Positions 1 through 64,000 of a stretch of DNA of 64,000 bases are shown here, one piece after another; position 1 is the stretch's first letter; the number at the start of each line of letters is the position of its first letter. The position numbers and the translations under genes were made by a program. Under the pieces are notes generated by a model. That model made no database searches, was not told where the DNA came from, and saw only the letters and a program-made list of their open reading frames with translations. This DNA comes from Skeletonema tropicum (lineage: Eukaryota > Bacillariophyta > Thalassiosirophyceae > Thalassiosirales > Thalassiosiraceae). The stretch spans positions 3,596,001 to 3,660,000 of the forward strand of contig CM074127.1 of assembly GCA_037178625.1 (NCBI GenBank), in the 5' to 3' direction.

Positions 1-576
1 CAGAAGAGGTTGATACACAGTTGTTTTGGTTGTTGGAGATCTTCGAAAAATGAGAGATTTTGTAGCGGCGTCACTAGTGCGGTTGGTCGTTGTCTCCTCC
101 TCCTCGTTATCGAGGAGGTAGGATCGATCCTGCGGGACCACCTGTCTATTCACCTGCGTAGAGGATTCAGTACGTTTTTTGTCAACATCCAAAGGAATCC
201 TGGGAGCACTTGCGCCATAATTTGCAGCTGTAGGAACACGTCCATGGCTGCCCTTGTTCGAGCTGATGCTGGGCGAATGCGGTCCAAATAGCAATCTATT
301 TGGAAGCAGTTGACGATTAAGATTATGCTGGTATTTTTCTCGGCCAACAAAGTTGGAGTCATCATCTACCGATGCTGCACGGCGTATTACTCTATTTGCT
401 ACAGGCACATTGTTAGGCATGTTTGAAATGTCCATGAGTGAAGTGGTGCCGACAGCACCGGCGTCACTATTGTTTGTGGAAGAAGCATTTTGATGAAGTG
501 AAAGTGACCGTTTATTGGGTGCGCCGCCCGGCCATTGCGCCATCGCCGAGATTGGTTGTTTATTTTTCTGTCGCAT
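1..576 (-). CDS. Unrecognised protein, N-terminal part, runs off the left edge
   Basis: The minus strand is open without a stop from about position 691 to position 1, so the frame leaves the window; a TAA at about 692-694 closes it upstream. The first in-frame ATG is at 576, giving at least 192 residues, but an upstream exon is possible. The visible part is polar and low in complexity, rich in Ser, Asn, Thr and Arg, with an acidic patch (LLDNEEEE) and no membrane segment or recognisable domain. The even, protein-like composition over 190 codons and the absence of stops are the only support. I do not recognise a family and infer no function. Confidence 0.45.
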   Translation of the reverse strand, partial: MRQKNKQPISAMAQWPGGAPNKRSLSLHQNASSTNNSDAGAVGTTSLMDISNMPNNVPVANRVIRRAASVDDDSNFVGREKYQHNLNRQLLPNRLLFGPHSPSISSNKGSHGRVPTAANYGASAPRIPLDVDKKRTESSTQVNRQVVPQDRSYLLDNEEEETTTNRTSDAATKSLIFRRSPTTKTTVYQPLL

Positions 577-1493
577 ACTGATGATCCGTCCACGTCGTCC
601 ACAAAGCTGGCTATTTGTGTAATGTTTGATGCAACCGTTGATTTCACCAGCAGCTAATGATGTATTGAATTCGACAGCAGAGACACAGTTTATTTAGCGC
701 AACGTTGTCATTGATGTGAGGCGGGCCAAGAATGCACAAAAATCTGGATTTGAATTTTGCCGTTACTGTGTTTCTGTACTGACGGAATAGTAGTTTGTGC
801 TCGGTGCGAAGAGGTTTGCACGCTGATTCACAGCGCGATTTTAAGTGAAAGTGGTGGTACGGTAAAGTTGTATAATATTAGGCCTTATCTACGTGCCTAC
901 ATACGAAATCAACCATTTTTACCGACACACACCGCACAAAACCACCCCCTCCATGGTGATTATTCGGCGTACTCTAGTACCTTAGGAAGTGCTTGTGACC
1001 ATCATAGTAACGGCCTTTTTGTCTTCGTCAACATCATTAGAAGCGATTAGGTTGGTTACTATGATGGTCAGGAGCAATATTGAGAGAGCTAGAGCGCATT
1101 TTCAGCAAACAGGTGCCGACGCCGAACTTCTGCACCATGTCGGTCCCTAAAAGAATTTTCGAGGATGTCTACCGCGATGATGCGCGGCTGATCGATACAA
1201 TATATTTATTTCAATGTACCGACCAAGTATCACTGCCACAGCCACCCCCAAAGTCACTCAAAGCACTGCCTTGCGGTCAAAATTCGACGCATCATCACAA
1301 TATTTGACCCCCTATCCGAGGGGCCTCTAGTCGTAATTATTAATGTTCTGACCAAATAATCTTGCTATTATATATTAAAAGAAGCGATTTAATCTATCAA
1401 ACTTAATTAGGGACTTGGTATTAGCTGAGATATAGGCGACGGCGTCTACGCTGTCGGATGCCATGGTCATGATGGTTTTTTGATGTACGGTAG
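577..1493. other. Intergenic region with a 15-bp hairpin, no supported gene
   Basis: No reading frame here is convincing. A perfect 15-bp inverted repeat (gaccatcatagtaac at 997-1011 and its complement at 1055-1069) surrounds a 43-base loop. A weak coding-like stretch lies at 1080-1230 but matches nothing I can name. The right end carries the left copy of the 8-bp duplication flanking the MITE (1486-1493). Confidence 0.4.
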
Positions 1494-2069
1494 CGCATGG
1501 AGTGCGGTCTGCCCCAACTTTTTAGGAGCGGTCTGCCCCAACTTTTTACAGCAACAAAATACGTAGGAATTAGTACTAATATTGGGCCGAAGAGATGAGA
1601 CAAATCTTCTGTCTTCTCAGTACCATATGGTTCTCACCACAAACGCCTCACAAAACACCTTGGATAAGGCTCTCAAAATCATACTCCTATCGCATTACGC
1701 ACGCTATACTACACGAAGAGAGGAATTCTTGTTGCCTCAATTGGACTCTACGACACGTACGCTTGCTTTGAGTTCAACCGAATTATTTCTCCCGGCTACG
1801 CAAGCGTGCGACATGGTCTTTGTCAAAGTGAGTATGAGTGTAGGTACATACACAGGAGTAATATTTTTCATCAGTACGTTGGTAATATTATTTTTCATGT
1901 GTTTGGAGTTTGGAGGGCGGGTACTTCTATGAGAATGCGGTACTGAGAAGACAGAAGATTTGTCTCATCTCTTCGGCCCAATATTAGTACTAATTCCTAC
2001 GTATTTTGTTGCTGTAAAAAGTTGGGGCAGACCGCTCCTAAAAAGTTGGGGCAGACCGCACTCCATGCG
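1494..2069. mobile_element. MITE/foldback-like non-autonomous DNA transposon, 576 bp
   Basis: Positions 1494-1624 and 1939-2069 are perfect inverted copies of 131 bp, separated by 314 bp of unrelated interior. Immediately outside lie identical 8-bp direct repeats TACGGTAG (1486-1493 and 2070-2077), as expected of a target-site duplication. Each arm holds a tandem pair of a 21-bp motif with a 24-bp period (left arm 1504-1524 and 1528-1548, beginning gcggtctgcccc). No transposase is encoded; the 116-codon frame inside starts in the left arm and lacks protein-like composition. Duplications of 8 bp are typical of hAT and P elements and 8-11 bp of Mutator-like elements; the long arms lean toward Mutator-like. 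Arms without a mismatch suggest recent insertion. Confidence 0.85.
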
Positions 2070-2460
2070 TACGGTAGCTCGTGTAAGGGTACAGTAGCTA
2101 AGTTAAGGTAAAAAATCACGTACATAGGAGCTCAAATAAAAACGCAATTTACTAGCGCGGTGAATCAGCGTGTTTGGGGGTACCTAGTCTTTATAATGTT
2201 TAGGGCGAAAATCGTACCCTATCAAATCAAACAATAATTGAAATTGTGAGAAAATAATTTTCCATTGAAGTTATTACAGAAAGCGAATCTGGGGGTACCA
2301 TATTGCATGAGAATCACCTCACATTCGTGAATCGATCTTATTCGCTTGATCTTTGATCTTCTCGCAGCAAGGCAGGAGGACATACAGGCAATATCAATGG
2401 TGTTGTGGAGGTTGGGGGCAACTGATAATGGCTGAAATTTTGATTTAATACTTCTATCTT
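2070..2460. other. AT-rich intergenic region
   Basis: No gene is visible. The motif gggggtacc occurs twice, near 2175 and 2290, each in AT-rich surroundings. The right end is presumably the 3' flank of the minus-strand sulfotransferase gene. Confidence 0.3.
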
Positions 2461-4710
2461 CTATATGGTAGACTCTTGCACTGACGAAGAGCTGGAAGTC
2501 GTCAAGGATGTATTCAACTTAAACTCAACTCTGCTCCCAATCATGTTCAACAATGGACCCAAGAATTCTTCATATCTTTTCCATCCTTTCAAATGATGGG
2601 AATATACCCCTTTCCTGACTTGTGTGGTTGATAATGTGTTCACTGCGTGCTTCTTTTGGTGGAACTCCAACACTGCAGGGTCCCAAGGGACACTCGCCTT
2701 CTCAAGGATTTGGGGGGCCATGCCAGGTAAGTCTTTCACCAAATCCTCATATCGTATGTGTGTCACTCTTCCGGGAAGAACTCTGTCCCAGTGTTCCATC
2801 ACATCACGATAGTTATGGTAAAGGCGAGCTAAACTTGCAAAGTCAGAAGTGTAGTCAAATCCGCCTGGAGGGAAATCATGTTTGAATGCAGAAAATATAG
2901 AGTCCATGGGCTCTCTTGCCACGTGCAATATCAATGCATTGGGGAACAACAGGTGGATGAAGCCGACATTATTGTAGTTGGAGAGCATCTTATCCACAAA
3001 TCGAGTTGGATCTTGTGATCTTTCTGCTTTTCCTTGTGGCAAATCTTCTTCTTCTTCTTCCGACTTTGTATTAGCATCAATGACTTCCCATCGTTTTCTC
3101 ATGTCAAAGACAACATCATCAGCTAATTTCTTCACTGTTCGTAGGAATTCATCCTGACCGGCTGTACTTGCCTTGACGATATCATTCCGGATTGAATCTA
3201 ATCTTCCATTGAACACAGAATCTTCTCCAGTACCAACAATCAGTGGATGAGCGTCTAATATACGTTCTAAGAGAGTTGATCCCGACCTAACAAACCCAAT
3301 GATGAAAATTGGTGTTTTCGTCTCAGATCCCATACCAGCTGGCCAAAATCCTTCAGTGAAGACGCCTTTTAATCTAGATACCTTTTCCTTTTCAAAGTTT
3401 TCGTCGAATGGTGCGAGGGTGGACATTTTGTATTCATTTCCTGTGGACAAATGTTTCCATGCCTCTGATACATCCTTCGTCTTGATATCATGATATTGAA
3501 ACATGGCGTGATGCATATGTTTGAGTATGTCGGCATAATGCTTTACTGTTCCAGCGGCATTACTGCCAGTCAGTTCCTTCGCACTTTGCAATAACTCTTC
3601 CTGACGTGGAATATCTGCCTCTAGCAATGTCACAAGAGCATCCCAACCTCCATCAAGAACACTTTCATCGGCTGAGAGACACCTTGCCAGCCCTGTCACG
3701 ACATTTCCAAATAATCTATTCGAATCCATCTGCAACACACTGTAGAAATCGGTTGCAGCTTCTTTATACTTTCCAAGAATGATGTAGGACTGCCCTCTCG
3801 CGCTCAATGCATCCATGTACTTATGATCGTAAGAGAGACACTGATTGTGGGATTGCACAGAACGTTCAAACATGTTGGATAGGAAGTATGTCTTTCCCAG
3901 ATTGCAGTAGGTGGCGCAGAGAAGTCCTTCGATTGATTTGGATCCATAATCTAAAAAGAGTTCATGGTTGAGTCCAGTCGAGTAATAGTCATTCCCCATA
4001 CCGTTCAATTTTTCATTGTCGTGTGCTGCATTATTTGTTTTACGAGTATCTTCACCATTGGCCATCATTTTCCTCCACATGTCTTCCAGTAATGACACCG
4101 CACTTGAATACACCTCAATCGCTTCCATTTGATACGTACCGCCGTCATGAATGACTGTATCTCTATATTTGAGAAAGTCTGCGAATTGAATTGCTGCTAG
4201 GTGTTCAGTGGGTGTGTTGGCAGCTTGCTGGTATTGCATGCGTAATTTGCGTATGTTACTCTCCATTTGTTGATGGAAGGGATCACTTGCAGTATTCTGT
4301 CTATGATGACGCGGACTGCTACTGGTTGTTGTCTTGCTGGATTGAGTGATGGTTGATGATTTAGCCGTAGTTGCTGCAGAGGTCCTTTTTGTTGTTGTTG
4401 TTGTTTGAGCTTGCTGATTTGAAGCAATAGACGGCCTTTCCTTAGGTTGCATTGTCGGTTTGTTCACATTGGCATCATTATCAGCTTGCAATAAGTGAGA
4501 AGGAAATGATACGAGACCACTGTAAATATCATTGAAATTGGATAGGGTGGCAACAAGAGCCATTGGCAGAGCGAAGTGGAAGAGGAAGACAGTCCATGTA
4601 GATGGTGGTGCTTTTTTTATTGATGATGCTGCCGCTGCGGGCATCTGGCTACTGTTTCCATTATTGAGCCCGCCGCCAGCACTGCTACCACTGCTGTTGT
4701 CCTTCACCAT
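2461..4710 (-). CDS. TPR-containing sulfotransferase, type II membrane protein
   Basis: A 749-residue intact frame from an ATG at 4710. A short polar N-terminus is followed by one hydrophobic segment (about residues 39-58), the pattern of a Golgi type II anchor. Residues about 80-145 are Thr/Ser/Gln-rich linker. Two or more TPR-like helical pairs lie at about 260-345. The C-terminal half is a PAPS-dependent sulfotransferase: the 5'-phosphosulfate loop FIIGFVRSGSTLLERIL (about 468-484), the 3'-phosphate motif HVAREPMDSIFSAF (about 594) and the conserved KGWKRYEEFLGPL tail (about 712). The family transfers sulfate from PAPS to an acceptor; bacterial and algal members often carry TPRs before the catalytic domain. 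The acceptor cannot be read from sequence. It is divergent from the EFSec gene, 304 bp away. Confidence 0.88.
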   Translation of the reverse strand: MVKDNSSGSSAGGGLNNGNSSQMPAAAASSIKKAPPSTWTVFLFHFALPMALVATLSNFNDIYSGLVSFPSHLLQADNDANVNKPTMQPKERPSIASNQQAQTTTTTKRTSAATTAKSSTITQSSKTTTSSSPRHHRQNTASDPFHQQMESNIRKLRMQYQQAANTPTEHLAAIQFADFLKYRDTVIHDGGTYQMEAIEVYSSAVSLLEDMWRKMMANGEDTRKTNNAAHDNEKLNGMGNDYYSTGLNHELFLDYGSKSIEGLLCATYCNLGKTYFLSNMFERSVQSHNQCLSYDHKYMDALSARGQSYIILGKYKEAATDFYSVLQMDSNRLFGNVVTGLARCLSADESVLDGGWDALVTLLEADIPRQEELLQSAKELTGSNAAGTVKHYADILKHMHHAMFQYHDIKTKDVSEAWKHLSTGNEYKMSTLAPFDENFEKEKVSRLKGVFTEGFWPAGMGSETKTPIFIIGFVRSGSTLLERILDAHPLIVGTGEDSVFNGRLDSIRNDIVKASTAGQDEFLRTVKKLADDVVFDMRKRWEVIDANTKSEEEEEDLPQGKAERSQDPTRFVDKMLSNYNNVGFIHLLFPNALILHVAREPMDSIFSAFKHDFPPGGFDYTSDFASLARLYHNYRDVMEHWDRVLPGRVTHIRYEDLVKDLPGMAPQILEKASVPWDPAVLEFHQKKHAVNTLSTTQVRKGVYSHHLKGWKRYEEFLGPLLNMIGSRVEFKLNTSLTTSSSSSVQESTI

Positions 4711-5014
4711 TTTACTAGCAGGTTGACGACGGCTGCATTAATTGTAACTGTAGCTTTAAGCTGCCTGCGATTTGCTTAGCTTTGTCCTTTGTCCTTCGTC
4801 GTCATTTGAGCTGGAATCACTAGTGTTCTCTCTTCCGCTTCATTATTTCTTCACAGTCTGAGCTCATGGCTAGCTTTTGTTCACTAGTTTCATTACTTCT
4901 GACTTTGGCAATAACACCTAATAACACGCAAACCTGACACCTCGGCGCTATTAATTATGACCTGCTGCGCTACACAGTGTCAATAGGCAATTGTGAATGG
5001 ATTCTTAGAGCATA
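4711..5014. promoter_or_regulatory. Divergent promoter region between sulfotransferase and EFSec genes
   Basis: The 304-bp gap between two start codons on opposite strands must hold the 5' ends of both genes. I see no clear TATA box or operator; it is moderately AT-rich and contains no supported frame. Confidence 0.4.
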
Positions 5015-7948
5015 ATGCCTCCGCCGACTCCAGCAAACCGAAAGAAGATAGGCATCAACGATCTCCGTGCCGATAAGGGCGGAGATCCAGATCGCTACCG
5101 CCGTCTGCTGCTACCGGACGATGGCGATCTCATCAATCAAGTTTTAGCTCAAGACAATCAACGTCGATCCCTCCTTACATCGTTGGAAGGTCTGCGCTCG
5201 CAATCGTCACATCTTCAAAAGAATGTCATTGCACCAAAGAAAAAGGCGGGGGACGATGTACCAAGTGAAGTGCTCCAGCAGCTCAAGGAATGGAAGGTTG
5301 AAATTGCGACATTGAACAATCAATTGAAGGGTGTCGAAAAAGAGAGGGACGACATGTTGACCAAGATTAATGACATTGTAGAGGCCTGCAGCAGTGCGAG
5401 CACGATTGGTAGTAGTACTGAAGCGGATAAATGTGACAATACTGCTACTACAGAAAATACAAGCAGCAGTAGCTCTATAGGCAACACTGCTTTGGAACAA
5501 GAGACGGCGGCAGCTGCAACAGAGCAGCAGCATCTGCTACAACAGCAGCAAGAACAACAACGACAACTCCCTCTTCTATCCGCAGAACAAATCAAAACTA
5601 TACCACCCGAACGAATTCTTAATATTAATGTCGGAGTTCTAGGTCATGTCGATACAGGCAAAACTTCATTAGTGAAAACACTCAGCTCGGTGCTATCCAC
5701 TGCTGCATTAGACAAATCAAAACAATCCAGAGCTAGAGGGATTACATTGGATCTTGGGTTTTCAGCTTTTTTATTGCCACTGCCAAAACAATTACGAGGG
5801 GAACAACAGACAATTTCAAGTAGTAATGACATACCACCATCTAGCAATAATGAGAGTGACATTAACTCTGGTGATAAAAAGAAGAAGAAAAAGAACAAGA
5901 GTAGTAGCAAAGGTGGCAGTGTTGGTGGTAGAACTAACGGCAACCATTCAAATCTTGATCAAAAATATGATCTCCTTCAGGTCACATTAGTCGATTGTCC
6001 AGGACATGCATCACTTATCCGAACAATCATTGGAGGTGCTCAAATTATTGATATGGTCCTTCTTGTTGTGGATGCCACCAAGGGGATGCAAACACAGACA
6101 GCGGAATGTCTTGTCATTGCTGAAATGACGACACGGAACCTAATTGTCGTATTGAATAAGATTGATATGTTTCCTGAGGATGAACGCGAGGAAAGAGTCA
6201 AGTTGGCGGAGAAGAAAATTAGAATGGCCTTACGAGGGACTAAATTTGAGGATGCCAAGATGGTCGGTATAAGTGCCTGCGTTGGTGGTGAAAAGGTTGC
6301 TGCCGTCGGCGAAGGAGGAGGAGGGCTTACTGGTGGTGGTATTGGCGATGTAACTACAATGAATGCTCATGGTGAGGTTGCCGGAACGAATAATATCCAC
6401 GGCCTCTTGGATGTACTCCAATCGCAAATGAGAGCACCCAATAGAGATGCTCGGCCATCTCCAGAACGATTTCATTTCGCTGTTGATCATTGTTTTCCCA
6501 TTAAGGGGCAGGGCACTGTGCTTACTGGTACTTGCTTATCTGGATCGGCTCGCCCGAATGATATGGTAGAGTTTCCAACTCTTGCGACACAAAAGAAGAT
6601 TAAAGGGCTTCAAATGTTTCGAAGGAAGGCCAACATAATTCAGCAAGGGGATCGGGCAGGCATTTGCGTAACCAATTTTGATGCCAAGTTAATGGAGCGA
6701 GGCACAATTGCGTCACCAGGAACAATCAAGTTGATCCATGGCGCTATTGCAGTCGTTCGCAAGGTAAGATTCTTCAAAGGCCAGTTAAACTCGGGTGCAA
6801 AATTCCACATAACCGTCGGTCACCAAACTGTCATGGCAACAGTTACATTTTGGGGAGCACGAGAAATTGCAAAGCAGGTGGAAAAGCATCAAGAATCGCA
6901 ACAGGTGGCAAGTAATGGCAACGCACCAGTACTGGGGAAATCATCATTAGGTGGTACCGCAGACTTGGCAGGATTACCTCGATTAAAGTTTGATTGGAAC
7001 CAAGATTTTTTGCATCAAGACAATTATCTAGAAACCATCCCTGCATCTGATGATTCATTGCCATCGGAAGTAGACACAAATAATGGTGATAGCCAGCCTC
7101 CTTTGCACTGGGCAAGGCTTGAATTCCTCACACCAGTCTATTGTCCTATGGACAGTCTTGTTATTGGATCGCGTTTAGACACTGAAGTGAATTCCAACGC
7201 TTGTCGACTTGCTTTTTCGGGGCGCCTGGTAGAGAGATACGATGAGCGGCAGGACAATGGTAGATTAAAGTCGTATACAAAAAAGGAAAAGGTTGGTCGT
7301 TGTTGTAGGCTGGGTGATCCATACAGACGGAGCGACGACAACAAACTGGTTCGCTACGAGATATTTGGCACAGACTTATTCAAAAAAGAAACAAACATGT
7401 CTCAATTCGTCGGGTTACTGATTGAAACAGATAGTGGAGATGTAGGAAGCATACAATCTTCTTTTGGTTCTAGTGGAAAATTTCGTGTCCACTTCCCTGC
7501 TGGCACGGCATTAAGAGAGGGTGATTCTCTTTATCTGCGATTCAAACGCTACGCAAATGATCCAAGAAAGGCAATACGTCAAGATGGAACTCTCCCTCAG
7601 GCTAGAATCGGCTCTCGAGTTGATCCTCCTGTGAAAAAGAAGAAGAAAAAGAATGGCAACAATAACGCAGAGGAATTGTCAACCGCAAATAATGAAGCAG
7701 TCGGTGAAATAGAGAAACTAAAAGGCGATGTCCTAGAGAACGGGAAGAGTCCCTTGGCCATTGTATCTGGTCTCTTTACAATGGAAGACGACATCAGCAA
7801 ACACAAAGGTCGGAGAGTGGTTTCCTCAACAACAGGAGAGGAAGGTGTCATACACGGATCCTTTGGTAAAATGGGGAAGGTCAAAGTTTCATTTGAGAAT
7901 GGTGTATCTGCAGAAGTTGGTAGCCGTGTGAGAATGTTAACAGGTTAA
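5015..7948 (+). CDS. EEFSEC: Selenocysteine-specific elongation factor (EFSec/SelB) with fused SerRS-type tRNA-binding arm
   Basis: A single intact frame of 977 residues, against about 600 for animal EFSec. From about residue 210: G1 loop GHVDTGKT, switch I RARGITLDLGFSAF, DCPGHASLIRTIIGG (about 326), NKID (about 381), a domain-2 segment HCFPIKGQGTVLTGT (about 490), and a C-terminal domain IV ending LYLRFKRYANDPRKAI. The RGITLDLGFS and GGAQIID signatures mark EFSec rather than EF-Tu. The factor delivers Sec-tRNASec to the ribosome at UGA codons with a SECIS element. The unusual part is residues about 12-125: INDLRADKGGDP, then a long two-helix hairpin, the pattern of the seryl-tRNA synthetase N-terminal arm (Seryl_tRNA_N). 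A Ser/Thr- and Gln-rich linker (about 126-205) joins the two. A lysine-rich insert splits the G domain before DCPGHA, and a second short copy of the domain IV motif closes the protein. Confidence 0.93.
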   Translation: MPPPTPANRKKIGINDLRADKGGDPDRYRRLLLPDDGDLINQVLAQDNQRRSLLTSLEGLRSQSSHLQKNVIAPKKKAGDDVPSEVLQQLKEWKVEIATLNNQLKGVEKERDDMLTKINDIVEACSSASTIGSSTEADKCDNTATTENTSSSSSIGNTALEQETAAAATEQQHLLQQQQEQQRQLPLLSAEQIKTIPPERILNINVGVLGHVDTGKTSLVKTLSSVLSTAALDKSKQSRARGITLDLGFSAFLLPLPKQLRGEQQTISSSNDIPPSSNNESDINSGDKKKKKKNKSSSKGGSVGGRTNGNHSNLDQKYDLLQVTLVDCPGHASLIRTIIGGAQIIDMVLLVVDATKGMQTQTAECLVIAEMTTRNLIVVLNKIDMFPEDEREERVKLAEKKIRMALRGTKFEDAKMVGISACVGGEKVAAVGEGGGGLTGGGIGDVTTMNAHGEVAGTNNIHGLLDVLQSQMRAPNRDARPSPERFHFAVDHCFPIKGQGTVLTGTCLSGSARPNDMVEFPTLATQKKIKGLQMFRRKANIIQQGDRAGICVTNFDAKLMERGTIASPGTIKLIHGAIAVVRKVRFFKGQLNSGAKFHITVGHQTVMATVTFWGAREIAKQVEKHQESQQVASNGNAPVLGKSSLGGTADLAGLPRLKFDWNQDFLHQDNYLETIPASDDSLPSEVDTNNGDSQPPLHWARLEFLTPVYCPMDSLVIGSRLDTEVNSNACRLAFSGRLVERYDERQDNGRLKSYTKKEKVGRCCRLGDPYRRSDDNKLVRYEIFGTDLFKKETNMSQFVGLLIETDSGDVGSIQSSFGSSGKFRVHFPAGTALREGDSLYLRFKRYANDPRKAIRQDGTLPQARIGSRVDPPVKKKKKKNGNNNAEELSTANNEAVGEIEKLKGDVLENGKSPLAIVSGLFTMEDDISKHKGRRVVSSTTGEEGVIHGSFGKMGKVKVSFENGVSAEVGSRVRMLTG

Positions 7949-7993
7949 GTGCCAAACATCAAACTACATTTAAATACAAATTTACATCAAATT

Positions 7994-10525
7994 TCATGCA
8001 GCAGGGGCTCCTGTCGGCAAAGAAAAATCCACCAAACAGATTTGTTCGTCATTAAGAACAACATTGTTTGTATTCAATCCAGCTTGTCTGTATAACCGAC
8101 TTGCCTCGTTTAAAGCCTCCATCATAGAGGCAATATCACCGCGTGATCGGTGGATGTTTCCAATTTCATTCAACGTTCGTGCGATAGAGGCTTGATCCGT
8201 CCTAGATGGCATTGCTCTTTCGGTATCATCAGATGGACCTCTCAAGATAGACACTGACTCTTCGAAGCTTTTGAGTGCTGCATCTAAGTAACAGGCAGCT
8301 TTTTGGGCCTCACCAAGTTTGAATAGTGTCATCGCTACATCGCGATGTCTCTCGCCTAGAACAGCTTTCTCAATGCGAAGTGTGTCTGAGTAATTCTGAA
8401 TTGCTGCTTCGTGTCGACTTGAGCGTGTATGGTTAAGTCCGATGTTGTAAATCACAAACGCAACTTCGCGGCTATTTTTGCCACAGGCACTTTCTCGAAT
8501 TCGAAGCGCTTCAGATAATAAATCATTTGCAGCAGTAAAGTTTCTTCTTCTCGATAATATGTCTGCAATATTAAGAAGGGTGGTCGAAATATCAATGTGG
8601 TCACTACCAACTAACCTCCTCCTCATTGATAAAGAGTCTTCAAGGTATTCAAGAGCGAGAGGAGAGTTACCACGTTGATATTCAATCAGACCGAGCGTCT
8701 GTAATACATTTGAAATGTCAACATGGTTATTGATCCCATGCTTCCTTCTCAATATTCCAATGTACTCTACATAGATTTCTGCTGCCTCGTCCCACTTTTG
8801 CATTTGCCTACAGATCTCACCTATATTGCTCAGAGTCACCAAAATATTTGGATGGGAAAGAGGCAGCACTTTCTTTTCGATCGCTAATCCTCTTCGGTAG
8901 CAACTCAATGCATCCTCCAGTCTCTCACGCTCAAAATGAAAGTTGCCCAACCTATTCAACAGCATTGCAATCTCCGTGTGGTCATCTCCCAATGCTTCAC
9001 GGCATGCGCTCAAGGATTCCTCATAAAGTTCTTCAGCCTCATCATATGAACGCTTTTCTTGCGCAATCTGCGCCATGCCAGATAAAACAACGGCCACATC
9101 TCGATGATTCCTCCCAAACTTCATTGTTGCGACGCGAAGGAACTCTTTGTAAAGATATTGTGCACGATCGAAGTCTTTTTTCTGGCGATAAGACTGGCCT
9201 GCATTAAAGCAAGTTGCAGCGTAATCTAAGCTATTCATTCCCAGACAATCACGGCGAATACGTAAAGCATCTTCATAGTAGCTGAGTGATTCTTCAAACT
9301 CGTTGTTTTGAACGTGAATACGGCCGCAATTATTCATCACAGTAGCACGATCCGCATCATTATTTTCACTGTCAAGATTTTCAAGGATAGCTAGTGCCTC
9401 TTTGAAACAATTCATTGCTGCCACAAATGAAGTTACTGCGTGTGTTTCATTGTCGAACTTTTCTTTGGAATGATAATGCACCACTCCTAAGCAATTCAAC
9501 GCTGATGCAACGTAAGAATGTTGTGGACCGTGGATCTTCATTGCGTGATGGTAAAGCTGCGTGTATATTTCCTTGGCTTGATTGAGTTGACCTCGTTGGT
9601 ACGTAAGATACCCCAAATTGTTCAAGATTGAGATCAGGATGTTATCTACGCTAGAAGAAGCCGAAGCATGTTGAATCACATAGAGAGCATCTGTGTAACT
9701 TTTATAAGCTCTTCCCATATCATCTCCTATCCGATGAATCACTTGTCCGATGTTATACATAATTGTAGCCTCAACGACAGGGCACACTTGAAATGAGTCA
9801 AATTGTATATCAGCGGCTGAAAACGAGTCCATGTTGAGCGTTTGCATGCCTTCGAAAAAGTGCATTCCTTCATCAAAGTCACTTCTTTGGTAGATGTAGT
9901 AGCTGTTGCCGTCGTCTTCTGCTGCATCGTTTGGTGTATTGACAAGATCCAGTATCAGCCGGTCATCACCACTCAGACTATTGTGGTCAATCTGACAATA
10001 TATTTGACCATACATCTCACTCTGGGCTAAATGAACTAATTTCTGTCGCTGACGCTCTGCACGATGCAACGTTTCAAGTGCAGATTCATACTGACCAGCA
10101 ATGTATAGATTGTTTGCTTTTTCATTGAGTTCAATACAGGTTGTAGCGATAGTGTCCCAGAGCTCTGGTTTCAAGGAGTAGGTTGATGATGGAGATTCTC
10201 CTAACCATGCAGTATTGCCGCAGCTTTCTTCGTTTGCAGGCGGTGTTGAAGTTGATAGGTCGTCACAGCAGCTTGTTGCTTCTACGCTGGATGAATCACC
10301 TATCACTACCTCCAAGCCTGCTTCAATCGCTTCATCACTTTTGTCTGCGACGTGGTCATCATCTTTCTCAAGTATATTTCTTTTCTTACCATCCTTCACA
10401 AAAAGTCGGGTCAGCGACGATATAGATCCATTTGCATCTGTATTCTTTCTTTCCTTGCTACCATCCCTCCACGAAATCACAGCTTCGGTGGTGGCCGCAG
10501 CGATGTTGGTTTTTGAATTGCTCAT
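7994..10525 (-). CDS. Kinesin-light-chain-like tetratricopeptide repeat protein
   Basis: An intact 843-residue frame from an ATG at 10525. After a low-complexity, charged N-terminus of about 115 residues, almost the whole protein consists of 42-residue TPRs of the kinesin light chain/nephrocystin-3 (TPR_12) type, with repeated signatures such as LGDDHTEIAMLLNRLGNFH and LGERHRDVAMTLFKLGEAQK. At least nine repeats can be read between about residues 130 and 800. Such arrays are protein-binding scaffolds; no catalytic domain is present and the partner cannot be inferred. No signal peptide or membrane segment. It converges on the EFSec gene with only 45 bp between stop codons, so their 3' UTRs probably overlap. 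Confidence 0.8.
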   Translation of the reverse strand: MSNSKTNIAAATTEAVISWRDGSKERKNTDANGSISSLTRLFVKDGKKRNILEKDDDHVADKSDEAIEAGLEVVIGDSSSVEATSCCDDLSTSTPPANEESCGNTAWLGESPSSTYSLKPELWDTIATTCIELNEKANNLYIAGQYESALETLHRAERQRQKLVHLAQSEMYGQIYCQIDHNSLSGDDRLILDLVNTPNDAAEDDGNSYYIYQRSDFDEGMHFFEGMQTLNMDSFSAADIQFDSFQVCPVVEATIMYNIGQVIHRIGDDMGRAYKSYTDALYVIQHASASSSVDNILISILNNLGYLTYQRGQLNQAKEIYTQLYHHAMKIHGPQHSYVASALNCLGVVHYHSKEKFDNETHAVTSFVAAMNCFKEALAILENLDSENNDADRATVMNNCGRIHVQNNEFEESLSYYEDALRIRRDCLGMNSLDYAATCFNAGQSYRQKKDFDRAQYLYKEFLRVATMKFGRNHRDVAVVLSGMAQIAQEKRSYDEAEELYEESLSACREALGDDHTEIAMLLNRLGNFHFERERLEDALSCYRRGLAIEKKVLPLSHPNILVTLSNIGEICRQMQKWDEAAEIYVEYIGILRRKHGINNHVDISNVLQTLGLIEYQRGNSPLALEYLEDSLSMRRRLVGSDHIDISTTLLNIADILSRRRNFTAANDLLSEALRIRESACGKNSREVAFVIYNIGLNHTRSSRHEAAIQNYSDTLRIEKAVLGERHRDVAMTLFKLGEAQKAACYLDAALKSFEESVSILRGPSDDTERAMPSRTDQASIARTLNEIGNIHRSRGDIASMMEALNEASRLYRQAGLNTNNVVLNDEQICLVDFSLPTGAPAA

Positions 10526-10932
10526 CTCTACGAGTTACTTCAGTTTCCATTTAGAAATGTTAGTCGCAGTGGATGGCTCCCATCGTGCCATGAACGTGTG
10601 CTGCTGACTGCTGCCTGAAGTGCTGCATGATGCATGAACGGCTATGAACGCGAACTCTCGGCAAGGTGATGGTGTTTCTGTCACCAGAAGGTCGCAGTTG
10701 GCGCCCAAATTGTCGACATCAAGAGTAAGGGAAAGGATAAAAATGAGGTTTGGGCTGGCTCTAAGTAGGTGGAAGGCCGAACGTGCCGACCAGATAACCT
10801 AAGACCTCTTACTCATTGATCATTGACTTCAACAGCTCATCGCCGTGTTGCCCTGGCTGAAGTGCTGCCGCTGTTACACGGTTACAACCATAATAAGGAA
10901 CATTGACACTATCACCCACCAACAAAGGAAAA
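10526..10932. other. Divergent intergenic region, no gene seen
   Basis: A 407-bp gap between the TPR gene (-) and the small plastid protein gene (+). It must contain both 5' flanks. A minus-strand frame at 10809-11168 overlaps the plastid gene and is a shadow of it. Confidence 0.4.
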
Positions 10933-11277
10933 ATGATCTCACGCAACACCCTCTCCACTGCTCTTCTTGCCGTCTGCGTCGTTGTGGCAACGCTCACATC
11001 GTCAGCTGACGCCTTCACTACCCAATCTATCCAAGCTCGTGCACTTACGTCATCAGTGACAGATTCACCAACTGCTCTCTCTGTATTCGGCAAGAAGGCG
11101 GAGGAAGAAGATCTTTCATTTATTGAAACTAGGGATTTAACACGTGAAGAAATGTTGGAAATTAACAAGAGAAATGAAGAGGTGATGAACAGAGAACTTC
11201 AGGCTATGACAGGCATTAGTGTCCTCTTTTCCATTCCTATCCTATACCTCTGTTGGGTTGCTTTTTTCAGCGACTAA
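10933..11277 (+). CDS. Small plastid-targeted membrane protein, unknown function
   Basis: I start at the ATG at 10933, preceded by aaggaaaa; the frame extends upstream only through a TTG. The 114-residue product begins with a signal peptide (ISRNTLSTALLAVCVVVATL) ending in SSADA-FTTQ, the Ala-Phe junction of bipartite leaders that route proteins through the plastid ER into secondary plastids. A charged amphipathic middle (LTREEMLEINKRNEEVMNRE) is followed by one C-terminal membrane segment (ISVLFSIPILYLCWVAFF) and a two-residue tail. Size and layout fit a small thylakoid or plastid-envelope subunit, but I do not recognise the family. Confidence 0.75.
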   Translation: MISRNTLSTALLAVCVVVATLTSSADAFTTQSIQARALTSSVTDSPTALSVFGKKAEEEDLSFIETRDLTREEMLEINKRNEEVMNRELQAMTGISVLFSIPILYLCWVAFFSD

Positions 11278-11574
11278 ATATCTGGTGCTATGCTTCTATG
11301 AGTGAGATAACTATAATTTATTGATTGGGTGGGGTGGCATGCTGTAGTCTGTTTCATTGCTCATTAGAGAAAATTCTACAGGCAATTGATCAAGGTGCAA
11401 AATATGATATCTTCCTAGAAAAAAATATTCTTGTCCAAGCAGATGATCAAGTGAGTGAGAAGGATAGGTAATGTAGCATTATCTATAAGGGAAACAAAAT
11501 TTGTCTACTGTAAAGTCGATTTTCTTTAAAGTTGTTCAATATTAGAATCTTTGTGGATTTTGTAAGAATTGAAT

Positions 11575-14500
11575 TCATTGATTGGGATTTTGCCCATGAA
11601 TGTATTGTTGCTGGATACCTCGATAGTCTTGTTGCTGATTCACTCGATTAGCTTGGGAGTCATGAGATGTGACTGTAATATTACTTGCTGAGTGGTGCTG
11701 CGGATTACCTTGAGCATTCTGCATCGGAACAGCCTCAGCAGGGAGAAGAGCGACGAGACGACCTGTCGTGAATCTCCATTTCTTGCAAATGCTGATAAGC
11801 CATCAGAATAGACTGCTCTCGCGTTGGGGCAGGTTGATATTGTGGGGCACTAGGAGAATGAGTAAAATGACGCTGCTGTCCGCTGTGGTATTCTGTCCCA
11901 TTCTGCACAAGCTGATGCTGATGGTGAGATGGATTGCCAGTTTCTCTTGAGGGAGATTGAGAGAAACGTTGTTGTTGCTGCTGCTGCTGCTGCTGCTGGT
12001 TGTGGTTGTGGTTGTGGTGCTGTTGGTGCTGCTGCTGATGATGCTTCTGATGCTGATGATGATGATGCTGCTGCTGATGCTGCTGATGATGATGCTGCTG
12101 ATGATGATGCTGCTGCTGATGATGCTGCTGCTGATGATGCTGCTGCTGCTGATGATGCTGCTGCTGATGATGCTGCTGCTGATGATGCTGCTGCTGATGA
12201 TGCTGCTGCTGATGATGCTCCTGCTGATGATGCTCCTGCTGATGATGCTCCTGCTGATGCTGATGCTGTTGATGCTGCTGATGCTGCTGTTGATGCTGCT
12301 GTTGATGCTGCTGATGCTGATGCTGCTGTTGCTGATGCTGCTGTTGATGCTGATGCTCTTCATAGCTACTCTGTCGATATTGGGACGCACCCGAACCTAT
12401 CGCTGAAGTGGGAGGAGGAAAATGCGTCTGCCCAATCTGGTTAGATGCACGATGGCTTCTGGGTTGAGGTTTGGTGTATTGCTTCTGGCTATTCACCATC
12501 TCAACTGCCGTCAAAAGTGAGTCCAAGCTGGAGCTTTGCACTGGCAATGCACTTGAGGCGGTCTGGAAGTTGCTGGAAGGTGGATTTTGAGTTGGTTTCA
12601 ATTTAGCAGACAAACCAGGAGGAGGTTGCGTAGGCTGGGTAGGCTGAGCAATCTTCGACACCATTGAGCTTGAGTAGGTAGGGTGGGTTGGTTGGGCTGA
12701 GTAATCGTCGAAGTCGTGGTAGCTTGGGATTGATTCATTGGAGCACTCGCACCAGGTCGAGTAGCCGCCGAGACCACGGTATGTTGGGATTGATTCATCT
12801 GGAGACTCGAACCAGGTGCAGGCTGCGGGTGCGTCACTTTCATGACGGTTTGCTTGTTTTGTAAATTCAACTTCTTTCGTGTACGCGTCAAAAACCCATC
12901 CAACGTCCGCGTATTTTCAATGCCAAAATGAGCCATAATTTTGTCCTTCATCTCTTTCGATGGATACGGATTGGATGTTTTCAGGAGCCATTGCGTTAAA
13001 TATTGCTTTGCTTCGTCTGATAAGCCACTTTGCTTGGAAACAGCTGCACCGCTAGATGATGATTTCGCACTAACAACCTCACCAACCGCAACTTGACTCT
13101 GTCCATTAGATGGAAGTTGTTGGTTAACAGACATTGAAACCTGTGTACTGGCAGTCAACGCAGTCTGATTCTGTGGCCTTTGATGATTCGAAGGAAGATT
13201 CAAGTTTGGGTTCATGGCAAACTGATTCTGAGAAGTTGGTACAACATGTTTCGCAATGATGGATGTGCTGGCTGGAATCGTTTGGGCTTTTGGCTGTGGC
13301 TGCGGTTGTGGCTTTGGCTGCAGTTGTGGCTGCTGCTGTAGCTGTAGCTGCGGCTGCGGCTGCGGTTGTGGCTGCGGTTGTGGCTGCGGTTGTGGCTGCG
13401 GCTGCGGTTGTGGCTGCGGCTGGTTGTGGCTGCGGCTGCGGCTGTGGCTGTGGCTGCGGCTGTAACTGCGGCTGTTGTTGTGGCTGCGAAATACTACCCT
13501 CTGATGAATTATTCGAAGCTTGAACTGAGTTGTTTGGCATGTGCTGCTTCTTCAATTTCTTTCTTCTTCGATAAAACCAACTGTCAATACGCGCCCTGTC
13601 AACTCCCAATTGTTTTGCCATCCACTCTTTTGCTTCCGCAGTTGGAGTTGCAGCTGCAATAGGATTCGCCTGCACGTTCTCAGGGCGAAGAAGCCATGCA
13701 CTCAAAAAGTTGTTCATATCTTCATTCTTTTTCTTCTTGAGTTCCTTTTCTTTTCTCTGTTCGTCTGTGAGGCCATCATCTTTTTTCTTCTTCGGCTTTT
13801 TCCTCGTCCTCATCCATTCATCTAACTGAGTCTCACTCAACCCGGTATCAGACATAATTTTGAGTTTTTCAAGAGGATTAGGAATCGGGTTGGCAGGGTG
13901 GAGTGACATCCACGTATTCAGGTAATCGTTGATTGGCTTCGACGAGAGTGCGATCAATGATTTTGCACTGCTATCTTCCTTAGATTCCACATCATCAACT
14001 TTCCTCTTCGCTCCGGCAGAAGTGTCCACTTTCTTTGAATTCGCACCTCCAATGAAAGGACGTGGTGTATATGAATGATGGGGTGCTAATTCTAGGAGAT
14101 CCCACTTCAACCCACTCATCTCGATCGCTCCTTAAGCCGGTAAAAAGTGAACTTCACACGCTTCACGTTAGAATTCAAGTCGAGCTCGACTACTTGAGCC
14201 TCCGAATAACCTATTTTCCCCTCGCGTTGGACATCGAACCATGCTGAATAGATTGCAAACAATATACCATCAAATCAGACAATGAATTTGAAAAAGAACA
14301 AAAACGTTGCAAGTGCATACTCACCACCAACTTCAAAATTCTGATTGCTGTCAAACTTGATTGGTGCATCATCCATGTCCCAATCGTCCTCCGTAGCATC
14401 ACATGTTTGCCTGTTGGGATTCCAAATGTTGTCTTTGCAGTAGAATTTTTCAGGTAATAGGTCAACGTCAACGTGCCAAGGTAGCTTTCTCCATTTGAGA

Positions 14501-17500
14501 CATTTGGGGTCCTCGCACTGTACCCAATTGGCAACAGCCTGTGCAGGCATTCCTTCGTCTACGGTACTTTGAAGCCTGTCCGAAGTGGAGAGTTTGGATT
14601 TTTTTGAAGTAGTCTCGTCTGATTCATCGTCCTTGCCTTTTAAAGCTGCAGATATCTTTTTCATGTTTTCGTCCATGCCCGTAATCAAATAGTCAATGAT
14701 AGGCGAGCCCATCGGCATGGTTGGGTCGGGAGCGCTCGAATCCGCAGAACAAAAATATTTTGCAATGTCTTTGTCCCAAGGGCTTCCTCTTTGATGCCGA
14801 TTCAAAAACCACTCCGCCAGTTTCGGTCGGATATTTGCAACGTATTCTGTAGCTTTGGCTTTGTTGTATCGGGTGTAATTCGGCAGCCTGACTTCAACGC
14901 AATCCAACTCATCCCAGCATCCTGATAAAGGTGGTAGACTGACGCATCCAAAAAAATCCGGAAGACCTTTTGTCTGGCCAATACCTCCATTGACCCACTG
15001 AAGCAGTTGACTTAGAACATAGTCGCCAGAATATTCGACAGTAACGTTGTCAATTACAGCATCGGGAGAGCAAAATTTTTCATCAAGCGTAGTAGCATCA
15101 TCATCCGGTGTGTCTTTTTGCTTTCCTTTCTCATTTTTCCTCGTTCCAGACATTCCACCACTTGATTGCTCCTCTCTCTCTTTCGGCATTGGAATTGGAT
15201 CTGATGAATGTTCAGGGCGAGGTGAATCCAATGCAAAGCGAAGGGGCACAGCATTTCCAAGTTCCCTTGCGTATACCTCAATTGCAGTAGAGTCGAAACG
15301 ACAAAAAGGTTCCAACATGAAAAACGTCGAAGTATTAGCATACATGAGCAACAAGTCAGCAGTCGATTCAAGCATGTATCTTTTTTTGCGAAAGCCCGTC
15401 CAGTACTCATGATTTTTCTCGTTCCACTTCATTTTTATTTCCCGATCACCACCGAGTAATGTCCTCCTGTTCCGTACAAGCCAACTATCTAGCCGCTTTC
15501 GCTCTATTCCCAAATATTCCATCATCGCATCCTTCTCTTCTGGGGTGGGATAGGGATTTGATGCATGCTCAATAATCCACTTTCTCAGGTAGGCTACCTT
15601 ATCTTGGGACATTGGCGGCGCCTTCTTCTTCGGCGGACTGCCAGGATTTGCGGCAGGAGCGTCGTTTGTAGATGGCGCATGGTCAGGAAGAACTTTCTGT
15701 GTAGCACTGAGCAACAATTCCATTGAAGGTGCTGACGTGTACTCGCTCACTTTACGGCCGTCGAGGTTAGTACCGTTTGTGGACGCGTTACTTGGCACAT
15801 GTGTCTCGGCAGAAGATGAAGAAGGTGTAATCTCAGTGGAAGTCTCCTCGTTGGATCCAATATTTTTGCTCGAAGAATTGTTGGTGTTTGATGGTAGCTG
15901 AGCCCCAGGTGCAGCAACGCTTGAGGAAGCAAATTTGTCGGTGTGCATATGGTCCGCAGCACTGTGATCGTCACCGGCAGATTTCGACAGTTCTTCTGTT
16001 TTGAGTAAACCAACAGAGGTCAACGCTTGTGTCAGTAACCCGAGCCCAGGTGAGTTGGATGCCATTGCTTGCTCTAGCGGCTTCTGCTCACTGGACTCAA
16101 GCGAAAACATTTGGGATCCAACTTCAGGTGCATGAGGTGACCTGGCGGGGGCAATTCCTGTTGAAACTCCTGCAGAATGTTGGACTAGTTCTTCGTTAGG
16201 AATGTTGGCTTGCATGCTCTGGAGTTGGTAAGTCTCCGCCTCCTCTGATATGCATCGCTTCGTCTGATGATGGATTGGACTTGTCGTCAACGTCTTCCTG
16301 TTCCTCCTTATCCAAGCCAGATACCTCGTCAAAGGACCGCTTTTCATCCAGTGCACTGCCATCACTTAGGCGTTCGGATAGGACGGCTGAGGGATGAAGC
16401 GATTCTTCGTTAGGTGCAATTTCTTGGGAGTTCAACGGCACATGATCAACTTGAGCATCCGACGCCTGAGAGCTCGTATCGACAGCATCGTTACTTTGTT
16501 CTTCGTTGGATGCTGTCTCATGAACATCCTGTAGCGGGGTCTCTTTTTTGTTGGCTTTCTCGCGGCGAAGGCGGTCCTTCTCTCTGTTCTTTTCCTTCCG
16601 CACCTCATTCACTGATTCGTCAGCAAATGCCAAAAAGTCCAAAATATTCTTCCGAAATTGAAGCAAAGCTTCTTTCGTAACTTTTTTGGCATCGGAGGTA
16701 TTCTTATTAGTCAAACGTAGCTTGTATTTCACTTTTGTTGCGGTAAGAAGGTCGTGTAGCAAATATCCACTTGGAAAGTTCTTCTCCAGCATGGAAAACA
16801 AGTTCTCGACGATGCCCTTCGGGTCCTCCCAAATCCAGTCCACCAGATCCTTATCAGACATTATCTTCAAAGGAGTTGGCACCAATTTGCGCAAGACATC
16901 AGAATTGACATCAAAGACAGGATCTGTGCTTTTGCTAAACACATTTTCTCTGTGCCTGTCAAGAACTCGGCCAACTCGGCTTAGGCTCTGCGCAAGCTGT
17001 TGTATGCGTTGCTCCATCGCAGAAAAACCCTCAGCATCAGCGTCTGCAAAAGATATTGTCTTAGCTTCAAAACTGGAATCATTTTCAGCTGGTTCACTTT
17101 CTTCTTTGCAATCATCAACCACCGTCTCTGCCGGGGCTTTCCTTCCCTTCGCCTTTTGTCTTTCTTCCTCTTGCTTTGCTTTCTCTTCGCCACCATTCTT
17201 CTTCCAGTCAGCAATTGCCTTCTTTTTCCATACTTCCTTCTTTTCGTCGCTAAGTTTCTTGAAAGCTTTGGATGCCTCTCTTGAAACTTCCTGGGCAAAT
17301 TCCAATCCCTTCAGCTTTGAACCATGCTTCTTTTGTACCACACTTTTGTAATGATCTCTTTTGCAGTCTAGGAAAAACATCCACGAAGTCTTTGGCCGAG
17401 AACCAGAAATAGATTTTGATTTTTCCGCTTGCTCCGGCTTTTCTTTCTTCGGAACGGGTTTGGGCTTTTGCTTTTTCTTTGCCTTCTCCTCCTTTTTGGA

Positions 17501-20500
17501 TTTGTCAATCCTGTCCATCTGGTTGCAAAGCAATGCAACAGGGAGTGCTCTTCTTTCGTATTCTATGTAACGTAGACAATCTGCTACAAATGTACGAAGC
17601 CAAATGGGAACATTATCAATAGAATCCTGTGTCGAGCTTGAGTCTCCAGATGAAGTGTGATGATTGAAGCTTACTGCCCCAAAGGCTGCTGTACTGAACC
17701 CATGCTTCGCGAGAAGCTCTGAATCTTCTTTCGACATCACTTGCTTCATGCAACCTCGTACTAGATTTGCGAAGCGGGCGGCGATGGGTGAATTCCGACT
17801 AAGAACCTGCTGGTAGCAGTCAGCAGTGGCAAAGTGAAGAAATGAACCTCTGCAATTCTTGTGCCCGCATAAGCAAATGGCAAATCTGTACTCATCCAAT
17901 GATTCTGTCACTGCATTGTAATCAAATGTGAGTTCCTCTCCTACCTCAAGGTCCCTAAGAGTCGTCATCGCAAGGGATAACTTTCCATTCAAGGCCACAA
18001 CACGGACCTCGCATGTGGGGCTGCAGCTGTGCGAAAAAGAAGACCCTAACCCAGATTTTCTCGACGCATCAACAAACAAAAGACTGTAACCACGAGGATC
18101 CTTCATCGGCCTCTCCATTGCCATATTGTAAAAGTCAGGAAGATTTGGGCGTAATCCCTAATTCTTTCTGAACGTACTCGATCGCATCCAACTTCTCGCA
18201 CCATCTCCAAGCGGGGTAGACTTCGCCTCGATAGTAGGTCACCAGAGAGTTTGCTTTGAGTCCATGTTCACCAATCACTACCGAGCCATGCCCTTTCGGG
18301 TGTATCCGGAAAAAAGTCATCATCCATTGAATCCACAGTCAGTCGGATCAATCTCGCAGCGGCTTTCAACCAGGGAGGGCCAAAACTGGCAATCTTTTCT
18401 TTCAGCGCACTCCGCAAGAAAACGCTATTTTCGTGTTTCGACGGCACGCAGTTCTGTTCTTGACTTGATGAGGCATTCGCGGCGTCCAGCAGCTGAGTAA
18501 TTTTTGAAGAGTCCACGCCATTGACCTTGTCAGAAATTAGAATCTCTGTCTCGACTGGCGTGTTAGTTTCGGATCTATCAATGTTTCCCGCATCAGAACG
18601 AATATCCGAATTTTCTTCACCCGCTGTGTCTTCAACGGCTCTATTGTCTTTCGATGGACCAACCTGACTTCCGTCATCTGGGAGAGCTATCCCTTCCAAT
18701 ATCCTAGCCGCCATCGACATTTTATGAGCAAGATTGACAGGACAAGCATTGATCGCTGGAGGCAGCCATTTCTCGACAAATTCTGTAGCTATTTCTGCAG
18801 TGAATTCTGACTCAATAACAACCATGACGTTTTTCCGTGTGTAGCAGTCCTAAACCCCAAACTTCTTGTTCGGCAACTTCTGCAACGGAGTCCTCCCATT
18901 TACTTGACGTATCTTTATCATTGATGGTTTTACCACCCTGTTCTACCTCTGCATCCCCACCGTTGTAATTTCGGTCCTTATCACCATCGTTCCAGTTTGC
19001 ACTGCGTGCCTCGGGTTGATACATGACACCCAAATCTGTCATAACGCGATCCTGGACTTGAATCTTCAGTGTATGCATTGTTGTTGCAAGCTGAGTTCGA
19101 GTGACGCCATCATCCTTCGCTAACGCTTTGGCGGTTTCTTCGGCTTTCTCCTTTTCTTTCTCGGCAGCGGAATCGTCAGTGCTCTTCTTCTTCTTTCTGG
19201 ATTTGTTCGACTTGCTTGTTTCATCAGCAACAGTTTTCATCCATGTTTCACTTTGTTGCCCAGCATCATCGTACATGTATGCAAGACCAACAAAGCTGTC
19301 AGGCAAAGTAGTTTCCAGCTCATACATAGCATACGACTTATCTTCTTTCGAGAGGCCATCGCATATGACACTTGCTGTTTCGAGACGTTGGTACTTTCGT
19401 TCCGGAAACGCAGTCTTCCGCCATTTCCCCTGCATTGCTGCTTCTATGTTACCACAATTAATCAATACCTTTTTGTACTTATTGCGAGTTTCACTTTCTT
19501 CCATTTCCAATTTGCGTTTCACGCCGTACGTTTTATACATTTCTTCCATCAAATCCTTCACCTTCTTAGCAGTGAAGCCCAAATGACCACTTCCCAGCGA
19601 AGCACCATCAGGATCTCGGATCATGGCTGCATCGCACATGGCCGAAACGTCGGATTTGAGCCTGTCCCAATCCACAGCAAGGGGATGAATCATTGTTTTT
19701 GCCAACTCATTGTAATCAACTTCGTCACTGGGCCTGGAGGAACTGGTAATTGAAGATGCGTCTTCTGCTTCCGATGAAGATGATCTCGGCACATCTCCTA
19801 ACATGCTCTTAATTGTGGACTGTCTCTCCTGCTCTAATGCAACCATATCAAGATCGTATCTACCTGCAGCGAAGCGTTTCTTCAGAACAAGGAAGTTATA
19901 CGGCGGTTGGTCGGGAAATGTGACACTCTTCCTGCCACTCTTCTCTGCCCCTTCATCGTCAGAATCACAATCATCATCATCATCGCTACTCTCTGCATCC
20001 ATGACGTCGTCATAATCCTCATCGAATTCAGGAGGAGGATTTTCTAGAAAGAATCCGTATCGATCCACCTTTTGCAGCCGTTGAATTGATTTCTCCATCT
20101 CATTTCTATGCTTCGAGTACATGTTAAGGCGTCGAGCCTCATTTGGATCCTCTGAAGTGGTATCTGCGCCTGATTCGCCGGCCTCGGTAGCACGAGAACT
20201 ACTCCGCCTTATTGTCTTTTGGCTTGCATCCTTCGATAACCTAGTATTCTTTCGTTTAGCGGTTGATTTTGCTGCGTTAGAGTTGGCTTTTCCAGACTTT
20301 TTTGTTGGCTGTGACTCGACGGGTTGCTCTGTATTTTCCATGTTTGCAAGCTGCCTACTAGTGGGGAAATGATCAACAATGTCCGCCTCAGACTTTTTCT
20401 TTTTCTTGGGCTTTGGAGACTCTGGCATCACATCATCACCTTCCTTCTCCATGTTTGCAAGCTGTCTGCTAGTAGGGGGGCGTTCAAAGTCACTATTGGC

Positions 20501-21276
20501 ATTTCTCGGTCTCTTCGTTGTTGCTTCGGGTAGCTCATCAACGGTCTCCACACTCTCCTTCTCTGGATGTTTACGCGGCCTTCCTCTCTTCCGTTTTGTG
20601 GGAACCTCATCAGTTGTATCAATTTGATTTTGCTTCTTTGCAATCTTCTCTTTCGGTTTCTTTGCAATCTTCTCCTTCGGCTTAGTTGTTAAATTCTCCT
20701 CTACTCGCTGAGCTCTCCTTCGACGAGGACGAGTACCATCATCAGTATCAATCAAACCCTCCGCAGTGGCAGTTGTGTATTCCAAATCGTTGCGTGGCAC
20801 GTTACTCACTTTGCCTCCTAAAATGTATTCGATATCATATATTGGTTCGGAAGTAGATTGATCGACGGTAGCTTCCTCGGCGTAGCGAATACGAGCAATC
20901 CTAGCCAGCCCACCTTGAATACGGCCAGATCTTTGTCTGCATATCGAAGAGGATGATTTATTTGTTAGTTGCAACATCCATTGGGTGAGGGAAGAGACAC
21001 CACAAAAGTGACACAATAAAAAACTTACTCATTTGATAGGCGGACAAGATCACCTCTCCGTAGAATTTGTCTACCCCCAGGACTCTTCGCGGGACTTGGA
21101 ATTGAGTCACTCTTATTTGATCTGGATGGCGACGATGGCGTCGGAACAGTGCCCCCCGCTGCCGCATCATCATCACTCCCCTTATTAGAAGACGAGGCAG
21201 CAGCATCGGATGATGAAGTAGCTCTTGCCGGCGTTGACGCAAAGTTCTTCTTACGAGGTATATGGAATTCTTCCAT
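11575..21276 (-). CDS. ATXR3/SDG2-type SET-domain histone methyltransferase with HMG, CW and homeodomain-like modules (frame-broken model)
   Basis: ATG at 21276; stop TGA at 11577-11575. Two introns are readable: 20937-21028 and 14131-14324. The second has a GTGAGT donor. In order: a Tudor-like segment with YDIEYILGG near 20830; an AT-hook KRGRPRKHP near 20570; a pre-SET region; the SET core (GEVYPAWRW, SFSHSCSPTCEVRV, EELTFDYNAVTES, post-SET CLCGHKNCRG); an HMG box (17185-17415); a region shared with plant ATXR3 C-termini (GCVSLPPL near 14945); a CW zinc finger; three more KN-like modules; Gln/Pro and Gln/His tracts. ATXR3 deposits H3K4 methylation and CW fingers read it. The frame breaks near 18845, 18312, 18148, 16250, 13422, 12600-12720 and 11763; all but the 12.6-kb one are cured by dropping one base. 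Residues on both sides stay conserved, so errors look likelier than decay. Exact exon structure after 13.4 kb is uncertain. Confidence 0.8.
11968..12360. repeat. TGC/TGATGA trinucleotide tract coding poly-Gln/His
   Basis: About 390 bp of triplet repeats (tgctgctgatga and variants); on the minus strand it encodes an almost pure Gln/His tract near the C-terminus of the chromatin protein. The other frames give long artefactual open frames of poly-Asp/Ala, poly-Leu/Met and poly-Ser/Ile. Confidence 0.9.
13291..13487. repeat. GGCTGCGGTTGT minisatellite coding Gln-Pro repeat
   Basis: A 6/12-bp repeat encoding alternating Gln-Pro on the minus strand. The phase changes at ggctgcggctggttgtgg (about 13411-13428), which switches the protein from Gln/Pro to Ala/Thr; dropping one base restores Gln/Pro. 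Confidence 0.88.
14388..14535 (-). other. CW-type zinc finger
   Basis: The four zinc cysteines and aromatic-cage tryptophans of a CW domain are visible: W-x-QC-x4-C-x-KWRKLP, then FYC, and NIWNPNRQTC. CW domains bind methylated H3K4. The intron donor at 14324 lies about 22 codons after the last cysteine. Confidence 0.88.
17740..18323 (-). other. SET and post-SET catalytic core of the ATXR3-like protein
   Basis: The AdoMet and lysine-channel motifs are present: GEVYPAWRW, then NHS-equivalent SFSHSCSPTC, then ELTFDYNAVTES, then the post-SET cluster CLCGHKNC. The segment is interrupted by one apparent extra base in the C-run at 18147-18149; dropping it gives a continuous NLPDFYNMAMERP across the junction. 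This order and spacing match plant ATXR3 rather than ATX or ASH1 types. Confidence 0.85.
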
Positions 21277-22078
21277 GGTTTATGATAGGTTTTGAAAATA
21301 TAGGGTGCTCTTATTTGTAGGTGATTTTCAATTCAAATGCAATGTCATTGGCTGTTGTGCAGTTAGTACGAAGTGTCGTTAGGATGATATTATGTGTACC
21401 TGAATTGAGAGATGTAAACAAACAAAATTTATATAGTCAGCGTGAGCATCATGAAAAAGTGTGCACATGACGCCTCATCTGATTCATAACAGCGTCACAT
21501 AAAATTCGCAGCGACAATCTACTTCAAAAAGGTGCCACCTTTGATGATGCATCGGACATGACACAAAAATCATATATCACCTACTCACTGAATAGCTCCA
21601 AAATCACAGTTTTGTGCACGAGAAGGTAATAATATTGTTCTCTATCCTCCTCTGGTGGCGTTGACAATATTAAAAAACTGCGCCTACTTCAGGAGCACAG
21701 TGAAGCTCTTTGACAACGGCAATATCCTCGGGAGATGGTTCATCAAGGCGTGCAACCTCGTGCAACGATGGAAAAGAAAGTGGTCGCGGTCGCAGTGATC
21801 ATGATTTGATTTTTGATTTTTTGATACATTTTAAAAACTTTATTTTAAAATATCGGAAAGTGATGGAGAAATGCAAACGCGTCAAGAAAGTTCGTGCTTG
21901 AAAATGGCGAGGCAACATTCACGTGATTCGTCGGCAGCATTTTTTGCATGAACGGACAACGGACTTGCCATCAAGGCCCGAGTGCAGTGTAGTTGGATAA
22001 GATAGAAGTACGTTGTAGGTTGGTCATTATTCATTGCCATTGTGTTGATCGACGGCTACCATACATCCAATAATCATC
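21277..22078. other. Divergent intergenic region, 802 bp
   Basis: Lies between the chromatin gene (-) and the START-like gene (+). It is AT-rich, with only a 63-codon frame at 21710-21901 that lacks protein-like composition. I see no RNA gene or repeat; both promoters must be here. Confidence 0.4.
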
Positions 22079-23320
22079 ATGGGATTCGGTGGCAAGAAGA
22101 AGTCGAAAAGAAAGTCAAAGAAGGAGCTCGCAAAGGCAAAGTCTTTACACTCCTCACTCGATGACAGAGATGACGTCGTTAGCAGGCGCGTGTCCTGCAT
22201 CTCTTTGGGCACCGGAAGCTTCACTGCCACCGGCGTTCTAATCACAAAATCGTGCCGCAATCATGGCGGCATGGGGGACGACTTAACAAGTGATGAAAGT
22301 CCAACTTCCTCCTATGAAGACGCGCAGCTATCCCCTGTCAACGAGGTGGAGCACTCTCGGTCTCGGTCGCCCAGCATTTTCATTCGGACGGCTGACCTTC
22401 CCACGATGAGAGAGAGTGCGAGCTCATTCATGCGGTTGTCATCTTCTGAGATTGCTGAAAGTGATTGGGTAGATCATATTCATAAACCATCGTCGACGCC
22501 ACCGCTGCCATCTATTGACAACGATCCTAGTGAAAGTTGGGTAGCTTTGGACGATGGATATGGTAACAAAGCACCACTCACAACAGTGGCAATGAAGGCG
22601 TTAGTATCTGCTGGTTTGGAGGCATCTTTAGATCAAAACATGTGGACAGCCAACGGGCCGACATCAAAGCTCTTGAAAAGCGGTGATTGGGATGACACTG
22701 TCTTTGTTTCGTACGATAAACAGCAACCGATACCTGCTCCTCATGCCAGGGGTACAAAGGGGGAGATGGACGTTCTCGTATGGAGTGGAACGTTCAGTCA
22801 TAAATACTATGGATCTGATCTTCCAGCAATACGATGCGAGGCTATTGTCAACATGAGCCCAAAGTCGCTTGCCAACTTACTTGTTGACTCCAACCGAGTA
22901 AAGGAATACAACAAAATGAGCATCGGGAGAGACGATATTGTTGTGTTTCAAGACGACGAAACGTGCGTCACAAAGGTCGTGTGTGGACGGAGCAAACCAC
23001 CGATGCTGGGCAAAATCTTACAATTGAAAACACTGTTGCACATGGAAGCATTGCCAGGTGGGGCTCAGAATGGATATGTCGTAGCTTCAAGAGCTATATC
23101 CCACGCAGATGATGCCGAAGCTGGTGCTGACCCGAAGGTCATTCACAGTGAAATGCTAATGGGGTTGAATATCATTCGAGCAGTTGAAGGTGAACCAAAC
23201 CGATGTGTCTTGATTAATGTCAATCACTTGATGTCACCTATGATTCCAATGTTTATGGCAAAGAAATTAGGATTGTCGTCAGCAGTTAACTTCATCAATG
23301 ATATTAGGTCGCTCTGTTGA
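22079..23320 (+). CDS. START-like lipid-binding domain protein
   Basis: Intact 413-residue frame from the ATG at 22079. The first about 20 residues are strongly basic (GGKKKSKRKSKKEL). Residues about 60-220 are Ser-rich and probably disordered. From about 225 the sequence has the START/SRPBCC layout: VLVWSGTFSHKYYG, IRCEAIVNMSPKSLANLLVD, RVKEYNKMSIGRDDIVVFQ, VVCGRSKPPMLGKILQLK, a GYVVASRAISH strand, RCVLINVNHLMSPMIPMF and a final amphipathic helix. START domains bind lipids or sterols in a hydrophobic cavity; the ligand cannot be predicted. No membrane segment. It is followed directly by the satellite region. Confidence 0.65.
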   Translation: MGFGGKKKSKRKSKKELAKAKSLHSSLDDRDDVVSRRVSCISLGTGSFTATGVLITKSCRNHGGMGDDLTSDESPTSSYEDAQLSPVNEVEHSRSRSPSIFIRTADLPTMRESASSFMRLSSSEIAESDWVDHIHKPSSTPPLPSIDNDPSESWVALDDGYGNKAPLTTVAMKALVSAGLEASLDQNMWTANGPTSKLLKSGDWDDTVFVSYDKQQPIPAPHARGTKGEMDVLVWSGTFSHKYYGSDLPAIRCEAIVNMSPKSLANLLVDSNRVKEYNKMSIGRDDIVVFQDDETCVTKVVCGRSKPPMLGKILQLKTLLHMEALPGGAQNGYVVASRAISHADDAEAGADPKVIHSEMLMGLNIIRAVEGEPNRCVLINVNHLMSPMIPMFMAKKLGLSSAVNFINDIRSLC

Positions 23321-23514
23321 AAGTGAATAAATTAAATGTAAATAAACGTGAACAATAGTCAAAACATGAGACAGGGACGAACCTACCTTAGCCATCATCA
23401 CGTCTGATCGTAAAATACACAGTAAATAATTTGAATATGGCACTCATTAGGTCAAGAAGATAGCTTCGCAAATAATCAAGCAATCCGTCAGGGCAGTGCT
23501 CATATACTTTTATG

Positions 23515-25600
23515 AACCGTAACCGAAAAAATGGGCCACTAGAAACGGTTCATGCGCTATTGAAAGCGTTAGAAAAAACATAAATTTTGAATGAGGTGCT
23601 GTCATCAGCAATATTTGGCACTATTTATCAAATCATGAAATGAGAAGATTTGATTTCAGACAAGCACTTCATCTGAAAAGTGATTAAAAGCTAATCTGCT
23701 ATCGTAAACAAATATAATAGGCCACTAGAAAATCATCTCGTACAAAAATTGACGAAGATAGATACGATTTCGGGAGAATGGGGTGCTGCTGGCCAGCTCA
23801 CACTGGACCTCTCACATCAGCTACGAGGTTGTAGCATCGCATCTATAGTTGCCATCCTACTGAGCAGTACAAATGAGCTTGTCTAGTATCACCGCCGACT
23901 ATAATGGGCCACTTGAAGCGGCTCATACCCATACCGACGAAGATAGATACGATTTGATTTCGGCAGAATGTGGTGCTGCTGGCCAGCCCACACTGGACCT
24001 CTCACTCAGCTACGAGGTTGTAACATCAAACTCTACTGACGCTAGTCGTCTGAGCGGTAAACCTGAGCTTGTCTAGTATCACCATATGGCACTGAAGCGG
24101 CTCATACCCATACTGACGAAGATATATACGATTTGGTAGAATGTGGTGCTGCCGGCCAGCCCACACTGGACCTCTCACATCAGCTACGAGGTAGGTTGTA
24201 GCATCGCTTCTATGCAGGCCATCCTACTGAGCAGTACAAATGAGCTTGTCTAGTATTCACCGACGACTAGAATGGGCCACTAGAAGCGGCTCATGCCCAT
24301 ACTGACAAAGATAGATAGGATTTCGGCAGAATGTGGTGCTGCCGTCCAGCCCACACTGGACCTCTCACATCAGCTACGAGGTTGTAGCATTGCTTCCTCC
24401 TACGCTAGTCGACTGAGCAGTAAAACTGAGCTTGTCTAGTATCACCGGCCGACTATAATGGGCCACTAGAAGCGGCTCATACTCATACTGACGAAGATAG
24501 ATACGATTTCGGCAGAATGTGGTGCTGCTAGCGAGCCCACACTGGACCTCTCACTCAGCTACGAGGTAGGTTGTAGCATCGCTTCTATAGTTGCCATCCT
24601 ACTGAGCAGTACAAATGAGCTTGTATGGTATCACCGCCGACTAGAATAGGCCACTAGAAGCGGCTCATGCCCATACTGACGAAGATAGATACGATTTCGG
24701 CAGAATGTGGTGCTGCCGGCCAGCCCACACAGGACCTCTCACATCAGCCACGAGGTTGTAGCATCGCTTCTATGTATGCCATGCTACTGAGCAGTACAAA
24801 TGAGCTTGTCTAGTATCACGGCCGACTATAATGGGCCACTAGAAGCGGCTCATGCCCATACCGACGAAGATAGATACGAAATGTGGTACTGCCGGCCAGC
24901 CCACACAGGACCTCTCACATGAGCTACGAGGTTGTAGCATCGCTTCTATGTATGCCATGCTACTGAACAGTACAAATGAGCTTGTTTAGTATCACCGCCG
25001 ACTTTAATGGGCCACTAGAAGCGGCTCATGCCCATACTGACGGCGATAGATAGGATTTCGGCAGAATGTGGTGCTGCCGGCCTGCCCACACTGGACCTCT
25101 CACATCAGCTACGAGGTAGGTTGTAGCATCGCTTCTATGCATGCCATCCTACTGAGCAATACAAATGAGCTTGTCTAGTATCACCGCCGACTATAATGGG
25201 CCACTAGAAGCGGCTCATACCCATACCGACGAAGATAGATACGATTTAGTAGAATGTGGTGCTGCTGGCCAGCCCGCACTGGACCTCTCACATCAGCTAC
25301 GAGGTTGTAGCATCGCTTCTACGGACGCTAGTCGTCTGAGCGGTACAAATGAGCTTGTCTAGTATCACCGCCGACTATAATGGGCCACTAGAAGCGGCTC
25401 ATACCCATTCCGACGAAGATAGATACGATTTGGTGGAATGGGGTGCTGCTGGCCAACCCACACTGGACCTCTCACTCAGCTACGAGGTTGTAACATCGAC
25501 TCTACGGACGCTAGTCGTCTGAGCGGTACAAATGAGCTTGTCTAGTATCACCTCTGTCTTTATGTTTTCGTAGCGAAGTATAATTGGCCACTAGGACGGA
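23515..25600. repeat. Satellite array, about ten units of 173-190 bp
   Basis: A unit containing gggccactagaagcggctca, gaagatagatacgattt, ggtgctgctggccagcccac, tggacctctcacatcagcta and tgagcttgtctagtatcacc repeats ten times. The ggtgctgc anchor falls at about 23782, 23972, 24145, 24335, 24521, 24709, 24885, 25070, 25258 and 25442, giving spacings of 190, 173, 190, 186, 188, 176, 185, 188 and 184 bp. Degenerate copies of the ggccactag block occur at about 23530, 23718 and 25583. Spacings are not multiples of three and the units change frame, so the short open frames inside (23873-24076, 25165-25362) are not genes. Confidence 0.92.
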
Positions 25601-25760
25601 ATTTGCTTTTTGAAGTTTTACACGAGGCTTCATCATCGCTTCTTCATGTTGAACTCGTCTTCTTAGTTTTGAGTATTTACTTTAAGTGCGTTGTTTGAGT
25701 GTTACAATTCACTAAGTATGAGTCAATGTGATATTTGTTTGTTTTTAGTAGACGATTCTT

Positions 25761-28700
25761 TCATAAAGGAGCGCTGCATGATACAGACGATGAGTATTTT
25801 CCACTTCCTACCGAGTTGCGTGCGAGTATTCTTGCGTAGTACATTCTTCCTGGGTATAAATTATCCAAATTTGTTTGTATTCCTGGAATCGTTACGATTC
25901 TACTATCAGTTCCAGTGTAATCAGGACGTTCATTCACTTCCAGCTCATACTCTGCTATATCTTCGCCTCCGTTTGTTTGAGGGAGACTTCCACCGTACGG
26001 AGTTGGGCAATCTTTATCGCTGAAACATGGTATTCCATGGTTTGGCACGTTCGGCCTTTGCCAAGAAAATTCAATGACTCCTGTCGAGTCTCCAGGAAGA
26101 CATTCTAATGAGTATGGAATACCTGGGATCTGCACTCGTGGGAAGGCCCAACTTGGATTGGACCTTTGCGCTTGACTGGAACCAGCTGAGTTGATTGCAT
26201 ACACCCTCAAGTAGTAAGATTTCTCTTGAGACAATAAATCAACAGTGTAGCTTCGTGAAGTCGGTCCAAGGTCCACATATCCTTTGTTTGGAGGCTGCGA
26301 CGCTGACACAAATTGGGGGTTTGTGTCCCACTCGACTCTGTATTTAGCTATTGAGTCTCCACCATCGGATAGAGGTGGGCTCCATCCAATAGTCAACATA
26401 CTATCACTTGTAACACCAAGCCGAACGTTTGTGGGTGGTGAAGGTTTTTGGTGTGGATTTAGTGAAGATGGAGTTGATGCTTGACTGATGCCGTATCCTT
26501 GGCTATTCATAGCCATCACTCTAACGTAGTAGTAAACACCAGTTGATAGACCTTCAATGTTTTTGAAGAATGGACTACCGCCTGCAAGATAATCATGCGT
26601 TGAAGATTCAGCGTTAGCAAAGTCACTGCTAGTGCTCCATTCAATCTTATAATTTGTAATGGTATCACCACCATTGTCTGAGGGAGAGCCAAACATGACC
26701 CTAAGTTGAGTAGCAGAAATAACTTCAAGCGTTACGCCTGTCGGTGCTGCTGGTACTACCATCGGTGCTACCGAATTTTCATCATTGTTTGGAAGAGAGT
26801 AACCTTCCTTGTTCCTCGCGCTCACTCTTGCATAATAATGGAGTCCTTTGACCAAACCGCCGAGACTGGGCACTACAAGAGGTCCTGTGCAGGAGGTGTA
26901 CGTTTTCCCACTGTTCAATAAACTCACTGCGACCTGCCCAGTTCCAGTGGTCGTGGTGAGCGAATTACTGTGAACTCGAAGGGCAAAATCTCTCTCAGCT
27001 GGCTGAGCGTCATCCAAGAATGTTACTCTCCAAATGAAACCATTCTGTGCATTCGGCCCATCACGATCGATAAAGACTCCTTTCACAATTGCAGGGATAA
27101 GATCTTCGAGCTTATTCTGTAGACTTCCACTCTTTGCCTCAGAGTCGACCGGACATAAATCCTCGTTGAGATGGCAATGGATTCTAGAAGAGAGTGGGCT
27201 TCCACGGCCGCCATAGTATCTTGTTGTAGAAATTTGAATCCCATCATCGCCAATAAATGCCTCAGTAAGAGTTGCAGATGTACCAGCCACAGATTGTACT
27301 TGATAATACTTGTATGACATGCTTTGGCCAGAGAAACGAAGTCTATCCCCCGGAAATAATATGCCCTCTATTCTTGTGGGTGGTATCGTAGCAAGAACGT
27401 CACTATTTGCTGTAGTCGAAAAAGTTGGAAGAAGCTCTTCCGAAATGCCAGTTTCGTTACTTGCGAGAGCAACCGCGTCATAAGGTATAGGTGCTGTTGT
27501 TGATGTAAATCCATCCACTTCTAATTCTAGTTGAAAACTTCCGCCACTAATGACACCGCCATTCCCATCGGTAGAAGTTTCGATTTGCCACTCTGTCCGC
27601 CTATTATTTGACGGGCAATGAAAGTCCTGAACGATGGGATAATCGAAAGATGGCGTTGGATCGAGCTCCACTCGATATAACAAGATATCACTGCCACCGT
27701 TACTTGTGGGCGCATCAAAATCAACAATGAGACTATCACTAAAGCCCGTATTCACGCTTAGTGCAACATTTTGTGGACTCTCTGGAGCTTGGAGTGGCGG
27801 AGAAACAGATGGAGGGAGAGGCTCGAGCCGTTTACTTAGACCATGCACGGAATTACTCGCAGAAACAGCGACAAAGTATTCTTTACCAGTCTGCAGCCCT
27901 GTGATTTCATATGATTCTATCGACGAATCCAAAATTCCTGAGTTGCTGTATTGTACTGGAAGCTCACCAGGGATCGTCGCGCTTGCTTTATTATTCAATA
28001 CATTCATTGCATTGTTCCCGTCATAGACCACGACATCAACTTCACCTTCAGTGGATGCTAAATGTGCCGAATCGATCACAAGTGCTTCCACGTTGCCAGG
28101 GTTGGAAACAAAATGAATTTCATAGTGATGAATTAAATCTGCTCCCGTTCCAACAAGAGCTGTATCAACACTATCATTCTGCATGACATCCACCTCGCCT
28201 ATTGTACTGAGTTGTTCGAGTGCATTCTTGATGTAGCTGGCGCTTGCGTGAAGAGGAACGAAGCTAGACCACTCCGAACCCGCGAACTTGAGGCGATAAT
28301 GTCCAGATACTACTCCCTTCCCCGTGACTTGCAAGTATTGAACCTCTGTCAGACCACCCTGTCTCTGACCATCTTGTAGCGTTGATACTGTGATCAAAGG
28401 AGATCCCGAATCTCCGTTACTCATTACACTCGCAGAGAGACTGACCATATCACCATCGGAGATTGACCTTTCTGGATTGCCCCCAAACGTTATCCTCCAC
28501 TCAAAGCCATTCGAAATGTCACTTCGTGTCACCTCTACATCACCTATCAACATCAAATCATTAGATTCATCCCAGCCAAGATTGAGAAGTTCTCGTCGGA
28601 CAAGACTCGCAGGTGCATTCCACGGCAAGTTTGGCGTCTCCTTCTTGACAGTTGGAGTTGGACTGAAGCTGAGTGAAAACGTTGTATCGAACAGCTGTGA

Positions 28701-31700
28701 ACTATACTGCAGGCGCACAAGCTGAATTTCGGACACCGTATCTTCCTTCGTCCACCATTCTACCAAATATCCATTGACTGGATAGCCTCCATTTGAAGAA
28801 GGGGCAGTCCAGACAATATTTGCAGTGGTAATAGGAAATTCACTTGCCTCAAGCGTTGTAAGAGTGGCTGTTTCAGGGGGGTTTGATGGTCCAGAGGGCA
28901 CTCCAGAGATTATTTCTGACTCTGCTCCAGCTCCTACACTGTTTATTGCAAACATTTTGAGGAAGTAAAGTTCTCCGGCAACGACTTTTGGTGTCGTGGG
29001 TGTAAAATCAAAAACATACTTGCCGCCGCTATCAGGAATGACGGAAGCAATACTCGACGCTACTACCAACGTGTTGGGAGAAGAAAAGTCCTCGGAGGTG
29101 TCATACACGACGGCAAAATCTGATATAAGTTTGCCACCTTCTCTTTGAGGCCACTTGAATAACACCTGGAAACTTTCACGTCCAAGGACCAATAGCTCCA
29201 AAGATGTTGGTGGGTCAGGAACTTGGTCAGATGTCACGGCGGACACACTCGCTGACCACCGAGTGTTATCCATAGGAACTCCAGAAGGATGATAAAGAAA
29301 CTGAACAGGGACAGAATTTCTTGCAGCTACTCGCACATAGTAGGACTCTGTTTCATCCAGTCCACATAATTCATGGCGATAAGGCGGAGGAGAGCTCGGA
29401 GAAATCGCGCACGACCCATACCCAACACTACCGCAAGATGCCGAATCAGACTCTGCTCCCGAAAAAGACTCGTTTTCATCCCATTGAATGATGTAGGAGC
29501 TAACCATGTAATCGTAAAGAGGAGGATCGAACGAAACCTCAAGACAAGTCCCAGAAATTGCTGTCACATACACATTCTCAGGCGCAGTTGGTATTCCACG
29601 AGGGATCTCGGAGATAGAGTCACTGTAATCACTCCACCCTATTTCATTCATTGATTTCGCTCGAATGTAATATTCCGTTCCAGGTGAAAGCGAAGAGGCA
29701 TACACACATTTGTTGCAATCTTTTGGAGCAATCTCAATTGCTGCCTCTCTTGGCAGTATATGATGCTTTGGTGCTGTCAATGGCTTTATATCTCCATCAA
29801 CTTTCAGCAAAGAAACAGTCCATTCATATCCTCCTGTCCAAACTTGTAAGTCCCACGCGCGAAGATCACTATCGCCGACATATGATGCTTTTATTGTCGA
29901 GTCATCAATAGATGCAATGTCAAAGTTTTCACTCACACCATCATAGTATGATGATACCCGCTGCCATTTGTCTCCGATTTGGATTAGTTCATTCGCTTTT
30001 ATACCTTTTTCTGAGAAATTGCATGGACTACATGATGCACTGCATTCGATTGAAGAAGACCCAACAGATACATCAACGCAAACTCCAGGAACAGATTGGT
30101 GCGCAAAGGCTCTGGTAACACTGGCCGTGTCTATCCCTGGGAGATCTTCCAATATGAAACGAAGGTCATCTGCACTGGCATGAGCATTTATCGGCTCACT
30201 CCGACTTCCATCGTATTCGATATTAAAATATCCGCCCACATAATTTAAAGGCTTGATGCCAGTATACATTGTGCGAATTATTTGCACCGAATAATCAGGT
30301 GAGTGTCTTAAAACATGTGTTGAAGCTCCTCCAAAATCGGAGGTCGGACTCAGTTCAATCAAATCTTCAATAATCGGACTCCCGCAGAAAGCTCGCCTGA
30401 CATCGGATGAAGAACAACCTCTTGGACGGACCAAGCTAAGATGGAGAGAACTTCTAGAAGCAACGCTTCCCTTAAAAAGTTCTGTCACAGAAATAGCTGC
30501 ACCCAGTCCTGTTAAATTGGAATGGTCGAAATTGAGTAATGGGGCGTCTCCCATTTCGGCGTCCAAAAACGTAATTTGAAAAGTGCGACCAAGCTCCGAA
30601 TCAGTATTACCGCTTGTATATACTTCCACACTTCCTATTCCGTCCAAGGCTTCAAGCGCAGCAGCCAGTGTCTCAGCATCCACGTCAAAGGGCAACAGGG
30701 TTGTGGTGTCGTCTTCAAACGACAGAGCAAAAGATCCTCCCAATTCATTTCCCTTCGTGCTTTCAACAACAGATATCGTCGCTCCTTTACCAGTGAGCGA
30801 GCTTGAAGCACGAAGGATCGGAACGTCACCATTGCTTTCACTGAACGTCACATTCCACGTATATCCTCCCTGACCATCTGCATGCGACCTCGTCACGTCC
30901 ACGCTTCCAACCCCAGGTATCTTACTAATAGCAGACTCCAATTCAAATGGACTTGCATCATGCGTTATTGCATCAGATGATTCGAGATAAAAATTTCCTT
31001 GGATCTCATTTGCATCCATGACCGTGCTTGTTTGGCAAGATACCAGCGATGTTGTTTGCGGTTGGTTGCACACGAGCAGAGGTAGGTTTCCATCCTCATC
31101 ACCATATGTTATTGTGAATGTCAAGCCATTCAATGAGGTTTCCAAACTCTCTGCAACTTGAGCTTCCTGAATACTCATAGGAAGTGCTGCAAGGATAGAA
31201 TTCCTGATGACCATCGAAGATTCACTGGTTGGAGCGCCAGGTAAAGTATGCTCTCCATCGTACTTTGAAACAACTCGAACGATTGCTATTGCGTCAGGTA
31301 TTTCACTCACTTGTTTCAAGGCATGATTGTGATATGCTTTGGGAGGATTGCAGCTGTTCGGCTCAACTACATAGAAGTTGGTTCCTTGGAGAGGCATGAA
31401 TCCCATCGCATCTAATGTTCCTGTCGTATGCATAGCATTGCCATCAAAGTACACCACGAATCCATTTCCATCACTACGATTATCAACGCGTACTGAGTCA
31501 ATGTTTGCAAGGGTCTCTAATGCTATCTCCAACTCTACGGGTCCCGCATCCCAGGAGATGCAAGGTGTTAACAATTCTTGTGCCAAATGGGTCAGGCTCA
31601 GTTGAAACTCTCCTTCCACGATTTGCACGTTCGAATCAATTTCCAATTCAACACGTGGCGTGTCTGTTCCAAGCGCGAATGATTCATTCTCGGTCCAAAT

Positions 31701-34700
31701 CTCAAGTGATGCATCATTTGTCGAGGAAGCAAACGCTTCACATGACGTGCCACCCACGGAATCCGACCCAGATAGTGTCAAGTCAGATGACATTTCAAGC
31801 ATGTTTCCACGCACATTGCTTCCCTCAAAGTAAACCTTGTATTCAAATCCATAATCTGAAGAAAAACTTCGGCTTCCAGAACGAACGACACGAACTGAAT
31901 TCAACCCAAGAGGGTTGGACAAGGCATCAATTTCAATTGCATGTTTGACTTCCTCTGCAGTTGCATCGAATGGTATACAAGCTGATTTCATTTCCTTGTA
32001 CACAAGTGATCCTGATAGATTAGAATTCATCATGTCAGCGTAGAGAAGCTTGAGAAAGAAAGACCCACTTGTGACAGGAGAGCCTGCAGACCACTTTACG
32101 ACTTGAATTTCAGGATGTCGCAAGGAGAATAAATAACTATTCATATCACTATCTTCTGTTCCCTCTAATGATATTTCCTGAACTTCTGGAATAGAAACGG
32201 CTGACGTCGTTATTGTTTGAACTTCGTTCTGATGAGAGGCAGCAAGGACCACCTTTTGGACCTCTTCTTGATGCAAGGCATAACCAGCTGACACCTTCCT
32301 CATTACTTCTGGCTTGTCGCTTGGGATAGCACTAACAGTGTCACTGTGTGAGCTGACTGCCAAATTGTCATTTTTTGCATAGACTCTAAAGTAATGTGGT
32401 ATTCCTGCCAACAAATACGGGATTGTAAAGTGACCTGGATTCATGCCATCGTGCACGTTGACAATGGAGGATTGTGCACCAGGTGAAAGTGAACTCGAAT
32501 CAATGGATATTTCTGCCACACTACCAAGGCTTTGGCCAAAACGAATTAGCCAATACATTCCAGTGATACGGTAAATTGGTAGATTTGATTGTGATTCACC
32601 AATCCACCGATCAACAGGAGTCCCTCCAAATGGGAGCTGATTCGATGTGAAGTGCTGCGAGCTCGATCCCTGCTGCAGTGTTGTAATGAGAATTTTCTCA
32701 CCTCCTGCGGAATCAAATGCAACGCAATCCGAATGCGAAGTATGAGCTTCGAGACCATCTTCGATACCGGAATCAAACATGTCTCGATTTGCAGCAGACG
32801 CTGAATCAAAATATAGCGTGTAAACAAAGCCATTTGGGGCCAATAAGGCGTCTTCTTTTCGAGTGACTGTTACACATGGTTCCGATGACAACGGACAGAT
32901 TGAACTGAGGGTATTCAACTCATTTTCGATATCTTCCTCCGAGGCATCGTACGCGATGCAGCCCGTGTATTCACCACTGAAGGAGAGCTTGTAAGACGAC
33001 ATTTCGGATCCCCAGATGGATTCATTGCCGTCATCCATGACAATAATTCTCTGGACTTCCGACGAAAAATCATGCACAGAAAGAATAGGAGGCACTACAT
33101 ACAAGTTTTGTAACCCTCCCAGATCTTGTCTCACAACTCTGTCAACAACATAACTGTCTGCCATTGAATCGATCGTCCCACCTCCATCGACAACAGTTGT
33201 TATTCCTATGTTCCTATTCATTCCATCAATGATGTCTGCGTTGGATGCACCGCAAGTTCCATCGCCGAACTTATTGACATGGATTTGTGGGACATCGCTC
33301 CAATGAGAACCCGTAAAGAACAAGTCGTAGACATGCTCGTCAATTCCTTCCTGAATGACCTCCACGCTGAACTGAGGAGTTCCACCACGAACCGAGTGGA
33401 TTGAGACGGAACCCGCGATTGTCGATCCATGAAAAGTTTCTGTCAGAACTATTGACATATCATCTGATCGAATGTGATCAACTGTGTAAATCTTTGACGG
33501 AACTAAAGAAGAACTGATCCTGATTCTTGCCCCAGCAGCGATATTTGCCACGCCACCGACGCCCAACGACACAATTTCACTTTCATCCGAAGTTGTTGCA
33601 GTGTTCGTTATCAGTTCATGATTGATACCATAATCTTCGCACCCACCATCGGCTCCAATTTCAGTGATATAAAATTTTGGTGCATTACTGCCCAATACTG
33701 CACTTGAACCAAAGGTAGAGGTCGAACCACTACTGATAAACTTGTAGGAATAACCAAAACCCGAAGCAGAAGATCCATCGCCATGTAATTGCACAACTGT
33801 GATATGGTCTCTGTCGAGAACATCAATGACTCCGTCCTGATTGAAATCAAACAACAGCCCGATCTGTTCTTGGATTTCCTCCGCAGAAGCTCCAATTGGA
33901 ATACACTCTGTGCTCTTAAAAACGCCACCAAGATCGACGGTTAGTTTGTACAATCCTACATTCGACGTTATTTCCTCATCAGAATACATTTGCACCATTG
34001 TTACTTCAGAGGTACTCATGCCATTATTCGTGGATGACTCGATGATGGAGATGTCACTGCCCACCAGCAATTCGTCGCCAAACTCAGACGCACACCCAGA
34101 GGTAGACTTGACTACAATAGACTTTCCATCCTCCTCAATCGATACAACGTGTCCGGGGCACCGTTGCCCAGGATTGACATAGTCACCAACAAGAATGATT
34201 CCTTCCACAAAACCTGAGGCTTCAATCCTGTAATGACCATCCCCAATACTGGTGACCCCACTCGGACCGACAGAAAGGACAGCAAATGAAAATTCATCGG
34301 CATTCATAGAGGATGTCAGATCTAATGACGACGCTCCCCATACAATACAGGGAGATGTCCATGAATTAGAATTCGAGTCCAAAATAGAGAGCTGGAATGC
34401 AGGAGTATCAGAGGTGCTTCCAAAGTCAGAAGATAGAGTGATACGTTGATGTTCCGTCCTTCCACCTTGAACCAATGTACGGATATGGACATGCGAGTTG
34501 GACGAGTCAGCGCCAGCTACGATGCCACTTGAACACTCCTCTGCAACCATCTCGTCGACATCGCCGATCAATCCACTCCCAATGAAATGAACTCGATAAA
34601 GATGAGCGTTTTCAATGTAACCTGAAGAATCATTTGTTCTTGTGACAAGAACTCCTCCATTATTGGACAAAATTGATAGCCCATTCAAGGCAGTTTCCAC

Positions 34701-35446
34701 ATCTGATGCAGTAGAATCAAACGTCAAGCACGACGTAACGTCAGTAACGCCATTGATGGTGACTCGAAGCTGATAAAAGTTGCCATTTGGTATGTCTCTT
34801 GAACGATGAAGAGCAATCAGTTGAACTTCAATACCATTCTTCATAACGGTGTACGTATCCCCTCCAGTTCTAATATTTTCACCGACATGAATGACGTTAC
34901 GATGAGCATTCAGCCGTGCATTCGTCAAAATAGGCGAGCGAGGAGATAGAGATGCAGAACCAATCAATTCTGCTCCATCGATCTCCGCCATCGAACCTCC
35001 AATTCTTAGTAAGTCCCCAGGAGCAAATTGCTCACGCAAATCACCACCAATGATAGATGCTACATTGCTATCAGTAATGACGCTGGCACTTATTCCAGGG
35101 ATGAGATGATTGGCTTGTATTCCAGACGAAACGGTTACATCTCCAAGTGATCGAAGATCATTTATCGATTGCTCTAATGTCGAAGCACCCGCATTGTATG
35201 GAATTGGGGCAGTCTTCTCCTCATCAAGAGTGAGATGAAATGTTCCGAGAAGTGGTGCCGATCCATCCAATGGCGAAGTCATTCCAACAGATGCATGACT
35301 CCCCAATAGAAGTGTGTCATCGATAGTTGGGGGACTCATGACACCACTTCCAGGCGGGAATGTAACGCCATTATCGCTGCCAGGATTCTTTAAAAAGTGA
35401 ATTGTCCACTTGTATCCACCAATGGTATCAGGAAGTAACAGCCGTC
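25761..35446 (-). CDS. Giant secreted FN3/beta-domain protein, segment 3 of 3 (C-terminal)
   Basis: The longest frame in the window, about 3,230 codons without a stop, ending SGKYSSSVSCSAPL. It continues segment 2 after an apparent extra base near 35443-35447. Two module types alternate. Fibronectin III domains cluster toward the C-terminus, with signatures SDNGGDTITNYKIEWSTSSDF, LSDGGDSIAKYRVEWDTNPQF and GGYPVNGYLVEWW. A second beta-rich module recurs at least twelve times: a strand like GSFALSFEDDTTTLLPFD, a helix like ALEALDGIGSVEVY, and a GYTWNVTFSESNGDVPIL strand. A run of E-[VI]-Q strand motifs lies at about 32100-32260. No membrane segment or GPI-like tail is seen. The likely role is adhesive or structural, at the cell surface or in the extracellular matrix (inference). 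Confidence 0.8.
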
Positions 35447-38400
35447 CCGCCCCACCCTCCAGTCTCGCAACTAGGAAAGCAGTCTTTGCTGACATGTACA
35501 CTTCCAATGGTACTCATTTCTTCCAACTTTCGCAACATCCTTGTCGGTGTTTCGTCGTAGGAGAAAGACCGCGGTCCACCAAACGAGGCATAGTCCAGAT
35601 CAAAAGTGCCGTGTAATCCTTCTGACCCTTTCGTTATCTCATTGACAAGAATGTTCGCATTTCGATTCGATGTGTCAGGACCTTGAGTTACAACCATTTC
35701 TTGGATATCACCAGATCCTGGTGGAGTTGACCCAGCATTTTCTGTAAAAGTGATTGTCCACTCAACTGTGCCATACTTGTCCAAAATTGAACGCGTCGTC
35801 ATAACTGTTCGACTACCCAATTGTTCCAAGTGAGCCTTGATCGATGCTGGGTCTGCATTCCAAGCAAGATTTCCACTAAGATTGTCTCCATCAACTTCAA
35901 GAGTCGTAATTTCACCTCGTTGAACTATGCCATCAGCGCAGTCGTTGCAGTTATAAGGATGAAGGGTCCCATCAATCATTGTCAAGATCTCAACACTCTG
36001 GCTCGGCTCAAAGTCGTGAGCACAAGAAGAGGGCGACACTTCTAGAGCATCAATGTCACCCGTATCATAAAATGTCAGGTAGTAGGCAAATCCATTATGT
36101 GCCCTATCCTCTGATCGATTCCTTTCTACTCTTACGTTGCCACCAATTCCATTATCTAAAGCTGTCTGTATTGCCAGTCTCATATCGTCTGCAGATGCAC
36201 TGTTCTGGATACAGCTTGTCTCTACTCCACCGACGATTAGAATGAACTCCTTTGATTCTTCAGTATTCACAACCGATCCACCTTTCCATCCAAGATAATC
36301 TACATCCTTTACATAGACAGCTTGTTTTTCGTTACCACTAGGAAAACGCTGACCACTATCCCTGTCTCCCATATCTAGAACATCAAGTTTGCGACATGAA
36401 TTGGGATTGAGGCAAGTACCCAGAAGAGACGAAGTATCGCATGTAGTTGAACCACTACACAATTTTGGCACATCGCCAGGTGAATTACACAACGATTGAA
36501 TGTCATCTTTTTGCTCACAAGGACCATCCGCATCGTTCAAGAAAGTAACCTTCCACGTATACCCACCATTCCGAGTGTTGACTTCACTTCGTGTCACATG
36601 CACATCGCCAATGTTTTCAAGCTGCTCGAGCTTTTCTTCTACTGACGTTCCGTCACCACCACTTTCTTCTGCTGATGCCATGGCATTGTGAGCAATAAAA
36701 TCTGTGCACACATCAGACTCCACACTCATTACTCCATTTGGATTTGTCACCGAGTCCATGCATAGCTTGAACACGCCGCCCAATGGATCCGTTCCTGGGA
36801 CTATTTCATGGACAGAACATCCGTCGTCAGGAAGTGCTCCATTTGTACTTGTCAAGCCCGACGAAAGACAACTCAACATGGGGACATTGCCGACATTTTT
36901 GCCCCACGCTTTGGAGAATCCAGAATCCCAAGTATCCAAATACGATGCCGGTGGGCCCACCCAATTGCCTGGCACAAACGATGCATCGTGAACCAAAGTA
37001 GGATCTTTCCAAGTGTTAGAAGCGAACGTGACATACCAAATGCGACCACCGACCTGTGTGCTCATTCCCGCAATGCCATCTGTTGGACCGGAACGCACTG
37101 GATTATCACCACCTGAAACTACAACTGCCGAAGGCGCAATTGAATTCAACTCATTCAAGGCTTCCTGGACGTCTAATGCTGTTGCATCATAATTGATTGG
37201 GCGTGTAGTTTCACCTTCATAACGAAGTTGGAATGTGCCGAATATCTCAGTGCCTTTGACAGCCTCATTGATATGAACATACGAATTTTGGCCATACAGT
37301 GAACTACCAAGCATGTGAACCAACAAGGGAATATCTCCTCCAACATCTTCGTGTCGGAATAAAATTGTGTAGCTAAATCCCATCCATTGCGTCGGATTCT
37401 CCGAGCGGACGACATCAATTTGATTCGAGGAATTACCCAAGACGAATTCCTCAAATAAAGACTTGAATTCTTCGGCACCAAGTGCAGTGAAACGGTCGCT
37501 TGACGAGCCTCCCATTTGAACAGGAAATACTTCACCAGTCTCTACAGAAGTGTGATACAAATTACCACCCCACAACAAAGAGAATGATCCTGATACTTGA
37601 TTTCCATCTCGTGCAAGGTTAGGATCATCAATGCTAAATGTCGCGCTGTTTCTCAACCCCTGGAACAAATCCGATTCTCCCGAGTCTTGGTCCGAAACTT
37701 CCAGTGTGACACCTATCCCAGTAAGAGCGGATGCTTCAACTGTCATGGCAGGGATATTTCCACCACGTGATAAGAAGGTTACCACCCATTGATACCCCCC
37801 TGACCACCTTGAATGAGTCGGAGGAATATACGGAGAGCGCGATACACTCACCAAGCCAAATACTTTGTTGCCATTGGAATCAGAAATAGATTCAAGTGAA
37901 GTCTTGACGTCATTGGGATCGATATTCCACCGCATAGCACCAGTTTCAAACATCTCAATACTTTCTGACACGTATTCATGTGGCCACGTTGTTTGTAACT
38001 TGAAATATCCATCAATCAGCGACGAGTCTTGCGTTGTTTCCACAGAGCAATCATTATCTCCTGATATGGTATTGCATATCATTTGGTGGACGTGACCAGG
38101 TTGCTTTTGGAATGTTACTTCCCAGTGAAGACCTACTTCTGTCATCAAATCCGACACAATATTCCTCGAAACAGAAATACCAGAAGACTCAATGATCGGC
38201 AACGCTCCAAGCTTGCCTTTCCAGTCAACAACCGAATTTGATTCATTATTGACCTCGACATCAATTGGCAGAGTGGTGTGGATCCGCGATGCCATACAGT
38301 GACTGCTAACGCCCGAATCACCATTACTTCCATCCCAATCTGAAAAGTAGTCTCCAAATTCTACGTCCTGGTAAGCAATACCATCAATTGGTGCCCTAGT

Positions 38401-39575
38401 TGCAAATTGGACACTATTTGTGTCGACATCTATAACTTCTATCTTTCGATAGAAATCGATTCCATCGCCATTACTGAACCGAATCCATTGACCTAATGAC
38501 ATGCCATTGACAAAATCGTCACTATCAAATGATGCAGACATTCCATCATTGTAAATTGACATGGAGAAGCTTGCTGGAAGACGAACGACTCTCGATTCGC
38601 ACTCGTAGTCCAAACTAATCATTCCATTTGGCTGAGATCCCTTCACCGCCTCAAAGGCAGCACTACCGGCTTCACTGTCGTAAAAACTACCATATTCAGA
38701 GCTCACTGCTGCTCCTACGGGATCATCACAGCCATTCACATAAAAATCAGAGGGACACATATCATTCACATATGACGAGGAAGCCGTATCAAGCCTAAAA
38801 TCACTGGCAACGACAGTGAGAGGGGGGACATCACCACTAGTATGAATGGCATCGAAGGCAATCTCATATATCAATTCGTATTCACCACTACACGTGGCTG
38901 GATTTGCGCCCATTGGATCCAATATACAGGATCCTTTTGTTTTAATCCGCCCTACTCTAGTGACAGTCACGCCATCTTTTTTCCCCTGTGCGGTATCCGG
39001 CAATGTCATGAAGGAGACACCATTGTCATCTACGAGATCATTGATAACACGTTGTAAAGTACCTGGTTCTCCTTCAACTGATGAGTATGAGTACGAAGAA
39101 ACAGGCTCTGATACACAATGATCACCCCCAGAGTATGGATCAAGCACCAAACCTGGACTGCAAACTACCGTGCCATGATCCGGCACATACTCTGATAAGG
39201 CCAGCTGGCAATAATTTACACCATCACCACCACATTCATCAAAGTCAAACGACACGGTGAATGATCCTGACAGAGCGGCTTCGATATCAGCGCACGAATC
39301 TCCAACATCAATTCCCATACACGCTGTACTATGAACACCATCTCCATCTGTGTTGATGTTGGAAATTACAATGCCGAATTTCTGCACCTCATTGACTCGT
39401 AGTGCAGATACTTTGACTGACTGAATCTCGACTTGATCGCTCGCGTGAAGTCGTACAAGCTGAATCTCGTCCACATCATCAGATACCAATGATACAACTT
39501 GCTCCTCGTTTGTATCCACTGCATTTGTAACAATCATTTGCACTTCCGCTACAACATCGTCACAGGTAGTTCGAT
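35445..39575 (-). CDS. Giant secreted FN3/beta-domain protein, segment 2 of 3
   Basis: About 1,375 codons joining segment 1 near 39575 and segment 3 near 35445, each by a one-base shift. It opens with a tandem block of E-[VI]-Q strand motifs (VAEVQMIVTN, DEIQLVRLHA, VEIQSVKVSA, NEVQKFGIVI). At least eight copies of the beta-module follow, recognisable by LEQLENIGDVHVTRSEV and GGYTWKVTFLNDADG. Many paired cysteines (for example around 36360-36480) suggest disulfides and an extracellular location. FN3 domains are rare here. Not a separate gene: it has no signal peptide, and its apparent start is internal to conserved sequence. Confidence 0.75.
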
Positions 39576-42500
39576 ACTTCCTGGATTTCATCTACTCCAT
39601 CTATTTCCGTCTTGATCGATTGGACTTCATTTGTAACAGCTACTGTTGCTTGTATCGTTTGAATATTCAGGTTCAAATCCGTCGTTCCTATTTGTAGTCC
39701 TTTCACTTCACTAACAACGGGGACAGAAACTTTCTTGGGAGCCAAATCGAAATTCGTTGTAGTATCGTACTCCACGACATACTCTTGTAGGACATTGCCT
39801 CCGTCCAGCGTTGGGGTGTCCCATTCTACCTTCACAGATGATGCAGATACTGGAATTGCGTTTCGAATCGGGGGAGCACTAGGAGCTGTATCTGCGAGTG
39901 GTCCTATAACTGTGGGAAACGTCACTGTCGTCCCTGACCCTTCAGCATTGAATGCTGTGATGCGAGCGTAGTAGGTCCCACCTGCCTCGAGCATGGAAGA
40001 TTCAGATCCAGAAATGATTTCTCGACCACCAATTCGGAAGGATGTTTCGGTGGAAGGGACAATAAAAGATGTGGCAGGTGATGCAAAGTCAGCTTCACTA
40101 TCGTATTCGATCATGTATTGAGTTATGGAAGATCCGCCGTCCCCTGCATAGTCACAACTCTTGTTGTCATGATGTACGTTTGGAGGCATCCATGTCATCA
40201 TCATCCCTAAACTGCTTGTCGGGAAGACATTGAAATCAATAACAGGCCCAGCCTTCCCAACAACAGCGGTTGCTGATACCACAGTACTCTCAGCAGCATC
40301 ACTCCATTTGTAGCCATTGAAGGAGAGAACTCGTGCATATCGTTTTGAGCTGGACGAGGAAGGAGTCACAGGGAAATCATCACAATAGTGAATGCCGCCA
40401 TCATCGTTTTGCGAGTCAACAGATACTTCGCGGAAGTAGCCGTCGATCCATGCGTTTGGAAAGGAAGGGTCGGTGTCCCATTGGAGTAAGTATTTTTCAA
40501 TCGGAGATCCTCCATTGTGATCCGGCGATTCCCATACGACACGGATGAGAGAGTCGCTCAAAGGAAACATTGACATAGATGTGGGATGTGTTGGTCGTCG
40601 GATTGGAGTCGTCGGAGAAGAAACTCCCAGTGCTGCATAACCAAATCCTTTCGTATTTCGACTACGAATGCGAACGTAATATGGAACACCATTTGCCAAG
40701 TCTTTGATTTGGTATTGCAAAGATGAAGATCCGTCGGCCATGGTTGGATGCGGAATCAATGCGTCACCGTAGTCAATAGGTTCAGTACCGTCAACGATTG
40801 TTGCAACTCTCGCACGAGCATCTGGCCCCATTAATGTCGAATCGTCGATTGTAATTTGCTCCCGATTCCCCAATTCAGAAAGGAAAGTGACGAAATAATT
40901 GTGCCCATTGTTGTTAGTATATCGCGTGACATCCACTTCACCAATTGTGGTCAGCGATTCCAGTGCCTGCTTCACCAACTGTGCGTCAGCGTCAAAAGGA
41001 ATCGGTAATGTCCGCTCTCCATCAAAGCCTAGCCTCATCACCCCACTCAAGGGCTTGACACCCCTCCGTACACGAGCAACTTCAATCACTGGATTCGTGC
41101 CGGCCCAATTATCTGCTGGATGTACTTCTAGCAACGGTTGCTCTCCGATATGACTATTGAAAGTGACCTGCCACTCGTAACCGTACGACCACTTGTGAAT
41201 GATAACATTGTTTGCTGATGGACCCGTGTAGGCGTCGTATAAGGTGATGGATGAACTTGTGACGGAAGAAACAACGTGATGTTCACCACTAACATTGATT
41301 GAATCACCAGCGGAAAATAGATCAACGAGACTTGACGTCGACCCGTCTCCAACACGTTCCAATATATTGCTCCCTGGGGACAAGTCAAATCCAACTTGTG
41401 GGACGGATGTCCACGATAAATCTCTGCTGACTTCAACATCGCCGATGGTTGACAACCGTTCCAGTTTCACTTCCAAAGAGCCTTCTCCATCTGCATCGAC
41501 GTCGTGTGGAATGAGATCGGACGACTCACCATCAAATATCACCGTAAAAAACCCTGTGATACCATCTGAGTCGGCGCTAATCTTGATCGATTGAATCTCA
41601 GCTATTCCGTCGGATGAAGAGGTTGTCAATTTTTGGATCTCACGCTTTTCCATGGAAGAGTACCACTCGACTCTATACTCTGATACAGGATCACCTCCAT
41701 CATCATTATTGGCATTCCAAGAAAGTAATAGAGATGTCCCTGGCTCATCGAAAGTGTCTGGGTCAGGAATGCTCACAATCGCATTGTTGGGTGGAGGAGG
41801 CTGGATTACTGGAGTTGCCGTCACTGTTGAAGAAGATACACCGTAGCCCAGAGAATTATACGCCGATACACGACAATGATACACCAGTCCATAATGCAAT
41901 CCTCTAATGTTGAATGATATAGGATTGGTGCCTCTAACGTTCTCAAAGATATCAACGTGGGTAACAGCAGGGTCAACCAGCGCGGAAGATGAAAGAGCCA
42001 AAAACCCCAAATTGCCAGCCCCCTGTCGATTCTCATGAACAAGATGAGTAAAGGTAACAATCCACGATCGCGAGGTACAATCTCCGGGGCCGCTAGAATG
42101 ATGATGGTCAGAATTGACGTTGACAGTATGAATAGTGTCGAGCAATTCGAGAGCGGCTTTGAAATCATCCGACGAAGCATTCACATTGATGTGATCAGTT
42201 GTCTTTCCTTCAAATTCCAAAGCAAACGACCCATCTAATGATTCACAATCGAACCCACGTTGTTTACGCACAGATACTGTTTGAACTTCGTTCGTGTAAG
42301 ATCCAGGATAAATGTCACTTGATCCAGGAATCGTTTCCGATACTCTGATGGTCGCACCACCGCCCACCAAGAGATCACCATCGGCGCGAATTAAACCAAT
42401 GTCTCCATTGATTCCTGAAAAAACAACTTTCCATTTGTAGCCAAACCCATTCGCTTTTCGAGTGACACGAACGGGAGAGTGTTCAGGCTCAAGAATAAAT

Positions 42501-42946
42501 AACTCTACCAAATCCTTGATCGCTACTTCCAGATCGTCCGCTGTTACGTCGACATCCAGCGGCGTGGACACCCTTCCGCCCCAGGACAATACAAATGCCC
42601 CCGAGCAAATGGATGGGCAAGATAGCACTATTTCTTGTTCTTCTCGCACGTATGTTACCTCTGAAGACCCGAAATTCGGGCTTGTTGCTGTAAAAGAAGG
42701 TAGGTGGAAATTGCTTTGAGATGCATCCCACTCTACCTTGTATTTTGTTATTGGCTCTCCGCCATCATTGTGTGGTGGCCGGTAGGACAGTCTCAGATCA
42801 CCAAACTGATAGTTGGAAAAGACGAGCTCTGCAGACACTCCAATGAACCGGAGGAGACAAACGTAAATTAAAAAATGAGCAATGCTCATTCCAATCGAAT
42901 TCTGACGTGGTTGTCTTTGGAGTCTTATCATTCCAACTGATCTCAT
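39575..42946 (-). CDS. Giant secreted FN3/beta-domain protein, segment 1 of 3 (N-terminal, signal peptide)
   Basis: The first ATG is at 42946; the ATG at 42889 gives a cleaner signal peptide (SIAHFLIYVCLLRFIGVSA before ELVFSN). The mature protein starts with an FN3 domain (PHNDGGEPITKYKVEWDA). FN3 domains alternate with the beta-module (DDFKAALELLDTIHTVNV, VKQALESLTTIGEVDVTRY). Later FN3 copies read HNGGSPIEKYLLQWDTDPSF and DGGNVLQEYVVEYDTTTNF. The frame then shifts by one base inside a run of EVQ motifs near 39575. Together the three segments make about 5,700 residues over 17.2 kb, without a visible intron. Neighbours are the satellite array downstream and purH upstream; nothing suggests co-function. 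Confidence 0.8.
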
Positions 42947-43331
42947 CGTCCAACTGATTCGCGTCAGGAGCAATTGGCAAAGTTTGTTTTCTCAGTATTT
43001 CATTGTCATTGCAACATTCGACCGAATGAAATTCTTTGAGCTCGATGAGAATGATGCTCTTGGCGTCTTTAAAATTTTTTTGCAGGCGAAATCAAATTAT
43101 TTGTACTACGAGTAGCTCACGTACATTTCCAGCTCTATGCGAGTCAATCCAAGAGCAATACAAACAGAAGAACAATAGGGAAAGAAAGGCATCGGTCAAA
43201 TCCATATCAAATATATAATTCTTAAATATCGAAGCATACTAGCTGCTCACCATCCTCCTCTCTCTAGCTAGCGAACCCAAACAATGCAATGAGGAACTGC
43301 CATTGTATGTCATATCAACGTCGTTACCACT
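42947..43331. other. Intergenic region upstream of the giant gene, downstream of purH
   Basis: 385 bp holding the 5' flank of the FN3 gene and the 3' flank of the purine gene. No supported frame, RNA or repeat is seen. Confidence 0.35.
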
Positions 43332-45408
43332 TTAATGATGGAAAAGTCTAACTGATGTAAATGACATCACCATACCGTAATCGTCACAGCACTGAGTTAC
43401 TTGAGGATCTTGCACACTTCCACCTGGTTGGGCGACGTAAGATACACCGACCTTTGATGCGTGATCAATACTATCCCTGAATGGGAAGAAAGCATCTGAA
43501 CTGATAGTTACCCCTGTCGCCTTCTTCATGAATTCATCCTTCTCTGCGGCAGTAAGGGGTTCTGGAACAGTCTCAAATTGAGCCTCCCAGCGTGTGCGTT
43601 CTTCATCAGTGAAGTCACCCTCAATGTAACGAACGCGGGCATTTACGCGATCTTGCCTCTTCACACCCTGCTTGAATTGTAATCCGAGTACCTTGGGGTG
43701 CTGACGAAGATACCAAGTAGTGACCTTGCGTCCAGCAAGCTTGACACAGTCCACACGAGATTGTTGACCAGCTCCGACGCCCACCATCATACCATCCTTG
43801 GCAAAACCGACAGAGTTACTTTGTGTGTACTTGACACAGATACTGGCAACGATCATATCACGGATTGCATCTTCACTGAGTGCGCTCAAACCACCCTTTG
43901 TCACCACATTTTTTGTCATGTGCTCCTTCGTAATCACAACGTCATTCCTCTTTTGACAGAAAGTCATTCCATACACCTCACGATATTCGACAGCATCCGG
44001 CTTGAAGTCAGCCTTGGCCTCCAAAACGATGAATTTTCCTCCCTTCTTTGATTTAAGAATTTCCAAAGCCTCCGGAGAGTATCCGGGCGCAACAATACCA
44101 TCACTAACTTCCTTTTTCAAAATCAATGCAGTATCCTCATCAACGATATCAGAAACAGCTGCGTAATCACCAAAGGAACACATAGGATCAGCATTACGTG
44201 CGCGCAAGTATGCCAATGCTGATGGAGTCAACTTGGCAGCAGCCTCGGGAGTTACCTCATACGCAGCACATTCTACTTCTGTCAGGGGAACGGCAACTGC
44301 AGCGCCAGCAGGACTGACGTGCTTGAAACTAGATGCAGCAGCAAGACCAGTTGCCTCACGAAGCTCTTTCACAAGAAGCCATGCATTGGCAGCATCAAGG
44401 AGATTGATGTATCCAGGAGTACCATTAAGGACGGTAAATGGAAGATTTGCGTTGAGAAGTGAAGAAATTCCTGCTGGTTTTTGGTGTGGGTTGCATCCTT
44501 TATAGATAAAAGCAAACGAAGAATATTTGTCAGTTCACGACTATCAAATGTTGTGTTCCTGCTTCCACATACAATCTATGTCTGTCATCAGCACATTCCA
44601 AACAATATGTAAAATAACTCACCATATTTCAATGGGAATTCTGGCTTGTAAACTCTAGTCACGACGGGGCTCTCCTCTCCAAGCTCCTTAGTGAACCAGG
44701 AAGCAATAGCACTGTCATAGCTTGCACTCAAACTAAAGGCACGTGCAGCAAACCTCTTCCTCATGGCCAAGGTCGTACCTCCATGCTCCTCGATCGTAGC
44801 TTTAACCTCATCATACTGATCAGGGCTGGTAACAATGGTAGTGAAAGCATGATTCTTGGCAGTTGATCGAAGCATGGATGGGCCACCAATATCGATATTT
44901 TCAATACATTGTTCAAACGCAGCGCCCTTTGCAACAGTGGCTTCAAAAGGATACAAGTTCAAGATAGTAATATCAATCTTTCCGATTCCATTCTCTTCCA
45001 TATCCTTCTCGTGTTGGGCATTGCCTCTAACTCCCAACAAACCACCGTGCACCTTGGGATGGAGAGTTTTGACACGCCCATCGAGACATTCTGGAGATCC
45101 AGTATAATCACTCACGTCAATGCATGTAAGTCCTGCCTCGCGGAGTTTCTTGGCCGTACCCCCGGTTGATAGCAATTCCACGTTTTTGGAGGCGAGGTAT
45201 GTGCACAGCTCGACAATGCCAGCTTTGTCTGACACGGAGATGAGAGCTCGCGTGATGGGGACGATGTCCGCCTCAGATCCTGATGTTTGCAAGAGAGACG
45301 CAAGAAGAAGGGAACCAAATGGTCAGATGTGCTTCTTGGCACCCAGACAAGGCTCAACCGCCACAGACGACGCTACTAACCTGATACCGCAGTGAGAATA
45401 TGTGCCAT
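43332..45408 (-). CDS. ATIC: Bifunctional AICAR formyltransferase/IMP cyclohydrolase, three exons
   Basis: Exons read 45408-45381, 45279-44623 and 44497-43332, joined by introns of 101 and 125 bp with GT-AG ends. The sum is 1,851 nt, exactly 616 codons, close to the usual about 590. Exon 1 supplies only MAHILTAVS. The N-terminal cyclohydrolase domain shows ISVSDKAGIVEL, STGGTAKKLREAG, VKTLHPKVHGGLLG, LNLYPFE and NIDIGGPSMLRSTAKNH. The C-terminal transformylase has the catalytic Lys-His in SSFKHVSPAGAAV, then RDMIVASICVKYTQSNSV, VGAGQQSRVDC and the terminal FTSVRLFHH. It catalyses the last two steps of de novo IMP synthesis. No signal or plastid leader, so probably cytosolic. Divergent from the GTPase gene at 45676. 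Confidence 0.95.
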
Positions 45409-45675
45409 GGTTGTTAAAGATACAGCTACTGTTGCCTCTGTCTCTGTTGATGGTTGGCTTCTGATTTTGCGACGACCACGAAAGACAAAATGAAATCTTG
45501 GCTTGAGTGGCCGACGGACGGAGGACAGCCTATGACTGTGTCAATGTTCCATATGTAATCGCAGCCGACACCCGATCAGGATGTGTATCGTAGCTTGACA
45601 TAGTTTCACCTCTTGACACACCACTTCTTCAAAAATCTAAAAGCGCCATCACAAAACACAAAAACGCTCACCACC

Positions 45676-47500
45676 ATGAGATTCTTTCCTACAGTAATAG
45701 CCGCCGTTTCATCACTATCCTACCGTTCATCGGTGACTTTGTCATACCGACGACATGGTATAGCATTTCTCAAGCCATCGCCATCACCTTCAGGGTGGTG
45801 CGTCGTCAACATTAGCAGCTGCAGCAATCCTACCTCCTCGATACCCTGCTTCATCTTCTCTGAAGGCAACATCATCGGACACTACAGCAAGCGCAAGCGA
45901 TACTGATGCTTCACTGAAGAAGAAGCCAGTCCCTACCATTCTACTTGCTGGATTTCTCGGTTCGGGAAAAACCTCTACTCTCAAACACTTGCTTGAAAAC
46001 AATGAAGGAATCAAAATAGGCACCATAGTGAATGATGTTGCATCTGTGAATATTGACGCAAAACTTATTTCAAATAGCGATTCAAATAATAGCAATCGTG
46101 TCGACTCGATGGCAGAGAGCGTGGTGGAACTTCAGAATGGATGTGCTTGCTGCTCTCTTGCAGATGAGCTGTTCACATCTGTAGAACGCCTGACCGAGGG
46201 AGGGAAGCGAGAATTGGATGCTATTGTTGTAGAACTCAGTGGAGTGGCTGATCCAGTCGCAGTGCGTGATAACTGGGAACAGGCAAAGATACGGGGACAT
46301 CCTGCGACACAATTGGCCGATCTGCAGCGGACGGTGACATTAGTGGATTCGAGTACGTTCGGAACCGATTGGATGACATATGATGTTGCAGGTGAACGAG
46401 AATCGTGGATAGAACCGGGGGACGAGTGTTCTGCGATACGGAAAGTGCCAGAACTACTCGCCGAGCAAGTTGAAGCAGCTCAATTATTATTGATCAACAA
46501 AATCGATTTGGCCGGCGAGAATCAAGCCAAGGTTGCTAGTGGCTTAGCAAGAGGGATGAACGAAAATGCATCTATCATGGAAGTGGAGTTTGGAAAAGTC
46601 GACGCGAAGGAACTGTTAGGGAAAGCATTTGGAAGCGCCGTCGATATCTCCCACGATCATAGTCATCACGATCACTCCTCTGAATGCAATGAACCAGCGT
46701 GCACGGACGAATCTCACAGCCACTCACACGATCACACATCTGATTGCTCTGATCCAGAATGCACCGACACTAGCCACAGCCACTCTCATGAACACTCATC
46801 TGACTGTTCCGACCCAGAATGCACAGACGTAAGCCACAGCCACTCTCATGAACACACTTCTGATTGTTCCGACCCAGAATGCACAGATACAAGCCACAGC
46901 CACTCTCATGACCATGGCATTCAGACTGATGCTGCAGATCATCTTGGCATTTCAAGCTTCGTTTATAGTGCTTCTACGCCATTCAACTCACAACGTCTTC
47001 TTGCACTCTTGAACAGGTGGCCTATACCTATCAAAGATACTTTAGACTTCGACACGGTCGCGAGCCTAGGCGAAGACGATATAGATGACGCTGTAGAAAA
47101 TAAGGCATTTGTAGGTGTGCTTAGGAGCAAGGGGTTTTGTTGGATGGCACCAACCAATTGGTCTAACTCAGCAGGGAATGATGTGTGGCGTCACCAAACT
47201 GCAATGTACTGGAGTCATGCTGGAAAGCACTTTGGCATCACTGCAGCTGGAAAGTGGTGGGGGTGTCTCACGAAGGAACAAATCAAACCATATTTTGCAA
47301 ATAATATGAAAGAATATGATCGAATCATGAGTGAAGATTGGGTGTCCGAAGAATGGGGAGATCGTAGACAGGAGCTAGTTTTCATTGGAACCAAACTTGA
47401 TGAAGCAAAAATCCGTGCTTCATTGGACGCTTGCTTGTGTACCGCAGATGAAATGGAGGTTTATAGAGCGCAAGTTAGAAACATCTTGGAGGCTTCCTGA
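45676..47500 (+). CDS. CobW/COG0523 (ZNG1/CBWD-like) metallochaperone GTPase with His/Cys-repeat insert
   Basis: Start at the ATG 45676; the first about 40 residues (MRFFPTVIAAVSSLSYR...) look like an organelle-targeting or secretory leader. The frame then shifts by one base in a GGG run (45793-45795), cured by dropping one G. Walker A is GFLGSGKTST, the metal site is NGCACCSL (CxCC), and the guanine motif is LLINKIDLAG. After the GTPase domain comes a metal-rich insert of four 20-residue units (about 46660-46919). A CobW C-terminal domain follows, with SKGFCWMAPTNW and AAGKWWGC. The family hands zinc or other metals to client enzymes, using GTP. The His/Cys insert probably buffers or senses metal. 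Convergent with the CBS gene. Confidence 0.88.
46662..46919 (+). repeat. Four 60-bp repeats coding a His/Cys metal-binding unit
   Basis: In-frame repeats encode four units like SDCSDPECTDTSHSHSHEH, each with two cysteines, several acidic residues and an HSHSH cluster. The first unit is diverged (SSECNEPACTDESHSHSHDH); units 2-4 are nearly identical, which suggests recent expansion. Confidence 0.9.
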
Positions 47501-47709
47501 CCATCTAGTTTTGATCACAATAAGTACTAGAGCTCAACAACTCATTTGTCTTAACTTAATCTGTTTACCAAAGAAACTCTGACATCTTTGTCTTGCAGCC
47601 TTTTCTTATCAGAGCGACACGTTTACTTGTTATGAAGGTAAAATTGAATATTATAACAGATCTTGGTAATGTACAATGTCGATTGTTTTCATCGACTCGG
47701 CCCCTAAAC

Positions 47710-48945
47710 TCATTCCCCGCCTTTCTCGATGAAGAACTTGATGATATCAGCAAAACTGACAACCCCAACAGGTTTCATATCTTCATCCACAACAAACACT
47801 CTATGATAACCCGTCTTGGCAAGCAGGTTCACAACATGTGCAACAGTTGCATCCTCGTGAACATGGCAAGATGGGTACTTGTCATTCTGCATCAGTTGAC
47901 TCTGTCGAACACGAGCCAAATAGCTTAATATGTCCATATCCATGTTTGTTCGTCCTGCATCCATTACTGCGTTTTTTATATCCCTTGCGGAAGTGTTGCC
48001 AATCAATTTTCCATCCTCATCTACAACAGCAATGCCACTGAGCCTGTGGGAATCTAAAAGTTCAAAGGCGTCTGACGCACTGGCATCATCAGCAATCTTT
48101 ACCACATCTTTCTTGTACTCGAGACCAGCATCGGCCATCTTCACGTCAAGAGATCCAGGAGGGCACTTGTTCGCAATGAATGCAACTAGGCCTGATTGCG
48201 AAATGATACCAATACAAGCGTTCTTACCAGACGACAAATCAGTGATTGGAACTCGATGTTTCTGACGACATGCTAGAATTTTGCAAACATCCAATAGCGA
48301 GGAATCTTTCGTCATAAACGGTGTCATTGGGTTCCTCGCAGCGAGATATGATACCGTGACACCTCCAGGAGCTGGAGGCTTTGAGTTGATCTTAATGTGT
48401 TGCAACGCTTTGGCAATAAGTTCTCGTCGCGTCTTGTGGTCATCAATATGAATGTCAACATCATTGACCATATGTGTGTCTTCACCAGGATCATGATGAT
48501 GACCTCCCATGGCTACAAACTCTCTGTGGGCGGCTATAACACAAGAAAGAATATCGCGAGCGTCAAACATCCCGATGTATGTTTCTGTTTCTGCGTTGTA
48601 GACAGGGGCGCCCATACTTTAATGAAATGAGTCGCATATGTACAAGATGTGATTTGCAAGTGTGAGTCGAAGAACAACTACACATCACTAACGAGCAATT
48701 GCAGAGCAAATGAACCATACTCACATATTGCATTCCCAAAGTAGAGTTGAAGCCTCAAGAGGTGTCATTTTTGAATCGATTACAATTACTGCAGGGTGCT
48801 CATCCATCTTCGAAGAATTGACACTGATTCGGCTCACACTTCTGTTCCTTTCGAGGGCCTTTTTGCGTATGCTGAAATTCATCACATCTTCAGCATTGTG
48901 TGATTTCACCACTTTCAGTAGAGTGGCTGCGCTTTTGTTGCTCAT
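47710..48945 (-). CDS. Four-CBS-domain protein, AMPK-gamma/SNF4-like
   Basis: Two exons, 48945-48725 and 48616-47710, with a 108-bp GT-AG intron (48617-48724). They give 375 residues in frame; the junction reads WECNIMGAPVYNAET. Four CBS motifs are visible: GMFDARDILSCVIAA, VPITDLSSGKNACIGIISQS, LSGIAVVDEDGKLIGNTSAR and HRVFVVDEDMKPVGVVSFAD. Paired CBS domains form Bateman modules that bind adenine nucleotides; four CBS in one chain resembles the energy-sensing gamma subunit of AMPK/SnRK1. No kinase or transporter domain is attached, so it may be a gamma-like subunit or an independent regulator. I start at the ATG, not the upstream GTG. Confidence 0.82.
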
Positions 48946-49384
48946 TATTGTTTTCACTGTGTAGGTCTAAGTATCTGCTCTTTATGAAGCAAATCAATGA
49001 GCAAACCTCTCCTGCACCCTGCTACCTGCACCCTGCACCCATGCATTCAAGAATCGTCACCGATGAGAAGCCCAAGCCAAACAACTGCACCCAAACAATG
49101 CATGCAGGATGGCAGGTGGCAGGTGCCAGGTGCTCTAAAAATCACAAGATGGCGAGCCCCTAAATCAAGCTGTTCAGTGCCAGAAAGAGAACACACGAAT
49201 TTAGTAAAGATTCTCAGTACTATTCCTTCCGTAGGGTTTCGCGCAAAATCTTGGATTCATTCCAGCCGCAAAATTGCCAAAGATCCTGAATCGATCTCAA
49301 CACCTCCGGAACTGATCCAACGGCCACAAACACAAAGCCGTCATAATTTTTATCCACCAGTAATTGTCATTTACTACCATCATC
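48946..49384. other. Divergent intergenic region upstream of GAPDH
   Basis: 439 bp between the CBS gene (-) and GAPDH (+). It contains short direct repeats (ctgcaccctg near 49011-49040; caggtggcaggtgccaggtg near 49112-49131) but no frame or RNA I can support. Confidence 0.4.
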
Positions 49385-50713
<1,329 letters not shown>

Positions 50714-51172
50714 ACGCGCAGCTAGAAGTCGGACAGAAAATTTTCTCTTAAATAATAACAGTTAATTGTGTACAGTCTTGGATTGCAAATTCTAATATTT
50801 AGCTGGAAAAGATCCATGAATTAGTTTGTTCGAGCAAGCATAGGTACTTCGCTTATCATTATGTCAAAGTCGTCCTTGGGATTTGGGATCACAAACGAGA
50901 AGTTTCATCAACTCTGTCTGCTCAAACCATCTCAGCTACATTACATACAATAGCTTGGCTGGGCGGGGTTGATTGGGTTTGTGCCGTTTTGAGGAAGATT
51001 GAGAGAGCGCCCGCCCCCTATCCCGAATCTCTGACCCCACGACGCGTGCGTGTTCGCTGACTAACAAACCTCCCGCTGCTCTGACACCATGGTGGAAAGT
51101 TGAAAGTTAATGGGTGCCCACAACAGTATTGAATTTCCTTCATAAAAGCGTCTCACTATACAGTTTTCAACG
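50714..51172. other. Intergenic region between GAPDH and FKBP genes
   Basis: 459 bp carrying the GAPDH 3' flank and the FKBP promoter. A TATA-like cataaaag sits about 30 bp before the FKBP start codon. No other feature is seen. Confidence 0.35.
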
Positions 51173-51863
51173 ATGAAGTCCACCTGCATCTTCCTCTCCC
51201 TCCTCGCTCCCTCTGCGGCATTTGTTGCCCCTTCAGCGTCACAGTCATCCACACGTTTATCTGCTCAAGCATCTTCCAGAGCCGATTTTCTCCGCGAAGT
51301 TACCACTGCCGTAGTCGGTGTCACAGCTGCTGCTGTTGTTCAGCAACCACTTCCTGCATTTGCTGATGAGACTCTTCCATCTGGTGTTGCCATCAAGGTT
51401 GTCAAGAATGGAGAAGGACCAAAGCCAGAAATCGGAGAACTTGCTGCTATTCGATTCAATTCTTTTGCTGGAGAAAATAAGATCGATGATGTCTTCGGCA
51501 CACCAGAGCCTTACTATACACGAATTGGAAGTGGTGGTTTGATTAAAGGCGTAGAGGAGGTTCTTCCCAAGATGAGAGTTGGCGACAGATGGGTTCTCAC
51601 TATTCCTGTAAGTTGAATTGAATGCACACATCTTGTGCACATCGACCTTTGTCTTGTTGAAATTGAAATTGAATTTGCTCATCTGCGTTTCTTGATTCCA
51701 ACTCATGGAAATGAAGGGAAACCTCGCCTTCGGTGCGAAGGGACGTCCTGCCTCGGCTGGAAAGCCTCGTATTCCTGCAAATGCCGAAATTCTATTTGAG
51801 GTAGAGATGGTTGGATTGCCTGGCAAGGAACAAGAATTGATTGAATTGATCGGAGATGATTAA
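51173..51863 (+). CDS. FKBP-type peptidyl-prolyl isomerase, plastid/thylakoid lumen
   Basis: Two exons, 51173-51607 and 51717-51863, with a 109-bp GT-AG intron, total 193 residues. The leader is tripartite: a signal peptide (MKSTCIFLSLLAPSAA), an Ala-Phe plastid junction (AAFVAPSAS), then a hydrophobic lumenal signal (TTAVVGVTAAAVVQQPLPAFA) before DETLPSG. The mature domain has FKBP features (IGELAAIRFNSFAG, GSGGLIKGVEEVLPKMRVGD, then RWVLTIP spliced to GNLAFGAKGRP). FKBPs catalyse prolyl isomerisation and often assist photosystem assembly. Active-site aromatics differ from canonical FKBP12, as in many lumenal members, so catalysis is unproven. Confidence 0.85.
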
Positions 51864-52912
51864 GCATATGATGGGAAGCAATTAAGATGATGTGATAAAG
51901 CTGGCTAGGGGTGGGGTTTAGACCATGTTCAAAAGGAGCGTGATGCCAACTAAAGTCACTACAAATATTTAAAGAAATGAATTTCTGTGGAGAAACGTTC
52001 TGTATCCATACGCTGCATAACTAACTTGCCACATCAAATTGTAAATTGCTTCTGCGAATGGGCTTGATCATTCATCGCTTTATGGTCCTTTGTAGTTGTA
52101 CACAGACCCCATCACATTATTTTGTCACCTTTAGCTTGTGTTTATTACAAAGGTTACACGATACCTCTTGAACCAAGCCGATCAACCAAGTGCCCTCGGC
52201 TATAAGCCTGACCCGCCAAAACCTTCAGAGGAACAAAACCATTTTTTCACACACACCCACCATGGTAACTTGGCCGTAGGGAGATCGATAGGCTGGCACA
52301 TGTACTCTACTTTATGTCGGAAACGACGATAGGATCGTTTTCGGCTATATCTCACGATGTTAAATCTTGTTCATTTAGTTTGGGTTCCATCAGCCCTACG
52401 AGAAACAGTGATTCCATTGTAAGCTAGAGTTTGTTAGCCAAATTTGTCCAGTAATTACTATGGGCCGACAAAAATGCTTATCTTGGCGAGGAAATAAGAT
52501 ATTTATATGATTCTTTCATACGCAAGACCCGCACGAACACACTCGAAAGGGCTGTATCATTGGTTCTGTCTATATCTTGTCCATAGTGGAAATAAAATTC
52601 GGGGCTAGTTAGTAGGTACGGCCGCCATGGTGGAGGTGTCTAAAAAAAGGTTTTGTTCCTCTGAGACGGGCGAAAGACAGGCTTATTCTTGGGAATAATG
52701 AGGTGTTAGGAGCTACGTCGAATTTGAGGAATTTCACAAAAATCCCGTATCTTGACTCCAGCTGTCCACTCAGCCACCTGCGTGCAAGAATTCTTCTTCT
52801 GAGATCTTCAAAATGACACGTCAAACACACCCCTATCAGCTGCAAAAATAAAATCATAAACCCGAACAACAACGAGACAATATCAATAGAGCATTAAGTA
52901 GAAGTAGAAGCC
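51864..52912. other. Long intergenic region, no gene seen
   Basis: 1,049 bp with only short frames (up to 87 codons) lacking protein-like composition. No repeat or RNA gene stands out. The right end is presumably the promoter of the ApaG gene. Confidence 0.4.
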
Positions 52913-55379
52913 ATGAAGCCATCTCCATCAGCCTTGGGATTTCTCCTCACCTCCTGCTTTTCTGGCAGTGCCGTTGCATTCACGCCTTCCTCCCTTCGTT
53001 TCGCCGGAGTACGCAATAGCATCAATGAGCATAAAACTTCCCATCCTGTCATTGGCTGTTCCTCGAACAGCTCAACATCGCTGTGTATGGTTGGCGGAGG
53101 AATGATTGAGCGTCCACCAGGTGGAGATGAATCATCTGGAGACAGTGGTGATTCTGATGACGCTGATGAAAGCGCTGGCCAAACATCCAAATACTCGTCC
53201 TCTGGTATGTCTCTTGGTGCAGAGGAGGAAAGACTTTTGGCCAAATTGGGCGGCGTGGATAATATCGATCCGTGGAATCCTAATCCATACATCAAGCCCC
53301 GGCCAGGCAAGTATGGCTGGACAGATACTAACGTAAGCGCTGCAGAAAGCTTATCTTACGATGTAAAGCAGGATATGACATCGAGTGAGCGTGACGAAAA
53401 TCTTCAAATTATCCGCCGCTTACGTCAAGACGATATCCCACTCTTGACACGCACTGGAGATAACCTTGGTGCAGCTGAGGCTTGTCGCTGATGCTGATGC
53501 TCGCGAGGCAGCTGATCCATGGTATGGTCTCAATGAACGTTTGGGCGATGCCATCAAGTATGGAACCGAAGATGTTGATACCTTGCGCAATTTGATTGAG
53601 CAAGTGGGGGGTCCACCCCCAATGCTTGCCAAATATGCCTCACACCCAAGGGGATATGTGGTACGATCTGAAATTATTGGAATGAATTTATCCAATCAAC
53701 GCCTTGAGAAGATGATCGACCGACGTGAATCTGGATTGGATAGTGAGGAGAATGAGAAACGCCGTCAGGAAGCTGTACGCAAGCAAATGAAAAACTTGGA
53801 AAACCCCACAACCTATGAAGATGAGGTTGCTGAGATTCGCGAGTTGAATAGGCAGCGTCAAGAGGAATATTATCGGGGTATCATGGAACGTGAAGCTGGT
53901 GGAGGATACGCCAAGTACTTTGAAGAGGAAAAGAAGGATTACGATAAGAAACGTGAAGAGTTGCTGAAGAGATTAGGTAGCGATGAGCCTGAATATTCAG
54001 AAGTCACCGGAGAGTTTTTGGATGGTACAATGAAGAACTTTGTTGCCGACTTGAAACGTATCAACAACTTATTTGACGACGACGATGATGATGACGAGGG
54101 TGGCTTGTTATTTGACGAGGGAGGTGATTATGGTGATGGCAAGTTTGCCGAACAGCCCATGTCCAAAGCTGCACAGGCCCGTGCCGAGGCCATGAAGAAT
54201 GATGGCTCAGGACGTCCTCGTCTTCCTGGCGATGCTGACGTTACCAAGGGGGAGCTTGATGCCGACATCGAAATCAACGAGGCTTCATCTGCCACTACTG
54301 GACCTTTGACCGTGGAAGTTTCATCTGCCTACAACACAGAAAACTCTGACCCTCCAATGAGGAAGCATTGCTTCCAGTACACTGTTCGTATCACCAACAA
54401 TTCCGACACTGACACTGTGCAGTTGTTGTCACGAAGATTTGAAATTCAGACTGTCGGAAGTAGTATGAAGGATGTTGTGCAGGGTGAGGGTGTCACTGGG
54501 CGCCAACCAGTACTCCAGCCAGGTGAAGTTTTTGAATACACCTCTACAGCACCTCTCTCCGTCCGTCCTATCGGCACAACAGAAATTGCCGCGAGAATGT
54601 CTGGAGAATACCGTTATTGCATCCTTCAGGATGGCCAGGACAAGGCCACTGATGAGCAGATCAACAAAGGTCAGGGTGAGGCTGGGGCTGCATTGGCCAC
54701 TTTTCACTTTGTATTCCCTGAGGAACAACGGGTGAAACCTGTCCGCCCATCTGATGACGATGATGACGAAGAAGATGAGGATTCCAGTGTCAAGACAACT
54801 ACAGTTGCTTCCAGGGCAGCAGCACCAGCATCGACTCCTCCAGCGGCCACGGACGCCGCTGCTACTCCTTCATCTCCTGCCTCATCTTTGCCTGGTGAAC
54901 CTGATATGACTTCTGGGAACATCTCTACCTCAACACCTCCAAATGACTCATCCGATACTCTCACTTCTGACGTACGTGTTGTTGTCACTTCAACCTACCG
55001 CCCAGAACGTTCCGATGCTACACTCGATAAGCACTGCTTCGCCTACAATGTCCGTATCACAAATGAATCTCCAAACGATCAATCAATTCAGTTGGTATCA
55101 AGACGATTTGAAATCCAAACTGTGGGTAGCTCTAACAAGGATGTCGTTCAGGGTCCAGGTGTGACAGGTCGCCAACCCGTCTTGAAACCTGGAGAAAGCT
55201 TTGAGTACACTTCCACTGCACCATTGAGCGTTCGACCCATGTTGGATAAGACACAAGTAGTAGCAAGAATGAGCGGTGAATACAATTTTGTCCTATTGGG
55301 AGAGGATGGAAAGACACCAGTATCTAGCACTCCTTTGAAAGCAGAGTTGGGATCATTCCATTTCATTTTGCCAGAGTAA
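52913..55379 (+). CDS. Plastid-targeted protein with two ApaG domains
   Basis: ATG at 52913. A signal peptide (LGFLLTSCFSGSAVA) is followed by F-TPSSLRF, the Ala-Phe plastid motif. An acidic, Ser-rich stretch comes next. The frame shifts by one base near 53468; dropping one G in ccttggtgc continues smoothly into VQLRLVADADAREAADPWYG. The middle is a charged, helical region. Two ApaG (DUF525) domains follow, at about 54300-54720 and 54965-55375, both with QLLSRRFEIQTVGSS-like and VTGRQPVLxPGExFEYTSTA motifs and a MSGEY strand. They are separated by an Ala/Pro/Ser linker. ApaG folds are Ig-like and in eukaryotes occur in F-box and POLDIP2-type proteins. The function in plastids is unknown. Confidence 0.82.
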
Positions 55380-55535
55380 ACTGGCTCTTGCCTTTATCTC
55401 CTGAGCGCTTGGGGCTAGTTGCTCAAACTCCTTTAGACTGTAATGTTTAGATTCATTTGTTATTGAACACTTTTTACTCTACTGCCAACCTTATCTCTAT
55501 TATTAAACTCTGCTAAATACTAATTTGCTTCTTTG

Positions 55536-56189
55536 CTATGTTGTCTTCATATCACTCAAACCAAACCTGTTATCCTCTTCTCGAGACCGGCGGTATTCTT
55601 CAATTGTTATTCTATCATCATCTATTAAGGATTGATCTGTTTGCTGCACAAATGATTGCCCATCCTCTGTAATTGGTCCTACAAAGCTGTTAGATAGTGG
55701 GTCCGTAATGATTAAAGTAAAAGGAAGCCGACTTCCCTCTGCCATATGTTTCAACTCGCACAAGAACTTGTCAAGTTTGTCGTGTTTTGCAGAGATATCT
55801 CCGTCTCTAGATGCAAAAGGACTTGCCTGCTTCAACCCATCATGAACTTTCATTAACAATCCCTCTACAGTAGTAAACAGCCCCAATCCTGACTCGTTCA
55901 GTTCAAAATCTATTTCTGGAATGGCAACACAAGCAGTGTCACTCTTAACAACACCTCTAGACATGTCACGTGTAGTTTCTGCCCTCAGTGTTATTTTTGT
56001 ACCATGTGATGCAATCTCTCCACCTCCTTTCACCTCATTTGATTTGTATCCACAATTTTCACATGTCAAAGACATGATGATGACTTCCTTGAAGTGAGGT
56101 ATGTTCATTACACACATGTCCGTCTCGGAAGATGTACCGCACGAAGGACATGTGGTTGGGAATTTTATCACTGCTTCTTCATTCTCCAT
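55536..56189 (-). CDS. ZPR1 zinc-finger protein, half-length (single domain)
   Basis: 217 residues from the ATG at 56189. It holds one ZPR1 C4 zinc finger (CPSCG, then LTCENCGYKSNEVKGGG) and the following beta-domain (TKITLRAETTRDMSRGVVKSD, ACVAIPEIDFEL). It ends FGLSDMKTT, like the C-terminus of canonical ZPR1. Eukaryotic ZPR1 normally has two such halves in about 450 residues and acts as an eEF1A-folding chaperone; archaeal homologues have one. This sequence matches the second half (MNIPHFKEVIIMSLTC). No first half is visible in the 600 bp upstream. Either a true single-domain form or an incomplete model with a distant exon. Confidence 0.8.
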   Translation of the reverse strand: MENEEAVIKFPTTCPSCGTSSETDMCVMNIPHFKEVIIMSLTCENCGYKSNEVKGGGEIASHGTKITLRAETTRDMSRGVVKSDTACVAIPEIDFELNESGLGLFTTVEGLLMKVHDGLKQASPFASRDGDISAKHDKLDKFLCELKHMAEGSRLPFTLIITDPLSNSFVGPITEDGQSFVQQTDQSLIDDDRITIEEYRRSREEDNRFGLSDMKTT

Positions 56190-56787
56190 TATCCAGAGCT
56201 ACGCTACTGCAATTGTTTGAAGAACCTAACTGTAAACTGTAAACTGACACATGCCACTCTCTGCCGATTTGCCACCGACGCGTGCCATCATTCAATCCAT
56301 AAGTAAGTAGGTAGGAGTAGCACACATCATCCTTTATTTTCTTGGAAGGTTTTCCCACCAGGGTCGGAGGGAAGTTTTCACGAAACACACACATTCGGCA
56401 CCTGACTAAACTATCACGAAACACACACACTGGCGCACGACAGCCTTCATGCGTTTTCTTTGGAAGTATTTTGACCGTTGGCATTGGCATTTTCCGACAC
56501 TCTGTCGCTAACTCGCAGCATTCGCCCCTCCCTGATAATGTGAGAACTAGCTAACGTGAGAATCGACGAAAATATGACAACTACTCCCTCCAAAGGCAAC
56601 TGAACCAATACTTTACTACTTAGTCAAGACCCATCGGGATTACTTTCCAGCTTGGAGTATTGTAGTGTTTTTAGTTTCCATTGAATTCTGCGCCGCCGTG
56701 GCTGCCTGTGGAAATTTTAAGCATATAATTTTGTCGATAGCATTTTGTGAGAAAGAGCGGCTTTCTACCTTTCGAAACACCGTTACA
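56190..56787. other. Divergent intergenic region between ZPR1 and exchanger genes
   Basis: 598 bp. It contains a 16-bp direct repeat (tcacgaaacacacaca at about 56378 and 56414). Frames on either strand are short, and the open stretch before 56788 has only a GTG start. Confidence 0.4.
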
Positions 56788-59781
56788 ATGCAACCTTTAG
56801 CCGCCACCGTGGGCCATTTCCCAAGCGATGACGAGGGAAGGCATCACCTCAATGATAGAACAGAGCCATCTAGGTGGCACAGGAGGAGAATAATGAGACA
56901 ACATCGGCGATTGACCAAGTCGATAACTTCGACTGTCGGTTTATCGCTACTTTTCATCGCCTGTCAGTGCTGCAACAGATCATTAGTTGCCTTCGCCGAG
57001 GCACTAGACATAGAGGAGGACCAAAAGTCAATCCATAAATCTGTAGATATTGATGCTCTCTTATTACCAAGGAACCGCGCTGGCAGGTCCTACTTCCATT
57101 ATCCACCACTAAACTCGACGAAAATTCAGCTGGAACCTGAGCTATCAATGAGGGAGCGATGGCTCCGTCAAAGCCCCGCCTTGTCGCGAATTCTGGATGA
57201 AGGAAACAACAACGATTACAATGACGAAATCGCCAATGATGATGCAGCTCTTAACTACGATGATGCAAATGATGACACTGATGACTATCAAAATCAAATC
57301 AAGTACATCTGTGAAGACAAAACATGTACAGTGAATGAACAGTGTACCAAGTTCTTATTTGGTTTCCTCGAAGGGACCACTGATGCCAAAGATAACTGCG
57401 AGGGCATCATGAATGCCTACGTTGCAGCTGATTGCGGGACGATTAAGAAAAGCTCGGATTATTCCAGCAGCAAGTCAGATGCAGCTCTATACGCAGATGA
57501 TGATGATTTCAATGATGATTACTTTGGTACATTTTATGATCACCAGTGTTGCTCGAGTTTGAGGAGCCATTACTATGAGTATTGTGATAGTAATGGTATG
57601 TTGAATGAGTTCAATTTACTAGTTGTGGCAGCCGTGATGCTTTTATGTGAATGTGCCAAGAGTGTCGTCAAGAATAATAATATTCGTTGGCTCCCAGAGG
57701 CTGCCGCTTGTATGCTTGTGGGGATGGCGATGGCAGGTATAACAGCTTTGGCTGGCTACTCGATGGAACAGTTTGCGTTTGATGAGGAGATATTCATGTA
57801 CATTTTGCTACCTCCCATCATTTTTGAGGCTGCACTGACGGTGAATAAACGAGAATTTCGTAGGAGGCGAGGGGCTATTATTATATTCGCTGTCTTTGGG
57901 ACGCTCATTTCGTCCTTTGTTACTGGGACAGCAACATACTATACGGCAAAGTACCTTGGAAAGAACTCATTGACGATGTTGGACTCGCTCATCTTTGGTT
58001 CTCTTATCTCCTCAATTGACCCTGTTGCAATTTTAAGTGTGTTGACGAGTTTGAACATGGGTGAGACAGATACCATCTATATCATCGTTCTTGGAGAGTC
58101 TTTGCTTAACGATGGTATTGCAATTACTCTCTTCAAGTCGTTGGTCCAATCGTATCAATCGCATGGAGCAGTGACTGCAGACGCAGTTCTCGGCGCAATC
58201 GCAGACTTTCTTATCATTGCCACTGGAAGCTTCGCCATCGGTCTGGTTTGCGGATTTGCGTCACTATTCTACTTCCTTCTCAACAAGAGTATCTTGCACC
58301 CCGTGATGGAAGTCGCATCATTCTTTCTGTGGGCTGTTGTACCTTACTGGCTTGCTGAGGCGTTCGATTGGAGTGGTATTGTGGCAATTGTCGTTATGGG
58401 ATTCTTCATGGACATGTACCTGCGTCCAGGGTGGGATGCCGCAGATATACAACAGGAGGAACAAGCACGAATCAATCGATTGATGAAGTTGGCTATGGAG
58501 GAACAGGCAAAAGGTCCTGCTGGTTTGGATAGTCCCTACGCAAACATGTATTACAATTGGGGTGATGGCGAGAGTTCAAGACGTTTCAGAGGCAGTGCCG
58601 TGGACATCCCAAGACCAAGACTGGGAACGGAGCCCCCCGCTTACAGCCCGCCTTCGGTCATTAATGGAAGCGCTCCTGACGAGACCCCTCACTCTCAGTC
58701 TCTTCCTAACCCTCCATTGAATGCCAGTGACGAAAGTGTGAATGGTAGTGTTATGGACAACGACACTGTTGGGGGTGTCTCATCGGCAAATGTCAAGGCA
58801 ATAATTTTGAAGAGGGAGTTCGTGCGGCTGTCACGCGAAGCAGATGAGCATGTTCGTTTTGTTGCTCACATTCTCAGCTCTTTATCAGAGAATGCCATCT
58901 TTGCATACCTTGGACTTTTCTTATTTAGTTCGAAGTACAAATGGGACGGTCTCCTATGCACGATTGGAACGATATCATGTGTATTATCTAGGGCAGTTAT
59001 GGTCGTTGCTGCGACGTGGTGCATCTGGTACTTACATGTGTTCCGCCAACGTGCGGGCTGTGGAAGCAGCAACGCTACCCTTTGGGTTATTGACTCAGAT
59101 GAAACTAAAGAAAATGATGGCGATGGCAGTGACGACGAGGGGAAAATCGATCCTACGTGTACTCCAATCAGTAAATCGGCAAGAGCTCTATCAAATTACA
59201 AAGTACAGGTGGTGTTGATTCTTGCTGGACTTCGTGGAGCAGTATCTCTTGCACTGGTGGAGAGTGTTCCCATTTACAATGGCGTGACAGGCATTGGCTC
59301 CAAGAATAAAAGCGTACTCAAAGCCATGACATCATCTGCGATCATTTTCACAATTTTTGTCCTTGGTGGAGGAGCTTGGTACATCCTTAAACGACTTGAT
59401 ATTTCAGACGAAGAAATGCTTATTAAGACTGCCGACAAAGATCGTGACGATCGTCGTGACGAGCCCTTCCTGCCTGTTGGTCTTTATTGTGGTGGCAAAA
59501 TAGCCGATCATGAGATGGAGCTTGCCAATGCTCCGACATGGAAACATCGCAAACTTTCAAGCCCCAGCAGTGTTTCGCACTCTAACAGTACACACATTCT
59601 TAACACACCATCGCCGTCGCAAATACGTCGAATTGGAAGTGAATGGTCGCAAGCCACAGACAATGCAGATCTGAATGCTTTAATAGAGCGGCATTTAAGC
59701 GACAAAAGTGATGATACAGGGCCATCACTTTTCCGTGACGATTCTCACTCTGTAGAAGATCCTCCGCCTCAAGTCGTATAG
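56788..59781 (+). CDS. Na+/H+ exchanger (NHE/CPA1 family)
   Basis: I start at the ATG 56788 (997 residues); the frame extends upstream only from a GTG. A hydrophobic signal or anchor lies at about residues 48-70, followed by an acidic, Cys-containing lumenal region of about 200 residues. The transporter core begins near 57610. It shows LPPIIFEAALTVNKREF, the ion-site motif SSIDPVAILSVL and LGESLLNDGIAITLF, both diagnostic of CPA1 exchangers. A hydrophilic, Pro/Ser-rich insert at about 58440-58800 separates the middle and last membrane helices, which end with LILAGLRGAVSLALVESVP. The C-terminal tail is Ser-rich and charged. The family exchanges Na+ or K+ for H+ at endosomal or plasma membranes; location is not decidable here. 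Confidence 0.92.
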   Translation: MQPLAATVGHFPSDDEGRHHLNDRTEPSRWHRRRIMRQHRRLTKSITSTVGLSLLFIACQCCNRSLVAFAEALDIEEDQKSIHKSVDIDALLLPRNRAGRSYFHYPPLNSTKIQLEPELSMRERWLRQSPALSRILDEGNNNDYNDEIANDDAALNYDDANDDTDDYQNQIKYICEDKTCTVNEQCTKFLFGFLEGTTDAKDNCEGIMNAYVAADCGTIKKSSDYSSSKSDAALYADDDDFNDDYFGTFYDHQCCSSLRSHYYEYCDSNGMLNEFNLLVVAAVMLLCECAKSVVKNNNIRWLPEAAACMLVGMAMAGITALAGYSMEQFAFDEEIFMYILLPPIIFEAALTVNKREFRRRRGAIIIFAVFGTLISSFVTGTATYYTAKYLGKNSLTMLDSLIFGSLISSIDPVAILSVLTSLNMGETDTIYIIVLGESLLNDGIAITLFKSLVQSYQSHGAVTADAVLGAIADFLIIATGSFAIGLVCGFASLFYFLLNKSILHPVMEVASFFLWAVVPYWLAEAFDWSGIVAIVVMGFFMDMYLRPGWDAADIQQEEQARINRLMKLAMEEQAKGPAGLDSPYANMYYNWGDGESSRRFRGSAVDIPRPRLGTEPPAYSPPSVINGSAPDETPHSQSLPNPPLNASDESVNGSVMDNDTVGGVSSANVKAIILKREFVRLSREADEHVRFVAHILSSLSENAIFAYLGLFLFSSKYKWDGLLCTIGTISCVLSRAVMVVAATWCIWYLHVFRQRAGCGSSNATLWVIDSDETKENDGDGSDDEGKIDPTCTPISKSARALSNYKVQVVLILAGLRGAVSLALVESVPIYNGVTGIGSKNKSVLKAMTSSAIIFTIFVLGGGAWYILKRLDISDEEMLIKTADKDRDDRRDEPFLPVGLYCGGKIADHEMELANAPTWKHRKLSSPSSVSHSNSTHILNTPSPSQIRRIGSEWSQATDNADLNALIERHLSDKSDDTGPSLFRDDSHSVEDPPPQVV

Positions 59782-59927
59782 TTCCAAGTCATTCGAATAG
59801 AATCATAACTCATAAATGTAGGGTTACCACAGGGTAAAACCATTCTTGCTTTTGATATGACAAAAAGAGGATTGTACAATTAACATTCAATTATTGTTCA
59901 TCCATCAACTACTACACTGGAAGCATC

Positions 59928-62900
59928 TCACGTTATTTGATGGTCTTCATCAAGGACAGGTTGCGAGCCTAACCCGGCCATCGTAAAATCCAGATCAGGA
60001 TTTTCAGGTTCTATGTCAACGGCCATGGCGTCGTTGTAAGCTTTGATCAAGTCCTCGTCTGAGACGTCCTCAATGTCACCTATCTCATAATGATCAATAC
60101 TGCTGGCCTCTTCGATTTCTTTTAGATCATCCTCCATGAACAACGACTGCTCGACAACGTTGTCTTTATACCCAGTTGACATGCCAAAGTCTATTACTTG
60201 CAACTGATCATCATCATACACACCATGCCAGCCACCACTAGCGCTATTTCGAACTTCTACCATGACATTAAGATCCTGCAACGCAGAAAGAGCATCACCT
60301 TTTCTCTTCATTCCCCATGTACTTCTTCGCCGCATGCTCTGTTTATCGCTTTGCCTTCTTCCTCTTAGGTTGGTACTCATGAACTTTCTATCCTCTTGCT
60401 TTTGCTTTTTCTTCCCTGCTTTGATCTTGTACGCGACAATTCCAACCCCAGCGATGGCAGCAAAGACAAACGAAAGCGAAATTGCAACAACGCCAACAAT
60501 TGCGGCATCTGCCGTGTTCATCTTTTCTGGTTTCTGCCGGCCAGGAGAAGTAACATCAGGGGGAAGAACGCCATCATCAGCAATGTTGACATGATTCCCA
60601 GTTGCTCTATCAAAGGACATGACAAATATATCTGCTGCTGCGTGAGCACCGTTGTCTCCGTATTTGTACTCGGCAAGACTACGCTTCCGCGCGATACTCC
60701 CCCTTGTATGACCCGTAAGGATGGCATTTCCAAGACGATCGGCAGTAATGCCGCCGTCTCCGCGAGAAGGAAAATCATCTCTCGTGGACCCAACTTGTCG
60801 CACATAGTTTCGCGAACCATCGATAGTTTTGTAGCTTGCAATAAACACATCCGTGCCACCGTTTGCGGTAGAGAGAATGCCTGTAGAGTCTACTTTCGAG
60901 AAATCGGTCACTACACCTCCCTGATTTACCATTCCGGTCAAATAAATGTCATCGCCATCTGGAGTTACAGCGCATCCGAACCCAAATGCATTCCCTCTCA
61001 TGCTGACTCCGTCAGTATAGATTGCACCTAATTGGACAGTCCAGACTGTATCCAGGGTGTCCAAATCAACTTTCATCAAAAAAGCTTCCATCGATTTCTT
61101 TCCATTAGGTACAGGATACTTAGAGAGAAAGTCGTCGCCTCTCAACCCTGTCGCAATCCCAGGCAGCACAGATTCTGTTGATCCCACTACATAAATGTGC
61201 CTCATTTTCTCTTGGTCTCCCGAGAGTTGGAGCGGTTTTGAACATACGCCTGCGACAATGTCATCTTTCATTGGCAGTGATTGGATGCGATGACTGTGCA
61301 TGTTGACAAAACTTGATGTAATCGCATCAAACTTGGAATGGCCAGCAAAAACGCCAGTGTCGGTTCGAATCTTCATTATAAATCCATCCAGATCTAGACC
61401 ACCGCTATCTTGCGATTGATAGTCACTACTTGCCCCAGCCATTCCAAAGGCATTGCCAAATCCAGAAGTGGTACCGACCATGACTAAAGTGTCACCTTTC
61501 CCTGTTGGGTCACCAGAGGGAGCAAAGAGAAGCCCTGAGGGACGAACGTCCACTCCTCCCTCAGGTTCATATTCTTGAAACCATTCTTGTTTCATCGCAA
61601 TATTTTTTTCGTCATATCCCTTGGATGATAAGACTTGTTCTGTGTTTGAGTATATGCCAGCACAGCTGGTCAACTTTCCGTTCTCGTCGACACAACCATG
61701 TTGTACGCCGTCAATTGCCACCTTTTCCAATATAATCATGTAGTCTTTACCGTAGTTGGGTCGGCCGGAAGCACCACCAAAATGATCGTTTGTACCTTGT
61801 TGTTGACCCATATCTACGAAATCCGTCCATGACCTTTGGCTAGCACCTGCTCCAATTGTTGGATCGACGTGAAGCCCATTTTTGCTAGCCTGATCATTTC
61901 GTTCTCTTTGTCGCGATGCTAAGGAAGCCACATAGTAATGTTTCTTGGTTGTTGGGTCGCCAACCAAACTTACGGGGTAGAATGCGTTGAGGTATGTTGG
62001 CAACCGATCATCCAACAAACATCTCGCATCCACCCCTGATGTAACAATGCCATCGAACTCCTCTCGAATTTCTTGCACGGATTTGCCAGCTAGATCACTT
62101 GTTCCTTGTAAAGCACGATCCTTGTCCCTTCTTCCACCACCAAAAAAGTTACTTCCTCCACTTCCAATATCATTAGATCCAGTAGGTTCATAGGTCGCAG
62201 AGGTTGGTTGTGAGCTTGGAAAGTTTGTGTCTTCTGTTACATCATTGATGCCGAAGTTAGCATCAAATGTTGTATCTACAATGCCACGAGAAGCGGTGGG
62301 CTCGTAGGTCGCAGATGTTGGTTGTGAGCTTGGAAAGTTTGTGTCTTCTGTTACATCATTGATGCCGAAGTTAGCATCAAATGCTGTACCTACAATGCCA
62401 CGAGAAGCGGTGGGCTCGTAGGTCGCAGAGGTTGGTTGTGAGCTTGGAAAGTTTGTGTCTTCTGTTACATCATTGATGCCGAAGTTAGCATCAAATGCTG
62501 TACCTACAATGCCACGAGAAGCGGTGGGCTCGTAGGTCGCAGAGGTTGGTTGTGAGCTTGGAAAGTTTGTGTCTTCTGTTACATCATTGATGCCGAAGTT
62601 AGCATCAAATGCTGTACCTACAATGCCACGAGAAGCAGTGGGCTCGTAGGTCGCAGAGGTTGGTTGTGAGCTTGGAAAGTCAGTGTCTTCTGTTGAATCA
62701 TTGATGCCGAAGTTAGGATCAAATACATCAGCCTGCTCGTGTAGATTGTATTCAAAGTCCACCGCGTCTGCGTTACTGCCCGATACCGAATCACCATCCG
62801 AAGAAAACCCTGATGGTAAACGAACATCCACCTGTTGCGCAAATGCATAGACATGTGCCCCATTTCTTTTATCGAATGGGAGGAGTGCATCAACTGTGTA

Positions 62901-63698
62901 ACCTTCCTGTCCATCTGGTGATTCAACATGACCTGCCATGAGTAAACGAACACTTCTCGTGTCTTGCAAACTCCTAGCACCACCACCAAAAACGTCAGTT
63001 CCTCCGAGTTGTTCGTCAGATGCAGTCGGTTCATAGGTCGGGGAAGAAATACCAACTGGAGGAGAAGGTTGCTGCTGAGGAACAATATCCACTGGTGGTG
63101 TCGAATATTGTTCAAATCCATGCATGAACTCTCCGACATCCACCTCGTCAGAAAAGAGTATATCCATTGCAGAGCATGCCTCGTCTACATTTTCCGTACC
63201 AAATCGTCGGGAATGCACAACCTTTGGCTGCTTGCCTGAATTATCATCCCCAGGTAATGCCATTACTGCGTAGAAGCAATCACTCTTCTTCGGTGAGTAT
63301 CCTGGCACACCAGGATCTCCCATGTGCGGATGCAATCCTGTTTCCTTATCATTCCACCAATATCCATCGTTATTGGGATTGTTATCAGTCAGCTGTTGCT
63401 TCTCTGCATTGACCAGATAGGCATCCACTCCATCGAATGAGCTCGAGTATGTCGCGCCGGTAATGTAGAGAGAATGGTGACGTGCATCGTAGTGTATTGA
63501 TCCAGCAAAGGAAGAGGGATCAATTAGATCTCCAGCACTTTGGAAGTCCTTTTGTGAGAACTCGTAGGATTTGGATGAATCAGATTGATAAGCAAAGGGT
63601 GCAGCAGTTATGGTCATAGGTTGATTGCTGTAGAGCAGCAGCAGAAGAAAGGCTGGGCTATGGATATTCCACTTCATTTTTATCGTCGTTGGTATCAT
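59928..63698 (-). CDS. Type I membrane protein with beta-propeller-like ectodomain and Ser/Pro/Thr repeats
   Basis: 1,256 residues; ATG at 63698, or the in-frame ATG seven codons later (MKWNIHS) with a cleaner signal peptide (PAFLLLLLYSNQPMTITAAP). The ectodomain has kelch/SBBP-like repeats (IHYDARHHSLYITGATY, AVTPDGDDIYLTGMVNQG, DRLGNAILTGHTRGS), suggesting a beta-propeller. At about residues 320-506 sit five near-identical 38-residue repeats rich in PSSQPTSATYEPTAS, resembling the PT-rich repeats of diatom cell-wall and surface proteins. One membrane helix (about 1063-1088, VGVVAISLSFVFAAIAGVGI) is followed by a basic stop-transfer and an acidic tail of about 165 residues. It probably sits at the cell surface or silica-associated membrane (inference); ligand unknown. 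Confidence 0.78.
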   Translation of the reverse strand: MIPTTIKMKWNIHSPAFLLLLLYSNQPMTITAAPFAYQSDSSKSYEFSQKDFQSAGDLIDPSSFAGSIHYDARHHSLYITGATYSSSFDGVDAYLVNAEKQQLTDNNPNNDGYWWNDKETGLHPHMGDPGVPGYSPKKSDCFYAVMALPGDDNSGKQPKVVHSRRFGTENVDEACSAMDILFSDEVDVGEFMHGFEQYSTPPVDIVPQQQPSPPVGISSPTYEPTASDEQLGGTDVFGGGARSLQDTRSVRLLMAGHVESPDGQEGYTVDALLPFDKRNGAHVYAFAQQVDVRLPSGFSSDGDSVSGSNADAVDFEYNLHEQADVFDPNFGINDSTEDTDFPSSQPTSATYEPTASRGIVGTAFDANFGINDVTEDTNFPSSQPTSATYEPTASRGIVGTAFDANFGINDVTEDTNFPSSQPTSATYEPTASRGIVGTAFDANFGINDVTEDTNFPSSQPTSATYEPTASRGIVDTTFDANFGINDVTEDTNFPSSQPTSATYEPTGSNDIGSGGSNFFGGGRRDKDRALQGTSDLAGKSVQEIREEFDGIVTSGVDARCLLDDRLPTYLNAFYPVSLVGDPTTKKHYYVASLASRQRERNDQASKNGLHVDPTIGAGASQRSWTDFVDMGQQQGTNDHFGGASGRPNYGKDYMIILEKVAIDGVQHGCVDENGKLTSCAGIYSNTEQVLSSKGYDEKNIAMKQEWFQEYEPEGGVDVRPSGLLFAPSGDPTGKGDTLVMVGTTSGFGNAFGMAGASSDYQSQDSGGLDLDGFIMKIRTDTGVFAGHSKFDAITSSFVNMHSHRIQSLPMKDDIVAGVCSKPLQLSGDQEKMRHIYVVGSTESVLPGIATGLRGDDFLSKYPVPNGKKSMEAFLMKVDLDTLDTVWTVQLGAIYTDGVSMRGNAFGFGCAVTPDGDDIYLTGMVNQGGVVTDFSKVDSTGILSTANGGTDVFIASYKTIDGSRNYVRQVGSTRDDFPSRGDGGITADRLGNAILTGHTRGSIARKRSLAEYKYGDNGAHAAADIFVMSFDRATGNHVNIADDGVLPPDVTSPGRQKPEKMNTADAAIVGVVAISLSFVFAAIAGVGIVAYKIKAGKKKQKQEDRKFMSTNLRGRRQSDKQSMRRRSTWGMKRKGDALSALQDLNVMVEVRNSASGGWHGVYDDDQLQVIDFGMSTGYKDNVVEQSLFMEDDLKEIEEASSIDHYEIGDIEDVSDEDLIKAYNDAMAVDIEPENPDLDFTMAGLGSQPVLDEDHQIT
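62180..62740. repeat. Five tandem 114-bp in-frame repeats
   Basis: The motif gttggttgtgagcttggaaa recurs at about 62203, 62317, 62431, 62545 and 62659, an exact 114-bp period (38 codons). Central copies are almost identical at the DNA level; the outer ones carry several differences. Confidence 0.92.
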
Positions 63699-64000
63699 TA
63701 GCTGTTGTGAACGGATGTCATGGTCTTGTGTCTTTATTCTTTATTTTATGCAAAGCGTTGTCTTCGATTCATGAGCGAGGTCTTGCATGCTATTTTCACT
63801 TTCTTCATTCACGAGTGGATTTTTTTATTCCCATGTCGAAAGGGCTGATACTCTTTAAATGGGACTCCCTCATCGATGAAACTCTTCCAAGCAGTTCGCT
63901 TGCGGGTAGACTTCGCTTGCTTTACACACCATTCATTTGAAGGTCATCAACGATCACTGAACTTGCTTCCAAGCAGTTCTACGCACGGCCGGCGAGGCAG
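63699..64000. other. Right-edge region, no gene seen
   Basis: 302 bp upstream of the membrane-protein gene. A 14-bp direct repeat (cttccaagcagttc at 63884 and 63966) is present; no coding frame can be supported. Confidence 0.35.

What the first reader, a model, noticed from the sequence alone, without database searches (positions are those of the whole stretch)
5015..5650. Seryl-tRNA synthetase tRNA-binding arm fused to the selenocysteine elongation factor
Residues about 12-125 carry DLRADKGGDP, a first long helix (LINQVLAQDNQRRSLLTSLE) and a second (LQQLKEWKVEIATLNNQLK), as in the N-terminal helical arm of SerRS. That arm is known to grip the long variable arm of tRNASer and tRNASec. The rest is canonical EFSec in the same unbroken frame, joined by a Gln-rich linker. 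Inference: the arm gives EFSec an extra handle on tRNASec, or lets it accept Ser/Sec-tRNA directly from the synthetase step. I know of no described EFSec with this domain.
Basis: partly seen in the sequence, partly recalled or inferred. Interest (0 to 1): 0.87.

Follow-up and report, generated by a model that had tools for sequence, protein, structure and literature searches.

The report
Selenocysteine elongation factor with synthetase arm
In one order of diatoms, the protein that carries the rare amino acid selenocysteine to the ribosome has gained the RNA-gripping arm of the enzyme seryl-tRNA synthetase, probably giving it a second hold on its special tRNA.

Summary
Confirmed. The intronless ORF 5015-7948 (+, 977 aa) is a complete eukaryotic selenocysteine elongation factor (EFSec). 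Residues 11-124 before it form a whole seryl-tRNA synthetase (SerRS) tRNA-binding domain, followed by a disordered linker. The Pfam Seryl_tRNA_N match passes its curated cut-off. The modelled arm superposes on human SerRS at 1.7 A over 107 residues, cap included. It is the only EFSec found in the genome. The fusion is conserved: 40 of 122 EFSec proteins examined carry the arm. The five carriers with a species name all belong to Thalassiosirales genera; five named raphid diatoms lack it. Two carriers are MMETSP transcript assemblies. Armed EFSec cores form one clade, as do the arms. The arm follows diatom cytosolic SerRS, down to its VIAPKKKA tip. Arm helices are 62% identical with 1% gaps; the linker is 14% identical with 44% gaps, which suggests selection on the arm. 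[quoted passage not shown] That is inference; no binding was tested. Ten literature searches, eight aimed at the fusion, found no description. A new variant of a known factor.

The parts
5015..7948 (+). whole gene: SerRS arm + linker + EFSec, 977 aa, no intron
   Evidence: open frame; in-frame stop at 5006-5008; Pfam architecture
5045..5386 (+). SerRS-type tRNA-binding domain, residues 11-124
   Evidence: PF02403 on residues 36-121; VIA-align to SerRS from residue 11 to 119-121; alignment to diatom SerRS
5048..5113 (+). N-terminal cap of the arm, residues 12-33 (INDLRxDKGGDPxxYR)
   Evidence: shared with cytosolic SerRS; 72% mean pairwise identity in 17 carriers
5126..5245 (+). arm helix 1, residues 38-77
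   Evidence: AlphaFold2 model
5225..5248 (+). basic hairpin tip VIAPKKKA, residues 71-78, as in diatom cytosolic SerRS
   Evidence: column counts
5264..5398 (+). arm helix 2, residues 84-128
   Evidence: AlphaFold2 model
5387..5572 (+). low-complexity Ser/Thr/Gln-rich linker, residues 125-186
   Evidence: pLDDT under 50 at 130-184; 14% identity and 44% gaps over residues 126-186
5573..5623 (+). EFSec's own N-terminal lead, residues 187-203 (LLSAEQIKTIPPERILN)
   Evidence: 84% mean pairwise identity among 17 carriers; similar lead ends the short N-terminus of armless EFSecs
5624..6283 (+). GTPase domain (PF00009), residues 204-423, with a variable low-complexity insert at about 263-318
   Evidence: insert 22% identity
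6512..6706 (+). EF-Tu domain 2 (PF03144), residues 500-564
   Evidence: 27.7 bits, just under the Pfam cut-off 30.3
6746..7222 (+). eukaryotic SelB domain 3 (PF21208), residues 578-736
   Evidence: E 5e-32
7262..7516 (+). eEFSec domain 4 (PF21131), residues 750-834
   Evidence: E 4.2e-22

Best explanation
The gene encodes an EFSec whose N-terminus carries a complete SerRS tRNA-binding arm, copied from a diatom-type cytosolic SerRS and joined once in the line that led to the armed EFSecs (all named ones in Thalassiosirales). [quoted passage not shown] Tethered by a flexible linker of 48-122 residues, it would work as a capture hook that raises affinity for tRNA-Sec and keeps it bound until delivery, perhaps letting go on the ribosome. 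By itself it should not tell tRNA-Sec from tRNA-Ser, so discrimination stays with the EFSec body. Shown here: architecture, homology, single-clade distribution, conservation. Inferred: tRNA binding, gain in affinity, timing.
Against: No binding or expression data exist here. Tip positions are kept better than base positions only as a trend (Fisher p 0.07-0.16 at three thresholds). Some SerRS-invariant positions changed in the EFSec arms (W50 to R, N65 to S, P105 to K, G119 to N), and contact residues could not be checked because the human SerRS-tRNA-Sec paper is not held. The arm is less conserved than the EFSec core (62% against about 90-97%). tRNA-Ser, a likely competitor for such an arm, is also present. 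Many related EFSecs manage without the arm.
Confidence: 0.62

Rival explanations
1. The arm is a docking piece rather than an RNA grip: it keeps the SerRS surface that other proteins recognise, for example a METTL6-like tRNA methyltransferase, and recruits that partner to EFSec.
For: In the human METTL6-SerRS-tRNA-Ser structure the SerRS NTD loop K12-G13 touches METTL6 F32 (PMC11479938, passage). The matching loop is kept in EFSec arms: K21 in 33 of 37, G22 in 35 of 37, G23 in 37 of 37.
Against: The same loop is part of the domain's fold. The hairpin tip and helix 1 are kept too, which a cap-only dock would not need. No partner was looked for in the genome.
Confidence: 0.13
2. Hand-off: the arm lets EFSec take tRNA-Sec over directly from SerRS, PSTK or SepSecS, so that Sec-tRNA-Sec is channelled and never free.
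For: Arm and synthetase would read the same part of the tRNA, so the arm could replace SerRS on it; the flexible linker would allow reach. Synthetase-to-factor channelling is discussed for archaeal SerRS at the ribosomal stalk (PMC10817482, passages).
Against: Two identical grips compete for one site and so cannot hold the tRNA together. No contact with SepSecS, PSTK or SerRS was tested.
Confidence: 0.15
3. The arm is a folded relic or spacer: kept as a helical hairpin for stability or folding, with no tRNA binding.
For: It is less conserved than the EFSec core, and several SerRS-invariant positions are changed. Pfam does not recognise every arm: of 8 carriers tested, 6 pass the cut-off, P0039 falls below it (25.1 bits) and P0024 has no match at E 0.001.
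Against: The cap, the basic tip and polar positions such as R51, R61 and Q68 stay fixed across the carriers while the linker drifts freely. A spacer needs none of these.
Confidence: 0.09
4. Artefact: a chance coiled-coil match or mis-joined genes.
Against: The same join is in 40 of 122 EFSec proteins from many sources, two of them with MMETSP transcript names. The match includes the cap outside the coiled coil and the VIAPKKKA tip. SerRS chains lead both structure lists.
Confidence: 0.01

Closest known systems
Eukaryotic selenocysteine elongation factor eEFSec (human, PDB 5izk, 7zjw)
   Same: GTPase domain and domains 2, 3 and 4 in the same order; E 1.1e-132; PF21208 and PF21131 above cut-off
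   Different: Human eEFSec aligns from its residue 24 to residue 200 here: no arm and no linker. The diatom protein also has a C-terminal extension beyond the aligned part.
Cytosolic seryl-tRNA synthetase, N-terminal tRNA-binding domain (PF02403; PDB 3vbb, 8p7b, 4rqf; own-genome copy L001)
   Same: Cap, two-helix arm and basic tip; fold superposes at 1.7 A over 107 residues
   Different: No catalytic domain; the exit GNIVDP is lost; W50, N65, P105 and G119 of SerRS are changed; EFSec arms have their own fixed R50, E58, S65, K94 and near-fixed W93
Armless diatom EFSec (Nitzschia inconspicua P0089, Fistulifera solaris P0114, Cylindrotheca closterium P0106)
   Same: Same EFSec core, about 50% identical
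   Different: 19-40 residues before the GTPase motif and no match to the arm profile at E 0.001
SLIMP, an insect SerRS paralog with a new role
   Same: SerRS-derived protein turned to another use (PMC9437257, passage)
   Different: A whole-protein paralog, not a domain joined to an elongation factor

Membership tests
eEFSec (eukaryotic selenocysteine elongation factor) | GTPase domain with P-loop and the EFSec domain 3 and domain 4 | tested here: met
   PF00009, PF21208 and PF21131 above cut-off; GHVDTGKT in the frame; human eEFSec E 1.1e-132
eEFSec (eukaryotic selenocysteine elongation factor) | Works in a genome with tRNA-Sec and the Sec synthesis pathway | tested here: met
   tRNA-Sec at five places, SepSecS, a single PF21208 gene; PSTK and SBP2 were not searched
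eEFSec (eukaryotic selenocysteine elongation factor) | Binds Sec-tRNA-Sec and GTP | not testable with these tools
   needs biochemistry
SerRS N-terminal tRNA-binding domain (PF02403) | Sequence profile above the curated cut-off | tested here: met
   33.0 bits against 28.2 for the window protein; of 8 other carriers tested 6 pass, 1 is below, 1 has no match
SerRS N-terminal tRNA-binding domain (PF02403) | Cap plus long antiparallel two-helix arm | tested here: met
[quoted passage not shown]
   no coordinates of a complex and no binding data; conservation only
Seryl-tRNA synthetase (enzyme) | Class II catalytic domain | tested here: not met
   no PF00587 match listed at E up to 1; serS model matches the arm only, 25.7 of 301.65 bits

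The most novel reading that the evidence does not exclude
A translation elongation factor that reads a tRNA's variable arm with a domain captured from an aminoacyl-tRNA synthetase. The arm takes tRNA-Sec over from the synthesis line and guards the scarce Sec-tRNA-Sec until a UGA codon calls for it, so that one order of diatoms runs selenocysteine delivery with a recognition step that other eukaryotes lack.
Probability: 0.3. Interest if true: 0.85.

Novelty: new variant of a known kind. Interest (0 to 1): 0.72.

Why it matters
How EFSec selects tRNA-Sec, and whether it uses the long variable arm, is open: for human eEFSec a contact of domain 4 with the elbow and variable arm was only proposed (PMC5059743, passage). 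Here evolution has added what looks like a dedicated variable-arm binder, which can be deleted without touching the EFSec body, so the question becomes directly testable. I know of no other elongation factor fused to a synthetase tRNA-binding domain (recall; the one search aimed at such fusions in general, listed none in its titles). Diatom genomes in one survey held 20-44 selenoprotein genes (PMC7539508, passage), so Sec delivery matters to these algae.

Tried and rejected
Chance coiled coil and mis-assembly: rejected. Organellar SerRS as the source: L002 lacks the KGG cap and the VIAPKKKA tip. A second EFSec in the genome: none found with PF21208 (such counts are lower bounds).

Dating the fusion from the arm tree: the best tree nests the EFSec arms among the SerRS rows that I took for thalassiosiralean (L001 and 24 of P0122-P0146, chosen by score; only some are named), 100/96. 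AU tests do not reject trees with the EFSec arms outside these SerRS rows (p 0.57; that tree was even 2.73 log units better) or outside all the non-outgroup SerRS rows (p 0.47). So the arm tree does not date the event; the distribution on the EFSec core is the better guide.

Tip half kept better than base half: trend only, p 0.07-0.16. C-terminal domain as a copy of domain 4: BLASTP found nothing for the pieces chosen (E 15). Contact residues from the human SerRS-tRNA-Sec paper: not held. dN/dS: DNA of relatives was not fetched. Net charge of the arm: about zero or negative in most of 17 carriers, so no overall basic arm; only the tip is basic.

Full report
WHAT IS THERE. The frame 5015-7948 on the plus strand is open for 977 codons with no intron; an in-frame TAG sits at 5006-5008, before its ATG. 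From residue 204 on it is an ordinary eukaryotic EFSec: PF00009, PF21208 and PF21131 match above their cut-offs and PF03144 just below (27.7 of 30.3 bits). Human eEFSec is the best solved relative (5izk, E 1.1e-132); it aligns from its residue 24 to residue 200 here, so about 176 residues are extra.

WHERE IT COMES FROM. In the window's genome (78.4 Mb, 125 contigs) PF02403 was found at three places: a cytosolic SerRS (L001, 491 aa), an organellar-type SerRS (L002, 533 aa) and this gene. The arm follows the cytosolic one, including the tip LQ(K/R)xVIAPKKKA. A profile made from 37 EFSec arms finds 121 of 121 SerRS given to it (L001 and the 120 relatives listed; L001 at 3e-28). The named ones among them are mostly diatoms. 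In a tree of 34 EFSec arms, 44 SerRS arms and two outgroups the EFSec arms are one clade (100/100) and group with 25 presumed thalassiosiralean SerRS (100/96). AU tests do not reject trees with the EFSec arms outside those SerRS or outside all 44 (p 0.57 and 0.47). The exact donor and date stay open.

WHO HAS IT. Searching with residues 1-130 gave 19 proteins, all 19 EFSec-like with PF02403 precomputed. That search needs exact 5-residue words and missed other carriers that the core search found. Searching with residues 190-977 found 1538 proteins, of which only the best 120 were listed. With the window and P0010, which only one search gave, 122 proteins were examined: 40 match the arm profile at E 0.001 and 82 do not. 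Of the 82, 70 show the GTPase motif with 10-94 residues (median 24) before it, and 12 lack the motif. Seven of the 82 (P0021, P0027, P0029, P0030, P0042, P0046, P0054) are over 65% identical to the window's core and look N-terminally cut or mis-started; they say nothing about the arm. Of the 40, P0025 and P0028 begin inside the arm. Pfam itself recognises the arm above cut-off in 6 of 8 other carriers tested; P0039 is below and P0024 has none at E 0.001; 2 of 2 armless proteins have none. Carriers with a species name are Skeletonema marinoi, Thalassiosira exigua, T. profunda, Cyclostephanos tholiformis and Stephanocyclus meneghinianus. Four of the five were looked up and are Thalassiosirales. 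Named species without it are Nitzschia inconspicua, Seminavis robusta (marked fragment), Fistulifera solaris, Cylindrotheca fusiformis and C. closterium. Fistulifera was checked as Bacillariophyceae; the others are raphid diatoms by recall. P0012 and P0018 carry MMETSP transcript names with one frame across the fusion. On a quick tree of EFSec cores without the arm (25 of the 40 carriers; 33 armless, taken every second one), the armed ones are one side of a branch, support 100. This fits one gain. No centric diatom outside Thalassiosirales is named among the armless proteins, so where on the diatom tree the gain lies is not fixed.

SELECTION. Over 17 carriers with all domains the mean pairwise identity is 72% for the cap and 62% for the helices, both with 1% gaps. 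It is 14% for the linker with 44% gaps. The core segments measured stand at 90-97%, the low-complexity insert of the GTPase domain at 22% and the C-terminal region at 57%. D16, R18, G23, L32, L44, R50, R51, E58, R61, Q68, K94 and L100 are identical in all 37 full arms. Of 41 columns conserved at 90% or more in SerRS, 26 keep that residue in at least 70% of EFSec arms: cap 8 of 10, helix 1 base 3 of 6, tip half 11 of 14, helix 2 base 4 of 10, and 0 of 1 between cap and helix 1. The exit to the SerRS catalytic domain (GNIVDP) is lost most clearly. Tip against base is only a trend (p 0.07-0.16). EFSec arms have features of their own (R50 for W, S65 for N, W93 in 35 of 37, K94 in all), so they look like a specialised version. 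The arm as a whole is not basic; only its tip is.

SUBSTRATE. The genome shows one EFSec, SepSecS and five tRNA-Sec genes with the same sequence, two on C9 and three within 600 bases on C10. Their variable arm is a 5-bp stem with a 4-base loop (read). Three further hits of that search are tRNA-Ser(UGA). The substrate that a SerRS arm would recognise is present.

HOW IT LIKELY WORKS. In SerRS this domain puts a helix into the cleft between T-arm and variable arm of tRNA-Ser (PMC11479938, section 8), and SerRS also charges tRNA-Sec (PMC10817482, passages). EFSec must hold the same tRNA; for human eEFSec a contact of domain 4 with the elbow and variable arm was proposed (PMC5059743, passage). I infer that the tethered arm adds a grip on the variable arm and so avidity. 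The linker is 48-122 residues, median 74, in 35 of the 37 full arms; two were not measured. The arm should not discriminate tRNA-Sec from tRNA-Ser alone. Whether it stays bound on the ribosome is unknown. Rivals are a protein dock, take-over from the synthesis line, and a relic; each is given with its test.

LITERATURE. Ten searches of the held open-access library were made. Eight were aimed at the fusion or its parts and two at structures. No listed title or abstract start describes this fusion. The passages seen of PMC7539508, PMC2375036 and PMC5330540 do not mention it; these papers were not read whole and their supplements were not open to me. Subscription journals and preprints were not searchable. 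Database records already carry both kinds of Pfam domain, for example Skeletonema marinoi P0006, so the architecture is visible to machines, but I found no description.

VERDICT. A real, conserved, lineage-restricted domain fusion, a new variant of a known factor; its function is inferred.

Noticed in passing
L004-L008 (G000 C9 and C10): Five tRNA-Sec genes of identical sequence, two on C9 and three within about 600 bases on C10, with differing flanks. Several tRNA-Sec genes were reported before for the diatom Fragilariopsis cylindrus (PMC5330540, passages).
   Followed up: partly
L006 1079-1450: An RNase MRP RNA match (61.4 bits, gathering score 50) lies just upstream of the tRNA-Sec cluster on C10.
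   Followed up: no
7697-7945: After EFSec domain 4 the protein has a further beta-rich C-terminal domain (residues about 895-977, block pLDDT 70-90) that the human eEFSec alignment does not reach; PF04950 (Tsr1/BMS1 C-terminal) matches residues 914-965 at 32.6 bits in all.
   Followed up: partly
5162-5164 and 5291-5293: SerRS's nearly invariant Trp of helix 1 is Arg in 37 of 37 EFSec arms (residue 50), while helix 2 has gained a Trp in 35 of 37 (residue 93). They lie at a similar height of the hairpin, so the Trp may have changed sides.
   Followed up: no
P0003, P0005, P0014, P0015, P0038 (747-787 aa): These relatives end soon after RLVERYD(D/A/E)K with unlike tails, as if an intron there was read through; the window has no intron at that place.
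   Followed up: no
5885-5910 and 7633-7656: Two runs of Lys codons (KKKKKK) in the GTPase insert and after domain 4; the GTPase insert is hardly conserved.
   Followed up: no
25761-42973: Three large neighbouring minus-strand frames (3248, 1387 and 1137 aa); the first and third carry fibronectin type III domains, the middle one has no Pfam match at E 1e-5.
   Followed up: no
11735-12664: A frame (309 aa, minus strand) over a long CTG/ATG-type repeat (Gln/His-rich), with no Pfam match at E 1e-5.
   Followed up: no
P0006, P0029, P0039: UniRef names these EFSecs 'Elongation factor Tu, chloroplastic' (names cut in the listing), which is misleading.
   Followed up: no
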